Below are positions 1-64,000 of a stretch of DNA of 64,000 nucleotides, piece after piece. Both the position numbers and the translations under genes were made by a program. Location of the stretch: the NCBI RefSeq assembly GCF_013350005.1, contig NZ_JABVWW010000005.1, positions 124,001 through 188,000 on the forward strand. The letters run 5' to 3'. The notes under the pieces were generated by a model. The model was given only the letters and a program-made list of their open reading frames with translations. It ran no database searches and was not told where the DNA came from. The first letter of the stretch is position 1. Each line of letters opens with the position of its first letter. The DNA comes from Methylocystis silviterrae (GTDB lineage Bacteria; Pseudomonadota; Alphaproteobacteria; Rhizobiales; Beijerinckiaceae).

Positions 1-115
1 CATCCCTAAGCTGCATGAGATAACGACCGTCGTCTAGGACAAGCAGCGCAACCGCCGCATCGCCCGGCGTCAGCGGTCCTTCGTTGAGGAAATAGTCTGG
101 GGCGCGGTCACTCAC
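1..115 (-). CDS. Nudix-family hydrolase, N-terminal fragment cut by the window edge
   Basis: Reading the minus strand from a GTG at 115 gives about 38 residues that include VALLVLDDGRYLMQLRD, a typical first beta-strand of a Nudix fold; the Nudix box itself lies outside the window. The GTG overlaps the stop codon of the transketolase C-terminal gene by a few bases, as do most junctions in this operon, which supports the start. Nudix enzymes hydrolyse nucleoside diphosphates linked to another group; here it could act on an NDP-sugar, but that is inference from the cluster. The call rests on a short stretch only. Confidence 0.5.
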   Translation of the reverse strand, partial: MSDRAPDYFLNEGPLTPGDAAVALLVLDDGRYLMQLRD

Positions 116-1028
116 TGAGAATTCGCCGCGTCATATCCTCGATCGAAAGCCCGTGCGCGTCGAGGATGTCGTCATGGCTTCCGTAGCAGTGAATGAACTC
201 ATCCTTAAGCGTGAATGAAAAGAGCCTTGTTCGCGCCCCGATATCGAAGGCGATTGCTTTGACTTGCATTGCAAGACCGCCGGTTGGCGCACATTCCTCG
301 ATAACGACGACAGAGGAAAATCGCGTCAGCGCGTCGGCGACTCCGCTGACGTCGAGCGGCTTCAATGTGTGAACCGAATTGATCGCCACGCTGCGGCCGG
401 CCGCCTCGAGCCGCTCGGCCACGGCCCACGCGCGTTTCATGATCGGACCGTAAGTAAGAATGCAAACGTCCGCGCCCGGACGAATTTGCCGCAGCTTGCC
501 GAAGGTCCAGGGTTGTGGCGCGTTGCTGGTGAAGTCCGGCTCTCCTGCCTTGCCGAGGCGCAGATAGACCGGCCCATGCTCCTGCGTGGCGCACCAGCGC
601 GTCGCCGCTTCGGTTTCGGCCGGGTCGCAAGGCGCGATAACTGTGAGGTTAGGAATCGCGCAGGCGATCGCTACGTCTTCTTGCGCGTGATGCGTCGCGC
701 CGAGCGTCGAATAGGTGAGGCCGCCGCCGATGCCGACCACGGTGACGCATAGATTTTGGTAGCACAGATCGTCTCGCACCATTTCAAACGGGCGGTAGAG
801 CGAGAAGGTCGCAATCGTGTAGGCGAAGGGCCGCAGACCACGCTGCGCCATTCCGGCGGTCATGCCGATCATGATCTGCTCGGCGACTCCGGTATTCACG
901 AAGCGCTGCGGAAATTTCGTGCGAAACTTCTCGATGCTGCCGGCAGGAGAAATGTCCGCTACGACAAGGCACAGGCGCTCGTCCTCCCTGCCCAATTCAT
1001 AGAATGTATCCGCAAATCTATTCCTCAT
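108..1028 (-). CDS. Transketolase, C-terminal subunit (pyrimidine-binding and C-terminal domains)
   Basis: About 306 residues matching the second half of transketolase: pyrimidine-binding domain with the GVAEQIMIGMTAGMA segment that supplies the ThDP-activating Glu, then the transketolase C-terminal domain. Together with the next gene it makes a split transketolase moving two-carbon ketol units between phosphosugars. A longer open frame exists upstream, but it overlaps the N-subunit gene; the ATG at 1028 overlaps that gene's TGA by four bases (ATGA) and starts MRNRFADTF, so I chose it. Its place in a sugar-nucleotide operon with a transaldolase suggests supply of a ketose phosphate for a special sugar rather than central metabolism. 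Split transketolases also occur as ordinary isozymes, so the substrate is not known. Confidence 0.85.
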   Translation of the reverse strand: MRNRFADTFYELGREDERLCLVVADISPAGSIEKFRTKFPQRFVNTGVAEQIMIGMTAGMAQRGLRPFAYTIATFSLYRPFEMVRDDLCYQNLCVTVVGIGGGLTYSTLGATHHAQEDVAIACAIPNLTVIAPCDPAETEAATRWCATQEHGPVYLRLGKAGEPDFTSNAPQPWTFGKLRQIRPGADVCILTYGPIMKRAWAVAERLEAAGRSVAINSVHTLKPLDVSGVADALTRFSSVVVIEECAPTGGLAMQVKAIAFDIGARTRLFSFTLKDEFIHCYGSHDDILDAHGLSIEDMTRRILSE

Positions 1029-1891
1029 GGGGCGTTCTCGATTTCGTTCAACGCCTGCGCATATTCCTCCGAATTGGGCGAACGGTAATGCCAGATCGGA
1101 ACGCTCTCCATGAACGAAACGCCTTTGCCCTTCGTCGTGCGACAAACGATCAACCTCGGGCGAGGGGTTGCGTCATTCGAACAGTCGTTGTCGAGCGCCG
1201 CGAAAATCTCCGCGCTGTCATGTCCAGCTACTTCGGCCGTGCTAAATCCAAAAGCGCGCGCTTTGTCGAGTAGGGGGTAAAAGGCCTTGTGACCCTCGCT
1301 TATACGTTCGAGACCAGAAAAATCATTGTTGTCCATCAGCGCGACAAGATTGGAAAGACCGAGATTTGCGGCGGCCATCATCGCCTCCCAGGTCGAGCCC
1401 TCCTGAAATTCGCCATCCGATAGGACGCAATAGACCCGCGCGTCGCTCCCCTTCAGCTTCTCAGCGAACGCCTGTCCGACCGCGATTCCCAACCCATGTC
1501 CCAATGATCCGGTCGAAGCCGCAATCCCCGGCGTGCCGTAATCGGGATGCGCGCCGAGCCGCCCGCCGGGCTTGCAATAGGCGTCGAGGTCGGCGCGCGA
1601 CAATACGCCTTGCTCCTCGAGCACGACATATTGGATCATGCAGCCGTGACCTTTGGACATCAGAAAGATGTCGCAATACGCACCGTTCGCGTCCCGCCGC
1701 ATCGCGCCGTTATACAGCGCGTCGACGATCTCGACGCAGGAAAAAGCCGGCGCTACATGCAGCGCGGAAACTTGTCGCGAGATGTCCAGAATGCGCCGGC
1801 GGTAGCTGCGGCAGCGTTCCTTTGCCGCAGCGGCGTCGAAATTGTTGCGCCGTCGCTCGTCGCGCTGACATAGCATGAGTCCGTTGGTCAT
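1025..1891 (-). CDS. Transketolase, N-terminal subunit (ThDP pyrophosphate-binding domain)
   Basis: A 288-residue protein equal to the first half of transketolase. The ThDP/Mg2+ motif is visible as SDGEFQEGSTWEAM followed by DNND, and the phosphosugar region contains SKGHG and TGSLGHGLG with the expected His residues. It ends in a 4-base overlap with the C-subunit gene, so the two are translationally coupled and should form a heteromeric enzyme. The gene is far from the promoter of a long operon that also encodes transaldolase, a phosphoheptose-isomerase-like protein and NDP-sugar enzymes, which argues for a biosynthetic role in making a higher sugar phosphate. Confidence 0.87.
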   Translation of the reverse strand: MTNGLMLCQRDERRRNNFDAAAAKERCRSYRRRILDISRQVSALHVAPAFSCVEIVDALYNGAMRRDANGAYCDIFLMSKGHGCMIQYVVLEEQGVLSRADLDAYCKPGGRLGAHPDYGTPGIAASTGSLGHGLGIAVGQAFAEKLKGSDARVYCVLSDGEFQEGSTWEAMMAAANLGLSNLVALMDNNDFSGLERISEGHKAFYPLLDKARAFGFSTAEVAGHDSAEIFAALDNDCSNDATPRPRLIVCRTTKGKGVSFMESVPIWHYRSPNSEEYAQALNEIENAP

Positions 1892-1921
1892 TTCACATTC
1901 CGCCCAACTCGTTGCGGTCGA

Positions 1922-2917
1922 TCATGCCCGCAAAGTGTAATCGCGAGGCGCGCGTTTCAAAGCGGGAAGATTTGCACGCGCCCAGTCGACCATTTCCGAC
2001 AAGCCCTCCGCCCAATCAATGCGGGGCTCCCAACCCACGTCGCGCTTGATCGCTGAAGAGTCGAGCCAGTAGCGAGAGTCCTGCCCGAGTCGATCGCCGC
2101 TGACCTCGCACAATTGTTCGAACGGAACGCCGACAGCCTCCGCGCAAAGCTCGACGACGCGCCGAATCGAAGTTGGCTCGCTCGGACCGACGTTATAGAC
2201 GGCGCCGAGCGGCGCGCCTTCGGCAACGAGCTGGATCGCCCGGCCGAGATCCCGCGCATGAATATAGGACTTTTCCGCCTTGCCGCCGCCATGCAAGGGC
2301 AGTTTCTCGCCGAGCAGCCCCGAGACGATCGCCTTGGGCACGACGCGATGCAAAAGCTGCCCGGGACAATAGGCGTTCGACGGCCTCAAAATATTCATCG
2401 GGAACTTGAGGAATCGCGATATCGACAGAAGATGCATGTCGAAAGCGACCTTGGAGGCGGCGTAAGGGCTCGACGGCTTGATCGGCTCGTCCTCGGTCAC
2501 GGGGCGATCGACGGACCCGTACATTTCCGACGTCCCGATCTGAATGAAACGCTCCAACCAATCCCGTTTCATCAACTCTTCCGTAAGGCGCGCCAACGCC
2601 ATCGAATTCGTCTCAAAAAAGCGCCAGGAGTGCTTCCAGGAGACGGCGCCCTCTCCCTGCGCTGCGAAATTGACAATGATCTCCGGCTTTTCGCGATCGA
2701 GCAGTTCGAGCAGCAGATCGATTTCGTAAGTCACGTGACGGGCATGATATTCGTAACCTTCGCGCTGATCGATATCCAGCGAGAACGCGCGCTCGCGCAG
2801 CGGATTGCGACCGATGCCGATCACTTTTCGCGGGTTCGCGTGATCGAGCAGCCAGAGCGCGGCGTGAATGCCGAAGCTGCCTCCGCCGCCAAGGATTGCA
2901 TAGGTCTTATTCGACAT
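1922..2917 (-). CDS. NAD(P)-dependent sugar-nucleotide epimerase/dehydratase (extended SDR)
   Basis: 331 residues of the extended short-chain dehydrogenase family, closest in layout to dTDP-glucose or GDP-mannose 4,6-dehydratases. The N-terminal Rossmann fingerprint is GGGGSFG, the catalytic Ser/Thr lies in QIGTSEMYG, and the YAASK motif gives the Tyr-Lys pair. The sugar-nucleotide-binding C-terminal half (LRPSNAYCPGQ, SYIHARDLGRAIQLV) is complete. It lies 30 bases downstream of the next gene in the same operon. It probably oxidises C4 of an NDP-sugar and either eliminates water or epimerises; which of the two cannot be read from the sequence. Confidence 0.85.
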   Translation of the reverse strand: MSNKTYAILGGGGSFGIHAALWLLDHANPRKVIGIGRNPLRERAFSLDIDQREGYEYHARHVTYEIDLLLELLDREKPEIIVNFAAQGEGAVSWKHSWRFFETNSMALARLTEELMKRDWLERFIQIGTSEMYGSVDRPVTEDEPIKPSSPYAASKVAFDMHLLSISRFLKFPMNILRPSNAYCPGQLLHRVVPKAIVSGLLGEKLPLHGGGKAEKSYIHARDLGRAIQLVAEGAPLGAVYNVGPSEPTSIRRVVELCAEAVGVPFEQLCEVSGDRLGQDSRYWLDSSAIKRDVGWEPRIDWAEGLSEMVDWARANLPALKRAPRDYTLRA

Positions 2918-2950
2918 GTGTTCGCCTTCGCTTCTTAAGAGAGCGTCACG

Positions 2951-3607
2951 TCACTCGACGATCGTCCAATAATAGTCGCCCGTATAGCCGGCTTCGGCAA
3001 AGACTTCGATCCAGCCCTGCGGATAATCGTGGAATTTCGCCGTCAGCACCCAACTTTCGAAAAGACTCTTTTGCTCGGGCGTACGATACGAATCGACCTG
3101 GACGAATGAGCTTTGGCGAGACACGCGCTGGATCTCACGCAACGCCCTCAATGCGCCGGCGCGGTCGAAATTGTGAATCGTGTTGATGCTCACGACGCAA
3201 TCGAAGCTCTTGTCGGGGAATGGCAGCGCGTCGGCGGAGCCGAGGTGCAGACGGCCCACGACCTCCGGTTCGCAGTGCATGAGGGCGTAACGCGATATGT
3301 CGAGACCGAAGGCCTCCAGCCCCGGCTCCGCGAGCATCAGGTCTTTGACGAGAAAGCCCTTGGCGCATCCGACATCGAGAATTCGCGCGCCCGCCGCGAG
3401 ACCGAAATGAGCGATGATATCCTTCGCGACCGGTCGCCAGCGCCCGTCGTAGCGATAGCCGCCATAGCCATATTCTCGCGGCCCGTCGAAATAGAGCTCC
3501 CCATATTCTCGCGAAAGCGCAATGATCTCGGGCGTCTTCGCTTCGCCTCGCTGCGTGACGTTGCGCCGGGATTTTGGCAGCGCGCGTAACAGATCGACTT
3601 CCGCCAT
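2951..3607 (-). CDS. Class I SAM-dependent methyltransferase
   Basis: 218 residues with SAM-binding motif I ARILDVGCAKGFLVKD and an acidic residue after the second strand (FGLDISRYAL), then SADALPFPDKSFDCVVSINTIHN as motifs II-III, all standard for Rossmann-fold methyltransferases. No membrane segment is visible. The ATG at 3607 is preceded by GGAG nine bases upstream and lies a few bases past the stop of the upstream SDR gene, so the two are co-transcribed. In this context it is likely to methylate a hydroxyl or amino group of the sugar being made, but the acceptor is unknown. Confidence 0.8.
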   Translation of the reverse strand: MAEVDLLRALPKSRRNVTQRGEAKTPEIIALSREYGELYFDGPREYGYGGYRYDGRWRPVAKDIIAHFGLAAGARILDVGCAKGFLVKDLMLAEPGLEAFGLDISRYALMHCEPEVVGRLHLGSADALPFPDKSFDCVVSINTIHNFDRAGALRALREIQRVSRQSSFVQVDSYRTPEQKSLFESWVLTAKFHDYPQGWIEVFAEAGYTGDYYWTIVE

Positions 3608-3610
3608 GGC

Positions 3611-4492
3611 CTATTGCTCCGCGAAAGTTTGTAGCTTCGCGACGGTCGCTATGGTCGGCGCGTAGGCAAAATCAGGGAATGCGGCGCGCGTCGCTTCGAT
3701 GTCAAACGGACGATAGCCGTTATGCGGCATAGGTCCAACGCGCGGCGTCTCTTCGACCGCTACTTTACGCCGCGAGGCGCCGGCTACCGCTTCCGCGAGC
3801 GCGCGGAACGAATGCACCTCGCCGGTCGCTACATTGAGCACGCCGATCGAGCGCCGCGTCAATATCCGGAAAAGGATCTCGGCGAGATCGTCAATCCAAA
3901 CATGGTCGCGTCGCTCCTCACCCGCGCCGAAAACCGCGATATTCTCACCGGCCGCCGCTAGGCGACGAAAACGATTGGGGCCATAGCCGTTGTGCGGATC
4001 CTCAAGACCATAGAGAAGAGTCGGACGCACGATCGTCAACGGCGCCGAGATATCCGAGCGAAATGCGATTTCCCGAGCAAGGTGCATGGCGCCGTGCAGC
4101 GTTCCAGGCGCCGTGGGCGTCTCTTCGTCAATCGGAACCGGCTCGTCGGCGTAGACGGCGTCCGAGCTGATGTTGATCACATGCGATGGAGCCGCATCCT
4201 TTAACGCCGCGACCATCGCGCGCGTCATTTTGACATTCTCGACAAGCATGTCGAGAGAGCGGCAAGGCGCGCGCGCCGCGGCCGCCACGACCGCATCGCC
4301 GGGCTGCAAAATCGCGCGCAATTGCTTCTCGGCGCCGTCGGCAAGAAGATCGATCTGCTGGCGAGTGATCGCCAACACGGGAATTTGCGCGCGCGCGATG
4401 CGGCGACAGAGCGCGCCGCCGACAAATCCACTCCCTCCGATGACAACAACGCGAGCGGGAGCCATCGGAGCGGGAGCGAGATGGCGTAGCAT
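3611..4492 (-). CDS. SDR-type epimerase/dehydratase-like protein lacking the YxxxK catalytic pair
   Basis: 293 residues of the extended SDR (RmlD/GalE-like) fold: GGSGFVGGAL nucleotide-binding fingerprint near residue 20, ISSDAVYADEPVP around residues 108-120, and IVRPTLLYG plus DHVWIDDLAEIL later. Where family members have YGxxKxxxE, this protein reads LHGAMHLAREI, so both the catalytic Tyr and Lys positions are His. It may be an inactive binding partner, or a reductase or epimerase using a different residue. Its ATG overlaps the TAA of the upstream dehydrogenase gene (TAATG), so the genes are coupled. I am sure of the fold, not of the activity. Confidence 0.75.
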   Translation of the reverse strand: MLRHLAPAPMAPARVVVIGGSGFVGGALCRRIARAQIPVLAITRQQIDLLADGAEKQLRAILQPGDAVVAAAARAPCRSLDMLVENVKMTRAMVAALKDAAPSHVINISSDAVYADEPVPIDEETPTAPGTLHGAMHLAREIAFRSDISAPLTIVRPTLLYGLEDPHNGYGPNRFRRLAAAGENIAVFGAGEERRDHVWIDDLAEILFRILTRRSIGVLNVATGEVHSFRALAEAVAGASRRKVAVEETPRVGPMPHNGYRPFDIEATRAAFPDFAYAPTIATVAKLQTFAEQ

Positions 4493-5808
4493 TAGAGGAT
4501 TCCCGCGCTCGGGTTATGGCGAGCCCCGAGCGTGTAGTAATCGAGGCCGGCCGCCGCGGCGGCGCGTGGATCGAGTAGGCGATAGGGATCAATGACAATG
4601 CGACCCCGCATCGTCCGAGCTATTTCCTCAACTCCAACTCGACGATAAGCAGGCCAGGGCGTCAAGATCATCAAGGCGTCGGCGCCTTCTAGCGCCGCGA
4701 GCGGCGAGTCGACGCCCGTCAGTCGCGCGTGAGAAATTGCGCTTGCTTGCACGACGGGATCATGCGCGAAGAATCGAGTTTCTGGCAGACCCATGATCGT
4801 CGCGACGGACGGCGAATTTTTGATCGAATGCGTGTTTTCCTTGTAGGCGAGGCCCCAAACGGCGATCGTCGCCTCGGGCTTTTCACGAAGCAGAGCGGTC
4901 GTGATCGTGCGACGCACCCAATCGCGGCGCCGCCGGCTGTTATCGATCCATGCGCGGACGATGCCCGCATCCGTTTCGAAACGCTCGGACAAAGCAATGA
5001 CCGTCGCAAGGTCACGCTCGAGATTCCCGCCTGCGATCCCCAATCCCGGCGCGAGATAGGCGCTTGGGCCGATGCGGGCGTCGAGCTTCAACGCGGGAAC
5101 GATCTCGGACCACTCGGCCCCTATATTTTCACAAAGTTCCGCCAGCGTGTTGGCGACGCTGATCGAAGACACTAGGCAGCAGTTAATCGCGATCTTGCAG
5201 AGTTCGGCGCTCTCGTAACTCATCGGGATCAACGGACATCCGAATGCAGAGAGCAACGTCTCGTAGCGCGGCTCCAGCGGCGCATCGGAATCCGCGCATC
5301 CGATAATCGTTCGCTCCGGATGCAGCGCGCGCGCCATGGCGCGGCCAAACACGAGCGTTTCGACCTGGTAGTAAAGCCGCTCCGGCGGAACCGCGCGCAC
5401 GCCGCGCGTAAAACCCGGCGGAACCTGGCAAAGAATGACGAGAATCCCATCGGGGCGTAGCGCCTTCGCCACCGCCTCGATAATGCCGACGATCGGGCTA
5501 AGATCGCTTTGGCCCCTATCGTCGGTCGGCACGTCGTATGAAATATAGACGATGTCGCATTCCGCGAGCCGCGAAAGATCGTTGGTGAAGGCTTGCCGAG
5601 CGCCATTGGCGCGCAGCAGATCATCGAGATCCGGCTCCTCGATCGGAGGCTGGCCCGCCGAAAGCCGCTCGATAAGTTGAGAATCGGAATCATAGCCGAT
5701 CGTCTTAAAACCTTTCGCCGCGACGGAGGTCGCGGAGACGATCCCAAGGTGGGTCATGCCGGCGAAGCCGACGATGATATCCGAAGCGTGCTTGATTGCA
5801 GAAGTCAT
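4492..5808 (-). CDS. UDP-glucose/GDP-mannose dehydrogenase-family enzyme without the catalytic Cys
   Basis: 438 residues with all three domains of the UDP-glucose 6-dehydrogenase family: N-terminal Rossmann domain (GFAGMTHLGIVSATSVA), central dimer helix (ELCKIAINCCLVSSISVANT) and C-terminal domain (IAVWGLAYKENTHSIKNSP). The active-site motif normally GGSCFPKD is GGNLERD here, so the nucleophilic Cys needed for four-electron oxidation to a uronic acid is Asn. The enzyme therefore more likely does a two-electron oxidation of a secondary alcohol, or is inactive. A longer open frame extends upstream, but the ATG at 5808 forms an ATGA overlap with the Gfo/Idh gene and matches the family N-terminus. 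Confidence 0.82.
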   Translation of the reverse strand: MTSAIKHASDIIVGFAGMTHLGIVSATSVAAKGFKTIGYDSDSQLIERLSAGQPPIEEPDLDDLLRANGARQAFTNDLSRLAECDIVYISYDVPTDDRGQSDLSPIVGIIEAVAKALRPDGILVILCQVPPGFTRGVRAVPPERLYYQVETLVFGRAMARALHPERTIIGCADSDAPLEPRYETLLSAFGCPLIPMSYESAELCKIAINCCLVSSISVANTLAELCENIGAEWSEIVPALKLDARIGPSAYLAPGLGIAGGNLERDLATVIALSERFETDAGIVRAWIDNSRRRRDWVRRTITTALLREKPEATIAVWGLAYKENTHSIKNSPSVATIMGLPETRFFAHDPVVQASAISHARLTGVDSPLAALEGADALMILTPWPAYRRVGVEEIARTMRGRIVIDPYRLLDPRAAAAAGLDYYTLGARHNPSAGIL

Positions 5809-6755
5809 GCGTCTTGCCTGCGGCGTCGCCGCGAATGTTCGAGAACCACTTCCTCGAGTTGCGCCAACACGTCTCGCAGCCATATGTCGTTTGAGAGGTC
5901 GGTCTTTGCTCGAGATTGGCACATGCCCTTGAAATGCTCGTATTCGAGCTTCCAAGTCGGATCGTCCTGCACGAGCGTGACCGCCTGCTCCGGCGGGCGC
6001 CCCGACGGAAGAATTCGCCGTCGTATCGTAAAAGTTGACGGACCCCATTTACACAGCGATTCAATGTGAGCGCTGCCGTTTTCTGCAATGATATCGCAAG
6101 CGAAGTGATTGCGCCAAGACAGCAGCGTCATTTCGAGCTCGATGCGACAGGCGCCGTCTTCATTGCCGATAATGACGTGATCGGGCGACTTGTTCTCAAA
6201 GCAGTTGACGGCGAGCAGTTTAAATCTCGCATCGATGTCGCCGAACCAGAATCGGCATGTGTCCAGAAGGTGCGAGCCAAGATCCGGAAGCACGCCGGCC
6301 CCGCTATCGCGCCATTCCGAATTTCGTACGAGGCGCGCCGTTCCATTGCCATAGAACATGCGACAGGAATAGATCCGCCCCAGTTCGCCCGACGCAATGA
6401 GGTCGCGCATGCGCACGAAATGCGGTTCGAAGCGATGATTGTAGGCCGTGTAGCAAACGACGTTCGCGGCGCGCGCGAGGCGCCCGAGTTCGTCAAGTTC
6501 CGAGCCCGTACGCGTCCATAGCGGCTTTTCGACCAACGCGTGCTTCCCATTCGCGAGCAGATATTCAAGAATTTCGAATTTCGGCTCGTCTGGTATGCAG
6601 CACAGCGCCGCATCGAAGCTATCGAGCGGGATGTCTTTTATGTCTCGATAATCCGCGGAGGCATTGTAAGGGTCGACAGTCGCGACGAAGTCTTCGCCGG
6701 CGAACGCATGCCTTTTATGTCCCTGCACCCCGAGGCCGACTACGATCACTCTCAT
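5805..6755 (-). CDS. Gfo/Idh/MocA-family oxidoreductase
   Basis: About 316 residues: Rossmann domain starting VIVVGLGVQGHKRHAF, then the family signature VEKPLWT near residue 90 with the conserved Lys, a following YTAYNHRF segment, and the alpha/beta C-terminal domain with FPDLGSHLLDTCRFWFGD-like sequence. These NAD(P) enzymes oxidise or reduce sugar, inositol or sugar-nucleotide hydroxyls. The ATG at 6755 was preferred over an upstream one because it starts directly at the first beta-strand; the gene then overlaps its downstream neighbour by four bases. With the Cys-less dehydrogenase next door it could form an oxidise-then-modify pair on the same NDP-sugar. Confidence 0.83.
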   Translation of the reverse strand: MRVIVVGLGVQGHKRHAFAGEDFVATVDPYNASADYRDIKDIPLDSFDAALCCIPDEPKFEILEYLLANGKHALVEKPLWTRTGSELDELGRLARAANVVCYTAYNHRFEPHFVRMRDLIASGELGRIYSCRMFYGNGTARLVRNSEWRDSGAGVLPDLGSHLLDTCRFWFGDIDARFKLLAVNCFENKSPDHVIIGNEDGACRIELEMTLLSWRNHFACDIIAENGSAHIESLCKWGPSTFTIRRRILPSGRPPEQAVTLVQDDPTWKLEYEHFKGMCQSRAKTDLSNDIWLRDVLAQLEEVVLEHSRRRRRQDA

Positions 6756-6759
6756 GGCG

Positions 6760-8313
6760 CTACACGTAATTCGTTTGTTTTTCCACCGCATCAAGCTTTT
6801 TCAAAATTTGCTTGGGCGCGATGGGCGCGTTGCCGTCGCATTCGCATTCGCAAGCGGCCGCGAGCAGACCGATGATGGTCGCCTGCGTCGGATCCTTCGT
6901 GGCGAGCATGGCGAGCGTCGAATATGCGAGGAGCGCATCGCCGGCGCCGACGGGGTCGACGAGATTCTCGACAAAACTGTCGAGCACGAAAAAGCTATCC
7001 AGCGATTCGTGATCTGTGCTTTGGCAGACGAGCACCCCGCGCTGCCCGAGCTTAAGGATCAGCAATTTACATTGCGCCTCATCGAATATCGCGGAGGCCA
7101 GAGGTCGAATGCCTGAGTCCTGATCGGCCAGCGCAAATCGCGCCTCGCGCTCATTCGGCGTAATCAGATCGAAACCGCGAAATTCAGTGATGTTTCCCCA
7201 GCGGCTCGCGACCTGGCTGTCGGCGACGCGATACGCGTTTGCCGGAATCGCCTCGATGAAATCGGGTATCGTGCGGCGATTGAAGATACCGTGACGGAAA
7301 TCGGCATAGATAACCGCATCAGCGCCGCTGTTGCGCACCGTATCGGTCATCTTGTTGCACATGGCGTCCGTAATTGAGTTGTTGTCGAGCGTGTCGACTT
7401 TCAAAAGCCGATAGCCGCCGACGACGATTGCGTTCTTGTTTACGGTGGGACGACCGCGCTCCGTCACGACAGAGACACTGACGCCGGCCTGCTGAAGGTC
7501 GTTGACAACAAATTCGGCGTAGGCGTCATCGCCCAACACGGTGCAAAAAGAAACGTCCGCGCCGGCGGCGCGGCAGTGCTTGGCGACGATCGCCGCTCCT
7601 CCTGCATAGTCCGTTTTCGACTCAAACAGAACAGACAAGGTCGGGGTCTTGGTCTGGCCTCCGATCATGACGCAATTGGTGTAGCTGTCGACGATCGTGT
7701 CGCCGACCACATGAACGCGATAGGCGGAAAGCGCATTTATCGCGCGGCGCAGGTCTTCGAAGGAAATTCCTTTTCTCTCCATGATGATTTGGAGTTTTTC
7801 GAAGCGAAGCTTGGGAGCTTCGAGTTCAATGAGCTTCGAAGAGGAATAAACGATGTCGCCGGGCGTGAAGACGATCTCGCCGCCATAGGCGCGCACGGCT
7901 TCCGCTTCCTCCTCGGTCTTCGGACGCATCCCGGTTGTTGTGTATTCATATCCTTTTGCGAAGAGGTCAGGCTGAATGAGTTTCAGATTGGCGAGCGGCG
8001 TCGCATTGATGTCCACGACCACATAGTCGACCATCTCGAGAGCGGCGAGATTGAGCGCGCGCAAGTCCTGCGGCACATGCGGCCGATGAAGCCCCTTAGT
8101 GATGTGCGCGTCGGCTGTTATGCTCGTAATCAGAATATCGGCTTTGCCCTTGGCGTAAGCGAGATGCCGAATGTGGCCCGGATGAACCACATCGAAAACG
8201 CCGTGGCACATTATTGCGCGCTTTTCGCGCGGCATAGGACCGAGGATTGTGCGCAACTCTTCCGGCGTCTTGATTTTGCGGCCATAGAGTCGATTGAGTG
8301 AGCTATTGGGCAT
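6760..8313 (-). CDS. Bifunctional nucleotidyltransferase (N-terminal) and PfkB-type sugar kinase (C-terminal), HldE-like with reversed order
   Basis: A 517-residue two-domain protein. The first ~180 residues are a cytidylyltransferase/RfaE2-type domain with CHGVFDVVHPGHIRHL (HxGH motif near residue 45). The rest is a ribokinase/PfkB domain with GGAAIVAKHC, then DPVGAGDALLA (catalytic Asp, anion hole) near residue 455. E. coli HldE carries the same activities, phosphorylating heptose 7-phosphate at C1 and then making ADP-heptose, but with the kinase first; here the order is swapped. It would thus phosphorylate C1 of a ketose-derived aldose phosphate and transfer NMP after GmhB-type dephosphorylation. 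ATG at 8313 is assumed; an in-frame TTG lies six bases upstream. Confidence 0.8.
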   Translation of the reverse strand: MPNSSLNRLYGRKIKTPEELRTILGPMPREKRAIMCHGVFDVVHPGHIRHLAYAKGKADILITSITADAHITKGLHRPHVPQDLRALNLAALEMVDYVVVDINATPLANLKLIQPDLFAKGYEYTTTGMRPKTEEEAEAVRAYGGEIVFTPGDIVYSSSKLIELEAPKLRFEKLQIIMERKGISFEDLRRAINALSAYRVHVVGDTIVDSYTNCVMIGGQTKTPTLSVLFESKTDYAGGAAIVAKHCRAAGADVSFCTVLGDDAYAEFVVNDLQQAGVSVSVVTERGRPTVNKNAIVVGGYRLLKVDTLDNNSITDAMCNKMTDTVRNSGADAVIYADFRHGIFNRRTIPDFIEAIPANAYRVADSQVASRWGNITEFRGFDLITPNEREARFALADQDSGIRPLASAIFDEAQCKLLILKLGQRGVLVCQSTDHESLDSFFVLDSFVENLVDPVGAGDALLAYSTLAMLATKDPTQATIIGLLAAACECECDGNAPIAPKQILKKLDAVEKQTNYV

Positions 8314-8410
8314 GAGCAACTCTGCGAGAAAGCGTCCTCGGTTGGAGTGAAGGCTTCGGTTGGGTCCCTACTCGTCGCGAGTCTTGTATCAAACTACTGC
8401 GCGTGCGGAC

Positions 8411-9421
8411 TCATATCCGAGCCGCGTCGCCTCCGAGAAATTCGAACCACGTCTTCGTCGCCTTTGCGATCGACTCGGGATCCCAAAGCGGAGCGTCCTT
8501 CCAAAGATGTATCTGCTGCATCATCCTCGGCGCCCCCTCTTCAAACGGAACTTTCGGCCGCCAATCGAGAAGCGTAGAAATCTTCGTTATGTCCGCCCAG
8601 GTGCAATCGGGCTCGCCCGGCCGCTTAGGCACATAGACCACGTCCCCGCCGAGCAGGGACACGAGTTGATTGATTGATTTCGGAGCGCCGGCGCCGACAT
8701 TAAAGCGCTCGCCGACGATATCCGTTTCGGCGGCGGCAAGAAACGCTTCGGCTACGTCCGTTGCGTAAATGAAGTCGCGTGATTGCGACCCGTCGCCGAC
8801 CACAGTGTACGGCTTGCCCGCGAGTTTCTGGCGAAAGAAGACGCCAAAGACGGCGCCATATGCGCCCGTGGTGCGCACGCGCAAGCCGTATGCGTTAAAT
8901 ATGCAAATCGAATTGACAGGGAGCCGGTAGACGTTTCCCCAGTGAAACACCGCTTGCTCGCCCTGATATTTTGAGAGAGCGTAAGGATATTGCGGCGCGA
9001 TCGGGTGATCCTCCCGCGTCGGCGTCGCGGCGAGGCCATAGCAGGATGAAGATGCCGCATAGACGAATTTTTTCACCTTTGCGGCGCGCGCGCATTCGAG
9101 CGTACGGACCGTTCCCTGGACATTGATGTCCATGTAATCGATCGGGCGCTCGATTGACGGAACGATGTCGCCAATGCCTGCAAAATGAAAAACATAGCGG
9201 CAATCCGAGAAGATCGGATCACCGGGCGCCAGCGTGCGTATATCTCTCCAATGACAGGCGAGGTCCGAGTTCTGCGCATGATGCGCAAGATTCGCTTCGC
9301 GCCCGCCCGACAAGTCGTCGATCACGCGAACGCAAAATCCGCGATCCAGCAGCAGGTCGACCATATGGCTCCCGATGAAGCCCGCGCCGCCTGTCACCAC
9401 AGCAATAGGTTTGCCGTTCAT
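8411..9421 (-). CDS. NAD-dependent sugar-nucleotide epimerase/dehydratase (extended SDR)
   Basis: 336 residues: GGAGFIGSHMVDLLL at the N-terminus, VYAASSSCYG and PYALSKYQGE giving Ser and the Tyr-Lys pair, and a complete C-terminal substrate domain (YGLRVRTTGAYG, DFIYATDVAEAFLAA). This layout is typical of UDP-glucose 4-epimerase or UDP-glucuronate 4-epimerase relatives. The open frame runs further upstream, but that part overlaps the next SDR gene; the ATG at 9421 makes an ATGA overlap and starts six residues before the first strand. A gap of about 97 bases separates it from the downstream kinase fusion gene. Confidence 0.85.
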   Translation of the reverse strand: MNGKPIAVVTGGAGFIGSHMVDLLLDRGFCVRVIDDLSGGREANLAHHAQNSDLACHWRDIRTLAPGDPIFSDCRYVFHFAGIGDIVPSIERPIDYMDINVQGTVRTLECARAAKVKKFVYAASSSCYGLAATPTREDHPIAPQYPYALSKYQGEQAVFHWGNVYRLPVNSICIFNAYGLRVRTTGAYGAVFGVFFRQKLAGKPYTVVGDGSQSRDFIYATDVAEAFLAAAETDIVGERFNVGAGAPKSINQLVSLLGGDVVYVPKRPGEPDCTWADITKISTLLDWRPKVPFEEGAPRMMQQIHLWKDAPLWDPESIAKATKTWFEFLGGDAARI

Positions 9422-10431
9422 GCTGCTTTCAATCTTTGCAGCCGCTTGACGTTGAAATAGGAGTCGTCGTCGAAACTGTTCGGCAAGCGATTTTCTCGGA
9501 ATGCGACGCAGAGTTCGCGCACCGCGTCCTCGATCGTGCGCCGCGGCTGAAAGCCCAGCGCGCGCGCGATCTTGCCCGAATTGATGTGATACGAGCGCAG
9601 ATCGTCGCTCGGCGTCGTCACAATTTCGAGATCGCCTCGTTCGGGATATTCTTCGAGCACGACCTTGCGAACCAGTTCGGCGATTTGCATCAGAGAGAGA
9701 TTTTGATATCCGACGTTGAAGATCTCGCCTTGGATCTTTTCCGCAGGCGCCTGAAGAAACATCTGCGCCGCGTCGACATAGTCCTGAATATGCAGGTTTG
9801 GTCGTAATTGTGAGCCGCCGAAAACCGTGATCCTGTTCTTGTTCACGGCGTGATTGGTGAGAATGTTTACGGAGAGATCCAGTCGCTGGCGCGGCGCGTA
9901 GCCGCACACGGTCGCCGGACGGAAGGTGACGCCCGTGAAACCGTCATCTATGTGTCTGTTGAGCAGCGGCTCGCACATTCCCTTGTATTTGTTGTAAAGC
10001 GTCAGGGGCACGAGCGGATGGTCTTCCGTCACCTCGGGTTGGTCGGAAACGCCATAAACCGAAGATGAAGACGCATAGATGAAGCGCTTGACGCCCGCGT
10101 TCTTGGCCGTGAGCACCATTGGCTCGAAGGCCTCCAAATTCACCGAGGTCGAGAGTCGTTCATCGAGTTCGAAGCTGGCGTCATTGGAGATGCAGGCGAG
10201 GCTCAAGAAAGCATCGTGGCCGGCGACCGCAGCGGCGAGCTTTGCTCTGTCGCGTATGTCACCCTGAACCACCGTTAGGTTTGGGTCGTCTTTCGGCAGG
10301 AATTCGCAACCGAAATACATGACGTCATACACGGTCACCTTGTAACCAGAGCGAAGGAGCTGTGGAACGAGGCGGCTCCCGCAATAGCCGGCGCCGCCCG
10401 TAATGAAAACACGTTCGAACAGTCGCGTCAT
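9418..10431 (-). CDS. NAD-dependent sugar-nucleotide epimerase/dehydratase (extended SDR)
   Basis: 337 residues: VFITGGAGYCGSRLVPQLL fingerprint, YASSSSVYGVSDQP and LYNKYKGMCE with the Tyr-Lys pair, FRPATVCGYAPRQRLD and LHIQDYVDAAQMFL in the substrate half. It is complete and distinct from its SDR neighbours. The ATG at 10431 overlaps the transaldolase TGA (ATGA); the upstream in-frame extension only shadows the transaldolase gene. Four different SDR proteins in one operon imply several successive changes on an NDP-sugar rather than one epimerisation. Its exact reaction cannot be told from the sequence. Confidence 0.85.
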   Translation of the reverse strand: MTRLFERVFITGGAGYCGSRLVPQLLRSGYKVTVYDVMYFGCEFLPKDDPNLTVVQGDIRDRAKLAAAVAGHDAFLSLACISNDASFELDERLSTSVNLEAFEPMVLTAKNAGVKRFIYASSSSVYGVSDQPEVTEDHPLVPLTLYNKYKGMCEPLLNRHIDDGFTGVTFRPATVCGYAPRQRLDLSVNILTNHAVNKNRITVFGGSQLRPNLHIQDYVDAAQMFLQAPAEKIQGEIFNVGYQNLSLMQIAELVRKVVLEEYPERGDLEIVTTPSDDLRSYHINSGKIARALGFQPRRTIEDAVRELCVAFRENRLPNSFDDDSYFNVKRLQRLKAA

Positions 10432-11201
10432 CGAACATCCTCGCGTATGTCGCTTACGCCGCCGACCTCGGCGGCCAATTTTCGCTGCGCAACGTCGATT
10501 TCGAATCCCGAAGCCGTCGCGTCGCGATAGAACATTTGTACCGTCTCGAGAGAAAACTGCGTGAGATCCTTTCCAACCAACTCTAGCTTGGAAAGAATGC
10601 CGGGCGTGGCGGTGATGATATGGCAGCCCGCCTCCTGCGCGTGAAAAACGTTTAGCAACTCGCGCGGGCTCGCCCAAAGCAGCTCCGCTCGCGGGCGCGA
10701 CGCAAGCGCCGCGCGGCAGGCCTTCATGTGAGGAACAGGATCAACGCCGGTATCGGCGATTCTCCCGGCAAAGACCGAAATAATCGCCGGCGTTTCGGGC
10801 GCGAGCGCCGCGGCGACGTCGCGAACCTGCTGCACGGTCATGATCGCGGTGACGTTGAGCGTCACGCCTTCGTTGGAAAGCGCGCTCAGAATAGGGCCGG
10901 TAAACTCGCCCTTCGTATTAACAACTGGAATCTTCACGTTGACGTTTGGGCCCCAACCGGCAATGACGCGCGCCTGGCGCGCCATCTCGGAGAGGTCGTC
11001 GGCGAATACTTCGAATGAGACGGGACGATCCGGAATCGCCTCGAGCACCTTGCGCGCGAATTTTTCGTAATCGGCCACGCCGGCTTGGCGCATCAGCGTC
11101 GGATTCGTCGTGAAGCCGACGATCCTCGGATCGCGATACATGGAAATCATTTCCCCAAGATCGGCGCCGTCGGCAAAGAGCTTAATGAAAATTTTCGGCA
11201 T
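10428..11201 (-). CDS. Transaldolase-family protein
   Basis: 257 residues of the short (TalC/MipB-like) transaldolase class, a TIM barrel: KLFADGADLGEM at strand 1, GFTTNPTLMRQ with the conserved Asn-Pro, VNVKIPVVNTKG with the Schiff-base Lys near residue 90, and LNVTAIMTVQQV and ISVFAGRIADTG in later strands. Such enzymes move a three-carbon dihydroxyacetone unit between sugar phosphates. A copy inside a GmhA/GmhB/HldE-like cluster suggests it makes the C7 or C8 ketose phosphate that the isomerase and kinase then use, as LmbR does in lincosamide octose synthesis. That role is inference. Confidence 0.88.
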   Translation of the reverse strand: MPKIFIKLFADGADLGEMISMYRDPRIVGFTTNPTLMRQAGVADYEKFARKVLEAIPDRPVSFEVFADDLSEMARQARVIAGWGPNVNVKIPVVNTKGEFTGPILSALSNEGVTLNVTAIMTVQQVRDVAAALAPETPAIISVFAGRIADTGVDPVPHMKACRAALASRPRAELLWASPRELLNVFHAQEAGCHIITATPGILSKLELVGKDLTQFSLETVQMFYRDATASGFEIDVAQRKLAAEVGGVSDIREDVR

Positions 11202-11210
11202 GAGCGACTT

Positions 11211-11756
11211 TCAGCTGTCTGCTTGTGACAATGATAGGATCCAGTCGGCGGCCTCGCAGAACGAGCCGACAATTCTATCCGGGCGTTCGGGGGGCTGTTC
11301 CGCCGTATAGCCAAGATCTATGAACACGGTGCGGCACCCAGCCGCAGCGCCGGCTTCTATGTCGCTCGCTCGATCGCCTACCATGAAGCTCTCCTTGAGA
11401 TCGAGCTTGATTTCGCGCGCAGCTTCCAACAGCATTCCAGGCTGCGGCTTGCGGCAGGCGCACTGGCTCGTATGGCAGCAGATCTTTATCGCATCAAGAG
11501 GCATTGCGTGGCGAAGTCGGAGGCTCATTTCGTCGACGATCTCACGCGCAATTCGGCCCGCCCCCACATCTGGCTGGTTTGAAACGACGACGGTGAAGAA
11601 GCCCGCTTCCTTCAACCTCGCAACGCACCTCGGCGCGTCCGGATAAATGGCGAATTCCTCGAGAGTCGTCGGTGCGAAACTGCGGCCTTCGCGAAACTGC
11701 GGCACCACGAGAACGCCGTCACGATCCAAAAAAACGGCGCGTCGCGGCCCGAACAT
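11211..11756 (-). CDS. gmhB: D,D-heptose 1,7-bisphosphate phosphatase-like HAD hydrolase
   Basis: 181 residues of the GmhB/HisB-N branch of the HAD superfamily. The nucleophile motif FLDRDGVL is at residues 9-16, VVSNQPDVG provides motif II, CRKPQPGM motif III, and VGDRASDIEAGAAAG motif IV. The CCHTSQCACRKP stretch supplies the Cys residues for the structural zinc seen in GmhB. It would remove the terminal phosphate from a sugar 1,7- (or 1,8-) bisphosphate after C1 phosphorylation by the kinase fusion. AGGAG six bases before the ATG supports the start, and ten bases separate it from the SIS gene upstream. Confidence 0.85.
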   Translation of the reverse strand: MFGPRRAVFLDRDGVLVVPQFREGRSFAPTTLEEFAIYPDAPRCVARLKEAGFFTVVVSNQPDVGAGRIAREIVDEMSLRLRHAMPLDAIKICCHTSQCACRKPQPGMLLEAAREIKLDLKESFMVGDRASDIEAGAAAGCRTVFIDLGYTAEQPPERPDRIVGSFCEAADWILSLSQADS

Positions 11757-11765
11757 CCTTGGCTC

Positions 11766-12371
11766 CTACCACTTCGTCCCACGCGACTGAAGAGCTGGAT
11801 GAGACACGAGGCAATGCCAGACGACTGCCTGAAACGCTTCGGAAAGCGGCGTCACGCGGCCGGCGTCGACCTGCGGAATCACGACCGCCACGTCGCCATG
11901 GGCGCTGGCGTGGCCGTCGGCGCGACCCACGATCGCAAAAACGCGGGCGCCACGCTGCTTTGCAAGATCGATGGCCTTCACAAGATTGACGCTGACATTG
12001 CGGGCCGCGTTCCCGCCACCCACTGAAAAGACGAGGATTGCGTCGCCGCTGGATAGCCGGCTGACCTCAAGCCATCCTGTGAAGATTGTATCCCATCCCT
12101 CATCATTGGCCCGAGCCGTCAGCTCCGAAACATTATCGGTCGGCGCATAGGCTTCGATCCCGCACAATTTTCGAAAATCATTCGCCGCATGACCACAATT
12201 TCCCGCGCTGCCCCCGACGCCCAATAGAAACAACCGTCCATCGCGCTCACGCAATTGACTCAACTCTTGAGCGAGCCGCTCGACCACGCCGGTGTCAAGA
12301 AGTCCTGCAACCTCTCGCACCTGCTCCATAAAATTGATGACATGCGACAGGGCAGCGCTCCAGTTTAACAA
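11766..12371 (-). CDS. gmhA: SIS-domain phosphosugar isomerase, phosphoheptose isomerase-like
   Basis: 201 residues with a single SIS domain: LFLLGVGGSAGNCGHAANDF for phosphosugar binding, ILVFSVGGGNAARNVS for the second phosphate loop, and a C-terminal helix LSEAFQAVVWHCLV like the catalytic helix of GmhA. GmhA converts sedoheptulose 7-phosphate to an aldose 7-phosphate, the first step toward ADP- or GDP-heptose; octulose homologues (LmbN) exist. The start is uncertain: the frame opens with TTG at 12371, and the first ATG at 12329 would shorten the N-terminal helix that the family needs. It is the first gene of the minus-strand operon. Confidence 0.8.
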   Translation of the reverse strand: MLNWSAALSHVINFMEQVREVAGLLDTGVVERLAQELSQLRERDGRLFLLGVGGSAGNCGHAANDFRKLCGIEAYAPTDNVSELTARANDEGWDTIFTGWLEVSRLSSGDAILVFSVGGGNAARNVSVNLVKAIDLAKQRGARVFAIVGRADGHASAHGDVAVVIPQVDAGRVTPLSEAFQAVVWHCLVSHPALQSRGTKW

Positions 12372-12705
12372 GCAAAAGCTGGTTAGAATATCGCCCTGTG
12401 AGAGTCAATCCACGCGACGCGTCGAATCGGTAGCGACTGAACTTGATTTTAACCACGCAATCACTTGCTGCAAGAGCAAACCAGGGAAAGCCGACGCCCG
12501 AATGCGGCCTATGTCGAGCGGGTCAACCAGGTCATTGGCGACTTGGCGCCACCGAAATGCTAATCTGTCTTTCGCCCCGAAAATACAACATGCGTCCTAT
12601 AAATGGTTGAGCTGAGATTTAATCCACAGATCGCGCTCGACTGGACGACGAAAACCAACAAACCGAGGCGCGGGGCGCACAAGAACGCGAAGCGGGTGAG
12701 CAAAG
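12372..12705. promoter_or_regulatory. Divergent intergenic region with the presumed promoter of the higher-sugar operon
   Basis: About 334 bases without a supported gene separate the minus-strand sugar operon from the plus-strand oxidase gene, so promoters for both should lie here. The stretch is slightly more AT-rich than its surroundings near 12560-12620. No convincing -35/-10 pair, riboswitch or strong palindrome could be assigned by eye. Confidence 0.4.
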
Positions 12706-13830
12706 ATGAGCGGTGCGAATTTTGACGTTGTCATAGCGGGCGCAGGCGTTGTCGGTCTCGCCGTGGCCCGCGCGCTCGGCGAGACGGGATACAAAGTTCT
12801 GGTTACCGAAAGCGCTCCGACGATTGGTTCGGGCGTCAGCTCACGCAATTCCGAAGTCATTCACGCTGGTCTGTACTATACGCCCGACAGTCTGAAGGCG
12901 CGACTATGTCGGCGAGGCGCCGAGTTGCTCTACCAATATTGCTTCGATCGCGACGTTGGATTCCAGCGGCTCGGAAAGCTGATCGTGGCGACGCAGCCCG
13001 ATCAGAAGGCCAAACTCGATCAGATCGCTTCGAACGCGCTCGCGAGCGGCGTTCGAGACCTCATTCGCCTCGAAGCGGCGGAGGCGCGCAAGCTCGAGCC
13101 GAGCCTTGCCTGTTGCGGCGCGATCCTGTCTCCGTCGACCGGCATTGTCGACAGTCATGGGTTGATGTTGGCGCTGCAGGGCGACGCTGAAGAGTGTGGC
13201 GCGACTTTCGCTTTCAACGCCAAAGTCGTGGGCGGCGCGGTGACGCAAAGCGGGATTACGCTCCATATTCGCGACCGCGCCAGCGACGACGTCTCCTCGC
13301 TTGAGACGAGGGCTTTCGTGAACGCCGCCGGGCTCGGCGCGACGACGCTCTCCCGAGCCATCGACGGATTTCCGGCCTCCATGACGCCGCAGCTTTATCT
13401 CGCGCGCGGTTGCTATTTCACGCTCTCCGGGCGCGCGCCTTTTTCCAGGCTCATCTATCCCGTTCCTGTGGACGGCGCTCTGGGCGTTCATCTTACGCTC
13501 GACCGCGCCGGACAGGCGCGGTTTGGCCCAGATATCGAATGGATCGATGAAATCGATTACAACGTGGACCCGCGGCGCGCCGAGGCCTTCTATGACGAAA
13601 TTCGTCGCTACTGGCCCGGCGTTCTAGACGGGGCCCTGCTTCCCGGCTACGCCGGCATTCGACCGAAAATCTCGGGGCGGGGGAAACCTGCCGCAGATTT
13701 TCGCGTCGACGGGCCACGCCAACACGGCGTCGAGGGCCTCGTCAATCTGTTCGGAATTGAAAGCCCGGGACTGACGGCCTCACTCGCTCTCGCCGAGCTG
13801 GTCCGCGATCGCCTCAGTGAGGCGCCTTGA
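12706..13830 (+). CDS. FAD-dependent oxidoreductase, L-2-hydroxyglutarate oxidase (LhgO)-like
   Basis: 374 residues of the DAO family. The N-terminus FDVVIAGAGVVGLAVARAL is the FAD-binding Rossmann motif, and SSRNSEVIHAGLYY around residues 45-60 is characteristic of LhgO/L2HGDH proteins, as is the C-terminal GYAGIRPKISGRG stretch. LhgO oxidises L-2-hydroxyglutarate to 2-oxoglutarate, passing electrons to the quinone pool, and repairs a toxic by-product of 2-oxoglutarate enzymes. No signal peptide is present; the protein should be cytoplasmic or peripheral at the membrane. It is transcribed alone, away from the sugar operon. Confidence 0.85.
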   Translation: MSGANFDVVIAGAGVVGLAVARALGETGYKVLVTESAPTIGSGVSSRNSEVIHAGLYYTPDSLKARLCRRGAELLYQYCFDRDVGFQRLGKLIVATQPDQKAKLDQIASNALASGVRDLIRLEAAEARKLEPSLACCGAILSPSTGIVDSHGLMLALQGDAEECGATFAFNAKVVGGAVTQSGITLHIRDRASDDVSSLETRAFVNAAGLGATTLSRAIDGFPASMTPQLYLARGCYFTLSGRAPFSRLIYPVPVDGALGVHLTLDRAGQARFGPDIEWIDEIDYNVDPRRAEAFYDEIRRYWPGVLDGALLPGYAGIRPKISGRGKPAADFRVDGPRQHGVEGLVNLFGIESPGLTASLALAELVRDRLSEAP

Positions 13831-14247
13831 TGTGGAACTCACAACGCGACGCCCGCAAGTCCAGTCGTCGATATGGCTTGTGGCGCTTGTGGCTGGAGAA
13901 CGAAAAGAGGCTTTAGGGTCCAGACTCATAACAGTCTCATCGTTGGACATGCGACGCGCGACGCGCCTCAAGCAGTCTGCTTTCTTCCTCGGTGAGGCGC
14001 CGCCTGCTCGTGTCGCCATCGCGTTCGCCGCGATTTGCGCGGCGCAATGGTGCAGCCCTCACGCAATGGGCAGATTGGGTGGCTGGTGGGATGAGGCCAG
14101 AAGTGAGAAAGTGTGAGCGCTAGGCGTCGATCTTTTGCGCCGCCCCAAAAACTCGGCCCAATGACATGAGAATTGTCGCGCGCCTCAGGTGGCTGGCTGC
14201 GAGCAGCACTCAAGTCGATCTGACAAATCTCGCACAAAGGGAATGAC
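13831..14247. other. 417-bp intergenic region without a convincing gene
   Basis: Open frames exist on both strands, but their predicted peptides (for example a plus-strand frame at 13817-14116) show no recognisable domain and overlap the end of the oxidase gene. The segment TTTAGGGTCCAGACTCATAA near 13910-13930 looks like the kind of terminal repeat seen at insertion sequences, so this may be a decayed mobile-element remnant; that is a guess. The promoter of the downstream transporter gene should lie in the last 100 bases. Confidence 0.3.
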
Positions 14248-15366
14248 GTGATTCAGCGGTTCCTCTGGCTAGCGATGGGCTATTGGAAAGGCCAGACGCA
14301 ACGCCCGGCGTGGATTCTCTCGGTTGGATTTCTCATCTGCCTGGTTGTGAACACTTACATGGCTCTGGCCGTGAATCGCTGGAGCAAGAGTTTCTTCGAC
14401 GCGCTTCAAACGCATAAAGTCGATGAAGTGACCGGGGGAATTCTTCAACTCGCCATTCTGGCCGTCGGCGTCGGTCTTGCCTCAATCGCGACAACGCAGT
14501 TTCGTATGAGACTTCAGGTCAACTGGCGATTGTGGCTCACCGCCTCGCTCATCGAGAAATGGCTCGTCAACGAATCGCGCCAAGCATGCGCCATATCCCC
14601 CGCAATCGATAATCCTGAAGCCCGCATCGCGGATGACGGCCGGCTGGCGATCGAGCTTTTTGTCGATCTCGCCGGAGGCGTCTTCAATATTTTTTTGGTG
14701 TCGGCCGCCTTCATCCTCGTTCTCTGGCAAGTCGGGGGATCCTACGAGTTTTTCGGCGTGGTCATACCCGGCTATCTGGTGCTCGCGGTCTTCGTCTATT
14801 CGGTGGTGACTTCGTTTTGCATGTGGGTGCTGGGACGACCGCTGGTGGCAAGCGTCGAAGCAAAGGCCGCGGCGGAGGGGAACTTCCGCTATGCGCTCAC
14901 CCGCGCCCGTCATGAGTTCGAATCCAGAGCGGTGGTGGAAGTCGACGAGGACATCGATCGCGATATTGGCGATTACCTGCGTCACCCTGTCGTTAAGGGG
15001 GTTCCGATCATTCCCGATCGGCTGCCCGAGATCGACGTCCAGACCAGGAATCCCTTCGACAGATTTCTCTTTCTGCTCGCAACGACCTGGGGGCGCGTCA
15101 TCCAGGGGCAGACAAAGATCGTTTTTTTAACGCATGCGAACAATCTACTGGCTCCCGCCGTTCCCCTGTTGCTTGGCGCGCCGAAATATCTTGCCGGCGA
15201 TCTTACGCTTGGAGATCTGATGCAGGCCGCCGCAGCCTTTTTGCAGGTGCAACTTTCCCTCAATTGGCTTGCCGACAACGCCCTGAGCATCGCCAACTGG
15301 TCGGCGTCGGCGCGGCGCGTCGCGGCCCTTGACTTAGCGATTGATACGACGCGTGAGGCGACATGA
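14248..15366 (+). CDS. SbmA/BacA-like inner-membrane transporter (ABC transmembrane domain without ATPase)
   Basis: 372 residues with several hydrophobic helices (about 25-45, 65-85, 145-170, 175-200, 285-310). The order NRWSKSFFDALQ, then QFRMRLQVNWRLWLT, and the late ASARRVAALD segment match the SbmA/BacA/YddA transmembrane domain. No Walker motifs follow, so like SbmA it lacks the nucleotide-binding domain found in YddA-type proteins and may be proton-driven. Family members import peptides and related compounds and, in rhizobia, affect very-long-chain fatty acid modification of lipid A. GTG start with AAAGGG about seven bases upstream. It overlaps the next gene by four bases. Confidence 0.75.
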   Translation: MIQRFLWLAMGYWKGQTQRPAWILSVGFLICLVVNTYMALAVNRWSKSFFDALQTHKVDEVTGGILQLAILAVGVGLASIATTQFRMRLQVNWRLWLTASLIEKWLVNESRQACAISPAIDNPEARIADDGRLAIELFVDLAGGVFNIFLVSAAFILVLWQVGGSYEFFGVVIPGYLVLAVFVYSVVTSFCMWVLGRPLVASVEAKAAAEGNFRYALTRARHEFESRAVVEVDEDIDRDIGDYLRHPVVKGVPIIPDRLPEIDVQTRNPFDRFLFLLATTWGRVIQGQTKIVFLTHANNLLAPAVPLLLGAPKYLAGDLTLGDLMQAAAAFLQVQLSLNWLADNALSIANWSASARRVAALDLAIDTTREAT

Positions 15367-16064
15367 GCCGGCTTCGCATGCACAGGGAGAGTCATCTCGT
15401 TCAGCGCATCGGCTGGCTGCGGGCGGCGGTGCTCGGCGCCAATGACGGCATCGTGTCGACGGCGAGCCTGATCGTCGGCGTCGCCGCTGCGGCCGCGCCG
15501 CGCAGTGAGGTGCTGATCGCCGGCGTGGCGGGGTTAGTGGCCGGCGCCATGTCGATGGCCGCGGGCGAATATGTTTCGGTCAGCTCCCAATCCGATACCG
15601 AAAAGGCCGACCTCGCGCGCGAACGCAAGGAATTGAGCGAGCAAATCGAACTCGAAAGGGAGGAGCTTGCGCATATTTACGTCGAGCGCGGCGTCGACCT
15701 TGAGCTGGCGCGGCAGGTCGCTTCGCAATTGATGGAGAAGGACGCCCTGACCGCGCATGCGCGCGACGAATTGGGCATCTCGGATATCGCCAGCGCGCGG
15801 CCGGTGCAGGCGGCGCTAACGTCGGCCGTCACCTTTGCCGCTGGAGCCGTGCTGCCGCTCCTCGTCGTCGGGATCGCGCCGCGAGACGCGATCATCCCCA
15901 TCGTCTCGGCCGCATCTTTGGGGTGCCTGGCCCTTCTCGGCGCAATCGGCGCGAAAGCCGGCGGCGCCGGCGTCCTGCGCGCCGCGGTGCGTGTGACGTT
16001 CTGGGGCGCATTGGCGCTGGCGCTGACGGCGGGCGTCGGCAAGATTTTCGGCATGGCCGTTTAA
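15363..16064 (+). CDS. VIT1/CCC1-family divalent metal transporter
   Basis: 233 residues: LRAAVLGANDGIVSTASLIVGVA at the first membrane helix is the VIT family signature, followed by AGAMSMAAGEYVSVSSQSD and a soluble charged region (residues 75-135, rich in Glu/Lys) corresponding to the metal-binding domain, then three further hydrophobic helices. Members carry Fe2+ or Mn2+ across membranes and protect from metal excess in bacteria. Its ATG overlaps the TGA of the SbmA-like gene, so the two are co-transcribed. No metal-responsive element was recognised upstream. Confidence 0.85.
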   Translation: MSRLRMHRESHLVQRIGWLRAAVLGANDGIVSTASLIVGVAAAAAPRSEVLIAGVAGLVAGAMSMAAGEYVSVSSQSDTEKADLARERKELSEQIELEREELAHIYVERGVDLELARQVASQLMEKDALTAHARDELGISDIASARPVQAALTSAVTFAAGAVLPLLVVGIAPRDAIIPIVSAASLGCLALLGAIGAKAGGAGVLRAAVRVTFWGALALALTAGVGKIFGMAV

Positions 16065-16121
16065 ATGAACCGGCGATTGCGGAAACGGTTCTATAGGGCG
16101 AATGCAAGGAATGGATTGCGA

Positions 16122-16568
16122 ATGGAACAGCAGATGATTCGCCTGGGGTTTGTCGCGATCCTGAGCGTCGCTTTCAGCACAGTCGGCGCGGCCATTGCGA
16201 AGGAGCCTGCGCCAGCCGAAGTGGTGACAGAAATCGCCAGGGCGACAAGAACCGCCACGGGGCAGCCGATCACACTTCCGCAGGGGCCCTTGGAGGTCGT
16301 GGCTTCGATTTACACTCTGGCGCCCGGCGTCAAATTGCCGGAACATAAGCATCCGTATCAGCGCTATGCCTATATTCTTCAAGGCGAACTGATGGTCCAG
16401 CAGGCCGATTCCTCCTCGCGCGTCTATCACGCTGGAGAATTCGTCATTGAAAGCGTCGACCGCTGGCATTTCGGCGCGACGGTCGGGGCCGTTCCGGTCA
16501 AATTGCTGGTGATCGATCAGTCGCCGCCAGGCGGTGACGTCACGGTCAATCGGCCAACGGCGCCATAA
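16122..16568 (+). CDS. Exported single-domain cupin protein
   Basis: About 148 residues: a signal peptide (MIRLGFVAILSVAFSTVGAA with Ala-x-Ala cleavage before KEPAP) and one cupin beta-barrel with motif 1 PEHKHPYQRYAYILQGE (two His and a Glu as metal ligands) and motif 2 GEFVIESVDRWHFG. It should be a periplasmic metal-binding cupin; the substrate is unknown. The open frame extends upstream, but ATG 16122 is preceded by AAGGA and directly precedes the signal peptide. It lies 57 bases after the metal transporter and may share its transcript. Confidence 0.75.
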   Translation: MEQQMIRLGFVAILSVAFSTVGAAIAKEPAPAEVVTEIARATRTATGQPITLPQGPLEVVASIYTLAPGVKLPEHKHPYQRYAYILQGELMVQQADSSSRVYHAGEFVIESVDRWHFGATVGAVPVKLLVIDQSPPGGDVTVNRPTAP

Positions 16569-16627
16569 CGGCAGTCAGAACACGACCGCCCGTCCGTTAG
16601 ACATCCGCGAAGCGTTTACGTGTCGCG

Positions 16628-17674
16628 CTAGAGCCGCGCCTCGAGGATCATGTTGAACGGCGTCGCCGCCGCCTTGCGGAAATGGGAGAAGCCGCCTTCG
16701 CGCACGACCTCGCCGATGCGCTTTGCGCCGGCCTGGGCGCCGAGCGCGAGCCCGACGTCCTGATTGAGCGACGTCGGCACGCAGATGTGGGTCGAACCGG
16801 CGTAATAGACCCGCCCAACAGGGTTTAAATTGTCCGCGAGGCTGTCGCCGGCCGCCGGCTCGATCAGCATCAGCGTTCCGTCTTCCGCCAAGACGTCGCG
16901 AATATGCGCCACGGCGCCGACGGGATCGCCCATGTCGTGCAGTGAATCGAACATCGTCACCAGGTCGTAGCGTTCGCTGGCGAAATCCTGCGCCCGCGCC
17001 ACTTCGAAGCGCACGTTCTTGCGACCGTTCGCCTTCTCCCTTGCATGAGCGATCGAACCCTCGTGGTAGTCGATCCCGACAAATTCCGAATTCGGAAAGG
17101 CGTCGGCCATGAGCAAGGTCGAGACGCCATGGCCGCAGCCAACGTCGGCGACTTTCGCGCCGCGCTCGAGCTTGGCGGTGACGCCGTCAAGCGCCGGCAG
17201 CCATTCGGCGACGAGATGCGTCCGGTAGCCCGGCCGGAAGAAGCGCTCCACGCCGCAGAACAGACAATTGCAATGGTCGCCCCAATGCATGCCCTTTCCG
17301 CTCTTGAAGGCCTCGGCGAGTTTGGGTTCGTCGTGAAAAATCGCCGACATCAGGCTGAAGCCTCCCACCATGAAGGCGGGGCTGTCCTCTGCCGCAAACA
17401 CCGCCGTCTGCTCGGGAGACATCGAAAAGGTGCGCGCCTCGGCGTCATAATCGACGAAGCCGGAGGCCGCTTGCGCGGAGAGCCATTCGCGCACGTAGCG
17501 TTCATGCGTGCCGGTCTTGTCGGCGAGTTCGGCGGAGGTCGCGGCGCCTTGCGAGAGCGCGCGAAACAGACCGAGCTTGTCTCCGATGATCACCAGAGCC
17601 GCATTGGAAGCCGCTCCAAGTTCATTGACGACCGTTCCGAGCAGCGAGTCGAGCTTGTTCGTGTCCAGGTTCAT
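16628..17674 (-). CDS. SAM-dependent methyltransferase with N-terminal winged-helix dimerisation domain
   Basis: 348 residues. Residues 1-100 form a winged-helix domain (NAALVIIGDKLGLFRAL, TSAELADKTGTHERYVREWL) like that of O-methyltransferases of the Rv2258c type. Residues ~165-300 are a Rossmann methyltransferase with VADVGCGHGVSTLLMADAFP as motif I and VGIDYHEGSI as the acidic strand. A CNCLFCGVERFF segment between the domains is conserved in this subfamily. The substrate is unknown. It is transcribed convergently to the cupin gene and as a single gene. Confidence 0.82.
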   Translation of the reverse strand: MNLDTNKLDSLLGTVVNELGAASNAALVIIGDKLGLFRALSQGAATSAELADKTGTHERYVREWLSAQAASGFVDYDAEARTFSMSPEQTAVFAAEDSPAFMVGGFSLMSAIFHDEPKLAEAFKSGKGMHWGDHCNCLFCGVERFFRPGYRTHLVAEWLPALDGVTAKLERGAKVADVGCGHGVSTLLMADAFPNSEFVGIDYHEGSIAHAREKANGRKNVRFEVARAQDFASERYDLVTMFDSLHDMGDPVGAVAHIRDVLAEDGTLMLIEPAAGDSLADNLNPVGRVYYAGSTHICVPTSLNQDVGLALGAQAGAKRIGEVVREGGFSHFRKAAATPFNMILEARL

Positions 17675-17779
17675 CGCTCACCTCTCATTGTGGATGGCCG
17701 GCGGGATGCGCCTTTGGCTATCGCGCGCCGGCAGCGCGCTGTGTCGCTCGACTTGGTCGCTGCGAACCGAGACTGCGGC

Positions 17780-19822
17780 CTAACGCAATTTGATCGTCAG
17801 ATCCGTGCCGTCGTTTCCGGTCTCGCCGCTGACCGGCTGGTCCGAGATGATGAGCGACGCCCCGGTCCACAGCCGCTCCGCGATCCGCTCGCGAACGTCT
17901 TTTGGGATGTCGACGCGCTCCAGCGCTTCGGACGGGCTCGCGCCGGCGGGGCGCCAATCCCAGGATATGTCGGCTTTAGCATCGGCCGACGCCACATTCT
18001 TCCTGCGCACCGTCTGCGCCTCCGGCATCGACACGACCGACCATTCGAGCGAACTCCCGTCCTCCTTGGCCGCCGTCGCAATATAAAGATGCGAGCCGAG
18101 CGGCGCGTCCGGATCGCGGATCTCGATTGGCGCATCGAAAAGCGGCGACAGGGCCTGGCGAACATAGATCCGCCGATCCTTCTTGCTGATCAGCACCGAG
18201 ATGGGCGCTACGCGCCGCTCGGCTTCTCTTTGAGCGGTTGCGGCGGCGGCGGCGGTCGTTCTCGCCTCCTCCAAACGCCGGTCGGCGTCCGCCCGATCCG
18301 AGTCACTGGCCGCGACGGCCGTTCTCGCCTGTTCGAGCTTTGCCGTGGCTTCCGCAAGCGTGGAGTCGGCGTTGATCTTCGCCTGCAGCGCCGCGTCCTG
18401 AATGAAGAGCGCTTTTCCATAGGCTCTCGTCAGGCGGTCGGCATTGGCTTTCGCCAGCGCATCGCCTGCCGACGCGCTGCGTTCCGCCGTGACGGCCGGC
18501 TCCTGCTGGCTGTCGGCCGCCGCCGTTGCAGCGCCGGATAATGCAGCGGTCGCGTCCGCTCTGACGCGGGCCGAGGCCTGCGCGGCTTCTGCGGCGCGGA
18601 GTTCCGCCGTGGCGCGCACGGCCTCTTTTTGCTTGAGCGCCACTTCGGCTGACAAAGCCTTGACGGCTCTGTTGGCGGCGGCGGCTTCAGCCACGGCCTT
18701 GGCCTTGAGCTGCTGGGCATATTGGCGCGGATTCACCGTCAGCCGTTCGGCGGCGGCGGCTTGGCTCGCGGGAACCGAGGACGCGGGTCTGTCAGCCGAG
18801 GCTTCGCCTTTCGGCTGGTCCGCATTGTGCTGGACCTTGATGGCAGGCGTTTCGGCCGAGTCGAGCGCTGGCTGCTGCGAGTCTGCAGCGGGCGCGGCTG
18901 CGTCGACCGAAGCGACCTCAGCGTCGGCTTCCACCTTGGGCTTCTCGGCTTCCTGCGCCGAACTCGCGGCGGGCGCGTCGGCCTCGACGGCGGAGGGTTG
19001 TTGCAGATCGGCGGTCGGCGAGGCGGCTCCAGCCGTTTCGCCGCCGGCGTCGGCTTTGGGCTGCTCCGCCGGCTGCTGCGGAGCGATCGCGGGGCGATCC
19101 GCTGCGACGTGGAGAGGCTGTTGAGAGTCAGCCGCTGGCGCGCCTTTTTCTGTTTCTGCGGACGCGCGCATCTTAGGCGCGGGCAGCAACGGGTGTTCGA
19201 ATTCGGCGGGAAACACGTCATGGGGCGAGATCACGACCCGCTCGCCGATTCTGGTCATGCCCCAGATCTTCGCCGCGAATGCGGCGGGCAGCCGGATGCA
19301 GCCGTGCGAGGCCGGATGCCCTGGCACGACCCCAAGATGCATGGCGATGCCGGACCAGGTGATCCGCTGCATGAACGGCATCGGTGCGCTGGAATAGATG
19401 TTGGATCGGTGGAACCGTTCGCGGCCAATGATGGTGAAAATGCCTTTCGGCGTCGGATGTCCGGCGACGCCTGTCGAGATCGCCGAACGGGCGACGAGGC
19501 CGCTATGGTTGTAGATCGACACCTGCTGGTCAGCGATGGAGGCGATGAGGAAGAGCGGCCGATCGAGCGGCGCGACCTCGGGCTTGGCGTCGCGCAAAGA
19601 CGCCGCGCCGCTTTTGTCGCTCGCCGGGCGGGAGATTTTTTTTCGCGCGGCCGGGCGTTGCGGGCGAGCGATCTCTGGAACCGCATTGATGAGAGGCTCG
19701 TGGTCGCCCCAGAAATAAAAGCCCTGCGCCATGACGGGCGTCCGCGCAAAGCCGAGCGCCGCGGCGGCGGTCACCGCCACCTTCGAAAAAAGCCGGGCGC
19801 GAGAGCGCGTTCGTAAGCGCAT
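17780..19822 (-). CDS. L,D-transpeptidase (YkuD) with long Ala/Gln/Pro repeats, coiled coil and extra C-terminal domain
   Basis: About 680 residues. An N-terminal signal sequence (SKVAVTAAAALGFA) is followed by a YkuD domain with HLGVVPGHPASHGCIRLP, the catalytic Cys-His signature, near residue 175. Residues ~240-400 are low-complexity, built of imperfect units containing AADSQQP and AEQPK. Residues ~400-560 are Ala/Glu/Arg-rich and likely coiled coil, and a C-terminal domain (ISVLISKKDRRIYVRQ onward) resembles the end domain of other alphaproteobacterial YkuD proteins. It should make 3-3 peptidoglycan crosslinks or attach proteins to the wall in the periplasm. The start at 19822 has TTGGAG seven bases upstream and begins just before the signal sequence. 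Confidence 0.85.
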   Translation of the reverse strand: MRLRTRSRARLFSKVAVTAAAALGFARTPVMAQGFYFWGDHEPLINAVPEIARPQRPAARKKISRPASDKSGAASLRDAKPEVAPLDRPLFLIASIADQQVSIYNHSGLVARSAISTGVAGHPTPKGIFTIIGRERFHRSNIYSSAPMPFMQRITWSGIAMHLGVVPGHPASHGCIRLPAAFAAKIWGMTRIGERVVISPHDVFPAEFEHPLLPAPKMRASAETEKGAPAADSQQPLHVAADRPAIAPQQPAEQPKADAGGETAGAASPTADLQQPSAVEADAPAASSAQEAEKPKVEADAEVASVDAAAPAADSQQPALDSAETPAIKVQHNADQPKGEASADRPASSVPASQAAAAERLTVNPRQYAQQLKAKAVAEAAAANRAVKALSAEVALKQKEAVRATAELRAAEAAQASARVRADATAALSGAATAAADSQQEPAVTAERSASAGDALAKANADRLTRAYGKALFIQDAALQAKINADSTLAEATAKLEQARTAVAASDSDRADADRRLEEARTTAAAAATAQREAERRVAPISVLISKKDRRIYVRQALSPLFDAPIEIRDPDAPLGSHLYIATAAKEDGSSLEWSVVSMPEAQTVRRKNVASADAKADISWDWRPAGASPSEALERVDIPKDVRERIAERLWTGASLIISDQPVSGETGNDGTDLTIKLR

Positions 19823-19976
19823 GTGCCGCTCCAAACTGCGGTTGAGCACCTTCGGTACTAAGGCGAATCTCTTATTTAAACGATAATGAATGGCTAATAC
19901 GTGGCCAAACAGCAACCAAGATCAAGATCCAATGCTTGAGCTTTGCTTCGCGCGGCGAAGAGAGGATTGTTTTGAC

Positions 19977-21887
19977 TTAACTTTGCAGCGCAATGGCGAT
20001 GAATCTCGTGATCGTCGCGAAGGCGGCGTCGGTCTCCTTCAAGACGCCGGGGAAGAAATAGAAGCCGTGCGGCATGGCCTCGCCGATGAAATGCGTGACC
20101 TTCACGCCCACCGCCGTCAATTTCTCGGCAAAGGCGCGATTGTCGTCGATAAGCGGATCGACGGTTCCGCTGATGAGCAGAGTTCGCGGATAGCCGTTCA
20201 AATCGCCGAGCGCCGGGCTCGCCCAGGGATCCCGCCACTGCTGCGATTTCGTAAGATAGGCGCCCCGCGCAAATCCCATGAAGGACGCGTCGATCACGAC
20301 GCCCGTCGGGGCAAGCCGCTCGTAGGACGCAAATTTTTCGAAGTGAAAATCCGTGACTGGGCATAACAGCACGGTCGCCAGAATGGAGATGCGTTCCTCG
20401 CGCCCTCTTATCGGCAATGCGGCCGCGAGGTTGCCTCCGGCGGAATCGCCGCAGACCAATATGCGCGATGCGTCGCCGCCGATGTCGGCGCCTCTATCGC
20501 GCATCCAGCGCAAAACCGCCATGCAATCGTCGAGGCCGGCTGGAAAGGGCCATTCTGGCGCCCAGCGATAATTGACGCTAACCACGATGACGTTGTTTTC
20601 GGCGGCGATGCGGCTGGTGACATAGGCCGTGTCCTCGGATCGTCCGACGACAAAGCCGCCGCCATGCACATACAGCATCATCGGCATTGGTCCGTCGCCA
20701 GGCGGCGTGAAACATTCGCAGCGGATCGGACCTGCGTCCGACGAAACGGCGAGGGTCGTGACGAAGACCTGCGGATAGAGCTGCGCGGCGCTCGGCGGCA
20801 GTTCCGCCGGGTCGATCGCCAGCCCCTCGCCTCTGTAGCAGGCGCGCACGGGCGCCATCATCATGTCTCGCATCGCGAGGGGCGCGCGCAGTTTCGACAG
20901 CAATCGATAGAAGGGCGCGGCCGGATCATTTTCGGCGACGCTGACGACTCCTGGTCCGTCCGTGCGCTCGTCGACAAAGTCGGACGAGGCGGCGCCGCGA
21001 TTTTCGATGTCGCCCATCAACTCTTCTCCAAAACTCTGCGCTTTCAGATCGGCGGGTCGGCGATGTTGATCCGCCTCGTCGCCGCTTTGATCTGCCATCC
21101 GACCGGCGCCATCCGTTTCCACCACGAAGACGCCCACCGAAATATTGTCGTGTCCGCCGCCGCGGCGCGCGGCGTCGATCAATAGCCGGCAGGCCTCCGG
21201 CGGCGGGTTTTTTGAGACCACTTCGGCGATCCTTGCGTCGGAGACGAGATTGGTCAAACCGTCGGAGCACAAGACCACGATGTCGCCCTGTCGCAGCGGC
21301 AGGCCTTCCGTCCAGATTGTCGGCTCGACGTCGAGACGCGTGCCGAGCGCTTGCAGAATGACATTGCTTCCGGCGCCTTTGCCTGCATCCTCCGGCGACA
21401 TGACGCCGTCGCGCACCAATTGCGCGTGCAGCGTCTGATCGTCGGAAAGTTGGGTCAGCCGTCCGTCGCGCATCAGATAGGCGCGGCTGTCGCCGACATG
21501 CGCGAGCCACAGAAGACCATCCCTGACGCCGAGCGCCGTGCAGGTCGTCCCCATGCCGGCGCAGTCGGGATGTTTGGCGGCATAGGCGAATATCGCCCGA
21601 TTGGCGGCGTCAAAAGCGGCGCGCAGCGCCTCGGACGGGATCTTGTCGAGCGAATAATAGACGCGCCGCACGACTTCCAGCGCGAGCGCGCTCGCAACTT
21701 CGCCGGCGGCGTGGCCGCCCATGCCGTCCGCGACAAGCGCCAGCGCGCCAAAATCGCAAGCCTGCGAGGGGCTGGCGCTCGCGATGAAGGCGACGGAGTC
21801 TTCGTTGAGCTGCCTGACGCATCCGACATCCGTGTGGATGGCGCCTGCGATGCGCAACGGGGCGGCGGATGACCGGTTCGCCGTCAT
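19977..21887 (-). CDS. Fusion of a PP2C-type Ser/Thr phosphatase and a hormone-sensitive-lipase-family esterase
   Basis: A single 636-residue frame. Residues 10-256 are a bacterial PP2C phosphatase with all metal-binding motifs: LNEDS (28-31), ADGMGGHAAGE (53-63), HVGDSRAY, CSDGLTN (207-213) and GGHDNISVGV (244-253). Residues ~330-636 are an alpha/beta hydrolase of the HSL class: HGGGF oxyanion motif (408-412), GDSAGGN with Ser482, Asp577 and His607. The join (residues 256-325) is hydrophilic and disordered-looking. An in-frame ATG at 21017 has GGAG eight bases upstream, so the esterase could also be made alone. I know of no standard pathway for this pairing. Confidence 0.82.
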   Translation of the reverse strand: MTANRSSAAPLRIAGAIHTDVGCVRQLNEDSVAFIASASPSQACDFGALALVADGMGGHAAGEVASALALEVVRRVYYSLDKIPSEALRAAFDAANRAIFAYAAKHPDCAGMGTTCTALGVRDGLLWLAHVGDSRAYLMRDGRLTQLSDDQTLHAQLVRDGVMSPEDAGKGAGSNVILQALGTRLDVEPTIWTEGLPLRQGDIVVLCSDGLTNLVSDARIAEVVSKNPPPEACRLLIDAARRGGGHDNISVGVFVVETDGAGRMADQSGDEADQHRRPADLKAQSFGEELMGDIENRGAASSDFVDERTDGPGVVSVAENDPAAPFYRLLSKLRAPLAMRDMMMAPVRACYRGEGLAIDPAELPPSAAQLYPQVFVTTLAVSSDAGPIRCECFTPPGDGPMPMMLYVHGGGFVVGRSEDTAYVTSRIAAENNVIVVSVNYRWAPEWPFPAGLDDCMAVLRWMRDRGADIGGDASRILVCGDSAGGNLAAALPIRGREERISILATVLLCPVTDFHFEKFASYERLAPTGVVIDASFMGFARGAYLTKSQQWRDPWASPALGDLNGYPRTLLISGTVDPLIDDNRAFAEKLTAVGVKVTHFIGEAMPHGFYFFPGVLKETDAAFATITRFIAIALQS

Positions 21888-22079
21888 CGGAAGACGGACC
21901 CTTTACTATTCGCCGCGCCTGTGTGAGTTCGGCGCCATATTACAATAGGCTCATCCTCGTGAGGCGTCGCGACATCTTGGGTTCGCTGCGTATCGATTCC
22001 AGGACCGCCGATTGGCGCCGCGAGCGGGATCGTCAAATCCGCTCGCGGCCACCGTATGCGTCAGGCGTCGCCGCGCCGC

Positions 22080-23657
22080 CTAGATCGCCTGCATGGCTTC
22101 GGGCTTGCCTCGCGCGCGTTTCGCCATCAGCCGGTTGAGCGCCGAGACATAGGCGCGCGCCGAAGCGACGAGCGTGTCGGGATCGGCGCCGCGGCCGGTC
22201 ACCGACTTGCCGTTCTCGCTCAGGCGCACGGAGACCTCCGCCTGCGCGTCGGTGCCTTCGGTGACGGCGTGGACCTGGAACAGCTCCAGAGTGGCCTCAT
22301 GCGGCGCGAGCGCCTTGATGGCGTTGAAGATCGCGTCGACGGGTCCGTTGCCGGTCGCCTGATGCGTCAGCTTCTGTCCGTCAATGTCGAGCGTAAGCGC
22401 CGCCGACTGCGGACCATGCGTGCCGGCCATCACCATCAACGCCTCGACCTTGATATGGTCGTGAGCGTTGACGATCTCGTCGTCGACCAGCGCGACCAGA
22501 TCTTCGTCATAGACGAACTTCTTGCGGTCGGCCAAATCCTTGAAGCGGTTGAAGGCGTCCTGCAGCGCATTCTCGCCGAGATCATAGCCGAGTTCCTTCA
22601 GCTTTTCGCGAAACGCGTGGCGGCCCGAATGCTTGCCCATGACGAGCGAGGTCTTGGAGACCCCAACGCTTTCCGGCGTCATGATCTCATAGGTGTGCGC
22701 ATTCTTGAGCATGCCGTCCTGGTGGATGCCGCTCTCATGCGCGAAAGCGTTCCGCCCAACGATCGCCTTGTTGTATTGCACGGGGAACGACGTCACCGCC
22801 GAGACGAGCTTCGACGCGCGCGTCAGGAGCTTGGCGTCGATATCGGTGAAGAAGGGCAGCGCGTCGGCGCGCGTCTTCATCGACATCACGATTTCTTCGA
22901 GCGCGGCGTTGCCGGCCCGCTCGCCGATGCCGTTGATCGTGCATTCCACCTGCCGCGCGCCGCCGCGCACGCCCGCGAGCGAATTGGCGACGGCCAGTCC
23001 CAGATCGTCGTGACAGTGCACCGAGAAGATCGCCTTGTCGGAATTGGGCACCCGCTCGCGCACGGCGCGGAACAGCTGCTCATATTCCGCCGGCGTGATG
23101 TAGCCGACGGTGTCGGGAATGTTGATCGTGGTCGCGCCCGCCGTGATCGCGGCCTCCACGCAGCGGCAGAGAAAATCGAACTCCGTGCGCGTGCCGTCCT
23201 CCGCCGACCATTCGACGTCGGCGACGTGATTGCGCGCGCGCGTCACCGACGTGGAGACCATCTCCAAGACGCGCTCCGGCTCCAGCTGGAGCTTGTATTT
23301 CATATGCACCGGCGAGGTGGAGATGAAGGTGTGGATGCGCGGGCGCTGGGCCTCCCGCAACGCTTCGGCGCAGCGGTCGATGTCTTTCTCGGAAGCGCGC
23401 GCCAATCCGGCGACGGAGGCGTTCTTGACCCGCCGCGCCACTTCGCTGACGCTCTCGAAATCGCCGGGACTGGCGATGGGAAAGCCGGCCTCGATAATAT
23501 CGACGCCCAATTGGTCGAGGAGATCGGCGACCTCGAGCTTCTCTTCCAGGGTCATCGAGGCGCCGGGCGATTGCTCGCCGTCGCGCAGGGTGGTGTCGAA
23601 AATCAGGACGCGCGCGTCGTTATCTGCGACGGCGCCGGGCTGTGACGTGTTGCTCAT
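22080..23657 (-). CDS. leuA: 2-isopropylmalate synthase
   Basis: 525 residues, full length. The HMGL-like TIM barrel starts LIFDTTLRDGEQSPGASM (metal-binding Asp), followed by SVHCHDDLGLAVANS with the conserved His-x-His and NGIGERAGNAALEE. AFAHESGIHQDGMLK is the LeuA signature and the C-terminal 150 residues form the LeuA dimer domain for leucine feedback. It condenses acetyl-CoA with 2-oxoisovalerate, the first committed step of leucine synthesis. ATG 23657 with AGGA about ten bases upstream matches the family start better than the ATG at 23720. Expression is probably controlled by the leader peptide just upstream. Confidence 0.93.
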   Translation of the reverse strand: MSNTSQPGAVADNDARVLIFDTTLRDGEQSPGASMTLEEKLEVADLLDQLGVDIIEAGFPIASPGDFESVSEVARRVKNASVAGLARASEKDIDRCAEALREAQRPRIHTFISTSPVHMKYKLQLEPERVLEMVSTSVTRARNHVADVEWSAEDGTRTEFDFLCRCVEAAITAGATTINIPDTVGYITPAEYEQLFRAVRERVPNSDKAIFSVHCHDDLGLAVANSLAGVRGGARQVECTINGIGERAGNAALEEIVMSMKTRADALPFFTDIDAKLLTRASKLVSAVTSFPVQYNKAIVGRNAFAHESGIHQDGMLKNAHTYEIMTPESVGVSKTSLVMGKHSGRHAFREKLKELGYDLGENALQDAFNRFKDLADRKKFVYDEDLVALVDDEIVNAHDHIKVEALMVMAGTHGPQSAALTLDIDGQKLTHQATGNGPVDAIFNAIKALAPHEATLELFQVHAVTEGTDAQAEVSVRLSENGKSVTGRGADPDTLVASARAYVSALNRLMAKRARGKPEAMQAI

Positions 23658-23682
23658 CGGTTTTGAAATCCTGCTGTGCCGC

Positions 23683-23763
23683 GCCCGCTGAGGGGCTCTT
23701 GTCGTCTGACTGCATGACATGTCCCCTGAAGGCCTGGGCGCGAGCCCGTCGGGCGCTCAGGGG
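23683..23763 (-). promoter_or_regulatory. Putative leuA transcription attenuator (competing hairpins)
   Basis: Reading the minus strand, segment CCCCTGA (23763-23757) contains the stop codon of the leader peptide and is exactly complementary to TCAGGGG (23729-23723). The latter can alternatively pair through AGGGG with CCCCT in 23696-23689, next to a small GCCC/GGGC hairpin. Mutually exclusive helices right after a leucine-codon run are the hallmark of ribosome-mediated attenuation. No clear U-tract is visible, so the final output could be transcription termination or translation control. Confidence 0.5.
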
Positions 23764-23870
23764 CGACTAAGAAGCAGCAGGCCGAAAAGCGGCAGGGAAC
23801 GCGGCCGAGCGAATCCGCGCGCGCGCGCCGGCGTCGCGTGGTCATTCGCAAAGGCGGTTGCGTTGGGCAA
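23757..23870 (-). CDS. leuL: Putative leucine leader peptide upstream of leuA
   Basis: A short open frame of about 37 codons ends GLLLLSRP, with four consecutive leucine codons (CTG CTG CTT CTT) a few codons before the TGA. The stop lies inside the first arm of a potential hairpin and 100 bases upstream of leuA. This is the expected layout of a leucine-sensing leader peptide: ribosome stalling at the Leu run would change the fold of the following RNA. The only usable in-frame start nearby is TTG at 23870, so the N-terminus is unsure; an ATG frame from 23951 is also open. Confidence 0.5.
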   Translation of the reverse strand: MPNATAFANDHATPARARGFARPRSLPLFGLLLLSRP

Positions 23871-24102
23871 CGATCTCGTCCCGTTCCGGCGGCGTTGGCC
23901 GCAATCGGCATCAGAATAGCGCAAGACCCTGCTGCGCCGCAAGCGCCGCATCGGCGTCTGCCATCGCGCGCGGCTCGCGGGCCGTCATAAAGTGAAACAG
24001 ACAAGGACGCCAAACGCCTAGGCGTCTCGACGAGGAGAATTTTTGCGGCTGAAACGCTTATGGCTCTTGCCGAAACGAACCGATGGGACCTAACATTCAG
24101 CT

Positions 24103-24624
24103 ATGGTCAAAACCGCCTTCTCCATCCGCCATGCGCGTCCCGGAGACGCAGAGCAGATCACGCGCGTTCACGACGCCTCGTGGCGCTACGCCTATCGCGG
24201 CGTCATACCCGGCGCCGAGCTTGAGCGGATGATCGCCCGCCGCGGCCCCAACTGGTGGCATTCGGCGATTGTGCGCGGCACCGGTCTTCTCGTGCTGGAC
24301 TTCGACGACGATATCGTCGGCTACTCGACCTATGGGCGCAACCGCGTTCCATCCATGCCCTATTCCGGCGAGATCTTTGAGATCTATCTGGCGCCAGAGC
24401 AGCAGGGGCTTGGCTTGGGACGTCGGCTGTTCAACGCCACCCGGCGCGAACTCGCCGAGCACGGCTATCTCTCCACCATCGTCTGGGCGCTGGCCGACAA
24501 TGAGAAGGCGCTTGCCTTCTATCGCAGCCTCGGCGGACAGACCGTCCGCCGCGCCGAGGAGCGGTTCGGCGCGGACATGCTGACGCGCGTCGCCTTCGGT
24601 TTCGTTTCGGCGCCCGTGCGGTAA
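24103..24624 (+). CDS. GNAT-family N-acetyltransferase
   Basis: 173 residues with a complete GNAT fold: FSIRHARPGDAEQITRVHDASW at the N-terminus, EIYLAPEQQGLGLGRRLFNATR as motif A, with the Q/R-x-x-G-x-G/A acetyl-CoA loop, and ALADNEKALAFYRSLGG as motif B. It transfers an acetyl group to an amine; the acceptor may be a small molecule or the N-terminus of a protein and cannot be deduced. It stands between divergent leuA and the pyrophosphatase gene with about 150 bases on either side, so it probably has its own promoter. Confidence 0.88.
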   Translation: MVKTAFSIRHARPGDAEQITRVHDASWRYAYRGVIPGAELERMIARRGPNWWHSAIVRGTGLLVLDFDDDIVGYSTYGRNRVPSMPYSGEIFEIYLAPEQQGLGLGRRLFNATRRELAEHGYLSTIVWALADNEKALAFYRSLGGQTVRRAEERFGADMLTRVAFGFVSAPVR

Positions 24625-24778
24625 ATCATATTTGGCGACATAAACGCGAAGCTATGTGAGGATACAGACCGCGCAGCGCCGCGATCCTCGCCAGGTTTGT
24701 TGCGCGACCTTCCTCAACACAACCCACGACTGCGCCGGCCGTTCAGGCTGCGCCATCTATCGCAATCGGAGCACTTGA

Positions 24779-25312
24779 ATGCGTCTCGACGCCATTCCTA
24801 TCGGCGCGAACCCGCCGCACGAAGTCAATGTCATCGTCGAGGTGCCGCTTGGCGGCGAGCCGATCAAATATGAGCTCGACAAGGCCTCCGGCACGCTGTT
24901 TGTCGATCGATTCCTCTATACGGCGATGCGCTATCCCGGCAATTACGGCTTCATTCCGCATACGCTTTCGGACGACGGCGATCCTTGCGACGTGCTCGTC
25001 GCCAACACCCGGCCTGTGGCGCCGGGCGCGGTTATCGCGGTCAGGCCGATTGGCGTGCTGCGCATGACGGATGAGGCCGGCGGCGACGAAAAGATCGTCG
25101 CCGTGCCGTCGGCGCGGCTCACGCAACGCTATATCGACGTGAAGAATTACACCGACCTGCAGGAGATGACCTGGCGTCGGATCGAGCATTTCTTCGTGCA
25201 TTATAAAGATCTCGAGCCCGGCAAATGGGCCAAGATCGCGGGCTGGGGCGACGCCGCCGACGCGCGCGCGCTGATCAGCGAGGCGATTGAACGGGCGCGA
25301 GCGGCGAAATAG
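24779..25312 (+). CDS. ppa: Inorganic pyrophosphatase (family I)
   Basis: 177 residues, the usual length of bacterial family I pyrophosphatases. The signature [10 protein letters not shown] gives the metal-binding aspartates (around residues 62-70). Other conserved segments are [41 protein letters not shown] and [10 protein letters not shown]. The enzyme hydrolyses PPi to phosphate, pulling biosynthetic reactions forward. It is a monocistronic gene followed within five bases by a palindromic repeat element that probably acts as a terminator shared with the convergent DUF1636 gene. Confidence 0.95.
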
Positions 25313-25316
25313 CGTC

Positions 25317-25431
25317 AGAGCAGGTTCCGAAAAAGTTGACAGACTTTTTCGATGAGAACCTACTCTAGCATTTTGGTTTTGAGCGATTCCTTATCGATCA
25401 CATGATTCCATGTGATCGGGAAGCGCCCTAG
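25317..25431. repeat. Two-hairpin intergenic repeat A, copy 1
   Basis: A 115-base element also present at 47712-47826 (inverted) and 55915-56030. It contains an arm pair AGGTTCCGAAAAAGT/ACTTTTTC...GAACCT and a second hairpin GATCACATG-ATTC-CATGTGATC (nine perfect pairs in this copy). It sits between the convergent ppa and DUF1636 genes; its end supplies the TAG stop of the latter. Confidence 0.85.
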
Positions 25432-25787
25432 CGAAGCGGCGGCGTGCGCGACACCACGCCCTTCTTGAAACAGGCCGGCCTGTCCTTCCAGGCGACGATG
25501 CCGTTGTCGGTCGCAGCGAAGCTTTGCGCCGAGTCGATCAGTTCGTCGAGATGGACGCCTTCAAGATCGCCGATCACATACGTCCATTTGCCGTCGCCGG
25601 CGAAGGCGACCGTCGCGGGGCGCTTGCACACCGCGAGGCATTCCACCGGTTCGACGGCGATTTCGAGATTGCGCTCGTCAAGCCGCGCGCGCAGCGCCTC
25701 CAGCAAAAGCGCGCCAGGACGCATGTCGGCGTCGCCGCCGTCGCGGCAGGAGACGCAAACAAAGACCGTGACGCCCGGCGCAGCCAT
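25428..25787 (-). CDS. DUF1636-type (2Fe-2S) ferredoxin-like metal-binding protein
   Basis: 119 residues. TVFVCVSCRD near the N-terminus and VEPVECLAVCKRPATVAF in the middle give two Cys pairs, as in thioredoxin-like 2Fe-2S ferredoxins and DUF1636 proteins. Relatives are often found near cobalamin biosynthesis genes, but no such gene is present here. The ATG at 25787 has GGAG eight bases upstream and was chosen over an open extension. The TAG stop falls inside repeat A, which then forms the 3' end of the message. Function is not established. Confidence 0.75.
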   Translation of the reverse strand: MAAPGVTVFVCVSCRDGGDADMRPGALLLEALRARLDERNLEIAVEPVECLAVCKRPATVAFAGDGKWTYVIGDLEGVHLDELIDSAQSFAATDNGIVAWKDRPACFKKGVVSRTPPLR

Positions 25788-25865
25788 TTCGGAACTCCTG
25801 TCTATGGACGCGCCTTCTCGACCAAAGCCGCGCCAAAAACAAGGGCGTCCGCCTCTCAGATCACG

Positions 25866-25895
25866 CTGCATTTGGGCGGAATCGCCCAAATGCAG
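25866..25895. repeat. 13-bp perfect inverted repeat (hairpin)
   Basis: CTGCATTTGGGCG and its exact complement are separated by GAAT. It lies 80 bases upstream of the DUF1636 start codon on the minus strand and next to repeat B, so it could be a terminator for the secreted-protein gene or an operator; it has no U-tract on either side. Confidence 0.7.
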
Positions 25896-25917
25896 ATAAA
25901 TTGATCGATTCTGAAAG

Positions 25918-25973
25918 TTTAGAGCGCGCTCTATGCGAAAAACCGGTTCCCACTTTTTCGCAGCGCGCTCTAA
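25918..25973. repeat. Palindromic intergenic repeat B
   Basis: The element is bounded by TTTAGAGCGCGCTCTA and GCGCGCTCTAA, with an inner TGCGAAAAACCGG/CCACTTTTTCGCA core. It strongly resembles the short palindromic intergenic elements I know from many Hyphomicrobiales genomes (RIME-like). Its end provides the TAG stop of the minus-strand secreted-protein gene. Confidence 0.7.
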
Positions 25974-26446
25974 GGCGTAAAGGCGCAGCGCGCGCCGCCG
26001 CCGGCCTTCTCCGCGACTTCATCGGCGTCGACGATGCAGTCGAGCGCCGTAATCGACGCATGCGAAGAGCCTGCCGCGCCTTCCGCCGCGACGCCATTCT
26101 CGATCAAGGTCGCGTAGAGTTCATTCGCCTTGCGGCCGCTCAATTCGATCTTCTTCGCGCCGAAGGTCAGTTCGCAGGCGCGCGACGTGATGTCGACATT
26201 GCCGGCGCGGCAGTCGATGGCGTCGGCCTTCACCGCGACGCGCTGGCCCTTGGCATGCGGCGCTTCGGCGCGTCCGGCGAAATAGGCCGCGAGAAGCTTC
26301 TTGTCGGCGGCGCTCGTTTGAGGCGACAATTCGCCGACGATCGCCGAAAGCGCCAGCGCGCTCGAGCCGCTGCTCGCGCCCGCTTGAACTGCCGCCGGCG
26401 CGAGGGCGGACAAGAAGACCAATCCAACCGTCTTGTATGCAATCAT
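25970..26446 (-). CDS. Small secreted protein of unknown function
   Basis: 158 residues with a clear signal peptide (MIAYKTVGLVFLSALAPAAVQA, Ala-x-Ala site) and three Cys in the mature part (DCRAG, RACELTFG, DCIVDAD), suggesting disulfides in the periplasm. No known domain was recognised; the pattern AVKADAIDCRAGNVDITSRA and the final GGARC region are not familiar. Genes of this type are common in methylotrophic Hyphomicrobiales. The TAG stop is embedded in repeat B. I can only say it is an exported hypothetical protein. Confidence 0.7.
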   Translation of the reverse strand: MIAYKTVGLVFLSALAPAAVQAGASSGSSALALSAIVGELSPQTSAADKKLLAAYFAGRAEAPHAKGQRVAVKADAIDCRAGNVDITSRACELTFGAKKIELSGRKANELYATLIENGVAAEGAAGSSHASITALDCIVDADEVAEKAGGGARCAFTP

Positions 26447-26643
26447 GGCGAATCCTCCGATAAATAGAACTGCGCAATTGACGACGAGCTCCTGACGAAA
26501 GTGCGGCGCGGGCGTTCAGTCGACGGCGGCAAGTCTATCCGCCATTTTGCGCGAGCGTGAATGCGCGCTCTTTAAAAAATAGAGGCGAGGGCGGACCGTC
26601 GAGGCCATTCGAGGCAACTGGGATTGAACTACCGCACCGCGGC

Positions 26644-26934
26644 TCAGCACCCCTTACGGCGCTCCCACATTTGAAGCTGATTGACGCGGCTTTTCTCCCA
26701 CCCGCTCAGCCGCCCGTAAGGTGGAAAACAGCCAGCTCCGAACACGGCCCGCGCCCGGTCGGTATTGAAGCAATAGCCGTTACGCGCGTATATCCGGTTG
26801 CGTGCGTACCAGAGTTCCTCGCAAGACATATAAGCCGGATCCCGCGCCGCCGCCGGGGTCGGCGCAGCAACGATCAATCCCACGCCTATCGCGCCGATAA
26901 GGCCAAGCGCCGTGAAAATCTTCTGTGTTCTCAT
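26644..26934 (-). CDS. Secreted YARHG-domain protein
   Basis: 96 residues: signal peptide (IFTALGLIGAIGVGLIVAA, cleavage near AAARD) and then one YARHG domain, visible as CEELWYARNRIYARNGYCF with the YARNG core. YARHG domains are extracellular and often occur in peptidoglycan-associated or lipoproteins; their role is unknown. The ATG at 26934 has a strong GGAGGGG Shine-Dalgarno eight bases upstream. It lies about 50 bases downstream of the M15 peptidase gene on the same strand and may share its transcript. Confidence 0.82.
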   Translation of the reverse strand: MRTQKIFTALGLIGAIGVGLIVAAPTPAAARDPAYMSCEELWYARNRIYARNGYCFNTDRARAVFGAGCFPPYGRLSGWEKSRVNQLQMWERRKGC

Positions 26935-26988
26935 CGGAAATCCCCTCCTGTAATTGGGGTTACTTACGATCCACGCCATTCTTTTCAA

Positions 26989-27771
26989 TCACCGTGTTGT
27001 ATTTTTCCCTTCGCTGCCCGGCGGCGCGTCAAAAAATTCGGGCCGGTATTCGAAATGCATCGTGTCGAAATGCCCCCATTTGCCGCCCCAGATGAACCCA
27101 TGGCGTTCGAAAATCTCCACGATCTCGTAAGGAATCCGATTGCGGTAACCGCCTTTGCGCCAGAGCCAATAATCAGAGAAGGCGGTGTTGAGATCAATCG
27201 CCGCGCCATAGGCGTGCATGCTGCGTTTGCCAGTGTCCTTCACAACGCGGCAATTGAAGGCGCCGGCGCTCGGATAAGCGTAACGCTTAATGTCCTGCGG
27301 CAGACGATCGATTTCCGCGGCGACCGCGCGCAGCTTTTCGGCGACGCCATTGATCGTGGTGACTCGCACCTTGCCAGTGAACCAGGGAATATCGGTCAAA
27401 TGCTTTTGCGTTTCGCGCTTGTCGCAATCCCCATACATCTTGTCGAAGAAGGCGGCGTTGCGGAAGCGCCCCGGATCGTCCTGCGGTCCGGGAGGCTTCG
27501 TCAGCGCGCCCTTGGGATAGGGAAGGCTCAGCTGATCTAGGAGAGAGGCGTTTTTCAGTTTCTCGTCGAAGCTCTTGTCGGTCCTGCCGTCAGAGAGATT
27601 TTGTCTTGTTCCGTCGCGGAATATGATCCCGGCGTCATCGCGACCGCTTATTTGGTCAGGATAGGCGTGCGTCAACGCGTCGGGCGAAATCGCCTGCCCA
27701 CGAGCGGCGATGGAAAAGAAAAGCATCGCGAAGCCCGCGAGGAGCGAGCCGCGCTCTAAGCGGCGTCGCAC
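26989..27771 (-). CDS. M15-family D-Ala-D-Ala carboxypeptidase-like protein, exported
   Basis: About 260 residues. After a signal-like N-terminus (RRRLERGSLLAGFAMLFFSIAA) the C-terminal half is a peptidase_M15-type domain: SMHAYGAAIDLN provides the His and Asp zinc ligands, GFIWGGKWGHFDTMHFEYRPE the third ligand (DTMHFE). It probably trims peptidoglycan peptides in the periplasm. The N-terminus is uncertain: the longest frame begins inside the Crp-family gene, and the ATG at 27726 would cut the signal peptide, so I chose GTG 27771, which overlaps the regulator gene's end by 16 bases. Confidence 0.75.
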   Translation of the reverse strand: MRRRLERGSLLAGFAMLFFSIAARGQAISPDALTHAYPDQISGRDDAGIIFRDGTRQNLSDGRTDKSFDEKLKNASLLDQLSLPYPKGALTKPPGPQDDPGRFRNAAFFDKMYGDCDKRETQKHLTDIPWFTGKVRVTTINGVAEKLRAVAAEIDRLPQDIKRYAYPSAGAFNCRVVKDTGKRSMHAYGAAIDLNTAFSDYWLWRKGGYRNRIPYEIVEIFERHGFIWGGKWGHFDTMHFEYRPEFFDAPPGSEGKNTTR

Positions 27772-28547
27772 TGCGTCTCGATCTTGCGTCGTCCCAAAAA
27801 AGACAGGCGCGGCGGCCGACCGAGCCGGTCGCACTGGTTCGCGAGATGCAAAACGCTTTCGACATGCACGTTGCGCGTCTCCGTGCGGACGCCATGGGCG
27901 CGGAGTTTGGCGAAAGCGCGCGACAGCGTCTCCTGCTTTACGCCGAGCCGCGCGGCGATCAGGCGCTTGTCATAGGGCAAGCGGAAGCGGCACCGGTCTT
28001 CGCCCGGCGGGCAGAGGCCAAGTAGGAAATGGGCGAGGCGCTGATCGGCGTTCTGGCTTTTTAGCGACTCGACCTCGCCAATGAGGCGCGCGACGCTCTC
28101 CTTGGAGTCCTGTATCACCGCGGCGCAGAGCGACGGCGACTCTTGGAGAAGCCGAGCGAAGCGCGCCGCCGGCAGCTTGAGCGCGCGCGTCGCGCCCACC
28201 GCCTTGGCGGAGAGCGTGTGAAGCTCATCGGCGTCGGTCGGCGCCTCGCCGATCATTTCGCCGTCCGAGCGAATGCCGATGAGCGTTTGGCGTCCCGAAG
28301 ACGAAAGGCGCAGCAGCTTCACATAGCCGCTCAAAACGAATGCGAGGTCTGTGACCACAGAGCCTTGATGGAAAAGCACATCGCCGTCCTGGAGGGACTC
28401 GATCCTAGCGTCCGCCGACAGACGCGACAATGTCGCTTCGTCGACCCCGGTGAAGAGCAGCGCTCTGCGCAGCTCCCCCGGGCCCGCCGGCTGCGGCGCG
28501 CACGGACCGGCGCGTCTCTTTTGCGAGGCGCTGTCATAGCTTCGCAT
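27756..28547 (-). CDS. Crp/Fnr-family transcriptional regulator
   Basis: 263 residues: cNMP-binding-like beta-roll (residues ~30-145; DGDVLFHQGSVVTDLAFVLSGYVKLLR), dimer helix, then a winged HTH_Crp domain with RLIAARLGVKQETLSRAFAKL as recognition helix, in the style of DNR/NnrR or FixK proteins. The N-terminal iron-sulfur Cys cluster of Fnr is absent. No cAMP-specific ligand set can be confirmed. The start at 28547 was chosen because the frame upstream is Arg-rich and non-homologous. A perfect 9-bp inverted repeat 60 bases upstream may be its operator. Confidence 0.8.
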   Translation of the reverse strand: MRSYDSASQKRRAGPCAPQPAGPGELRRALLFTGVDEATLSRLSADARIESLQDGDVLFHQGSVVTDLAFVLSGYVKLLRLSSSGRQTLIGIRSDGEMIGEAPTDADELHTLSAKAVGATRALKLPAARFARLLQESPSLCAAVIQDSKESVARLIGEVESLKSQNADQRLAHFLLGLCPPGEDRCRFRLPYDKRLIAARLGVKQETLSRAFAKLRAHGVRTETRNVHVESVLHLANQCDRLGRPPRLSFLGRRKIETQCDAA

Positions 28548-28606
28548 GGCGGGGCCGGTGTCGACTGTCAAGCTCGCGCCTCCTCCCGAAGCGCGCGGAA
28601 TCACGC

Positions 28607-28627
28607 GTGTCATCCAAGGGATGACAC
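28607..28627. promoter_or_regulatory. Perfect 9-bp inverted repeat upstream of the Crp-family gene
   Basis: GTGTCATCC-AAG-GGATGACAC is a 21-base palindrome with a 3-base spacer, centred about 70 bases before the regulator's ATG, a normal operator position. It does not match the TTGAT-N4-ATCAA Fnr box, so it may bind another regulator. Confidence 0.5.
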
Positions 28628-28753
28628 GACGCATGAAGCGGAGGCGCCGCCGCTCCCTCCCGCGCATGTTCCTCTTAATGCCGCCAACGGGAAGGCTAAC
28701 GCGAACCGTCAACCCGCGAAAGGCGACGCACGCGGGACAAACCGTCGCACGGG

Positions 28754-29422
28754 TTAGCGTCGTCGGCCGCCACGCTCCAGCAGAAACACAGCCTGTTCGC
28801 CGAAGAAATTCCAAACCCACCAAGGCGCGCTGAAGCGGATCGGCGCGCCGGCGCGATCAAAGGCGACGCCGCGCTCGATGTGCGCGCCGAGTTCGTCGAC
28901 GATCTCGACGAAGTCACGGATGGTGCAAAGATGAATGTTCGGCGTGTCATGCCAGTGATAGTCAAGGCGCCCGGTGACCGGCATGCGGCCGCTAAAGGCG
29001 AGCTGCGCGCGTACGCGCCAATAGCCGAAATTGGGAAATGAGATGATGGCGCGCCGACCGATGCGCAGCATATTGGCGAGCGCCGCGCGCGGGCGCCGGG
29101 TCGCCTGCAGCGTCTGGGAAAGAATGACATAGTCGAATCCGTCGTCCGGATAATCGGAGAGGTCGGTATCGGCGTCGCCCTGAATGACGGAAAGTCCTTT
29201 CGCCACGCATTCGTTGACGCCGCGCTGCGAGAGTTCGACGCCGCGGCCGTCGACGCCCTTCTTCTGCGCCAGGAGCTTCAGCAAGGCGCCGTCGCCGCAG
29301 CCGACGTCGAGAACGCGCGCGCCGGGCGCGACCATCTCGGCGATGACCGCGAGATCGAGACGCGGTTGCTCGAGCGGCTGCGCGGGCCGCTCAGGCGCGT
29401 CGGCCGCAGGCGTGAAGGTCAT
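28754..29422 (-). CDS. metW: Methionine biosynthesis protein MetW
   Basis: 222 residues of the MetW methyltransferase-like family: [19 protein letters not shown] motif [32 protein letters not shown] and [14 protein letters not shown], which are diagnostic of MetW. The gene starts with ATG overlapping the metX stop by four bases, the standard metXW arrangement of proteobacteria. MetW cooperates with MetX in O-acylation of homoserine; the exact activity of the SAM-type fold is unclear. Cytoplasmic. Confidence 0.92.
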
Positions 29423-30600
29423 TTCGAGGTTCCGTCAGGCGCGAGGCCGCGCGCGTCTGCGGCTGAATCGAGAAAGCCGCGCGTCGTCGCAATGAACATC
29501 GGCTCGTGCAGCAGGAAAGCGTCGTGCCCCTTGTCGGATTCGATTTCGACGAAGGACACCGACGCGCCGCCGGCGTTGAGCGCGTGAACGATGGCGCGCG
29601 AGTCCGAGGTGGGATAGAGCCAGTCCGACGTGAAGGAAACGACGCAAAAGCGCGTCTTGGTGTCCTTGAACGCCATGGCCAGCGAACCGCCATAGTCGGC
29701 GGCAAGATCAAAGTAGTCGCAGGCGCGGGTGACGAAGAGATAGGAATTGGCGTCGAAGCGCTCGACGAAGGCGAGGCCCTGGTAGCGCAGATAGTTCTCG
29801 ACCTGAAAATCCGCGTCGAAGGAGAAGGTCGGCGCGCTGCGGTCCTGCAGCTTGCGGCCGAACTTACGCTGCAGCGCCGCTTCCGAGAGATAGGTGATGT
29901 GCGCCGACATGCGCGCCACCGCGAGCCCCTTCTCAGGCCGCACGCCTTGCTCCTGATAGCGCCCCGAGCGCCAGTCCGGATCGGCCATCACCGCCTGTCG
30001 GCCGACTTCGTGAAAGGCGATGTTCTGCGCCGAATGTTTGGCGGCGGTGGCGATCGGCATGGCCGAAAAGACCCGCTCCGGATAGCTCGCCGCCCATTGC
30101 AGCACCTGCATGCCGCCCATCGAGCCGCCGGCGACGCAAAACAGCGTCTCGACGCCAAGATGATCGATGAGCATCGCCTGCGCCCGCACCATGTCGCGGA
30201 TGGTGACGACGGGGAAGTCGACGCCATAGGGCTTGCCAGTCGTCGGATTGATCGACGCCGGGCCGGTCGTGCCCATGCAGCCGCCGACGACATTCGAGCA
30301 GATCAGGAAATAGCGGTCGGTGTCGAAAGGCTTGCCGGGCCCGACCATCGCCTCCCACCAGCCGGACTTGCCGGTGACGGGATTTACGCCCGCGGCGTAT
30401 TGGTCGCCGGTGAGCGCATGGCAGAGCAGAATGGCGTTGCTGCGCGCGGCGTTGAGCTGCCCGTATGTCTCGTAAGCAATCGCGAGCGGCGCGATGCGGC
30501 CGCCGCCGTCCGTCAGAAGCGGTCGGTCCGGGGGAAAAACGACGGTTTTCGGCGCGAAGCCCTCGCTGCAGGCCGGCCGCGCTTCTGACAATACGGACAA
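29419..30600 (-). CDS. metX: Homoserine O-acetyltransferase
   Basis: 393 residues, the normal length for MetX. Alpha/beta hydrolase fold with [26 protein letters not shown] early on, the nucleophile elbow [13 protein letters not shown] (catalytic Ser near residue 160), and the late Asp (SDWLYP) and His ([10 protein letters not shown]). It acylates homoserine for methionine synthesis, using acetyl-CoA or, in some members, succinyl-CoA. It is the first gene of the metXW pair. I looked for a SAM-II or SAM/SAH riboswitch upstream, as often found in alphaproteobacteria, and saw none; a long palindrome lies there instead. Confidence 0.93.
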
Positions 30601-30616
30601 GCGATCTTCCTAGCGT

Positions 30617-30650
30617 TCGATATGCCGAACAATTCGTTCGGCAACATCGA
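30617..30650. promoter_or_regulatory. Interrupted palindrome directly upstream of metX
   Basis: TCGAT-at-GCCGAAC-aattc-GTTCGGC-aac-ATCGA: two nested perfect arm pairs of five and seven bases, ending 17 bases before the metX start codon. The position fits a repressor operator or a 5'-UTR hairpin that controls translation. Confidence 0.5.
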
Positions 30651-30732
30651 TGGGGCCGGCGGAGGTGTCAAGCGCCGCGCGGCGGCGCACAAGGCTTCGA
30701 ATCCAGATTAACGAGACGTTATCTCCCGCGTC

Positions 30733-30755
30733 ATGGCCGCGCTTGTCGCGGCCAT
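30733..30755. repeat. REP-like palindrome
   Basis: ATGGCCGCG-CTTGT-CGCGGCCAT, nine perfect pairs, flanked by CGCGTC and GATGACGCG. It resembles the GGCC-rich repetitive palindromes found between genes across Hyphomicrobiales. It lies between divergent metX and the accessory island. Confidence 0.6.
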
Positions 30756-30957
30756 CCACGCGATGACGCGATAAATGTGAGACCATGAGCCGAACATGCC
30801 GTCTCCGCGCGTTCCGCAATGTCCCCTTATGCAGCGAACGGCTTCGCCTCCATTCCCGACGAATCCGGCGGATGTTTCTGCCAATGGCGACCGCGCTGCA
30901 GCTTGTTGAGAGCGAGCGGGGCGGTGATTCGCCGTCTTGCAGGAGCTCTGCCTTTTG

Positions 30958-31002
30958 CAACCAAAAACCTGAAAGATGTTTACATATTTGATTTTTAGGT
31001 TG
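30958..31002. promoter_or_regulatory. AT-rich promoter region with an imperfect inverted repeat before the AAA ATPase gene
   Basis: The arms CAACCAAAAA and TTTTTAGGTTG (one mismatch) flank an AT-rich stretch 34-78 bases ahead of the ATG at 31036. The AT content contrasts with the surroundings. The ATPase has a C-terminal helix-turn-helix, so autoregulation at this site is possible but untested. Confidence 0.35.
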
Positions 31003-31035
31003 ACGTATACATGCTATTTGTGGGACATTCTCCGA

Positions 31036-32160
31036 ATGGAGATTGACGCATCGCTTCTTTCGACGCTGATTTCAGCCGCAATATCTGCGGATTACACGGC
31101 CGTTCGCCGCATTGGCGGCCAGATTGCGATGCGTTTAGCTGAGCAAGGCGACCTCGAAGGCGCAAAGGCGCTTCAGAACCTGCTTCGTAAGCGCGGCGTG
31201 CCGCTACAGGCGTCCGGATATGCCGAAGCATTGCCGCGCGACGCCGGATCGCGGCTGCCGCTTATCGAGGAAGGCCAATGGCCGACGACTCCGATCATCC
31301 TCGGCGGCGAGGCGGGGCATAGGATTTCCCAATTTATCGAGGACGCCAAGCACATAAGCCTGCTGGCGGAAAAGGGCGTGTCCGCGCGCCTCGGCCTGCT
31401 TCTCTATGGCCCGCCGGGCACGGGAAAAACGCTTCTCGCCGGTCACATCGCGGCCTCTCTCAAACTCCCTTTCTACATTGCGCGGCTCGACTCGCTGATA
31501 TCCTCGCGCCTTGGAGAAACCGCAAAAAATATCCGTGGGGTCTTTGAGTTTGTGCCGGCCCGAAACGCGGTTCTATTTTTCGATGAAATGGATGCAATCG
31601 CAAAACTCCGCGACGACCGGCATGAGCTGGGCGAGCTGAAGCGCGTCGTCAACACGGTCTTGCAGGGCCTCGACTCCCTGACGGATGATGTGGTCACCAT
31701 CGGGGCGACCAATCATCCGCATCTGCTCGATCCTGCGATCTGGCGACGCTTCCCCTATAAGGTCGAGCTGGCTCTTCCTGACGAAGAGGTGCGAGCCAGT
31801 CTGTGGCTGCACTTCCTTTTTCAAAACGTTGCCGCGCACAAGGAAGAAGCTGATCTGCTCGCGCGCGTATCGGACGGCCTGAACGGGGCGGATATCGAAA
31901 ACATTGCCTTGGCCGCCCGTCGGCGCTCCATTCTCGGCAACCAAGAACCGAGCCTCGCGCAAATCCTACTCGCGGTGCACGCTTCACACGCCGGCAATCC
32001 GCGCCTCCTCGATAATCGGGAACTCGATACGACGGACAAGAAAGCGCTGACGCGCTTCCTCCATGAAAAGGGTGGCATCCGCCAAGCCGAGATCGCCAAC
32101 GTCGTCGGCGTCAGTCGACAAATGGTCCATCGCTACCTGAAGGAGGCCAGCGATGGCTGA
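31036..32160 (+). CDS. ietA: AAA ATPase with C-terminal helix-turn-helix, IetA-like defence protein
   Basis: 374 residues. An N-terminal helical region (ISAAISADYTAVRRIGGQIAMRLAEQG) is followed by a single AAA+ module with Walker A GPPGTGKTLLAGH, Walker B AVLFFDEMDAIAK and sensor 1 TIGATNHPHLLDPAIWRRF including the Arg finger. The last 35 residues form an HTH (RQAEIANVVGVSRQMVHRYLKEA). An AAA ATPase directly upstream of a subtilisin-like protease is the IetAS anti-phage architecture; the ATPase is thought to control the protease. The stop overlaps the protease start by eight bases. ATG 31036 was chosen over an upstream ATG whose extra residues do not fit the family. Confidence 0.82.
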   Translation: MEIDASLLSTLISAAISADYTAVRRIGGQIAMRLAEQGDLEGAKALQNLLRKRGVPLQASGYAEALPRDAGSRLPLIEEGQWPTTPIILGGEAGHRISQFIEDAKHISLLAEKGVSARLGLLLYGPPGTGKTLLAGHIAASLKLPFYIARLDSLISSRLGETAKNIRGVFEFVPARNAVLFFDEMDAIAKLRDDRHELGELKRVVNTVLQGLDSLTDDVVTIGATNHPHLLDPAIWRRFPYKVELALPDEEVRASLWLHFLFQNVAAHKEEADLLARVSDGLNGADIENIALAARRRSILGNQEPSLAQILLAVHASHAGNPRLLDNRELDTTDKKALTRFLHEKGGIRQAEIANVVGVSRQMVHRYLKEASDG

Positions 32161-34426
32161 AACGCCGCGCAATCCCCTTTTGAATCCTGTCCTGCGGTTC
32201 ACCAAAGACCCCAGACCGGAAGGCATTACAGCCGGCGGCAAAAATGCTCACGGCATCAAGGCGGAACGGCTGCGAGGGCAACGCCGCGCGCTGGCCGCGC
32301 AATTCACGAAGCTTGCAGAGGAAGCGGCGCAGCGGCCCCGTTTCGACGGTCGCGTCGTTCTCTATGCGGCCATGTTCGAGGATTCGCTCGCGCCAACATG
32401 GACGCCCTCCGACCTCTTCCAAGCGACGCGGGATGCGCGGCTCGTTACGCCTCACCGCACCGGCTACCTTGTCGAAATTGCCGCAAAGCGGCTCGCCGCG
32501 TTCGCGCAACTGGTGCGACGTACCGACCTTACTAAAGACGAGGTGGATATTTCCCGCGTCGAATCCGTCCGCTTCTTTTCGGGTGAAGATATTGCCGGAA
32601 CTTCCTCGCTGGACGCGATCTGGCAGGCAGCTCCAGAGACCGAAAGGGGACGCGCTTTCGTCGTTTGGCTGATGCCGCTGCATGGCCGCGACGCCGCCGA
32701 GCAATTGATCCAGGCCTTTGCGGCCTTGCGCGACAGCGGGATCACGCCACCAACACCGCTTCTCGATACGATTGCAGCTGAACTGGACGCCAAGGTGCCA
32801 GCAGTCATGCGCCGCAGCTTGCGATCGATCGCAACAGCGGGCGACCGTTTCAGTCTTGCCGTGCGCGAATATCGTGTGCGACGACGCGCCCGGACAACCG
32901 TCATGATACCGACGCCAGCTGCGTTTCAGCGGCTCGTTGCATCGGGCACGATATTCCGCATCGAGCCTGTTCAAACGATATATTCTACCTCTCCGGGGCG
33001 GGGGCGGGAACCGGATCGCCCCTTGCCAGCGGACATGGCCTCCCTCCCGATCGTCGGCGTTGTCGATGGCGGCATGTCGGCGGCCTCTTATCGCCACGCG
33101 GAGGCGTGGCGCTCGCCGCCGCTTGTCCGCGACGGAGCCGCAGACACTCTGCACGGCAATCGCGTTGCCTCGCTGATCGTTCAAGGCCACGACTGGAATA
33201 ACAACCTCACCCTGCCACCGCTCTACTGCCAAGTCGGCACGGTGCAGGCCGTCGCGCGGCAAGGTGTTCCGGCCTTTGTCGACCCCCAGGATTTCATCGG
33301 CTATCTCGACGGGGTGATGGCGGCCAATCCCGACACGCGGGTTTGGAATTTTTCGTTGAACCAGCGGCAAGCGTGCCCGCTCGATTCCGTCAGTGCGCTG
33401 GGTCACGACATTGCGTTGTTGGCGCGCAAGCATCGCGTGCTGCCGGTGATTTCGGTCGGGAACAAGCCGGGCGATCGCCTCCAGCCTCCCGCCGACTGCG
33501 AAGCCGCTGTGACGGTCGGCGGCCGCCTGCACGGCGACAATGGCGCGCCGGCCGGGGAATGCCCGATCAGCCTTTGCGGGCCGGGACCGTCCAGTATGTT
33601 GAAACCGGACCTGTCGCATTTCTCGCATGTGCGCGCACTTGGCGGGGCGGTTATTGCGGGGTCGAGCTTCTCGACGGCGCTCACCTCTCCATTGGCTGCT
33701 CACACGATGCAGCGAGTGCGGCAAGCGTCGCCAGACCTCGTCAAGGCGCTGTTGCTGCACAATGCCGATGGGGAGACATTCGACCCGTCGCTCGGCTTCG
33801 GCACGCCAGCGGTCGCCTCACTGCCATGGGAGTGTCGTCCTGGTTTCGTGACCTTGCAGTGGACTGCGAAACTGCGGCCGGGCGCGGCTTTCTACTGGGA
33901 ACTGCCGATTCCACATTCTCTTCGCCAGACCGGCAAGTTGCGGGGAATGGGCGCGCTGACGGCCATCCTCAATCCGCACCCCATGGTGACTGACTATGCC
34001 GGCCCCAATTATTTCAGCGTCCGGCTCGCGACTGCGCTGCAACATTCGCGGGGGAAGACAAAGAAAGGCGCGCCGAAATTTCATAATCTTCTCGGGTCGC
34101 TCGATACAGAGAAGATAACCGAACAAGACGCTCGGGTGATCGACCACAAATGGAGTCCGATCCGCCATCATAGACACGACTTCCAGAACGTCGGGTTTGA
34201 TGGCGACACGTTGCGCATTTACGCTCGGGTGTATGTCCGCGATCTCTATCTCTATGGATACACGGCGGCGGACGAGGTCCCTGAAATGGAAACGGTGTTC
34301 GTGCTGTCTCTCGGCACGGGCGATGAAAACGACGATGTCTATAACGAGCTGCGCGATCAGCTCGGGCCATTTGTCGAGACAGCAGTCATCGAGAGCGACA
34401 TCAACATCGATAACGGAAGGAGCTAA
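32153..34426 (+). CDS. ietS: Subtilisin-like (S8) serine protease, IetS-like defence effector
   Basis: 757 residues without signal peptide, hence cytoplasmic. Residues 1-290 are a family-specific N-terminal region. The S8 catalytic core follows: Asp in IVGVVDGGMS (~303), His in TLHGNRVASLIVQG (~337), Ser in AGSSFSTALTSPLAAH (~508, equivalent of the GTSxAxP motif). The C-terminal 230 residues are beta-rich and uncharacterised. In IetAS systems protease and ATPase are both needed for phage defence, presumably by cleaving a cell or phage protein after sensing infection. An AGGAGG seven bases before the ATG marks the start; it is translationally coupled to the ATPase. Confidence 0.85.
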   Translation: MAETPRNPLLNPVLRFTKDPRPEGITAGGKNAHGIKAERLRGQRRALAAQFTKLAEEAAQRPRFDGRVVLYAAMFEDSLAPTWTPSDLFQATRDARLVTPHRTGYLVEIAAKRLAAFAQLVRRTDLTKDEVDISRVESVRFFSGEDIAGTSSLDAIWQAAPETERGRAFVVWLMPLHGRDAAEQLIQAFAALRDSGITPPTPLLDTIAAELDAKVPAVMRRSLRSIATAGDRFSLAVREYRVRRRARTTVMIPTPAAFQRLVASGTIFRIEPVQTIYSTSPGRGREPDRPLPADMASLPIVGVVDGGMSAASYRHAEAWRSPPLVRDGAADTLHGNRVASLIVQGHDWNNNLTLPPLYCQVGTVQAVARQGVPAFVDPQDFIGYLDGVMAANPDTRVWNFSLNQRQACPLDSVSALGHDIALLARKHRVLPVISVGNKPGDRLQPPADCEAAVTVGGRLHGDNGAPAGECPISLCGPGPSSMLKPDLSHFSHVRALGGAVIAGSSFSTALTSPLAAHTMQRVRQASPDLVKALLLHNADGETFDPSLGFGTPAVASLPWECRPGFVTLQWTAKLRPGAAFYWELPIPHSLRQTGKLRGMGALTAILNPHPMVTDYAGPNYFSVRLATALQHSRGKTKKGAPKFHNLLGSLDTEKITEQDARVIDHKWSPIRHHRHDFQNVGFDGDTLRIYARVYVRDLYLYGYTAADEVPEMETVFVLSLGTGDENDDVYNELRDQLGPFVETAVIESDINIDNGRS

Positions 34427-34428
34427 AT

Positions 34429-34677
34429 ATGACCAGCGATAAGGACAGAACCATCTACCGCCGTCCCTCCGATAACAAGTGGGTGGACAAGCGCAATGAT
34501 GCAGAACGTGGCTTCACCTTCGACACCCAGGCCGAAGCGATTGCCTCTGGCCGCGAAAAACTCATAAACGCTGGTGGCGGTGAGTTAACAGTGAAGGGTC
34601 GTGACGGAAAAATTCGCAGCAAAGACACGCTTGGCGGCGGCAATGATCCGATGCCTCCGCGCGACCGAGAACATTGA
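34429..34677 (+). CDS. DUF2188 small protein in the IetAS operon
   Basis: 82 residues matching DUF2188: short beta-strands, then the signature FDTQAEAIASGREKL and a GRDGKIRSKDT C-terminus. The gene starts two bases after the protease stop with AAGGAG six bases upstream, so it belongs to the same transcript. DUF2188 proteins are small, basic and of unknown role; here it may be an accessory regulator, an inhibitor or the protease substrate. It is encoded just before the decayed recombinase, so it could also be a passenger of the mobile element. Confidence 0.8.
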   Translation: MTSDKDRTIYRRPSDNKWVDKRNDAERGFTFDTQAEAIASGREKLINAGGGELTVKGRDGKIRSKDTLGGGNDPMPPRDREH

Positions 34678-34678
34678 G

Positions 34679-34936
34679 CAAGCCACGAAATCGTACTTCT
34701 GCTCGCATTGAACTGCCGCGCGATGTCGGCCTGCGTCGCCTCGCCCTTGGCGAGGTCGCGCAAGACTTCCTCGCGCTGGCGAGGCTTGAGGCAGAGGGAC
34801 GGCACATATGAACGCCTCGCGCCTTGGCGCGCGCACCTTCGCTCGTTCTTGCGCGTATGAGGTCGCGCTCGAATTCGGCAATGCCGCCCAAGAAGGTTAG
34901 CAGCGAGCGCCCGTGCGTGGTAGCCGACCCCCTCAA
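34679..34936 (-). pseudogene. Serine recombinase (resolvase/invertase) C-terminal remnant, frameshifted
   Basis: One minus-strand frame reads THGRSLLTFLGGIAEFERDL followed by RARTSEGARAKARGVHM, the end of the catalytic domain and the E-helix of resolvases. A second frame downstream (34805 to 34679) reads KPRQREEVLRDLAKGEATQA and DIARQFNASRSTISWL, the DNA-binding HTH. A frameshift near 34800 separates them and the whole N-terminal catalytic part (with its Ser nucleophile) is missing. The remnant marks the right edge of the IetAS island and suggests arrival by a transposon or integrative element. It cannot be functional. Confidence 0.85.
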
Positions 34937-34950
34937 ACCGACCCCCTCAA
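34924..34950. repeat. Tandem 13-bp direct repeat at the island edge
   Basis: CCGACCCCCTCAA occurs at 34924-34936 and again at 34938-34950. The second copy contains the stop codon of the alpha/beta hydrolase gene and the first truncates the recombinase remnant. It looks like an integration or deletion scar. Confidence 0.55.
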
Positions 34951-35765
34951 TCGAAAAGCGTCGGCGGCGGCTCGCCCGGCGGCGGGGCGCTCATCGTCTC
35001 GACGGCGGCGGCGAGCTGCGCGAGGTCTTCGGGGCGGGACAGCCGATGATCGCCGTCGGCGATGAAGGTCAGCGTGACGGGATCGGCGTTCAGATGCTCG
35101 ACGATCGTCAGCGCATGGCGCCAGGGCACGGCGTCATCGCGCATGCCCTGCAGAATATGCACGCGCGCATGGGCGCGCATGAGACCGCCGAGCAGCAGAT
35201 GATTGCGCCCCTCTTCGATCAGCCTTCGCGTGACCGGCCCGTGATCCGGCTCCTTGGCGGGCAGGACGCCCTTTTCCAAGAGTTCGCGGCGCGTCGCTTC
35301 GTCGAAGCCTTCCCACATCAGCGCCTCGGTGAAGTCCACCGCCGGCGCGAGCAGGATCAGTCCCGCGAGCCGGGCGCTCTCGCCTCTCGCGGCCAGCCGC
35401 CGCGCCAGCAGCAGCGCGATCCAGCCCCCCATCGAGCTGCCGATGACGATCTGCGGCCCTTGCGTCGAGCGCTCGAAAACGGCGAGACTCTGCTCCAGCC
35501 AGTCGCCGATGGCGCCTTCCTCGAATTTGCCGGACGAGCGGCCGTGGCCCGAATAGTCGAAGCGCAGAAAGGCGCGCCCCCGCGCTTGCGCCCATGCGTC
35601 AAGGGCGCCCGCCTTGGTTCCGTCCATATCGGAGGCGAAGCCTCCAAGCCAGACGAGGCCCGGCGCGTTGCCGGCCTCGGCCGTCGCGGCGCGCCATCGC
35701 CGCGCGATGCGCCAGACGCCGCCCGCGGGATTTGGAATGTCGAGGAAGTCGAGCGTGTCCGACAA
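34947..35765 (-). CDS. Alpha/beta hydrolase (ABHD10/palmitoyl-protein thioesterase-like)
   Basis: 272 residues: LVWLGGFASDMDGTKAGALD (oxyanion region), FDYSGHGRSSG, the nucleophile elbow IGSSMGGWIALLLARRLA, then LQGMRDDAVPWRHAL (acid) and IADGDHRLSR (His). The GF-x-SDM-x-GTKA pattern is typical of ABHD10-like hydrolases of alphaproteobacteria, which act on thioesters or acyl glucuronides; the natural substrate here is unknown. Cytoplasmic. Its last codon lies in the tandem repeat that ends the neighbouring island, so the island inserted immediately 3' of this core gene. Confidence 0.85.
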   Translation of the reverse strand: MSDTLDFLDIPNPAGGVWRIARRWRAATAEAGNAPGLVWLGGFASDMDGTKAGALDAWAQARGRAFLRFDYSGHGRSSGKFEEGAIGDWLEQSLAVFERSTQGPQIVIGSSMGGWIALLLARRLAARGESARLAGLILLAPAVDFTEALMWEGFDEATRRELLEKGVLPAKEPDHGPVTRRLIEEGRNHLLLGGLMRAHARVHILQGMRDDAVPWRHALTIVEHLNADPVTLTFIADGDHRLSRPEDLAQLAAAVETMSAPPPGEPPPTLFD

Positions 35766-35892
35766 GAAGTTTCACTAAGGATCGAAGAGGCGTCGCGATT
35801 GAAAATAGGCGGTTTGCTCATAGTTGGTAAAGGATCTCGCAACAGAATGCTGCAGCCGGACGATTCTGTCCGGGGCTCGCGTTAGCCCAGCG

Positions 35893-37095
35893 ATGTCGCA
35901 ACAACCCGCCATGATCGCCGCCCCCGGCCAGCGACTCGCCGGACGAACGATCCTGCAGATCGTGCCCGATCTCCAGTCGGGCGGGGCGGAGCGCGCGACG
36001 GTGGACGTGGCCGAGGCGTTAAGCCGGGTCGGCGCCCGCTGTCTTGTGGCGTCACGCGGCGGCCGCATGGTCAGCGAGCTGCAGTCGAAAGGCGGCGTCT
36101 GGGCGCCGTTTCCGGCGGCGACGAAAAATCCCTTCGCGATGGCGCTGAATTCGGTGCGGCTTGCGCGAATCATCCGCGACGAAGGCGTCGACATCGTGCA
36201 TGCGCGCTCGCGCGCGCCCGCCTGGGTCGCCTATTACGCGGCGCGACAGACCGGCGCAAAGCTGGTCACGACCTATCACAGCGCCTATAGCGGCGCGTCG
36301 CCGATCAAGCAGCGCTACAACGCCATCATGTCGGCGGGCGACGCGGTGATCGCCATTTCGGAATTCGCCGCCCAGCGCATCCGGGAATTGCATCCGGAAA
36401 GCGCGGATCGCATCGTCGTCATCCCGCGCGGCGCGGATCTGCGCGCCTTCTCGCCCGCCGCCGTCGACCGGCGCCGCGTCGAGCGCCTGCGGGCGGCGTG
36501 GGGCGTCGCGGCGCATGATCGCGTCGTGCTGCTGCCGTCGCGGCTTTCGGCGCGCAAAGGCCATGCGGTTCTGGTCGAGGCGACCAAGCGGCTGATCAAG
36601 CAAGGCGTCTGCGATCTGCGCGTTGTTTTTGTCGGCGACCCGCACAGCGATTCCACGCGCCGCGCCCTCGAAACGCAGATCGAGCACGCCGGCCTGGGCG
36701 ACGTCATTCGCAACGCCGGCTACTGCGAAGACATGCCCGCCGCCTATATGGCCGCCGCCGTCATTGTCGCACCGGCGACGGCGCCGGAGGCGTTCGGGCG
36801 GATCGCCGTCGAAGCGCAGGCGATGGGGGCGCCGGTGATCATCTCCGATATCGGCGCCGCGCCGGAGATCGTCCTGGCGCCGCCGCAGACCCCGCGCCAT
36901 CTTTCGACAGGCTGGCGGACCCCGCCCGGCGATCCGGTCGCCTTGGCCGACGCGATCGCCGAGGCGCTAAGCCTGCAGGCCTCGGCGCATGACGACCTGG
37001 CGCTTCGGGCGCGCCGAAACGCGCAGGAGCGCTTCTCCGTCGAGGAGATGCAGCGCGCCACGCTGCAGGTCTATGAGCGTCTGCTTGGGCTTTAG
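35893..37095 (+). CDS. GT4-family glycosyltransferase
   Basis: About 400 residues with a GT-B fold. ILQIVPDLQSGGAERATVDVAEAL is the N-terminal acceptor-domain start seen in lipopolysaccharide and capsule GT4 enzymes, followed by VVIPRGADLRAFSPAAVD and LLPSRLSARKGHAVLVEA, and the C-terminal donor-binding EAFGRIAVEAQAMGAPVI containing the E-x7-E motif. It likely adds a sugar to a lipid-linked surface glycan at the cytoplasmic face. It is monocistronic. A longer frame begins at 35824, but ATG 35893 fits the family length. Confidence 0.87.
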   Translation: MSQQPAMIAAPGQRLAGRTILQIVPDLQSGGAERATVDVAEALSRVGARCLVASRGGRMVSELQSKGGVWAPFPAATKNPFAMALNSVRLARIIRDEGVDIVHARSRAPAWVAYYAARQTGAKLVTTYHSAYSGASPIKQRYNAIMSAGDAVIAISEFAAQRIRELHPESADRIVVIPRGADLRAFSPAAVDRRRVERLRAAWGVAAHDRVVLLPSRLSARKGHAVLVEATKRLIKQGVCDLRVVFVGDPHSDSTRRALETQIEHAGLGDVIRNAGYCEDMPAAYMAAAVIVAPATAPEAFGRIAVEAQAMGAPVIISDIGAAPEIVLAPPQTPRHLSTGWRTPPGDPVALADAIAEALSLQASAHDDLALRARRNAQERFSVEEMQRATLQVYERLLGL

Positions 37096-37407
37096 CCGAA
37101 GTCATCAGCTCCGTTCATGCTGACGCGCACGCGTCAGCTGCCGCAAGCGAGCCTTACGGGGTCTGGTTGCGGCCAGAGGCGGCTAGGCCCTGGCTCAAGC
37201 GCGGCGGCTGAAGAAAAGCGCCGCGTCCAAAGGCGAATCGGATAGAATTCAGCCGTCAATCGGATTGATTTCGCGCGCAGCGCGTCGCATCCGTCGGGCT
37301 CGCGCTCCTGCGCGGTCCGGCGGCGCGACTCTTGCTGTCTTCATCGCCAATCGCCGCGTGACCCATTTATCCTTCGCTAAGGACCAGCGCGCGAGCAACG
37401 AGGCGGC
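37096..37407. other. 312-bp intergenic region with one near-perfect palindrome
   Basis: GCTGACGCG-CA-CGCGTCAGC at 37119-37138 lies 24 bases after the glycosyltransferase stop. The 2-base loop is short for a hairpin terminator; it may be a regulator site for the antiporter gene. The rest shows no gene or RNA that I can support. Confidence 0.45.
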
Positions 37408-39264
37408 ATGACGAGCTCCATCCATCTTGAATCCTATCGCGAGGCGCTGGTCTTTCTCGCCACGGCGGGGGTCGTCGTCCCGCTGTTTCATCGCATCAAG
37501 ATTTCGCCGGTGCTGGGCTTTCTCTTCGCCGGCGCTGCGCTCGGGCCGTTCGGTCTCGGCCGCTTGGCGAGCGACCATGAATGGGCGCGCAATTTCACCA
37601 TCACCAATGTCGAGGGCGTCTCCAATCTCGCTGAATTCGGGCTGGTCTTCCTGCTGTTCATGATCGGCCTCGAACTGTCTTGGGAGCGTCTTGCCCGCCT
37701 GCGGCGGCTTGTCTTCGGACTGGGGCTTGCGCAGGTCGTGGTGTGCGCAAGCGTGCTCGCGGCGGTCGGCTACTATCATTTTAACGTCGAATTCGGCCCA
37801 TCGATGTTGATGGGCATCGCCCTCGCCATGTCGTCGACGGCGGTGGTGCTGCCGGTGCTCGCCGAGGCGCGGCGGCTGAACAAGACCTCCGGGCGCGTGG
37901 CGTTCTCGGTGTTGCTGTTTCAGGACCTTGCCGTTGCGCCGGCGCTTTTCCTCGTTTCCGCGCTCGCCGAAACCAAGAACGGCGGCTTCACGGGCGAACA
38001 GGCGGCGTGGGCGTTTGGGCGCGCCTTCCTCGCCATGGGCGCGCTGATCTTCATCGGACGGCTGCTGCTGCGTCCGCTGTTTCGCATGGTCGCGGCCGTG
38101 CAGCTGACCGAACTATTCATGGCGGCCTGCCTTCTCGTGGTCATCGGCGAGGCGGCGCTTTCGGCGGCCGCCGGATTCTCCATGGGCCTTGGCGCCTTCA
38201 TCGCCGGGCTGCTGCTGGCGGAGACGGAGTTCCGGCGGGAGGTCGAGGTGACGATCGAACCGTTCAAGGGCCTGTTGCTCGGGCTCTTCTTCGTTTCGGT
38301 CGGCGCCGGTCTCGACATGGGCGCCGTCGCCGCGGATCCCTTTCAGATTTTCATATACGCCGCCGGGCTGATGGCGGTTAAGGGCGCGATCATCTTCGTT
38401 CTCGCGCGGCTCTTTGGCGTCGAATGGAGCCCCTCAGCCGAGGCGTCGCTGCTGCTGGCGCCGGGCGGCGAATTCGCCTTCGCGCTGCTGACCTCGGCGA
38501 TGGCCGTCGGCGTGCTGCCGGGTCACTATGGCGCCGACGCGATGATCGTCGTCACGATCAGCATTTTCGCCATTCCCCTTCTTGGCCGGATCGGCGCCGT
38601 TCTTGTCCCGCCGGCGACGGAAGCCGAGGACGAACTGCTTTATGCGGATCTCGCGCCGGCGGCCGAAGTCGCCGAGGACCGCGTCGTGATCGTCGGGTAT
38701 GGCAGAATCGGCAGCCTTGTCGGCGAAATGCTGAGGCGCCACGACATCCCGTTCGTCGCCATCGAAAACGTCGTGTCGCTGGTGACCGCGGGGCGCGAGG
38801 ACGGCGTCGAAATCTACTGGGGCAACGCGACGCGGCGCGAGTTTCTGATGCGCTGCGGCGTGGCGCAGGCCCGCGCGCTCGTCGTGACCATCGAAAATGT
38901 CCACGCGGCTGGAGAGATCGTCCGTCTGGCGCATGACATCCGCGGCGATCTCACCATCGTCGCGCGGGCGCGCGACGCCGACCACGCCACCGAACTCTAC
39001 AAGCTTGGCGCAACCGACGCGATTCCCGAAACGGTCGAAGCCAGCCTGCAGCTCGCCGAAACCGTGCTCGTCGATATCGGCGTGCCGATGGGCTTCGTCA
39101 TCGCCTCGATCCATGAGAAACGCGACGAGTTTCGCAAGCTGCTGCAGCCGTCCGACGACAAGACGCGCGCGCGGCATGCGGAGCGCAATCGAAAGATCAG
39201 GCGCGAGCATACGCGCCGGCGCATATCGGGACGCGCCACGGAAGAAAGCGAGGAGGAGGCGTAG
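37408..39264 (+). CDS. CPA2-family K+/H+ antiporter with RCK domain (KefB/KefC-like)
   Basis: 618 residues. About twelve membrane helices span residues 10-400, with the CPA2 motif GLVFLLFMIGLELSWERL and GIALAMSSTAVVLPVLAEA; LLFQDLAVAPALFLVSAL carries the conserved Asp of the ion path. Residues ~430-545 form a cytoplasmic RCK/TrkA-N domain (RVVIVGYGRIGSLVGEML), which in Kef proteins binds NAD(H) and glutathione adducts. The charged C-terminal tail is Arg/Glu-rich. It exports K+ in exchange for protons, acidifying the cytoplasm against electrophiles such as formaldehyde-related stress. No KefF/KefG partner is nearby. Confidence 0.9.
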   Translation: MTSSIHLESYREALVFLATAGVVVPLFHRIKISPVLGFLFAGAALGPFGLGRLASDHEWARNFTITNVEGVSNLAEFGLVFLLFMIGLELSWERLARLRRLVFGLGLAQVVVCASVLAAVGYYHFNVEFGPSMLMGIALAMSSTAVVLPVLAEARRLNKTSGRVAFSVLLFQDLAVAPALFLVSALAETKNGGFTGEQAAWAFGRAFLAMGALIFIGRLLLRPLFRMVAAVQLTELFMAACLLVVIGEAALSAAAGFSMGLGAFIAGLLLAETEFRREVEVTIEPFKGLLLGLFFVSVGAGLDMGAVAADPFQIFIYAAGLMAVKGAIIFVLARLFGVEWSPSAEASLLLAPGGEFAFALLTSAMAVGVLPGHYGADAMIVVTISIFAIPLLGRIGAVLVPPATEAEDELLYADLAPAAEVAEDRVVIVGYGRIGSLVGEMLRRHDIPFVAIENVVSLVTAGREDGVEIYWGNATRREFLMRCGVAQARALVVTIENVHAAGEIVRLAHDIRGDLTIVARARDADHATELYKLGATDAIPETVEASLQLAETVLVDIGVPMGFVIASIHEKRDEFRKLLQPSDDKTRARHAERNRKIRREHTRRRISGRATEESEEEA

Positions 39265-39373
39265 GGGCGTTTTCGCTCTCCTGGCGGAGGTTTGCTGCGG
39301 ATGCTTGACGAGCAATATAGTGGTCCGCGATCAGGTGAATTCCGGCAACGATGCGAACGGATAGGAGAGGCGG

Positions 39374-40420
39374 TTGTCGACAGGAGAACCACACCATGCC
39401 GTGCAATTTGCCACGCGCTACGGTTCGCCAACGAGCGATTTCCTGAATGCATGGACAGCGATTACGCGACTGGATGCACTGATCGAAGATGCTAAAGCCC
39501 TCAAGGACGACTTTGATACGTCTATGCCGGACAAAACCCGCTGGCGCCCATGGTTCGGCGCAGAGATTATCTCATATTTTTCGGTGGGGTTTGTAACTTG
39601 CCTAGAGTGGCACGCCCGTTCCAGATTGGTCGACCTTCTAACATTTAAGCCCTCTGCTGCTAAATCGGATGATCTCAGGGTCGTCAAAGACAAAGTAATT
39701 CTCGAAATGCTGGCTACCAATGTAACGGTTGCATCCATCGTCGGCGCAGCTACAAACATATCTCGTTTTGAAGATTATATAGGAGTCTTTTCAAGACTAT
39801 TTTCGGTTATCGATCCCAACTTAGATGGCTTCAAGGTTATCAAGGCTAAGCGCATCGACACAGGAAAGCCGTGGGTCGAAGAGCATGAGATTGATGAGCT
39901 AAAAAATCTCTATGCATTCCGCAACGCCCTCGTGCATGAGATCGGAATTGAACGTGTTGGCCATTGGAATGTCCGCGAATGTTGGGACCCAGCGGAGGCG
40001 ATCCGCATAGGTGAACTAGTACAGCGAACGATGCGCGCTTTAGAAGACTCCGTTTCGACAAAAATGCCGGCCGGCTTCCCCAATGTTTTGGATTCCGATG
40101 GCTACCCGGCTTGCGAGTGGCAACGACTTGAGCAGGAACTCCCTTTTCTAGAAGAGAAAGTCAAACGAATCACGACCGAGTTCACAGACGTGGAGGTGGA
40201 CCCAGATGAGAATTGGGAACCTGCTCGAGCAGCAGCTGCCGAATACCTGGCTAAGGAAAAGTTGTTTCTCGATCAGGCGTCGATGCTCCACGATAAATAT
40301 GTCGAATTGCGCGAGCCATTGAAGTTGGCCCTTATCAAATCCCGTCACGCTTACCTAACGAGCATCATAGAGACTGTAGGCGACATAGGGATGATCGACG
40401 AAACTCCCGAGCCTACATAG
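39374..40420 (+). CDS. HEPN-motif protein, putative defence/toxin component 1
   Basis: 348 residues of unknown family. It is entirely alpha-helical in appearance and contains AFRNALVHEIG with the RX4H motif (Arg183, His188) that forms the RNase active site of HEPN proteins. A C-terminal helical stretch (about 250-320) is rich in Glu/Lys and may be coiled coil. No Walker or nucleotidyltransferase motif is seen. The start is TTG at 39374 with AGGAG six bases upstream. The gene is clearly lower in GC than its neighbours, as is the next one 41 bases downstream, which indicates joint horizontal transfer into a core region. Function not known. Confidence 0.65.
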   Translation: MSTGEPHHAVQFATRYGSPTSDFLNAWTAITRLDALIEDAKALKDDFDTSMPDKTRWRPWFGAEIISYFSVGFVTCLEWHARSRLVDLLTFKPSAAKSDDLRVVKDKVILEMLATNVTVASIVGAATNISRFEDYIGVFSRLFSVIDPNLDGFKVIKAKRIDTGKPWVEEHEIDELKNLYAFRNALVHEIGIERVGHWNVRECWDPAEAIRIGELVQRTMRALEDSVSTKMPAGFPNVLDSDGYPACEWQRLEQELPFLEEKVKRITTEFTDVEVDPDENWEPARAAAAEYLAKEKLFLDQASMLHDKYVELREPLKLALIKSRHAYLTSIIETVGDIGMIDETPEPT

Positions 40421-40461
40421 GCTAACTCGTCGCCCGTCCGTCCAGCCCCCGCGAGAATTAG

Positions 40462-41406
40462 ATGGCGAAGCAACCGACCACTGAAAAAATTCTTGAGTGG
40501 AAAGCGAGACGAGGGCGCTCAAGTTTTAGCGGCGAGATTCTATCGAAAGTTGAAGAGTTAGCTCGCGCATGGGAAAAAATTGACCCTGACGAGGGGTTCG
40601 CCGACTTCGTACCAGTCAGATTGTGCACAATTATCGAGGTCTATGTGCGCGAAACTGTTCGAGAGGTAGTTGATTCGTCGCCAACCTACCTCGATAGAGC
40701 GGAGCCCCTTTTAAAGAACGCGAAATTCGATTTCCTGCTCGCCAAGCAACTTCACGGGAGACGAGTGACGATGGGGGACATTGTCGCTCATTCGATCTCG
40801 GTTAGCGATCTCGAACACATAATCAGCGGATACGAAACTCTTTTGCCAGGTTACCGAAGCGCGCTCCCGACTGTGCATGAGCGCTGGATTGAAGATCGTG
40901 ACCAAGGTCCAAGTGACCCCATTCTTGACGACGTGGAACATGTTTTGGCGTGCATTAAGCGACTCTTTCAGGTTCGGCATATTGTGACGCATGAGATGCC
41001 GTCCAGCGCGCCTTATTCGACAGAAGACATCCCTGATTTTTTGGCGTCGGCAGGAAAATTCCTGTCGGCGACGGACTGGTTTTTGACGGGAGAGTTACGG
41101 GGGGATGTGCCGCAGACACAAGCATCCATGAATATCCTTGCCGGCGAAGAGCTAAATTCAGAGACGGTGGCCATGGAGCGACTGCTCGTCGAAATTCGAC
41201 AGAGGGGCGAGGCGGATATTGATCTTCTCAAAGCGAGCCAAGATGCCTGGGCCGACTACGCTGAGGCCGACGCGAACTTACGCGCATCGTTAGTGGGTGG
41301 CGGCTCAATGCAGCCAGTGGTGTGGGCGATCCAGATGACCGAACTAACGCGGACCCGAATTGCAGGTTTGCAATGGTGGTTGGAGAGGGAAGAGGGTTCC
41401 ATATAA
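40462..41406 (+). CDS. HEPN-motif protein with LprI/DUF1311-like C-terminus, putative component 2
   Basis: 314 residues. The first ~215 form a helical domain containing LFQVRHIVTHEMP with an RX4H motif (Arg172, His177) as in HEPN ribonucleases. Residues ~225-312 read LLKASQDAWADYAEADANLR followed by GGGSMQPVVWAIQMTELTRTR, matching the SQ-AW-Y/GGS/LT-x-x-R pattern of LprI/DUF1311 domains. Those are normally secreted lysozyme-inhibitor-like domains with Cys pairs; here the Cys are gone and there is no signal peptide. The domain would thus be cytoplasmic, perhaps a binding module. GC is low like its partner. Assignment by eye only. Confidence 0.6.
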   Translation: MAKQPTTEKILEWKARRGRSSFSGEILSKVEELARAWEKIDPDEGFADFVPVRLCTIIEVYVRETVREVVDSSPTYLDRAEPLLKNAKFDFLLAKQLHGRRVTMGDIVAHSISVSDLEHIISGYETLLPGYRSALPTVHERWIEDRDQGPSDPILDDVEHVLACIKRLFQVRHIVTHEMPSSAPYSTEDIPDFLASAGKFLSATDWFLTGELRGDVPQTQASMNILAGEELNSETVAMERLLVEIRQRGEADIDLLKASQDAWADYAEADANLRASLVGGGSMQPVVWAIQMTELTRTRIAGLQWWLEREEGSI

Positions 41407-41427
41407 CACTCGCTAACGGGCGCGCCT

Positions 41428-42810
41428 CTACAGCCTCCACAGCCCTAGCGCGATCGTCGCCAGCGTCAGCGGCGCGCCGACCTTGAAATAGGTCCAGAAG
41501 CCGATCGTCACACCTAGCGCTCGCGCCCGCTCGACGACGATGAGATTGGCGATCGAGCCGATAAGCGTGAAATTGCCGGCGAGCGTCGAGGCCATCGCCA
41601 CGATCAGCCAGGCGCGCCTCGGATCGCTCAGTCCGATGATGAACGGCTTTAGCGCGAGGACGGCCGGCACATTGCTGACGATATTGGACAGCACGGCGGA
41701 GACGAGCGCGAGCGTCGATGCGTCATCGAGATGGAGCCGCCCGACGTCCGCGATCTCTCCTGGCGTCAGCACGACCTTGTCGAAGGCGCCGACGACGATG
41801 AAGAGTCCGGCGAACATCAAAAGCAGCGGCCAGTCGATTTCGTTGTAGATTTTCTTCGAGCCTATGCGCCGCGTGAGCAGCAGCAGCCCGCCGGCGACGA
41901 TCGCCGCTTTGGCGGGCGGAACGCCGGCGAAAAAGAACCCGATCATCGCCGCGGTGATCAGCAGCGCTTTAGAGGCGAACGCGCGATGAAAAGCACGCGG
42001 CGCCGAGACGATCGGCGTCAGTCTCTCGCGCGAAAAAAATTCGCGCGGAAAAGCGAGCGCCACAAAAAGGATCGTGAGCGCGACGCCGACGAGTGCGATG
42101 GGCCAGAGCGCTTGAGCGAAGTCGCCGTAGGAAATGCCCGAGGCGGTCGTGATAATCATATTTTGCGGATTGCCGGTGATCGTCGCGACGCTGCCGACAT
42201 TGGAGGCGAGCGGGATCGACAGCACATAGGGCGTCGGATCGCGCTTCAGCCGCTGCGCCAAGTCGATGACCAGCGGCGGCATGACCAGACAGATCGCGTC
42301 ATTGACGAGAAAGGCGGAAAACAGCCCCGTGGCCACCGCGACCGCGATGAGCAGGAAGATCGGGCGGCGGGCGACGTCCGCGAGCCAATCGGCGGCCCGT
42401 CGGAAAAAGCCGGAAAGGCGCAGATTGGCGACGACGATCATCATGCCGAGCAGCAAAGTGATGGCGTCGAAATCGATGGCCCGGTAGGCCTCGTCGAGGC
42501 TCAGAGCGCCAACGCCGATCATCAGGCTCGCGCCGAGCAGCGCGGCGCCGGCGCGGTCGAGCCGATAATAGGGCAGCTTGCCGATCGCGAGCACGAGATA
42601 GGTCGCCGCGAAGATCGCTGCGACGGCCGCCGTCTGCGGCGTCGGCGTCGGCAGGCGGCTGACGAGGGACAGAAATTCGCCGAGCCCCAGGATCGCGACA
42701 GCGGCCAAGGCCGCGCTCCCCGCGACAATGATGGCCACGAGAATCCCAAGCCAGAGTGTGAGGAAAGGGTGGCGCAGGCGATTTGGCGCGGGCTCGGGCG
42801 AGGAGGGCAT
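41428..42810 (-). CDS. SLC13/ArsB-type anion permease
   Basis: About 460 residues with 11-12 hydrophobic helices. AFLVNDAICLVMPPLVIDLAQ and SNVGSVATITGNPQNMII (NPQN) in the first half and SNIVSNVPAVLALKPFI in the second half are the paired substrate-binding motifs of the ion-transporter superfamily that includes ArsB, SLC13 and YbiR-like proteins. It moves an anion such as a dicarboxylate, sulfate or arsenite; the choice cannot be made here and no ars genes are adjacent. The ATG at 42810 or another four codons upstream can start it. It is convergent with the HEPN pair. Confidence 0.85.
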   Translation of the reverse strand: MPSSPEPAPNRLRHPFLTLWLGILVAIIVAGSAALAAVAILGLGEFLSLVSRLPTPTPQTAAVAAIFAATYLVLAIGKLPYYRLDRAGAALLGASLMIGVGALSLDEAYRAIDFDAITLLLGMMIVVANLRLSGFFRRAADWLADVARRPIFLLIAVAVATGLFSAFLVNDAICLVMPPLVIDLAQRLKRDPTPYVLSIPLASNVGSVATITGNPQNMIITTASGISYGDFAQALWPIALVGVALTILFVALAFPREFFSRERLTPIVSAPRAFHRAFASKALLITAAMIGFFFAGVPPAKAAIVAGGLLLLTRRIGSKKIYNEIDWPLLLMFAGLFIVVGAFDKVVLTPGEIADVGRLHLDDASTLALVSAVLSNIVSNVPAVLALKPFIIGLSDPRRAWLIVAMASTLAGNFTLIGSIANLIVVERARALGVTIGFWTYFKVGAPLTLATIALGLWRL

Positions 42811-42907
42811 GCAACCCGGCAAGTTAGAGCGCGCGGCGTGGAAGACTACGCAGGGAGGAGGAGGTTATGGCGCCTGGCCTCGTTCGGGCCAAGCCGGTAG
42901 CGCCGAT

Positions 42908-42955
42908 TTCCTATTGTGCGGCATGGTTAATAGATATATTCCTATCCAATAGGAA
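42908..42955. promoter_or_regulatory. Promoter/operator of the S24 regulator with TTCCTAT repeats
   Basis: TTCCTAT-CCA-ATAGGAA (42939-42955) is a perfect 7-bp inverted repeat, and another TTCCTATT half-site lies at 42908-42915. The region is AT-rich, contains TATATT as a possible -10, and ends 24 bases before the start codon, which suggests autorepression. Confidence 0.6.
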
Positions 42956-42978
42956 ACTCTTCCGAGCCGCGGTCAGCC

Positions 42979-43623
42979 ATGTCCGACATTCTCACCCATG
43001 CTCAGATCTGGGCGGCGATCGACGCTCTCGGAGAGCGATATGGCATGACGCCGTCGGGCCTGGCGCGCAAGGCCGGCCTCGATCCCACGACCTTCAATCG
43101 CTCGAAGCGCGAAACGGCGAGCGGGCGCCAGCGCTGGCCGTCGACCGAATCGATCGCCAAAGTGTTGCAGGCGACCGGCGCCGGGCTCGACGAATTCATG
43201 TCCTTGGTCATGGCGAATAGCGCCGCCGGCCGGTTGCGCCATACGCGGCCGCTGATCGGCCTGGCGCAGGCGGGGGTCGGCGGCTTTTTCGACGACGCGG
43301 GCTTCGCCACCGGCGCCGGCTGGGACGAAATCGACGTATTGGCCGAGGCCGACGAACATTCCTACGCGCTGGAGATCTCAGGCGACTCCATGGCGCCGCT
43401 GTATCGCGACGGCGATGTGGTGATCGTCTCGCCGGCCGCGCCGGTGCGGCGCGGCGACCGGGTGGTGGTGAAGACCACCTCGGGCGAGATCATGGCCAAG
43501 GAGCTGAAGCGCGAGACGGCGCGAACGATCGAACTGCGTTCGGTCAACCCCGCCTATCCGGACCGCACGATTCCGCGTGACGAGGTCAGCTGGATGGCCC
43601 GCATTCTCTGGGCGAGCCAATGA
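42979..43623 (+). CDS. LexA-like (S24) transcriptional regulator with N-terminal HTH
   Basis: 214 residues. Residues 5-75 form a Cro/C1-type HTH (LARKAGLDPTTFNRSKRETA), residues 90-212 an S24 peptidase-like domain with SGDSMAPLYRDGDVVIV carrying the Ser nucleophile and MAKELKRE carrying the Lys of the Ser-Lys pair. Phage-repressor-like proteins of this sort are chromosomal in Hyphomicrobiales and are not full LexA; a possible Ala-Gly cleavage site (GLAQAGVGG) is present, so induction by self-cleavage under DNA damage is possible. The inverted repeat just upstream suggests it represses itself. Confidence 0.85.
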   Translation: MSDILTHAQIWAAIDALGERYGMTPSGLARKAGLDPTTFNRSKRETASGRQRWPSTESIAKVLQATGAGLDEFMSLVMANSAAGRLRHTRPLIGLAQAGVGGFFDDAGFATGAGWDEIDVLAEADEHSYALEISGDSMAPLYRDGDVVIVSPAAPVRRGDRVVVKTTSGEIMAKELKRETARTIELRSVNPAYPDRTIPRDEVSWMARILWASQ

Positions 43624-43727
43624 CGTGTGACGCTTAGCCGCCGACCGACGCATCTAGCCTCGCGCCGATGCAGCTGTGCTATATAACCCTCGCCTCTTGC
43701 GCATGCTTTCGTCAGGTGAATGCTCCC

Positions 43728-44810
43728 ATGCCTCTTACTCTTATCGCCTTTCTTGTCGCGTTCCTTGTCGGCGGCCCGGCGCTGGCCGATGTCCCCTTAA
43801 GGGATCGCGCGAAGGCGCTGTTCGAGCCGATTCCTTCGGCGCCGCCGCCGATTCCTGGCGAGACGTCCACGCCTGAAAAACTCGCGCTCGGCAAAATGCT
43901 GTATTTCGAGCCGCGACTTTCCGAAACGCGCGACATCAGCTGCGCCGACTGTCACAATTTGAGCATGGGCGGCGTCGATGGCGGCAAGCTTTCGGGCGGG
44001 CGGAATGCGCAGCTCGCCGGCCGCGAAGTGCTGACCGTCATGAACGCGATATTCAACAAGACCCAATATTGGGATGGGCGTGCAGCCAATCTCGCCGATC
44101 AGGTGGTCAATTCGGTCATGGCCAATCCCAAGGCGATGCTGAAGACGCGGGGCGGCCCGCTGGCGATCAATCCGATCGAGCACGCTGCGGCGAAACAGCA
44201 CGCCGTTGAACACTTCAAGCGGATCCCGGGCTATGTGGCGGCTTTCAAGCAGGCCTTTCCCGAGCAGGGCGATCCCGTCGCCTATGACAACATCGGCCGC
44301 GCCATCGCGCTTTTCGAGGCGACGCTCATCACGCCCGACGCGCCCTTCGACCTCTGGCTCAAGGGCGACGATCAGGCGCTGTCCGATGCACAGAAGGACG
44401 GTCTGAAGCTCTTCATCGAGAAGGGCTGCGCGACTTGCCACAACGGCGTCAATGTGGGCGGCGGCATGTATGCGCGTTTCGGCGTGGTCAAACAGCCCTC
44501 GGCCGAATTTCTGCCGTCGGACGATTTAGGCCGCTTCGCGGTCACCAAGGCGATCGCCGACAAATACGCCTTCAAAGTTCCTTCGCTGCGCAATGTCGAA
44601 CTGACGGCGCCCTATTTCCACACCGGCTCGACCTTTGACCTGAAGAAGGTTGTGGCGGTAATGGGCGAAAGCCAGCTCGGCGTCGCGCTCAGCGCCGACG
44701 AAACCGACAAGATCGTCGCCTTCCTCAATGCGCTGACGGGACGCCAGCCTGAGGTGGTTCTGCCGATCCTCCCGCCGCGCACCGGGCCGCCGTTCGTTCC
44801 GGAGCAGTAA
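43728..44810 (+). CDS. Di-haem cytochrome c peroxidase (CcpA/MauG family)
   Basis: 360 residues after an N-terminal signal peptide (LIAFLVAFLVGGPALA). Two haem c sites are present, CADCH near residue 75 and CATCH near residue 235, in the spacing of bacterial cytochrome c peroxidases and MauG-like proteins. MNAIFNKTQYWDGRA and VPSLRNVELTAPYFHTG are conserved around the peroxidatic site and the C-terminal Met/Tyr-ligand region. In the periplasm it reduces H2O2 with electrons from cytochrome c. The start at 43728 directly precedes the signal sequence, with AGGTGA upstream. It ends three bases before the convergent gcvPB stop. Confidence 0.9.
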   Translation: MPLTLIAFLVAFLVGGPALADVPLRDRAKALFEPIPSAPPPIPGETSTPEKLALGKMLYFEPRLSETRDISCADCHNLSMGGVDGGKLSGGRNAQLAGREVLTVMNAIFNKTQYWDGRAANLADQVVNSVMANPKAMLKTRGGPLAINPIEHAAAKQHAVEHFKRIPGYVAAFKQAFPEQGDPVAYDNIGRAIALFEATLITPDAPFDLWLKGDDQALSDAQKDGLKLFIEKGCATCHNGVNVGGGMYARFGVVKQPSAEFLPSDDLGRFAVTKAIADKYAFKVPSLRNVELTAPYFHTGSTFDLKKVVAVMGESQLGVALSADETDKIVAFLNALTGRQPEVVLPILPPRTGPPFVPEQ

Positions 44811-44813
44811 CGG

Positions 44814-46355
44814 TCAGGCCGCGGCGTTCGGCGTCCAGCGCAACACCGGCTTTCTCGCCGCGAGCGCTTCATCGACGCGTCGGCGCGGCGCGAGCCGCGG
44901 GGCCTGGGTAAAACGCGTCATGTCACCGGCTTTGGCGCTCCGCGCGAGATCGCGCAGCGTTGCGATGAAGAGATCGAGCGAGGCTTTCGATTCCGATTCC
45001 GTCGGCTCGATGAGCATCGCGCCATGGACGACGAGCGGGAAATAGATCGTCATCGGATGGTAGCCTTCGTCGATCATCGCCTTGGCGAAATCGAGCGTCG
45101 TCACGCCGGTTCCGCGCAGCCAGGCGTCGTCGAACAGAACTTCATGCATGCAGATGCGATCGCCGAACGGCTGAGTCATCACATCGCGCAGCGACGCGCG
45201 GACATAATTTGCCGACAGCACGGCGTCTTTCGACGCCTGCGCAAGCCCGTCGGTCCCATGCGCGAGCATATAGGCGAGCGCCCGAACGAACATGCCCATC
45301 TGGCCATGGAAGGCGGTGAGCCGTCCGAAGCTCTGCGTGCCTTCGGCGTCTTCCACAAGCTCCAACGCATCGCCGTTGCGGCGGATGAACGGGACCGGCG
45401 CGAAAGGCGCAAGACGTTCCGAGAGAACGACCGGACCGGCGCCAGGTCCGCCGCCGCCATGCGGCGTCGAGAAGGTCTTGTGCAGATTGATGTGCATGGC
45501 GTCGACGCCAAAGTCGCCGGGCCGCGCGACGCCGGCGATGGCGTTGAAATTCGCGCCGTCGCAATAGAAGTAGCCGCCGGCCTCGTGCATCGCGTCGGCG
45601 ATGTCGACGATGTCGCGCTCGAACAGCCCGCAAGTGTTGGGGTTGGTCAACATGATCGCGGCGACGTCGGGAGCGAGCGCCTCTTTGACAGCCTCGGCCC
45701 GCACGGTTCCATCCGCCGCCGCCGGAACGACGCGAACCGAAAAGCCGAGCAGCGCCGCCGTCGCCGGATTGGTGCCATGCGCCGACTGCGGAATGAGGAC
45801 GACATTGCGCGTCGCGCTTTCGCCTCTGGCGGCGATCGCAGATTTGATCGCCATCATGCCGCAGAGTTCGCCATGCGCGCCGGCCTTCGGAGACATCGCC
45901 ACTGCATGCATGTTGGTGAGCGTCATCAGCCAGTCGGCGAGAATCTGCATCAACTCCAGCGCGCCCTGCGCGGTCGACTGCGGCTGCAGCGGATGGAGAT
46001 CCGCGAAACCTTCATAGCGCGCGATCTTCTCGTTGCTGCGCGGATTATGCTTCATCGTGCAGGAGCCGAGCGGGTAGAGCCCGGCGTCGATCGAATAATT
46101 CTTGCGCGACAGACGCACGTAATGGCGCATCGTCTCCGGTTCGGTGAGGCCCGGAAGACCGATGGGCGCATTGCGCTCCAGCGCGCCGAGCCGCGTCGCG
46201 AGCGGCGCAGGATCGTCGATATCGACGCCGGTCGCGTCAAGCCGACCGATTTCGAAGATCAGCGGCTCTTCCTGATCGAGCCCGCGATTGCCGGTGAAGG
46301 TCGCAGGCGTTTTGTCGTCATCGAGCGGTTCGACGACCGCGGGTCTGTCGAGCAT
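44814..46355 (-). CDS. gcvPB: Glycine dehydrogenase (decarboxylating) subunit 2 (P-protein beta)
   Basis: 513 residues of the split glycine decarboxylase type. The PLP lysine lies in MHINLHKTFSTPHGGGGPGA, after DGANFNAIAGVARPGD. It combines with GcvPA to decarboxylate glycine and transfer the methylamine group to lipoyl-GcvH. Its ATG overlaps the gcvPA stop by one base. In serine-cycle organisms, glycine cleavage balances C1 units and glycine, and the reverse or forward use depends on growth. Last gene of the gcvT-gcvH-gcvPA-gcvPB operon. Confidence 0.94.
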   Translation of the reverse strand: MLDRPAVVEPLDDDKTPATFTGNRGLDQEEPLIFEIGRLDATGVDIDDPAPLATRLGALERNAPIGLPGLTEPETMRHYVRLSRKNYSIDAGLYPLGSCTMKHNPRSNEKIARYEGFADLHPLQPQSTAQGALELMQILADWLMTLTNMHAVAMSPKAGAHGELCGMMAIKSAIAARGESATRNVVLIPQSAHGTNPATAALLGFSVRVVPAAADGTVRAEAVKEALAPDVAAIMLTNPNTCGLFERDIVDIADAMHEAGGYFYCDGANFNAIAGVARPGDFGVDAMHINLHKTFSTPHGGGGPGAGPVVLSERLAPFAPVPFIRRNGDALELVEDAEGTQSFGRLTAFHGQMGMFVRALAYMLAHGTDGLAQASKDAVLSANYVRASLRDVMTQPFGDRICMHEVLFDDAWLRGTGVTTLDFAKAMIDEGYHPMTIYFPLVVHGAMLIEPTESESKASLDLFIATLRDLARSAKAGDMTRFTQAPRLAPRRRVDEALAARKPVLRWTPNAAA

Positions 46356-47695
46356 CAGAGCGACTCCTTAAGCGCCGCGACGAACGCGTCGCGATCTTCT
46401 TGCGTATTCACTTCGGTGGTGGCGACGAGGAGGAGATCGTCAAGCCCGGCGTGCGGCAGGAGCCGCGAGACGGGAACGCCGGCGAGAACGCCGCGCGCCG
46501 CCATTCTCTCAATAAGCGCGGCGGCGTCGCCTTCGACGCGAAGCGTAAACTCGTTGAAGAAGGTCTCGTTGAGAACCTCGACGTTTTGAACGTCGGCGAG
46601 CATGTGCGCCAGCAAAACCGCATTGGCGTGATTGACGCGCGCGAGCCGCGTCAGTCCGGCTTCGCCAAGTAACGTTAGATGAATGGTGAAAGCGAGCGCG
46701 CAGAGGCCGGAGTTGGTGCAGATGTTGGACGTCGCCTTGTCGCGGCGGATATGCTGCTCACGCGTCGAAAGCGTCAGCACATAGGAGCGCCTGCCGTCAG
46801 CGTCGACGCTTTCGCCGGCGAGGCGGCCGGGCATCTGCCGCAGGAATTCATGTCGCGTCGCGAAGAGCCCGACATAAGGCCCGCCGAAATTGAGCGAATT
46901 GCCGATGGACTGGCCTTCGCCGACGACGATGTCGGCGCCCATCGCGCCCGGCGATTTGAGGAGACCAAGCGACGCGGCTTCGGTGAAGACGGCGACAAGA
47001 AGCGCGCCGTTCCGATGGCAGGCTTCCGCAACCTTTGTCAGATCGCGCAGATTGCCGAAGACGTCGGGCGTCTGCACGACGACGCAAGAAAGCGTGTCGT
47101 CGATGCGCGCGATGAGATCTTCAGTGGCGCGAACGTCGGGCGCCATTGTCTCGACTTCGTCTTCGGCAAGCCGCGAGATGGTGCGCACGACTTCAGCGTA
47201 ATGCGGATGTAGCCCGCCGGAGAGCAGCGCCTTGCGTCGCTTCGTCACGCGATGCGCCATGAGCACGGCTTCGGCGGTCGCCGTTGAGCCGTCGTACATC
47301 GAGGCGTTGGCGACCTCCATGCCCGTCAGCAGAGCGACCTGGGTTTGGAACTCAAAGAGATATTGCAGCGTGCCTTGCGAGATCTCCGGCTGATAGGGCG
47401 TGTAGCTCGTCAAGAATTCCGAACGTTGAATGAGATGATCGACGCTCGCGGGGATGTGATGCTTATAGGCGCCGGCGCCGACGAAGAATGGCGCGCGCGA
47501 AGCAGGCATGTTGCGGGCGGCAAGCCTTGCGAAGAAACGCTCGACGTCGAGCTCCGATTTGCCGGACGGCAGGTCGAGCGGCGTCCTGAGCAGCGTCGCG
47601 GGCGGCGCATCGGCGTAGAGCGCTTCGATCGACGAGACGCCGATCGTCGCGAGCATCGCGTTTCTGTCGGCCTCCGACAGCGGATGATAGCGCAT
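46355..47695 (-). CDS. gcvPA: Glycine dehydrogenase (decarboxylating) subunit 1 (P-protein alpha)
   Basis: 446 residues: [31 protein letters not shown]-like [37 protein letters not shown] and NLNFGGP-type [16 protein letters not shown], all characteristic of the GcvPA subunit. It has no PLP lysine of its own and pairs with GcvPB. The start ATG at 47695 has AAGGA eight bases upstream; the frame also runs open through the upstream repeat A, giving a false longer start. It is separated from gcvH only by that repeat, which may set the relative levels of H and P proteins. Confidence 0.94.
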
Positions 47696-47711
47696 CGCTT
47701 TTTCCTTGCGC

Positions 47712-47826
47712 TTAGAGCGCTTCCCGATCACATGGAATCCTGTGATCGACAGGAATCGCTCGCAATCAAAATGTTGGAGCAGGTTCTCATCGAAAAAGTC
47801 TGTCAACTTTTTCGGAACCTGCTCTA
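47712..47826. repeat. Two-hairpin intergenic repeat A, copy 2 (inverted), inside the gcv operon
   Basis: It has the same unit as 25317-25431 in reverse orientation, with ends TTAGAGCGCTTCCCG and GGAACCTGCTCTAG. It fills almost the whole gap between gcvH and gcvPA; the TAG in its end is the gcvH stop codon. As a 3' hairpin it could stabilise the gcvT-gcvH part of the message. Confidence 0.85.
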
Positions 47827-48198
47827 GAGCGTCTTCAGGAAGCTCGAATAGGCGGCGTCGTCCATCAGCGATGCGCATTCGCCCGGGTCGCTGACTCTCA
47901 CCTTGATGAGCCACCCGCGTCCAAGCGGATCGTCGTTGACGAGCGCCGGCGTTTCGCCAAGCTCCGGATTGACCTCGACGACTTCGCCGCTCACCGGCGA
48001 ATAGACTTCGCTCGCCGCCTTCACGCTCTCGATGACCGCGATCTCTTTGCCCTTCGCGACCTTCTTGCCGACTTCGGGCAGTTCGATGAAGACGATGTCG
48101 CCGAGTTGGGACTGCGCGTAGTCCGATATGCCCAATGTCGCGACGTCGCCCTCGAGCGCGACATATTCATGGTCCTTGGAGTAGCGGAGATCGTTCAT
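47824..48198 (-). CDS. gcvH: Glycine cleavage system H protein
   Basis: 124 residues, full length. [22 protein letters not shown] begins the lipoyl-domain barrel, and [22 protein letters not shown] contains the lipoylated Lys (in ESVKA, near residue 61). GcvH shuttles the aminomethyl group from P-protein to T-protein. Its ATG overlaps the gcvT stop (ATGA). The TAG stop lies in repeat A, so the hairpin begins immediately after translation ends. Confidence 0.96.
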
Positions 48199-49352
48199 CT
48201 CGCTTCCTTTTCAGCTGATGGTTTAAAATAGCGGTGCGGCACGAAGGGCAGAGTCGCGACAGTGACGTCGACGCGCTTGTCGCGCAGCGGCGCCGAAAGC
48301 GTCGCGCCGACTTTGGCGTATGCGCTTGCGACATAGCCCATTGCGATCGGACGCTGCAGCGTCGGCGAAAAGCCGCCCGACGTCACATGGCCCACGGCTT
48401 GGTCGTCGGAGGCATAAAGTTGCGCGCCTTCGCGCAGCGGCGCCTTCGTCTGCGGTAGAAGCCCGACGCGCATGCGCGAAGGACCCTGCTCAAGCGCGTT
48501 CCGTATGCGCTCGAAGCCGGGGAATCCGCCCTCGGCGCGTCTGCGCTTGCCGATCGACCAGCTCAGTCGCGCTTCGACGGGATCGGTGGTTTCATCGAGG
48601 TCGTGGCCATAGAGCGGCAGGCCCGCCTCCAGCCGCAAGGCGTCGCGCGCGCCAAGGCCCGCCGGCGCGACGTCCTCATGCGCGAGCAAGAGGCGCGCGA
48701 GGTCTTCGGCATGCTCGGCGCGCAGCGACAGCTCAAATCCGTCTTCGCCCGTATAGCCGCTGCGCGACACGAAGAGCGGCGCGCCGCCGAAGTCGAAGGC
48801 GCGCCAGCCCCTGAAAGGAAGGTCCTCGGCGCCGGGGAGGAGTGCGCCGAGGACCGCGGACGCGCGCGGGCCCTGAAGGGCGAGCAGCGCGCGGTCCAAA
48901 GGATTGAAGTCGAACTGGGGCAACGCGGTCGCGATAAGCGCGAAATCCTCTTGCTTGCGCGAGGCGTTGACCACAAGCAACAGCCGCTCCTCGACGCCCG
49001 GCAGACGGGTGACGAGAAGATCGTCGAGTATGCCGCCGCTCTCGTTGAGCAGCTGCGTGTAACGCGTGCGCTCCGGCGAAAGCGACGCCAAATCCGCCGG
49101 CGTCAGGCTTTCAAGCGCCCGGGCGGCGCGCGCGCCGGCGAGGATCGCCTGACCCATATGCGAAACGTCGAACAGACTCGCGCGACGTCGCGTATGTAGC
49201 GTTTCCGCGACGATGCCCTGCTCATATTGCAGCGGCATATCGTAGCCGGCGAAAGGCGCCATGCGCGCGCCGAGCCGTCGATGCACCGCATCGAGCGGAA
49301 GTTTGGACAGCGCAGGAGGCGCAGCGGTCGCGACGTCGAGTTCGGTCACCAT
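48195..49352 (-). CDS. gcvT: Aminomethyltransferase (glycine cleavage T protein)
   Basis: 385 residues: LDAVHRRLGARMAPFAGYDMPLQY and RASLFDVSHMGQAILAG at the N-terminus (folate-binding region), SRSGYTGEDGFELS, then LGARDALRLEAGLPLYGHDLDE, which are GcvT signatures. It moves the methylene group to tetrahydrofolate, releasing ammonia. The ATG at 49352 has GGAG just upstream; a nearby GTG is an alternative. It is the first gene of the operon, 48 bases after the glycine riboswitch. Confidence 0.95.
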   Translation of the reverse strand: MVTELDVATAAPPALSKLPLDAVHRRLGARMAPFAGYDMPLQYEQGIVAETLHTRRRASLFDVSHMGQAILAGARAARALESLTPADLASLSPERTRYTQLLNESGGILDDLLVTRLPGVEERLLLVVNASRKQEDFALIATALPQFDFNPLDRALLALQGPRASAVLGALLPGAEDLPFRGWRAFDFGGAPLFVSRSGYTGEDGFELSLRAEHAEDLARLLLAHEDVAPAGLGARDALRLEAGLPLYGHDLDETTDPVEARLSWSIGKRRRAEGGFPGFERIRNALEQGPSRMRVGLLPQTKAPLREGAQLYASDDQAVGHVTSGGFSPTLQRPIAMGYVASAYAKVGATLSAPLRDKRVDVTVATLPFVPHRYFKPSAEKEAR

Positions 49353-49399
49353 CAACTCCGCCAGACATGGTTGGCGCAGCAAAGCTTAAACTTCGCTAC

Positions 49400-49592
49400 G
49401 CGCCCCCTCTGTCCGGTGACCTGAGAGATTTCCCTGCGCTAAAAGCGACAGGTTACGCCCTTCGGTGGGCGAAACGCTTGCGCGCTTCGCCGCTTTCCAG
49501 AGTTTCTACTTCCTCGCGGTCCTTTGGGCCTGAGCGTTTCCGGGGCGGTTTCGCCTTCGGCGCCGGCGCGAGCGCCGGTCTCTCCCGCGATG
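49400..49592 (-). ncRNA. Tandem glycine riboswitch (gcvT motif) upstream of gcvT
   Basis: Two consecutive aptamer-like units are visible. The first opens GCGGGAGAGACCGG (49588-49575) and contains GCCGAAGGCGAAACC, CTCAGGCCCAAAGGACCGC and AACTCTGGAAAGCG; the second contains CCCACCGAAGGGCGTAACC, then TCTCTCAGGTCACCGGACAG and ends AGAGGGGG. These are the conserved core sequences of the gcvT element. On binding two glycines cooperatively it would switch on the glycine cleavage operon just downstream. A terminator hairpin after the second aptamer is not obvious, so control may be at translation. Confidence 0.9.
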
Positions 49593-49702
49593 AAGTTCGA
49601 CCTGCCACCAAAATGTGGTCGATTCGCCCGATCGTCAATCCCAGCGACTGCGCGTTTTTTTCGCAATGCGGCAGCGTTCGGTCCGATCGGAAGCGCCGCC
49701 GC

Positions 49703-50035
49703 TCAGTGGCGCTTAGGCGCCCGCATGCGATAGACGCCGTCGTCATCGCGCTCGAAGGTCTCGTCGACCTGTGGATGGCGCACCGGCTTGTTGGTGTTGT
49801 CGGGCAGCAGATTTTGCTCCGACACATAGGCGACATATTCGGTTTCGGCGTTCTCGGCGAAGAGGTGATAGAAAGGCTGATCCTTGTTCGGACGCAGCTC
49901 TTCCGGAATCGAAAGCCACCACTCTTCGGTGTTGGCGAACACCGGATCAACGTCATAGATCACGCCGCGGAAGGGATAGCGGCGATGCTTGACCACTTGG
50001 CCAATACCGAATTTAGCGACGTTCTCTCGCGGCAT
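49703..50035 (-). CDS. hspQ: Heat shock protein HspQ (YccV-like, hemimethylated DNA-binding)
   Basis: 110 residues: AKFGIGQVVKHRRYPFRGVI at the start of the SH3-like barrel, EEWWLSIP, PFYHLFAENAETEYVAYVSE and LLPDNTNKPVRHPQV, all HspQ/YccV hallmarks. HspQ is a substrate-discriminating adaptor for the Lon protease in enterobacteria and was first described as binding hemimethylated DNA. Cytoplasmic. It is separately transcribed, about 110 bases before the glycine riboswitch on the same strand. Confidence 0.93.
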   Translation of the reverse strand: MPRENVAKFGIGQVVKHRRYPFRGVIYDVDPVFANTEEWWLSIPEELRPNKDQPFYHLFAENAETEYVAYVSEQNLLPDNTNKPVRHPQVDETFERDDDGVYRMRAPKRH

Positions 50036-50128
50036 TCGAAAGCGCCTTTAACACGCTGTTTACTTGCTTTTTAGTAACGCAGCAGGGGCGCAGCCGTCAA
50101 TCGGGCGTCGCGCCACAGCCAAATCCTT

Positions 50129-51172
50129 TCAGAATCCGTAGATCCTGGCGAGGTCGGCGTCTTTGGCGGCGACCTGCTTGGCGAGGTCGACGACGACCTT
50201 GCACTGTTTCCAGGTGGCGTCGTCCTGCATTCGGCCGTCAATCATCACCGCGCCGGTCCCGTCCGGCATCGCTTCGAGCACCCGCTTGGCGAAGGCGACT
50301 TCCTGCGGATCGGGCGAGAAGACTTTCTTGGCGATGGCGATTTGCGACGGATGCAGCGACCAAGCGCCGGCGCAGCCGAGCAAAAAGGCGTTGCGGAACT
50401 GCGCTTCGCAGGCCGGGGCGTCGGAGAAATCGCCGAAGGGGCCATAGAAAGCCTTGATGCCGGCGGAAGCGCAAGCGTCGACCATCTTGGCGATGGTGTA
50501 ATGCCAAAGGTCTTGCTGGAACGAGGCGCGCAGGCCCTGGCCGGGCTCGGCGTCGGCGATCACCTTATAGTCCGGATGACCGCCGCCGACGCGGGTCGTC
50601 TTCATTGCCCGGGAAGCGGCGAGATCGGCCGGTCCAAGCGAAATGCCATGCATGCGCGGCGAAGCCGAAGCGATGGCGTCGACATTCTTGACGCCCTCCG
50701 CCGTCTCCAGAATCGCGTGAATGAGGATCGGCTTCTTCACGCCATGCCGCGCCTCGAGTTGCGCCAGGAGCTGGTCGAGATAGGCGATGTCCCAGGGGCC
50801 TTCGACCTTGGGCAGCATGACGACGTCGAGCTTGCTTCCGACCGCGCCAACGATCTCGATCATGTCGTCGAGCGCCCAGGGGCTGTTCAGCGCATTCATA
50901 CGCGTCCACAGTCCAGTCGAGCCGAAGTCGGTCGCCTTGGCCATTTCAATAAAGCCGGCGCGGGCGGCTTCCTTGGCGTCGGCCGGAATGGCGTCTTCGA
51001 GATTGCCGAGAACGACGTCGACCTGTTTGACGAGATCGGGAACCTTGGCGCGGAATTTTTCAAGATGCGGCGGAACGAAATGGATCATCCGCTCGACCTT
51101 GACGGGCGGTTCGCGCAGCGGCGCCGGGGCGCCGATGGCGAGCGGACGGTAGAATTGATTGGGAAGTTTCAT
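50129..51172 (-). CDS. mcl: L-malyl-CoA/beta-methylmalyl-CoA lyase
   Basis: 347 residues of the CitE/HpcH aldolase superfamily, matching Mcl1-type malyl-CoA lyases: [19 protein letters not shown] with the Mg2+ Glu/Asp, [37 protein letters not shown] with the catalytic Glu, [17 protein letters not shown] (Asp) and [20 protein letters not shown]. It splits malyl-CoA into acetyl-CoA and glyoxylate in the serine cycle and can make beta-methylmalyl-CoA in the ethylmalonyl-CoA pathway. It is the main clue that the organism is a C1-assimilating alphaproteobacterium. It stands alone, away from other serine-cycle genes. Confidence 0.92.
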
Positions 51173-51257
51173 TTCGGCGCAGCTCCAAAAAACTGCGTCG
51201 AGTTAAGCCAGATGCGTCGGCTTGGCAATGGCGCGGTCTGTCACGTCCGCAAGGCGC

Positions 51258-52577
51258 TCAGCCGGCGACGGCGTCCCACAGAAGCTTCGCATTCAGCGCG
51301 ATGATGACGACGGCGATGATCGCCGCAAGCGCGGTGGTGCGCCGCGGCGCCACCAGCTCGCCCATGACGCTACGCTGCGCCGTGAAGGCCACGAGCGGCA
51401 CGACGGCGAAGGGCAGCGTCACGCTCAGCGCCACCTGGCTCAGGACGAGCAGCTGCGCCGTCGCCGATTCGCCGGCGTAGAGCGTCACGCCGATCGCCGG
51501 AGCGATCGCGATGCAGCGGGTGATGAGCCGACGCGTCGCCGGTTTCATCCGCAGCCGCACAAATCCTTCCATGACGATCTGGCCGGTGAGGGTGGCGGTC
51601 ACGGTCGAATTGAGCCCGCAGGCGATGAGCGCGACGGCGAAGAGCGTCGCCGCGACCGGTTGCCCGAGCAGCGGCGCGATCAGCCTATAGGCCTCGCCAA
51701 GCTCCGCGACTTCGGTATGGCCGGTCGCGTGGAAGACCGCGGCGGCGAGAACGAGGATGGCGCCGTTGACGAACAGGGCGAGAAACAGCGCCAGCGTGCT
51801 GTCGATCACCGCGAAGCGAATCGCCTCGCGTTTCTTATCGAGCGGCTCGGCGACGGCGCGCGTTTGCACGACGAAAGAATGCAGAAAGAGATTATGCGGC
51901 ATCACCGTCGCGCCGAGGATGCCCAGGCCGATGTAGAGCATCTCGGGGTCAGTGAAAAAACGCCGCGTCGGCACGAGTCCTTGCGCGATCTGCGCCAGAT
52001 CGGGGCGCGCCATGATGAGTTGCGCCAAGAACGAAAAGGCGATGAGCGCAAGCATCGCGACGACGAAAAGCTCGATCTTGCGAAAGCCGGCGCGCTCCAA
52101 AGCAAGGACGAGAAACGTGTCGAGCACCGTGATAAAGATGCCGACCGCGAGCGGCAGGCCGAACAGCAATTGCAGGCCGATGGCGGTGCCGATCACTTCC
52201 GCGAGATCCGTGGCGAAAATGCCCACTTCCGCCAGGAGCCAGAGCCCGACCGCGGCCGGGAAGGGATAATGCCGCCGGCAGGCCTGCGCCAGATCCAGCT
52301 CCGCGCCGACGCCGAGCCGAGCCGCGAGGGATTGCAAGACGATGGCCATCAGGCTCGACAACACGGCGACGAAAAGCAGAGCCGTGCCGAATTTCGAGCC
52401 GCCGGCGAGCGCCGTCGCCCAGTTGCCGGGGTCCATATAGCCGGTGGCGACGAGATAGCCGGGACCCAGAAACACGAAGAGCCGCCGGAGAAATCTGCCA
52501 CCTTCGGGCACATGCACGGAGCGGCGCATGTCGCCGCGTTGCGGAGCGGGCGCGTTGGCGGTCGTCGCTGGCGTCAC
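51258..52577 (-). CDS. mntH: Nramp-family divalent metal (Mn2+/Fe2+) transporter
   Basis: About 439 residues with eleven or so membrane helices. LFVFLGPGYLVATGYMDPGNWAT contains the Nramp metal-binding DPGN motif in helix 1, GATVMPHNLFLHSFVVQTRAV the MPH motif of helix 6, and ALIACGLNSTVTATLTGQIVMEG the consensus transport motif. It imports Mn2+ or Fe2+ with protons. The GTG at 52577 has GGAG six bases upstream and was preferred to more upstream in-frame starts. No yybP-type riboswitch or MntR box was recognised upstream. Confidence 0.88.
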   Translation of the reverse strand: MTPATTANAPAPQRGDMRRSVHVPEGGRFLRRLFVFLGPGYLVATGYMDPGNWATALAGGSKFGTALLFVAVLSSLMAIVLQSLAARLGVGAELDLAQACRRHYPFPAAVGLWLLAEVGIFATDLAEVIGTAIGLQLLFGLPLAVGIFITVLDTFLVLALERAGFRKIELFVVAMLALIAFSFLAQLIMARPDLAQIAQGLVPTRRFFTDPEMLYIGLGILGATVMPHNLFLHSFVVQTRAVAEPLDKKREAIRFAVIDSTLALFLALFVNGAILVLAAAVFHATGHTEVAELGEAYRLIAPLLGQPVAATLFAVALIACGLNSTVTATLTGQIVMEGFVRLRMKPATRRLITRCIAIAPAIGVTLYAGESATAQLLVLSQVALSVTLPFAVVPLVAFTAQRSVMGELVAPRRTTALAAIIAVVIIALNAKLLWDAVAG

Positions 52578-52954
52578 ATTTGTCTCCACGAGGCGCCGGC
52601 GGCGGCCGGACACAGGATTTTCTCGGCAAGGGTCGCGCAAAGGGCCGCTTCTTCTCGGCGAGAAGTTTTCACCTTAAGGCTTCCCTTTGTCACCAATGTA
52701 AATCGCGACGGGAGAATGTCATCTGCGGGCGAACCGGGGCCGCCGCAGCCGCGCCTTGTCGCGCGCCATCCGAGCAGGCATGCTCAGCAAGCTGAGCCGT
52801 CGCGATTCAGATCAGTCGATACGCTTGTCATGCGACGAGCTCATGGGCTGCGTCGTTTGCTTTGGCCGATAGGGCTGAGCGCTCGAAGCGGAACCACTGG
52901 GACGGCGATCGCCGTCCCGATTGCGACACAGAGTCAGAACAGCGGGGGCTGGTA
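52578..52954. promoter_or_regulatory. Divergent promoter region of mntH and the oxalate decarboxylase gene
   Basis: 377 bases without a supported gene. It holds two palindromes: GCTCAG-CAAG-CTGAGC near 52781-52796 and a 20-base perfect one at 52899-52918. Promoters in both directions should be here; none could be assigned with confidence. Confidence 0.45.
52899..52918. promoter_or_regulatory. 20-bp perfect palindrome, candidate operator of the oxalate decarboxylase gene
   Basis: GGGACGGCGATCGCCGTCCC is self-complementary over all 20 bases with no spacer and ends 36 bases before the ATG at 52955, a promoter-proximal position typical of a dimeric repressor or activator site. Confidence 0.55.
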
Positions 52955-54061
52955 ATGTTCTCATTGACGATCCCGATAAGCTCGGAAGGCGGACATACGA
53001 GCTTCCATAATAATGTGCCCGATCCCGTGACATCGGGCGCCGAGCTGCCGACGTTCAAATTCGAGCTTGAAAAATCTCAAGGACGCGTCGACGGCGCCAG
53101 CTATGGCAAGGAAGCGACCGTCGCTCAGCTGCCGATCTCCAAGGATATCGCCGGCGTTTCAATGCGCATGGAGCAAGGCGTGATGCGCGAGCTGCACTGG
53201 CACGCGACCGCGGCCGAATGGGGGTTCGTCACCGAGGGACGCGTGCGCACCACCGTCATTGATCCGGCGGGATGCTCGGAGACCAATGACTTCGAGGCGG
53301 GCGATCTTTGGTATTTTCCGCGCGGCCATGGCCATGTCATCGAGACGCTGGGAAAAGACCTGTGTCATTTCATCCTTGTCTTCGACAATGGCTACTTCTC
53401 GGAGTTCGGCACGTTCAGCATCAGCGACTGGATCGGCCATGCGCCCAAGGAGCTGCTCGCCAAGAATTTCGGCGTCCCGGCGTCGACTTTCGACAGTTTC
53501 CCCAAGCAGGAAGTCTATTTCGCCAGGGGCAATATTCCGCCGGAGACCCCCGCGCGACCGCTGCAGGGATGGAAGCCGCCGCCGCTGACCCACAAATACA
53601 GCCTTCTGTCGCAAAAGCCCTATGAGACGTTTCCGGGTGGAATCGAGTGGCGCGTCGACGGATCGCAATTCCCGATTTCCACGACGATGACCGGCGTCGT
53701 TCTGGAAATGGAGCCCGGCGCGCTTCGCGAATTGCATTGGCACCCCAATGCTTCCGAATGGCAATATGTGCTGAGCGGACAGCTTTGCGTCACGCTGTTT
53801 GGATCAAAGGGCCGCTGGCGCCAGGAGACGTTCTCGAAGGGCGACGTCGGCTATATTCCCCAGGGCATGGGTCATTCGCTCGAAAATGTCGGGACTGAGA
53901 AGGTGCGCGTGCTGATCGTCTTCAACAACGCCCATTATCAGACGATCGATCTGTCACAATGGATCGCCGGCAATCCGACGGACATTCTCGCGACGAATTT
54001 CGGGCAGGATGCGTCGGTCTTCGAGAAATTCCCGCGCAGGGACGTCTTCATGACGAAGTGA
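52955..54061 (+). CDS. oxdC: Oxalate decarboxylase-type bicupin
   Basis: 368 residues with two cupin domains. The first has RELHWHATAAEWGF (His, His, Glu) and GHGHVIE (His) as one Mn site, the second RELHWHPNASEWQY and QGMGHSLE as the other. Both match OxdC, which converts oxalate to formate and CO2 with Mn and O2. The flexible lid that is SENST in the Bacillus enzyme reads SEFGT here; the catalytic Glu is kept but two neighbours differ. No signal or Tat peptide is seen with this start, unlike many proteobacterial members. GGGGG lies seven bases before the ATG. Confidence 0.87.
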   Translation: MFSLTIPISSEGGHTSFHNNVPDPVTSGAELPTFKFELEKSQGRVDGASYGKEATVAQLPISKDIAGVSMRMEQGVMRELHWHATAAEWGFVTEGRVRTTVIDPAGCSETNDFEAGDLWYFPRGHGHVIETLGKDLCHFILVFDNGYFSEFGTFSISDWIGHAPKELLAKNFGVPASTFDSFPKQEVYFARGNIPPETPARPLQGWKPPPLTHKYSLLSQKPYETFPGGIEWRVDGSQFPISTTMTGVVLEMEPGALRELHWHPNASEWQYVLSGQLCVTLFGSKGRWRQETFSKGDVGYIPQGMGHSLENVGTEKVRVLIVFNNAHYQTIDLSQWIAGNPTDILATNFGQDASVFEKFPRRDVFMTK

Positions 54062-54091
54062 GTAATACGAAATCCGTTTGAACGGCGCGGA

Positions 54092-54197
54092 TGTCATTCC
54101 CGACGCGCGCAATGCGCGCGATCGGGAATCCAGAGCGCCACGATCCTTGTTGTGACTCTGGATTCCCGGTCAGGCCTTTGGCCTGCCGGGAATGACA
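54092..54197. repeat. Nested palindromic repeat (MITE/REP-like) with multiple hairpins
   Basis: The outer arms TGTCATTCCCG and CGGGAATGACA enclose a 13-bp perfect pair CGGGAATCCAGAG/CTCTGGATTCCCG. Two small hairpins (GCGCGC-AAT-GCGCGC and CAGGCC-TTT-GGCCTG) sit in the shoulders. It lies 30 bases after the oxdC stop, between convergent genes, and resembles dispersed CATTCCCG repeats of Hyphomicrobiales. Confidence 0.75.
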
Positions 54198-54266
54198 CTC
54201 TCCGAGCAAACGGATGAGCCGGTTTCCGTATAAGAGGCGCGTGTGAGCGCGCCTCGACCGCGCCCG

Positions 54267-55361
54267 TCACTTGCTGATCTTTCGCAGCAGCGCCTCGAGC
54301 CCTTCGGGGAAAATCAGATCGTGCGAGACCGCGATCTCGTCCGCGCTCCACCAGCGCCAGCCGAGCACATGGATTTTTTCCTCCTCGGTCAGGTCGCGCG
54401 GCTCGACCGCGAAGCGTTCGGTGCGGATGAGATAGTAGCGCTCCACCGCCTGATGCCAGTCGTCACCGATCTCCATCGGAAATTCGCGCGTCGCGACGAC
54501 CGGACCGGGATCGAGAACGGTGAGGCCCGTCTCTTCATAGACCTCCCGACGCAGCGCCGACTCGAAGCTCTCGCCTTCCATCACCGCGCCGCCCGGCGTC
54601 GCCCAGAAGTGATGATGTCCGAGCGCGAGAAAATGCGGCGTGAGCCCGCCGGCGTAGCGCATCAGCAGGACGTCGTCATCCTGGTCGACGATCAGCGCGC
54701 GCGCGGCCTCGCGGCGCGGCAGCGCGCGGCCATCCCATGGCGCGGCGATTTCGGCGCGTCCCTCCGGCGTCGCCCAGTCGACGAGCGTCCATTTGCCGTC
54801 GTCATAGGCGATCCAATTCGGCGTGGCGTTGAGCACCGGATGCTCGCGCTTTTCGTCGAGCCTCTTGCCCGCGGCGAGCCGCCAGGCGATGTCGAGCACG
54901 CCGGCATGAGCGACGACCAGCACGGTCTCGCCGGCGCTTTCCTTGGCGATCTGGGTCAAGGCCTTGCGCACCCGCGCGGCGAAATGTTCCAGGCTTTCGC
55001 CTTGCGGCGCGGCGAAATCCGGCCGGCGCGTCAGATAGTTCGGATAGATGTCGGCGTGCGTCGCCTGCACTTCCGCATGCGTGTGGCCCTGCCAAATGCC
55101 GTCGTCCTTCTCGCGCAGGGCCGGGGTCTTGGCGACGTCGAGGCCGCGCGCGCCGGCGATCGGCGTCGCTGTCGCGAGCGCGCGGCGCAGGTCGCTCGAA
55201 TAGACTCTGTCGAAATGCGCGCCGGCGAGTTCCTTCGCCAGGGCGGCCGCCTGCGCGCGTCCGCGCGCGTTCAGCGCAATGTCGAACTGGCCCTGAAAGC
55301 GCCTTTCGATATTCCAATTGGTCTCGCCGTGGCGCGCGAGACACAGAAGCGTGCGAGGCAT
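54267..55361 (-). CDS. Histidine phosphatase-Nudix hydrolase fusion
   Basis: 364 residues. Residues 1-200 are a phosphoglycerate mutase-like phosphatase: CLARHGETNWN with the RHG catalytic His, DRVYSSDLRRA and VVAHAGVLDIAW with the second His. Residues ~215-364 are a Nudix hydrolase with the full Nudix box GGAVMEGESFESALRREVYE and then ETGL. The two halves could act in sequence on a phosphorylated nucleotide compound; in some bacteria similar pairs remove terminal phosphates from nucleotide or sugar derivatives. The substrate is unknown. Cytoplasmic, single gene. Confidence 0.87.
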   Translation of the reverse strand: MPRTLLCLARHGETNWNIERRFQGQFDIALNARGRAQAAALAKELAGAHFDRVYSSDLRRALATATPIAGARGLDVAKTPALREKDDGIWQGHTHAEVQATHADIYPNYLTRRPDFAAPQGESLEHFAARVRKALTQIAKESAGETVLVVAHAGVLDIAWRLAAGKRLDEKREHPVLNATPNWIAYDDGKWTLVDWATPEGRAEIAAPWDGRALPRREAARALIVDQDDDVLLMRYAGGLTPHFLALGHHHFWATPGGAVMEGESFESALRREVYEETGLTVLDPGPVVATREFPMEIGDDWHQAVERYYLIRTERFAVEPRDLTEEEKIHVLGWRWWSADEIAVSHDLIFPEGLEALLRKISK

Positions 55362-55563
55362 GTCGTTTCGGATTTAAGGCGCAGGGGTCGCTGTGCAACG
55401 CCGCCGGGCGTCTACGCCTGCGGCGTCCGGCGTTCTAGGGCCTTGCAGTGCAAAAGTCAGTCCGCATTCGCGGGGTCGCGGCGAATAATCGCAAGCGCAT
55501 GGGCGCGCGCCGCGCAAAAGAGTCCCTCGCGTTATCGCGCAGGCCTGCTATAAGCCTTTGATA

Positions 55564-55588
55564 TAGATCACGCATTTGGCGTGATCTA
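55564..55588. terminator. 10-bp perfect hairpin overlapping the stop codon of the 84-residue gene
   Basis: TAGATCACGC-ATTTG-GCGTGATCTA; on the minus strand the first three bases are the TAG stop of the upstream gene. There is no clear U-tract, so it may act as a 3' stabiliser or bidirectional terminator rather than a classic intrinsic terminator. Confidence 0.5.
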
Positions 55589-55840
55589 ATGTCTCAAGCC
55601 GGTGGTGAATTCCCCCGCCCGCAGCCTCGCGGGCAGCGTTTCGGCGAAGACCGCCACCGATTCCTCGCCATAGGTCGCCACCAGTTCGCGCAACGCCGCG
55701 CAGAGGGCGGCATGCGCGAAGGAATCGCTTTCGATCCCCGCGAGAATCGCCTCGGCGAAAGCCTCGGTGACATAGGCGAGGGCCGCTCGGTGCTGGTCCC
55801 CGCCCAAGTCGTAGAGCGAGGCGACGTTCAATTCGTTCAT
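55586..55840 (-). CDS. Small conserved-looking hypothetical protein
   Basis: 84 residues, helical, acidic, with no membrane segment: NELNVASLYDLGGDQHRAAL, then AYVTEAFAEAILAGIESDSF and LVATYGEESVAVFAETL. No family recognised. Codon use and GC at third positions look like the neighbouring genes, and the ORF is framed by a repeat on the upstream side and a hairpin containing its TAG on the downstream side, which argues that it is real. The role is unknown. Confidence 0.55.
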   Translation of the reverse strand: MNELNVASLYDLGGDQHRAALAYVTEAFAEAILAGIESDSFAHAALCAALRELVATYGEESVAVFAETLPARLRAGEFTTGLRH

Positions 55841-55914
55841 GACGCCACTCTAGAGAAGCCGCCCGCGCCGCGCGAGGCGACGCTCGCCGAAAGGTTAATT
55901 TCGCACATCGGCGC

Positions 55915-56030
55915 TTAGAGCAGGTTCCGAAAAAGTTGACAGACTTTTTCGATGAGAACCTGCTCCAATATTTTGATTTTGAGCGATTCCTTATCGATCA
56001 CATGATTCCATGCGATCGGGAAGCGCTCTA
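55915..56030. repeat. Two-hairpin intergenic repeat A, copy 3
   Basis: Same orientation as copy 1 and nearly identical over 115 bases; the second hairpin has one mismatch (GATCACATG/CATGCGATC). Its end TAGAGCGCTTCCC on the minus strand supplies the stop codon of the TIGR02301-type gene. Confidence 0.85.
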
Positions 56031-56621
56031 GGGGTTTCCGTAGCGATAGGTGATGTCGCGGGTCAGCCGGGAGGCCTCCGCCAGATAGCGGGAGATCACC
56101 GTCTTGGCGTTGGGCGTGCAGGCGCGATAGGTCAGCTCATAGCCGCGAAATCCGTGGTTGAAGGACGCCATGAGCCTCTGGCGGCGCGCGCCGCTGGGGG
56201 CGTCGGCGTCGAGCAGCGCCGACATCTTCCCCCGCCATTCCTCGCCGTCGCCCGACCCGCAGAGGTCGCGCAGGAAGGCCAGCGCGCCGAGGACCTCCGA
56301 GAGCCGCGTGATCTGGGGATCATAGGGTGGCGGCGGCCCCTCCGGCCCGCTCGGCGCTCCGGTCGCCCCTGGCGCGCCCGGAGCCTGCTGATTTTGACCC
56401 TTCGTCTGGGTCTGCGCGGCGCCGTCTCGCTTGCGCGGCGGCGGACGCTCGGATCGCCGCGGTTCGGGCGCCCGCCGGTAACGGCGGGAGCCGTCGAAGC
56501 CGCCGAAGAGGAAATCGAAGGGGTCCTGGGCGGCGGCCTCGGCCGAAAAAAGCGCCGCGGCCGCCGCCGCAGCGAGCGCCGCCGTCGCGCGCTTTGCACG
56601 CGCCCTCATGGGTGCCGTCAT
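56028..56621 (-). CDS. Exported TIGR02301-family protein
   Basis: 197 residues: an Ala-rich signal peptide ([20 protein letters not shown]), a low-complexity Pro/Arg/Gln linker (residues 45-100), and a C-terminal domain with [16 protein letters not shown] and [20 protein letters not shown] typical of TIGR02301 proteins of alphaproteobacteria. These are periplasmic proteins of unknown function. The ATG at 56621 overlaps the pdxH stop by four bases and has AAGGAG upstream, so it is co-transcribed with pdxH. The TAG stop is contributed by repeat A. Longer open frames upstream are shadows of pdxH. Confidence 0.82.
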
Positions 56622-57250
56622 GGGTAGAGCCGCTCCTTTTGCCAATCTTGGCCCGGCTCGGCCCGGAAAAAGCGGACGCGGTCGTGGAGCCGGAACGGCC
56701 GATCGGACCAGAATTCCATCGCGACCGGCGCGATTCGAAAGCCGCGCCAATAAGGCGGGCGGGGAATGCCGCCCAACGCATATTTTGCGGCGAAGACGGC
56801 GACGGACTTTTCGAGCGCGAACCGGCTTTCCAGCGGGCGCGACTGTTGGCTCGCCCAGGCGCCAATGCGGGAATCGCGCGGCCGGCTGGCGAAATATTCG
56901 TCCGCCTCGGCGTCGCTGACGCGGCTGACGGGTCCGCGCAGCCGCACCTGCCGGCGAAGCGACTTCCAATGAAAGAGCCCTGCCGCCTGCATATTGGCCT
57001 CGAGTTGGCGCCCTTTGGCGCTCTCGGCGTTGGTGTAGAAGACGAAGCCCTCTGGCGTCCATTCCTTCAGGAGCACCATGCGCGCGTCGGGCAGGCCGTG
57101 CGCGTCGGCCGTCGCCAAGACCATCGCCTCGGGATCGTTCGGCTCTTTGAGTTTGGCCTCCTGGAACCATTGGCCAAACAATGCGAAAGGTTCGGCGGCC
57201 TCGACAAAGTCACCCGGCGTTAACGCGTTCAAGCGAAAATCCTTTCTCAA
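56618..57250 (-). CDS. pdxH: Pyridoxamine 5'-phosphate oxidase
   Basis: 210 residues, full length: [20 protein letters not shown] (FMN-binding start), [56 protein letters not shown] and a C-terminal [17 protein letters not shown], all PdxH motifs. It oxidises pyridoxine or pyridoxamine phosphate to the active cofactor PLP, using FMN and O2, in the cytoplasm. PLP is used among others by the GcvP proteins encoded nearby. The gene is divergent from the lipoprotein gene at 57334. Confidence 0.95.
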
Positions 57251-57333
57251 GCCGATTCAAAGATCGGCGCTTCAAAGGTGGCGCTTTGCACTTCCAGTGC
57301 GTCAGACATACCGCCGCTTGCGTCATTGCTCAA

Positions 57334-57783
57334 ATGTCGCGCGGCGCAACGCTCATCGTCCTGACGGCGACGGCCGGCGGCCTCGCCGGCTGCTCGATCG
57401 CCGTGCCCATGGCCTCGGACCCTTCCGTCATGTGGAATTCGGAGCGCGTCACGTCGGACGTCACAAGCGCGATTCCAAAATCTCCTCCCAAACTCTCCGG
57501 CGCGCTCGATTCGGAAGATCAGCGCCGGGCCATCGCGGCGCTGAGCACCGCGCTCGATCCGCAAGGAAGCGGGACGAGCGTCAATTGGGACAATCCGCAG
57601 AGCGGCGCCAAGGGCTCCTTCACGCCGGTGGGCCAGCCCTATCCGCTGGAAGGCAGAATCTGCCGCGCCTTTCATGGCGACATCGTCGTGAAAGAGACTG
57701 AGGAAAGCTTTCAGGGCGCGGCCTGTCGGGAAAAAACCGCCGAATGGGCGCTCACCGAGGTGAAGCGCTCCAGGAAAGGATGA
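57334..57783 (+). CDS. Surface-antigen-like lipoprotein (RT0821/Lpp0805 type)
   Basis: 149 residues. The N-terminus ATLIVLTATAGGLAGCSIAVP ends with a lipobox (LAGC), so the mature protein should be anchored by Cys. The C-terminal half has ALDPQGSGTSVNWDNPQSGAKG, typical of the 17-kDa surface antigen or RT0821-like family in alphaproteobacteria, then a CRAF/ACREK pair of Cys. It probably sits in the outer membrane. A longer open frame starts at 57181, but the ATG at 57334 directly precedes the signal. Confidence 0.78.
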   Translation: MSRGATLIVLTATAGGLAGCSIAVPMASDPSVMWNSERVTSDVTSAIPKSPPKLSGALDSEDQRRAIAALSTALDPQGSGTSVNWDNPQSGAKGSFTPVGQPYPLEGRICRAFHGDIVVKETEESFQGAACREKTAEWALTEVKRSRKG

Positions 57784-57784
57784 C

Positions 57785-58069
57785 ATGTCGGCGCCCTTCG
57801 GCAAATGGCTCATTGTGACGACCATCGCCGCGATCCTCGCGATTCCGGCGTTCTTTTTCGTCGCGCGCGCCATCACGGCCTGGCGGCAAGGCTACGACTG
57901 GGCGGAAATGGATTGGGACGACAAGGGCCATACGTCGATGACGGATTTCCTGCGCGCCGCTGACGTGGGCAAGCGGCCGGTCGACGTCAATGGTCAGTCT
58001 TGCGTCGAATATTTCATCTATAGGGACGGCATCACGGTGAAGATCGTCTGTCCGCAACGCCGAAGCTAA
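57785..58069 (+). CDS. Small single-pass membrane protein
   Basis: 94 residues: one N-terminal hydrophobic helix (WLIVTTIAAILAIPAFFFVA), then a soluble acidic part (DWAEMDWDDKGHTSMTDFL) and a C-terminal Cys pair (SCVEYF, IVCPQ). No family recognised. It starts one base after the lipoprotein stop with AAAGGA upstream, so both are co-expressed. The mature part should face the periplasm. Its TAA overlaps the convergent FAD oxidoreductase stop by two bases. Confidence 0.65.
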   Translation: MSAPFGKWLIVTTIAAILAIPAFFFVARAITAWRQGYDWAEMDWDDKGHTSMTDFLRAADVGKRPVDVNGQSCVEYFIYRDGITVKIVCPQRRS

Positions 58070-59490
58070 AGCAACACACCCGGGTTGAGGATGCCGTTCG
58101 GGTCGAGCGCCGCCTTGATGGCGCGCATGGCGTCGAGCGCGACGGGGTCTTTCGTTTCGCTCAGGAGATCCCGCTTCAGCCGTCCGATCCCATGTTCGGC
58201 GGAAATCGAACCGCCGAACTCGTGCACGACGCCGTGCACGATGGCGTTGACCTCGGCCCAGCGCGCGATGAATTCCGCCTTATCGGCGCCGACAGGCTGC
58301 GAGACGTTATAGTGGATGTTGCCGTCGCCCATGTGGCCGAAGGGAACGGGCCGCGCCTGCGGAAAGGCGGCGCGCAGCCGTCGCCCAGCCTCCTCGATGA
58401 AGCGCGGAATCGTATTCACCGGAACGGCGATGTCGTGCTTGATCGAGCCCCCTTCACGCTTCTGGGCTTCCGACATGCTTTCGCGCAGCTTCCACAGGGC
58501 GCGCGCCTGATCCAGCGATTGCGCGAGCGTTGCATCTTGCGCCAAATCCGCCTCGATCGCCGCGGCGAGAATGTCGGCGGCGGCGCGCTCCGCTTCGCCA
58601 TCGGCGAAGGCGGCGAGCTCGATCAGCGCGTACCAGTCGTGCGGCTGCGCCAGAGGATCGCGCGTTCCGGGAATGTGACGCAGGACGAGCTCGAGGCCCT
58701 GCCGCGACACGAGCTCGAAGGCGTTGAGCATCGGACCCGCGCGGCCTTTGACGAAGTTCAGCAATTGCAGCGCCTGAGCGGGATCGCGAAGCCCGAGAAA
58801 GGCGACGGCGTGGGAGCGCGGGGGCGGGAAAAGCTTCAGCGTTGCGGCGGTGATGACGCCGAGCGTGCCTTCCGAGCCCACAAAAAGGCGCGTCAAATCG
58901 TAGCCGGTGTTGTCCTTGCGCAGGGCGCCGAGGGTCGAGAGCAGCCGTCCGTCGGCAAGCGCGACCTCAACGCCCAGCACCAAATCGCGCATCGAGCCAT
59001 AGGCGAGGACATGCACGCCGCCGGCGTTGGTCGCGAGATTGCCGCCGATGGTGCAGCTTCCTTCGGAGGCCAGCGAAAGCGGGAAATAGCGGTCGGCGGC
59101 CTGCGCGGCGTCTTGCGCCTGCGATAACGTTACGCCGGCCTCGACCGTCATCGCGTCGGCCGTCGCGTCGACGGCGCGAATCCGATTGAGCTTTTCCAGC
59201 GAAAGCACGACGGATGCGCCGCTTCGATCGGGGGTTTGTCCGCCAACGAGTCCGGTGTTGCCGCCTTGGGGCGTTACGGATGCGCCGGTTTCATTGCACA
59301 GCGCCAGGATTCGAGCGACTTCTTGCGGGGCGCTTGGCTTGAGAACGCAGAGCGCGCGGCCATGATAGAGGTCGCGAGGCTCAGCCAGGTAAGGGGACAT
59401 CGCCGTCGCATCCGTTACGACGGCCGCCTCGCCGACAATAGCCGCGAGACGAGAAAGCAAAAGAGGCGCGTCAGACCGAATGGCTGTCAC
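58066..59490 (-). CDS. FAD-binding dehydrogenase (GlcD/D-2-hydroxyglutarate dehydrogenase-like)
   Basis: 474 residues of the VAO family. FAD-binding segment VTPQGGNTGLVGGQTPDRSG (~80-100) and SEGSCTIGGNLATNAGGVHV, then FVGSEGTLGVITAATLKLFP; the cap domain has PFGHMGDGNIHYNVSQP with the conserved His and the C-terminus EHGIGRLKRDLL and ALDPNGILNPG. It oxidises a D-2-hydroxy acid such as D-lactate, glycolate or D-2-hydroxyglutarate. Since glycolate oxidase would need GlcE/GlcF partners and none is nearby, the single-subunit D-2-hydroxyglutarate or D-lactate type is more likely. Confidence 0.87.
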   Translation of the reverse strand: MTAIRSDAPLLLSRLAAIVGEAAVVTDATAMSPYLAEPRDLYHGRALCVLKPSAPQEVARILALCNETGASVTPQGGNTGLVGGQTPDRSGASVVLSLEKLNRIRAVDATADAMTVEAGVTLSQAQDAAQAADRYFPLSLASEGSCTIGGNLATNAGGVHVLAYGSMRDLVLGVEVALADGRLLSTLGALRKDNTGYDLTRLFVGSEGTLGVITAATLKLFPPPRSHAVAFLGLRDPAQALQLLNFVKGRAGPMLNAFELVSRQGLELVLRHIPGTRDPLAQPHDWYALIELAAFADGEAERAAADILAAAIEADLAQDATLAQSLDQARALWKLRESMSEAQKREGGSIKHDIAVPVNTIPRFIEEAGRRLRAAFPQARPVPFGHMGDGNIHYNVSQPVGADKAEFIARWAEVNAIVHGVVHEFGGSISAEHGIGRLKRDLLSETKDPVALDAMRAIKAALDPNGILNPGVLL

Positions 59491-59525
59491 AGTCAGTAAG
59501 ATGCGCCCTTTTTGTCGCGCTGTCC

Positions 59526-59645
59526 TTAGCGATAGTGACGGCGGCGATCATCTTTGCGGAGGGCGTAGACATAAGCGCGCATGGCGACCGGCGCGCTTGC
59601 GAGGACGATACTGCATAATGTCGCGGCGATAAGCGCATTCATCAT
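59526..59645 (-). CDS. Putative 39-residue membrane protein
   Basis: Short open frame beginning MMNALIAATLCSIVLASAPV, one hydrophobic helix followed by a basic tail (LRKDDRRRHYR). A perfect AAGGAG lies six bases upstream of the ATG at 59645, much stronger than most starts here, which is why I report it. The gene lies in the 337-base gap between the FAD dehydrogenase and the RNA methyltransferase genes. Function unknown; tools with a length cut-off would miss it. Confidence 0.55.
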   Translation of the reverse strand: MMNALIAATLCSIVLASAPVAMRAYVYALRKDDRRRHYR

Positions 59646-59827
59646 GACGTTCTCCTTCCAGACCACGGAAATCATTGAATTTCCGGCTACGCTGGACGAC
59701 TCGCAAATCCTATGCCTGATTTGGGCGGCCGGCAACTCCGCTTTGCCAGAACCCCGCCGCGCCTCGGCGTTTCTTGATTATCCTGTGACATTCTTGGCAC
59801 GCAAGAGCGGCGCAGGCCCCGACAATT

Positions 59828-61111
59828 TCATCCAAGCAGACGCCGTTTTGCGGATTTGCGTCCACTCGACTTCTCGAAAACGGCCACGATCTCGACATGC
59901 GCCGCATAGCGGAACTGGTCGAGCGGCGTGATCTCCCGGATGACGTACCCGCCTTTGAGCAAAATTGCGGCGTCACGGGCGAAACTTTGTGCATGGCAGG
60001 AGACGGCGACGACGATCGGAGCTTCCGATCGCGCGATTTCAGCCGCCTGAGCGGCGGCGCCGGCGCGCGGCGGATCGAACACGACGGCGTCGAACCCATT
60101 GAGTTCGCTGGCGCTGAGCGGACGCGCGAAGAGATCGCGCGTGATGCCTTCGAGTGTGCGTAGGCCTGGCGTCGCATGAGCCGCGGCGCGCATCGCCGCG
60201 AGTGCTCCGGCGTCCATATCATAGGCTTTCACTTGCGCGCGCCGCGCCAGCCGAAGCGCGAAGGCGCCGACGCCGCAGAACAGGTCGGCGACATTTTGCG
60301 CTTTCGCCGTCGCGCTCAGAACGCGCGCCGCGAGCGTTTCTTCGCCGGCCTGGGTCGCCTGCAGGAAGGCGCCCGGCGGGAGCGTGAGCGCCGCTTCGCC
60401 GATTTTGACCTGCGGCGCCTGGCGTAGCGCGACAAGCATGCCGTGATTCGTCAGCCGCGCGAGATCATGCGCGTCAGCCGCGGCGAGCAGCGCGCGGGTT
60501 TCGGCCTCGTCGAGCGGCCCGGCGCCGCGCAACTCGACGTCCAAACCGCCGAGGGTCGCCGTGACGGCGATGTCGAGCGGCTTGCCGCGCGGCGCGAGAA
60601 TCGCGGCGATCGCGCGGGCGGCGGGCAGCGCTCCGGCAAGTTCGGGCGCGAGCACTGGACAGGTCTCGATTTCGACGATTCGATGCGAGCGCGCCGCCAT
60701 ATAGCCGACGCGCGCCTTGCCGGCGTCGAACCGGGCGTGGAACGTCACGCGCCGCCGGCCGGCGCCATGTGCGTCGACGGTCGGCGCGACGTCGAGCGTC
60801 AGACCCGCATTTGCGAGCGCCGTCTCGACGAGACTGCGCTTCCACTCCGCATAGCCGTCTGCGCGCAGCGTTTGAACGGCGCAGCCGCCACAATCCTCAA
60901 AGTGCGGACAGATCGGCGCGATACGCTGCGACGACGCTTCGATGATTTCGATGAGGCGCGCGTGCTCGCCGCCGACCTCCGCAATCACGGTCTCGCCGGC
61001 AAGCGCATAAGGAATGAAGACGCGCCGCTCGCCAAGTAGCGCCACGCCCTCGCCGCGATTGCCGAGCCGCTCGATGACGAGACGCTGCGAGCCAATCACC
61101 AAGCCCCTCAC
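59828..61111 (-). CDS. TrmA/RumA-family rRNA (uracil-5-)-methyltransferase with [4Fe-4S] cluster
   Basis: About 427 residues. The N-terminal TRAM-like region (LVIERLGNRGEGVALLGERRVF) is followed by CPHFEDCGGCAVQTL and ETCPVLAP for the four iron-sulfur Cys, then the methyltransferase domain: VADLFCGVGAFALRLAR (motif I), FDPPRAGAAAQ and VAVSCHAQSFARDAAIL with the catalytic Cys. It methylates C5 of a uridine in 23S rRNA (RlmD/RlmC-like). The start is GTG 61111 or the next GTG 12 bases later; the gene begins at a REP palindrome. Confidence 0.9.
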   Translation of the reverse strand: MRGLVIGSQRLVIERLGNRGEGVALLGERRVFIPYALAGETVIAEVGGEHARLIEIIEASSQRIAPICPHFEDCGGCAVQTLRADGYAEWKRSLVETALANAGLTLDVAPTVDAHGAGRRRVTFHARFDAGKARVGYMAARSHRIVEIETCPVLAPELAGALPAARAIAAILAPRGKPLDIAVTATLGGLDVELRGAGPLDEAETRALLAAADAHDLARLTNHGMLVALRQAPQVKIGEAALTLPPGAFLQATQAGEETLAARVLSATAKAQNVADLFCGVGAFALRLARRAQVKAYDMDAGALAAMRAAAHATPGLRTLEGITRDLFARPLSASELNGFDAVVFDPPRAGAAAQAAEIARSEAPIVVAVSCHAQSFARDAAILLKGGYVIREITPLDQFRYAAHVEIVAVFEKSSGRKSAKRRLLG

Positions 61112-61115
61112 CTTA

Positions 61116-61139
61116 CCTCTCCCCGCAAGCGGGGAGAGG
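61116..61139. repeat. REP-like palindrome, copy 1
   Basis: CCTCTCCCCGC-AA-GCGGGGAGAGG: eleven perfect pairs directly upstream of the RNA methyltransferase start. This is the very common CTCCCCGC-type palindrome of Hyphomicrobiales intergenic regions. Confidence 0.75.
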
Positions 61140-61205
61140 GGACGGCAGGCGTTCCGCGAAAAAATCGCGCGCTTGCTCTGTCCCGAAGGCGTGGCGCCGA
61201 TATCC

Positions 61206-61229
61206 CTTCTCCCCGCTTGCGGGGAGAAG
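61206..61229. repeat. REP-like palindrome, copy 2
   Basis: CTTCTCCCCGC-TT-GCGGGGAGAAG, the same unit 67 bases further on with AA/TT loop exchange, thus in inverted orientation to copy 1. The pair occupies the 168-base gap between tlyA and the RNA methyltransferase gene. Confidence 0.75.
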
Positions 61230-61279
61230 TGAGATGAGGAGCCGAGGGCTTGGCCTGACTTTCAAACAATCCGTTTGTC

Positions 61280-62008
61280 CTATCCAAGCGTGGCGTGAAC
61301 GAGAAACTCACGATTGCCGTCGCCGCCCTCGATCGGCGAAGGAATGACGCCGTTTACACGCCAGCCCAAAGCTTCGATTTCGCCTTCGATGCGCGCGCAA
61401 ACTTGTGCGTGAATTCTCTCGTCGCGCACCACGCCTTTCTTTACGGCTGCGCGGCCGGCTTCGAATTGCGGCTTGATCAGCGCGACAAAATCGGCGCGTG
61501 GCGCCGCGAGCGAAAGAACATGCGGAAGCAGGACGCTAAGCGAAATGAAGCTCGCGTCGATCACGATCAGGCTCGGCGCCTCGACCAGATGCTCAGCCGT
61601 CAGCGTGCGGGCGTCCTGCCCTTCGAGCGATGTCACGCGCGGATCTCCGAGCAGCCGCGCATGTAATTGCCCGTGACCGACGTCGACCGCGACGACATGG
61701 CGCGCGCCGCGCGTCAGCAGAACGTCGGTGAAGCCGCCGGTCGAGGCGCCGACGTCGAGACAGAAGCGCCCGTGAGGATCGACGCCATACTGGTCGAGCG
61801 CATGCGCCAGCTTCACGCCGCCGCGCGACACCCAGGGGTAAGCCGCGCGCGCGACAATATGTGCGTCGGCGGCGATTGGCTCGGAGGGCTTTTTGACAAT
61901 GCGGCCGTCGACGCTCACGAGACCGGCTTCGATCGCCTCGCGCGCCTTGGCGCGACTCTCGAAAAGCCCTCTCGCATGGAGAGCTGTGTCGGCGCGGCTC
62001 GCGACCAT
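61280..62008 (-). CDS. tlyA: TlyA-family rRNA 2'-O-methyltransferase (S4 domain plus FtsJ-like)
   Basis: 242 residues. The S4 RNA-binding domain is at the N-terminus (LHARGLFESRAKAREAIEAG and VSVDGRIVKK), then an FtsJ-like methyltransferase with FCLDVGASTGGFTDVLLTRGA, VIDASFISLSVLLPHVL and LIKPQFEAGR (Lys), typical of TlyA. It methylates ribose 2'-OH of rRNA. The ATG at 62008 lies two bases after the ABC permease stop on the same strand, so the three genes form one operon; much longer frames through the permease gene are shadows. Confidence 0.9.
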   Translation of the reverse strand: MVASRADTALHARGLFESRAKAREAIEAGLVSVDGRIVKKPSEPIAADAHIVARAAYPWVSRGGVKLAHALDQYGVDPHGRFCLDVGASTGGFTDVLLTRGARHVVAVDVGHGQLHARLLGDPRVTSLEGQDARTLTAEHLVEAPSLIVIDASFISLSVLLPHVLSLAAPRADFVALIKPQFEAGRAAVKKGVVRDERIHAQVCARIEGEIEALGWRVNGVIPSPIEGGDGNREFLVHATLG

Positions 62009-62010
62009 CG

Positions 62011-62823
62011 TCACTCTCCGGTCTGCAGCAGCGTGCCGGCGCGCCGCGCGCTTTTCAGCAGCAGGCCGAACGCCGCCGATGCGGCCGCGAACAAAACGAC
62101 GTCGATCACGAAGCCCTGCGCCAGCAGATCCCAGCGGATGACGTGATCGATCAACACGCCCCGCAGCCCTTCGAACACATAGGTCGGCGGCAGCATCCAG
62201 GAGATCGGCTGCAGCCAGTTGGGCAGCGTGGTCACCGGATAATAAACGGCGCCGAGCGGCTGCACGAAGAACATCAGCGACCAGACGAGGTTTTCCGCGC
62301 CAAGTCCATAACGCAGCAGAATGCCGGAGACGAAGAGGCCGATGCTCCAGGCGAACAACATCAGCACGACGAAGAAGGCGGCGAAGGCGATCCCCAGCGA
62401 CCAGAGATTGAAGCCGAAGAACAGGATCGCAAAAATCGTGACGGGAAGCACGCCGACAGCAAGTCGAATGAGGCTCATGGCGACAAGCGCGCCGACGAAC
62501 TCCGTCGGCCGTAGCGGGCTCATCAGAATGTTGGGGAGATTGCGCGACCACAGTTCCTCGATGAAGGAGAAGCAGAAGCCCTGTTGCCCGCGCAGCAGAA
62601 TGTCCCATAGAAGGATGGCGCCGATCAGCGTGCCGGCGGCCTGCGCCGCCCCGCCAGGGGCTGCGAGCGCCCCGGCGCGCACGAGATAGGTCTGCAGAAA
62701 TCCCCAGGTGAGGAGCTGGACGGTCGGCCAATAGATGATGTCGAGCACGCGCGTATAGGACGCGCGTAAGAGATAGGCGTAGCGCAGCACCATCGCGCCG
62801 ATGCGCTTGAAGGAAACATTCAT
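62011..62823 (-). CDS. ABC-2 type transporter permease
   Basis: 270 residues with six hydrophobic helices: LLTWGFLQTYL, LIGAILLWDILLRGQQGFCF, the pair VLPVTIFAILFFGFNLW and IAFAAFFVVLMLFAWSIGLF, LMFFVQPLGAVYYPVTTLP and a final helix. WSRNLPNILMSPLRPTEFV and the QPLGAVYYP/LP segment are typical of ABC-2/DrrB-like exporters. With the ATPase it should export a lipid, drug or glycan. The start overlaps the ATPase stop (ATGA). Confidence 0.87.
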   Translation of the reverse strand: MNVSFKRIGAMVLRYAYLLRASYTRVLDIIYWPTVQLLTWGFLQTYLVRAGALAAPGGAAQAAGTLIGAILLWDILLRGQQGFCFSFIEELWSRNLPNILMSPLRPTEFVGALVAMSLIRLAVGVLPVTIFAILFFGFNLWSLGIAFAAFFVVLMLFAWSIGLFVSGILLRYGLGAENLVWSLMFFVQPLGAVYYPVTTLPNWLQPISWMLPPTYVFEGLRGVLIDHVIRWDLLAQGFVIDVVLFAAASAAFGLLLKSARRAGTLLQTGE

Positions 62824-63584
62824 GCCGGCGCTCCGTCCACGCGGCCGCGGGCGACGTCGAGAAACACTTCTTCGAGCGTGTCGCGGCCATAGCGCGCCAG
62901 GAGACTTGCGGGCGAATCATCGTCGACGAGCGTCCCGTCCTTCAACATCAGCACGCGGTCGCATAGACGCTCGACCTCGCTCATATTGTGGGAGGCGAGC
63001 AGAATGGCGCAATTATGCGTGCGCCGATGCGCCTCTAACCGCGCCCGCACCCAGTCCGCCGTGTCGGGGTCGAGCGACGCCGTCGGCTCGTCCAGCAGCA
63101 GGAGCTGCGGGTCGTTGATCAGCGATTTGGCGATGGCGACGCGCGTTTTCTGGCCTGCGGAGAGACGTCCGGTCTGGCGGTCGAGAAAATCCCCAAGCGC
63201 CAGATCCTTCGCAAGCTGCTCGATCTTCGCGTCGAGATCCTCGACGTCGTAGAGCATGCCGAAGACGCGCAAATTCTGCCGCACGGTGAGGCGATGCGGC
63301 ATGTCGACATAGGGACTTTCGAAGTTCATCCGGCCGAGCGCGCCGTAGCGCTCGCGCGACATGTCGCAGCCGAAAGCGTGGACCGAACCTTGCGTCGGTT
63401 CGATCAGCCCCATCACCATACCGATCGTCGTGGTCTTGCCGGCGCCGTTGCCGCCGAGCAGCCCGGTGACGGAGCCGGCCTCAAGCGAGAAATCGAGCGG
63501 GCCGACCACTCTACGCTTGTCGTAACTCTTCGAAAGGCCGGCGACGGCGAGCGTCGGCCTTGGCGCGACTGCATTTTGGGACAT
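62820..63584 (-). CDS. ABC transporter ATP-binding protein
   Basis: 254 residues: Walker A LLGGNGAGKTTTIGMV near residue 43, signature GRLSAGQKTRVAIAKSLINDP, Walker B LLLLDEPTASLDPDTADWV and H-loop ILLASHNMSEVERLCD. It is the CcmA/DrrA type that powers ABC-2 exporters. The LSAGQ signature (instead of LSGGQ) occurs in this subgroup. It is the first gene of the export-tlyA operon. Confidence 0.93.
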   Translation of the reverse strand: MSQNAVAPRPTLAVAGLSKSYDKRRVVGPLDFSLEAGSVTGLLGGNGAGKTTTIGMVMGLIEPTQGSVHAFGCDMSRERYGALGRMNFESPYVDMPHRLTVRQNLRVFGMLYDVEDLDAKIEQLAKDLALGDFLDRQTGRLSAGQKTRVAIAKSLINDPQLLLLDEPTASLDPDTADWVRARLEAHRRTHNCAILLASHNMSEVERLCDRVLMLKDGTLVDDDSPASLLARYGRDTLEEVFLDVARGRVDGAPA

Positions 63585-63624
63585 GGAGAGTATTAAGCTC
63601 GCAGCGGGCCGCCTCGCAAGGGCG

Positions 63625-64000
63625 TCACGTCTGACACGCGGGACAATAAAACGTCGAGCGGCCGGATTGAACGACGCGCGTGATCATACCCTTGCAGCCC
63701 GGCGTCGGGCAGGCGGCGCCTTCGCGGTCGTAGACGCGGAAACTATGCTGAAAATAGCCAAGGGAGCCGTCGATCTGGCGATGATCACGTAAGGACGAGC
63801 CGCCCGCTTTCAGCGCATCGGTCAAGACATCCTTGATCGACTGCGGCAGCCGCGCCAACGCCGCCGTCGGCCGGCCGCTTGCGAGAACAAGCGATCCCGC
63901 CGCGCGCAGCGGCGAAATATGCGCGCGATGCAGCGCCTCGCAGACGTAGATATTGCCGAGGCCGGCGATCAGGCGCTGGTCGAGCAGCAGCGCTTTCGCC
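63625..64000 (-). CDS. mutM: Formamidopyrimidine-DNA glycosylase, C-terminal part (5' end beyond the window)
   Basis: The minus strand reads [20 protein letters not shown] and [14 protein letters not shown] from the window edge, the helix-two-turns-helix region of Fpg, then [20 protein letters not shown] and [13 protein letters not shown], and ends with a zinc finger CPTPGCKG...CPACQT (four Cys). It removes 8-oxoguanine and formamidopyrimidines and nicks the strand. Only the last 125 residues are in the window; the N-terminal Pro nucleophile and Glu are outside. Confidence 0.95.

What the first reader, a model, noticed from the sequence alone, without database searches (positions are those of the whole stretch)
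1..12371. Complete-looking operon for an NDP-activated higher-carbon (C7/C8 or larger) sugar
Seen: SIS isomerase, GmhB-like phosphatase, transaldolase, split transketolase, nucleotidyltransferase-PfkB kinase fusion, four SDRs, a Gfo/Idh enzyme, a UGDH-like enzyme, a methyltransferase and a Nudix start on one strand, most joined by ATGA overlaps. Known: the GmhA-HldE-GmhB logic makes ADP/GDP-heptose, and the lincosamide octose pathway uses transaldolase (LmbR), isomerase (LmbN), kinase, phosphatase and nucleotidyltransferase, followed by epimerase, UGDH-like and Gfo/Idh enzymes. Inference: carrying its own transaldolase and transketolase suggests this locus builds its own C7-C8 (or longer) ketose phosphate and then heavily remodels the NDP-sugar, probably for an unusual surface glycan.
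Basis: partly seen in the sequence, partly recalled or inferred. Interest (0 to 1): 0.75.

Follow-up and report, generated by a model that had tools for sequence, protein, structure and literature searches.

The report
Operon for a long, branched sugar
A bacterium, probably a methane oxidiser, carries an 18-gene operon, found in closely similar form in many bacterial phyla, that appears to build an extra-long activated sugar and to add a two-carbon branch with an enzyme that is swapped between relatives like a plug-in part.

Summary
Its core (SIS isomerase, HAD phosphatase, transaldolase, two SDRs, reversed nucleotidyltransferase-PfkB fusion, Gfo/Idh, UGDH-like enzyme, third SDR, methyltransferase) recurs in the same order in loci from many phyla, and partly in phages. 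It is not core heptose synthesis: 25 of 29 sampled alphaproteobacteria with the fusion also have an HldE match. The UGDH-like enzyme has Asn for the catalytic Cys in 93 of 93 sequences, so a two-electron oxidation is expected, as for a sugar with carbons beyond C6. One inference needs changing. In a same-genus operon 97% identical over 12 kb, the split transketolase (with Nudix and one methyltransferase) is replaced by a pyruvate-dehydrogenase-E1-like pair. Of 77 distinct loci with enough flank, 66 have a thiamine enzyme: transketolase 40, E1 22, acetolactate-synthase-like 8; transketolase and E1 occur together once. These three classes are the ones known or proposed to branch keto-sugars. Best reading: a dedicated C8 NDP-sugar is remodelled, then receives a C2 branch from an exchangeable late cassette. 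Carbon number, nucleotide, step order and glycan are inferred; no product is known.

The parts
11766..12371 (-). SIS-domain sugar-phosphate isomerase (GmhA-like), first gene of the operon, TTG start
   Evidence: PF13580; distant GmhA hits 49.7 bits, cut-off 209; solved phosphoheptose isomerases at 1e-6 to 1e-9; H61, D65, E178, H186 in 78 of 78
11211..11756 (-). HAD phosphatase, GmhB-like (HAD)
   Evidence: GmhB model 101 bits against cut-off 178; DxD invariant
10428..11201 (-). Transaldolase of the TIGR02134 family (TAL)
   Evidence: 337.5 bits against cut-off 281.95; Schiff-base-type Lys K90 in 97 of 97 (role recalled)
9418..10431 (-). SDRd, NDP-sugar dehydrogenase/epimerase
   Evidence: best solved relative 6vo6, 128.6 bits, next 85.3; Y145, K149 in 103 of 103
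8411..9421 (-). SDRc, GalE-like epimerase
   Evidence: Y150, K154 in 102 of 102
6760..8313 (-). Fusion protein NTK: HldC-like nucleotidyltransferase (N-terminal) and PfkB kinase (C-terminal), reverse of the HldE order
   Evidence: PF01467 and PF00294; rfaE domains I and II below cut-off; at least 551 relatives, near and distant, in 84,980 species genomes, 80 kept
5805..6755 (-). Gfo/Idh/MocA oxidoreductase (GFO)
   Evidence: E89-K90-P91 in at least 101 of 102 and H175 in 102 of 102
4492..5808 (-). UGDH-like dehydrogenase with Asn for the catalytic Cys (UGD)
   Evidence: TIGR03026 over cut-off; Asn in 93 of 93; aligned solved UGDHs have Cys
3611..4492 (-). SDRb, SDR with His at the Lys position of YxxxK
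   Evidence: His 72 of 72; Tyr position His 63, Tyr 9
2951..3607 (-). Methyltransferase MTa
   Evidence: Methyltransf_11; present in 55 of 63 loci with both flanks
1922..2917 (-). SDRa, RmlB/4,6-dehydratase-like
   Evidence: TIGR01181 167 bits, cut-off 365; TSE(L/M)YG Glu 39 of 39
1025..1891 (-). Split transketolase, N-terminal chain (TKN); part of the exchangeable cassette
   Evidence: PF00456; best solved relative 6yak split transketolase N chain, 162 bits; missing in L227
108..1028 (-). Split transketolase, C-terminal chain (TKC); part of the exchangeable cassette
   Evidence: PF02779, PF02780; best solved relative 6yaj, 158.7 bits; absent from the whole G532 genome at E<=1e-30
1..115 (-). 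Start of the Nudix gene; rest at L003 17585-18115, followed by MTb (16425-17588), RmlD-like RmlD2 (15496-16428), MTc (14796-15491) and TIGR04372 glycosyltransferase (13458-14687) outside the window
   Evidence: TIGR04372 218.5 bits against cut-off 45

Best explanation
The operon makes an NDP-activated higher-carbon, C-branched sugar, probably for a surface glycan, in two stages. Stage 1, the conserved core: the dedicated transaldolase adds a three-carbon unit to a pentose phosphate, giving an octulose phosphate; the SIS enzyme isomerises it to the aldose; the PfkB domain phosphorylates C1; the HAD phosphatase removes the terminal phosphate; the HldC-like domain adds a nucleotide (ADP is my guess). 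SDRc, SDRd, the Cys-less UGDH-like enzyme (two-electron oxidation of a secondary alcohol), Gfo/Idh and SDRb then remodel the NDP-sugar and MTa methylates it. Stage 2, the exchangeable cassette: a keto form, perhaps made by SDRa, is the acceptor for a thiamine-diphosphate enzyme that adds a two-carbon branch (hydroxyacetyl by the split transketolase here; acetyl by E1 alpha/beta or acetolactate-synthase-like enzymes in relatives). The RmlD-like enzyme reduces the branch, further methyltransferases act, and the TIGR04372 glycosyltransferase uses the product. Shown by computation: gene content, co-conservation, active-site changes, cassette replacement and exclusivity, separateness from core heptose. 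Inferred: C8 length, nucleotide, order of steps, late action of the thiamine enzyme, destination.
For: Co-conserved block in many phyla. The fusion and TIGR02134 co-occur: 28 of 29 against 14 of 356. Separate from core heptose: 25 of 29 also have HldE. UGD Cys to Asn 93 of 93 with Lys, Asn and Asp kept. SDRd nearest in sequence to solved 6vo6 (recalled as the GDP-heptose dehydrogenase Cj1427). Cassette replacement in L227. Of 77 distinct loci with >=7.5 kb downstream, transketolase only 38, E1 only 19, ALS-like only 5, mixed 4, none 11; transketolase x E1 p=6.3e-8; at least 17 switches on the fusion-protein tree. The three classes match those known or proposed to branch keto-sugars (PMC12247030 passages and sections 7, 8). 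TKN keeps four His shared with the solved split transketolase while TKC has lost the His and Asp of that enzyme in 41 of 41. 11 loci with a distant fusion paralogue lack TAL, UGD, GFO and SDRb (0 of 11) yet 9 of 11 have a thiamine enzyme.
Against: No product or enzyme assay. 11 of 77 covered loci show none of the three thiamine enzymes within the DNA held. SDRa, the proposed maker of the keto acceptor, is in 32 of 63 loci with both flanks and is not significantly tied to thiamine enzymes (p=0.12). SIS, HAD and TAL are missing from the held DNA in 19, 16 and 10 of those 63 loci. RmlD2 at >=38% identity was seen in only 3 of 116 loci before removal of duplicates, so the proposed branch reductase is not conserved. 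A TAL and SIS lie about 15 kb from the distant fusion paralogue in G260, so the link of TAL to one fusion clade is not perfect. Loci are related and chosen by similarity, so p-values are optimistic. C8 rests on analogy.
Confidence: 0.5

Rival explanations
1. One reading: transaldolase and transketolase act together, early, to build a C7-C8 or longer ketose phosphate, which is then activated and remodelled.
For: Both are pentose-phosphate-type enzymes in one operon; the transketolase pair keeps the four His it shares with the solved split transketolase; transketolase in 40 of 77 covered loci.
Against: It is replaced by an E1 pair in a 97%-identical operon with no copy of TKC elsewhere in that genome at E<=1e-30; 37 of 77 covered loci lack it; TKC has lost two residues present in the solved split transketolase; the genome has a full-length transketolase elsewhere.
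Confidence: 0.13
2. Heptose version: the core makes an NDP-heptose from sedoheptulose 7-phosphate, the transaldolase only tops up sedoheptulose 7-phosphate, and the thiamine enzyme makes a C9 branched sugar.
For: SIS, kinase, phosphatase and nucleotidyltransferase are all distant members of the GmhA/HldE/GmhB families; SDRd is nearest to 6vo6, recalled as a heptose enzyme; 10 of 63 loci show no TAL in the DNA held.
Against: TIGR02134 is tied to the fusion (28 of 29) although the window genome has another transaldolase and transketolase; the four activation enzymes all score below the cut-offs of the heptose models.
Confidence: 0.22
3. The sugar goes to a secreted small molecule or a lipid rather than to a surface polysaccharide.
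For: Pfam scans show no polysaccharide cluster next to it within the 20 window proteins and 10 upstream proteins scanned; related sugars occur in antibiotics (lincomycin, PMC12945683 passages; paulomycin, PMC4753412 passages).
Against: A TIGR04372-family glycosyltransferase ends the operon; no polyketide or peptide assembly-line genes among the proteins scanned; ABC-2 export genes beside one relative, L087, with like genes in 4-6 of 97 loci.
Confidence: 0.12

Closest known systems
Lincosamide GDP-octose pathway (LmbR/N/P/K/O/M/L/Z)
   Same: Transaldolase plus SIS isomerase at the front, HAD phosphatase, SDR epimerase, UGDH-like and Gfo/Idh enzymes on the NDP-octose. LmbM, LmbL and CcbZ (LmbZ homologue) acting on GDP-octose is stated in PMC12945683 (passages); the rest is recalled.
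   Different: Kinase is PfkB and nucleotidyltransferase HldC-like, fused, where I recall a GHMP kinase and a GMP transferase; no aminotransferase in the window operon; a thiamine-enzyme cassette is added. Lmb sequences were not compared here.
ADP-heptose route (GmhA, HldE, GmhB, HldD)
   Same: Isomerase, C1 kinase, terminal phosphatase and nucleotidyltransferase of the same broad families.
   Different: All below the curated cut-offs; domain order of the fusion reversed; own transaldolase; coexists with HldE in 25 of 29 genomes.
ThDP-branched sugars: yersiniose (YerE), avilamycin/paulomycin/aldgamycin type (E1 pairs), miharamycin/amipurimycin (split transketolases, proposed)
   Same: The same three thiamine-enzyme classes beside NDP-sugar genes and a reductase.
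   Different: There the acceptor is a hexose derivative and each pathway has one class; here the core looks like a higher-carbon sugar pathway, and the classes replace one another in a single conserved operon.
Bradyrhizose of photosynthetic Bradyrhizobium
   Same: Octose plus C2 would give ten carbons, and bradyrhizose is a ten-carbon sugar (PMC9912281 passages); its candidate 11-gene cluster has a 4,6-dehydratase-like gdh (PMC4743980 passages and section 15).
   Different: That cluster could not be fetched or compared; no ring-closing step is assigned here.
Sister clusters with a distant fusion paralogue (Azospirillum oryzae L008, Solidesulfovibrio L007 and others)
   Same: Fusion protein, SDRc/SDRd-like genes in several, thiamine enzyme in 9 of 11.
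   Different: No TAL, UGD, GFO or SDRb in 11 of 11 held loci (one locus is only 3.9 kb).

Membership tests
ADP-heptose core pathway | Isomerase, kinase and nucleotidyltransferase over the curated GmhA and HldE cut-offs | tested here: not met
   gmhA 49.7 of 209; rfaE I 119 of 345; rfaE II 88 of 181.5; GmhB (NF006506) 101 of 178 bits
ADP-heptose core pathway | Kinase-then-nucleotidyltransferase order of HldE | tested here: not met
   Nucleotidyltransferase 38-164, PfkB 203-499 of the ORF
ADP-heptose core pathway | HldD epimerase | tested here: not met
   No match over cut-off in the whole genome
Lincosamide-type octose pathway | Dedicated transaldolase and SIS isomerase | tested here: met
   TIGR02134 over cut-off; SIS_2; tree with LmbR/LmbN not made
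Lincosamide-type octose pathway | GHMP kinase and GMP transferase (recalled features) | tested here: not met
   PfkB and HldC-like domains instead
Lincosamide-type octose pathway | UGDH-like and Gfo/Idh pair | tested here: met
   Adjacent in the window; each in 62 of 63 loci with both flanks
Lincosamide-type octose pathway | C8 product | not testable with these tools
   Needs enzyme assays
UDP-glucose 6-dehydrogenase | Catalytic Cys for four-electron oxidation | tested here: not met
   Asn in 93 of 93; Cys in three aligned solved enzymes
ThDP-branched keto-sugars | Thiamine enzyme of a keto-sugar-accepting class in an NDP-sugar operon | tested here: met
   66 of 77 covered loci; classes
ThDP-branched keto-sugars | Dehydratase giving a 4-keto acceptor | tested here: inconclusive
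   SDRa has the TSE motif (39 of 39; meaning recalled) but is in only 32 of 63 loci
ThDP-branched keto-sugars | Tertiary alcohol in the product | not testable with these tools
   No structure known
Bradyrhizose cluster | Same genes beside gdh in photosynthetic Bradyrhizobium | not tested

The most novel reading that the evidence does not exclude
A phylum-spanning, horizontally moving pathway makes ten-carbon (octose plus C2) branched surface sugars, with the branching thiamine enzyme as a plug-in cassette (transketolase, E1 or acetolactate-synthase type) that diversifies the end product on a constant core. Ten-carbon O-antigen sugars such as bradyrhizose, whose genes are not established, would be products of this kind, and the split-transketolase version would be a transketolase acting on a nucleotide keto-sugar in a surface glycan. 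Phages have taken up parts of it.
Probability: 0.3. Interest if true: 0.85.

Novelty: new variant of a known kind. Interest (0 to 1): 0.68.

Why it matters
Higher-carbon and branched sugars are among the oddest parts of bacterial surfaces, and for some of them (bradyrhizose, for example) the genes were called unknown when a candidate cluster was found (PMC4743980). This operon is a conserved gene set seen here in 107 distinct non-viral loci whose parts score as distant heptose and pentose-phosphate enzymes. The cassette replacement between near-identical operons is a ready-made experiment: two close relatives that differ in the thiamine enzyme and its neighbours can be compared sugar by sugar. 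It also offers biocatalysis three interchangeable thiamine enzymes that may act on one sugar acceptor, including split transketolases, for which the 2025 review says experimental evidence of ketone acceptance is still needed (PMC12247030).

Tried and rejected
Core-heptose role: rejected, because an HldE match coexists in 25 of 29 genomes and 30 of 39 genus members have neither HldE nor the fusion at E<=1e-30. Early transketolase: demoted after the cassette replacement. Chance clustering: rejected. RNA control: no Rfam match at gathering threshold in 1-20000; no sigma-70-like site in 11700-12800 (other promoter types not covered). Bradyrhizose identity: not tested; G506 (8.0 Mb, one contig, same order), which I wondered might be a Bradyrhizobium, has only the distant paralogue cluster, about 596 kb from its HldE, and its identity is unknown. 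SDRa, MTc and DegTb tied to thiamine enzymes: not significant; Nudix and DegTa go with transketolase (p=1.6e-4, 1.5e-4, uncorrected). Counts: 116 loci with a fusion of >=50% identity before removal of 5 duplicates, 111 after; 34 of the 111 were left out of the 77 for having under 7.5 kb downstream. Structure prediction and fold search were not used.

Literature: searches (open-access library only). None of the titles or passages I saw describes this operon; one search listed 15 of 40 papers. Papers seen: PMC4743980 passages and section 15; PMC12247030 passages and sections 7 and 8; PMC12945683, PMC10680097, PMC9912281, PMC9042403, PMC5706390 and PMC4753412 passages only. Others were seen as search listings only.

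Full report
What is there. The window is G000:C55:124001-188000 of a 3.85-Mb genome in 64 contigs. The genome has two AMO-family (PF02461) genes, so it oxidises methane or ammonia; I take it for an alphaproteobacterial methanotroph such as Methylocystis, a name that no tool gave. On the minus strand 13 genes run from 12371 to 108, and five more continue below the window start. In order: SIS isomerase, HAD phosphatase (HAD), TIGR02134 transaldolase (TAL), SDRd, SDRc, nucleotidyltransferase-PfkB fusion (NTK), Gfo/Idh (GFO), UGDH-like (UGD), SDRb, methyltransferase MTa, SDRa, split transketolase (TKN, TKC); then, outside the window, Nudix, MTb, RmlD-like reductase (RmlD2), MTc and a TIGR04372 glycosyltransferase. 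In the window 4 of 12 junctions are 4-bp overlaps, one is a 1-bp overlap, six are gaps of 3-33 bp and one is 97 bp. The operon is 59.1% G+C against 63.3% for the rest of the window and 64.3% on the other side, which fits an acquired block.

Conservation. Of 149 genomes of the family, 3 matched NTK at E<=1e-20: the window's own and two distant ones at 30% identity (this sample held few genus members, and five further genus members with the operon appeared). Of 385 alphaproteobacteria, 29 had an NTK of at least 50% identity, some of them partial, and 42 had TIGR02134 at E<=1e-40; 28 of the 29 had both, p=5e-31. The best 80, at 56-73% identity, come from records titled Alpha-, Beta-, Gamma- and Deltaproteobacteria, Nitrospirae, Acidobacteria, Verrucomicrobia, Gemmatales, Chlamydiae, Acidimicrobiaceae, SAR202 and Rokubacteria. 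Many are metagenome bins, so single assignments may be wrong. Gene order is largely the same. After removal of 5 duplicates there were 111 loci, 107 of them non-viral. SDRc is immediately before NTK in 96 of 107 and GFO immediately after in 98 of 105 (the denominators are loci with at least 1.2 kb on that side). In 63 non-viral loci with at least 6.5 kb upstream and 7.5 kb downstream the counts are SIS 44, HAD 47, TAL 53, SDRd 58, SDRc 58, GFO 62, UGD 62, SDRb 57, MTa 55, SDRa 32, TKN 33, TKC 33 and Nudix 15 (hits of at least 38% identity). These are nearest relatives, so conservation is over-estimated for the family as a whole.

Not the core heptose route. The window genome has no HldE kinase domain over cut-off, its best hit being NTK itself at 120.7 bits of 345, and no HldD over cut-off. 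But 30 of 39 genus members have no match to the HldE kinase model at E<=1e-30, which NTK also reaches; 4 have HldE over cut-off plus one partial; and 6 carry the operon (window, L227-L231), two of them (G542, G553) together with HldE. In the class, 205 of 385 have an HldE match at E<=1e-60, including 25 of the 29 with NTK (lists matched by hand). So the operon is additional to core heptose synthesis, not in place of it.

Active sites (unless stated). In UGD the residue at the catalytic cysteine is Asn in 93 of 93 (N259 in the 435-residue reading, N262 from the start at 5808), with Lys202, Asn206 and Asp263 kept in 93 of 93. The three solved UGDHs aligned have Cys. The expected chemistry is one two-electron oxidation; if C6 is still the site, C6 should be a secondary alcohol, as in a sugar longer than six carbons (inference). 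SDRb has His for the SDR Lys in 72 of 72 and His or Tyr (63 and 9) at the Tyr. SDRa keeps TSE(L/M)YG, Glu in 39 of 39, which I recall from 4,6-dehydratases. SDRd is nearest to solved chain 6vo6 (128.6 bits, next 85.3), which I recall as Cj1427, the Campylobacter GDP-heptose 4-dehydrogenase discussed in PMC10680097 (passages); the code is not printed in the text found there. TKN keeps H45, H82, H115 and H268, all matched by His in the solved split transketolase 6yak. TKC has Gly105 and Leu113 in 41 of 41 where 6yaj has His and Asp; I recall the equivalents (E. coli H461, D469) as substrate-binding residues.

The exchangeable cassette. L227, from a same-genus genome (G532), matches the operon region at 97.35% nucleotide identity over 12,009 bp, ending 5 bp before the SDRa stop codon. 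TKN, TKC, Nudix and MTb (3.5 kb) are then missing and an unrelated pair (2.1 kb) takes their place; similarity resumes 18 bp into RmlD2 at 90.7% over 2,140 bp. RmlD2 differs most in its first 120 residues (71 of 120 identical, against 174 of 190 after that), so part of it may have changed with the cassette. The pair is E1 alpha (PF00676; 280 bits to a PDH E1 alpha model, below its cut-off of 394) and E1 beta (259 bits, cut-off 321). TKC has no match in the rest of that genome at E<=1e-30, and this E1 alpha was found in no other of 39 genus members at E<=1e-60. L228 and L229 keep the transketolase version at 92-99% protein identity. Of 77 distinct loci with at least 7.5 kb downstream: transketolase only 38, E1 only 19, acetolactate-synthase-like (ALS) only 5, E1+ALS 2, transketolase+ALS 1, transketolase+E1 1 (L166), none 11. 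Transketolase and E1 avoid each other, p=6.3e-8; loci are related, so this is optimistic. On a tree of 82 fusion proteins (70 labelled, 78 different) at least 17 switches of class are needed, 14 for transketolase and E1 alone (quick tree, 23 of 75 inner branches open, mixed loci labelled by one class).

Why this suggests late C-branching. A review (PMC12247030, passages and sections 7 and 8) names three of nine thiamine-enzyme superfamilies as known to use ketones: decarboxylases (YerE-like, LPS sugars), E1-type alpha-KADH2 (antibiotic sugars, C2 branches) and transketolases, the last still unproven (split-gene enzymes of miharamycin and amipurimycin clusters; 13 sequences, all from Streptomycetes). 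Members of these three superfamilies alternate here; whether the ALS-like ones are YerE-like was not tested. An E1 pair is not expected to replace a transketolase in making a ketose phosphate, but it could replace it in adding a C2 unit to a keto NDP-sugar (inference). A reductase for such a branch has a precedent in Pau7 of paulomycin, an aldo-keto reductase (PMC4753412 passages). Against this, RmlD2 is not conserved (3 of 116 loci) and SDRa is present in only half of the loci.

Why an octose is the first guess. A dedicated transaldolase is unnecessary for sedoheptulose 7-phosphate, and the genome has a second transaldolase and a full transketolase elsewhere. Eleven loci with a distant NTK paralogue (27-34% identity) have no TAL, UGD, GFO or SDRb above 60 bits (0 of 11 each) but have TKN or E1 in 9 of 11 (L005 is only 3.9 kb). 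TAL, UGD, GFO and SDRb thus go together. One case is less clean: in G260 a TAL, SIS and SDRc group lies about 15 kb from such a paralogue. In lincosamide synthesis LmbM, LmbL and CcbZ act on GDP-octose (PMC12945683 passages); the transaldolase step there is recalled.

Limits. Nothing here shows a product. The nucleotide is guessed from the nearest solved relative of the NT domain (5x9q, 60.7 bits, named only putative cytidylyltransferase). Surface use rests on the terminal glycosyltransferase and on ABC-2 genes near some relatives. The link to bradyrhizose, called a ten-carbon bicyclic monosaccharide in the passage seen (PMC9912281), with an 11-gene candidate cluster (PMC4743980), is an untested idea.

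Noticed in passing
L196, L198 (same fusion gene as L199), L200; also L197, L201 (IMG/VR contigs): Fusion proteins at 50-57% identity sit in viral contigs with parts of the sugar operon (L200: TAL, SDRc, NTK, UGD, MTa, SIS, E1-beta-like and DegT-like genes). L196 and L200 carry terminase genes, L200 a head-tail adaptor, L198 a tape-measure protein and ribonucleotide reductase, so phages seem to carry versions of this pathway.
   Followed up: partly
L008, L107, L108, L110, L111, L232, L007: A sister cluster with a distant fusion paralogue, SDRc/SDRd-like genes in several and a thiamine enzyme, but no transaldolase, UGDH-like, Gfo/Idh or SDRb gene; possibly a related, shorter branched sugar.
   Followed up: partly
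window 3611-4492: SDRb is an SDR-fold protein whose YxxxK Lys is His in 72 of 72 and whose Tyr is His in 63 of 72 sequences; its chemistry is unclear.
   Followed up: partly
window 19977-21887: One ORF joins PP2C-type phosphatase hits to an alpha/beta-hydrolase domain, an unusual combination.
   Followed up: no
window 12706-13830: FAD-dependent (DAO) oxidoreductase divergent from the operon; DAO genes were also seen near the operon in L227, L228 and L229 (about 31% identity to the L131 protein) and in L131.
   Followed up: no
phages OR844993 and MG543995: Two Staphylococcus phage records have a stretch 48-51% identical to this transaldolase.
   Followed up: no
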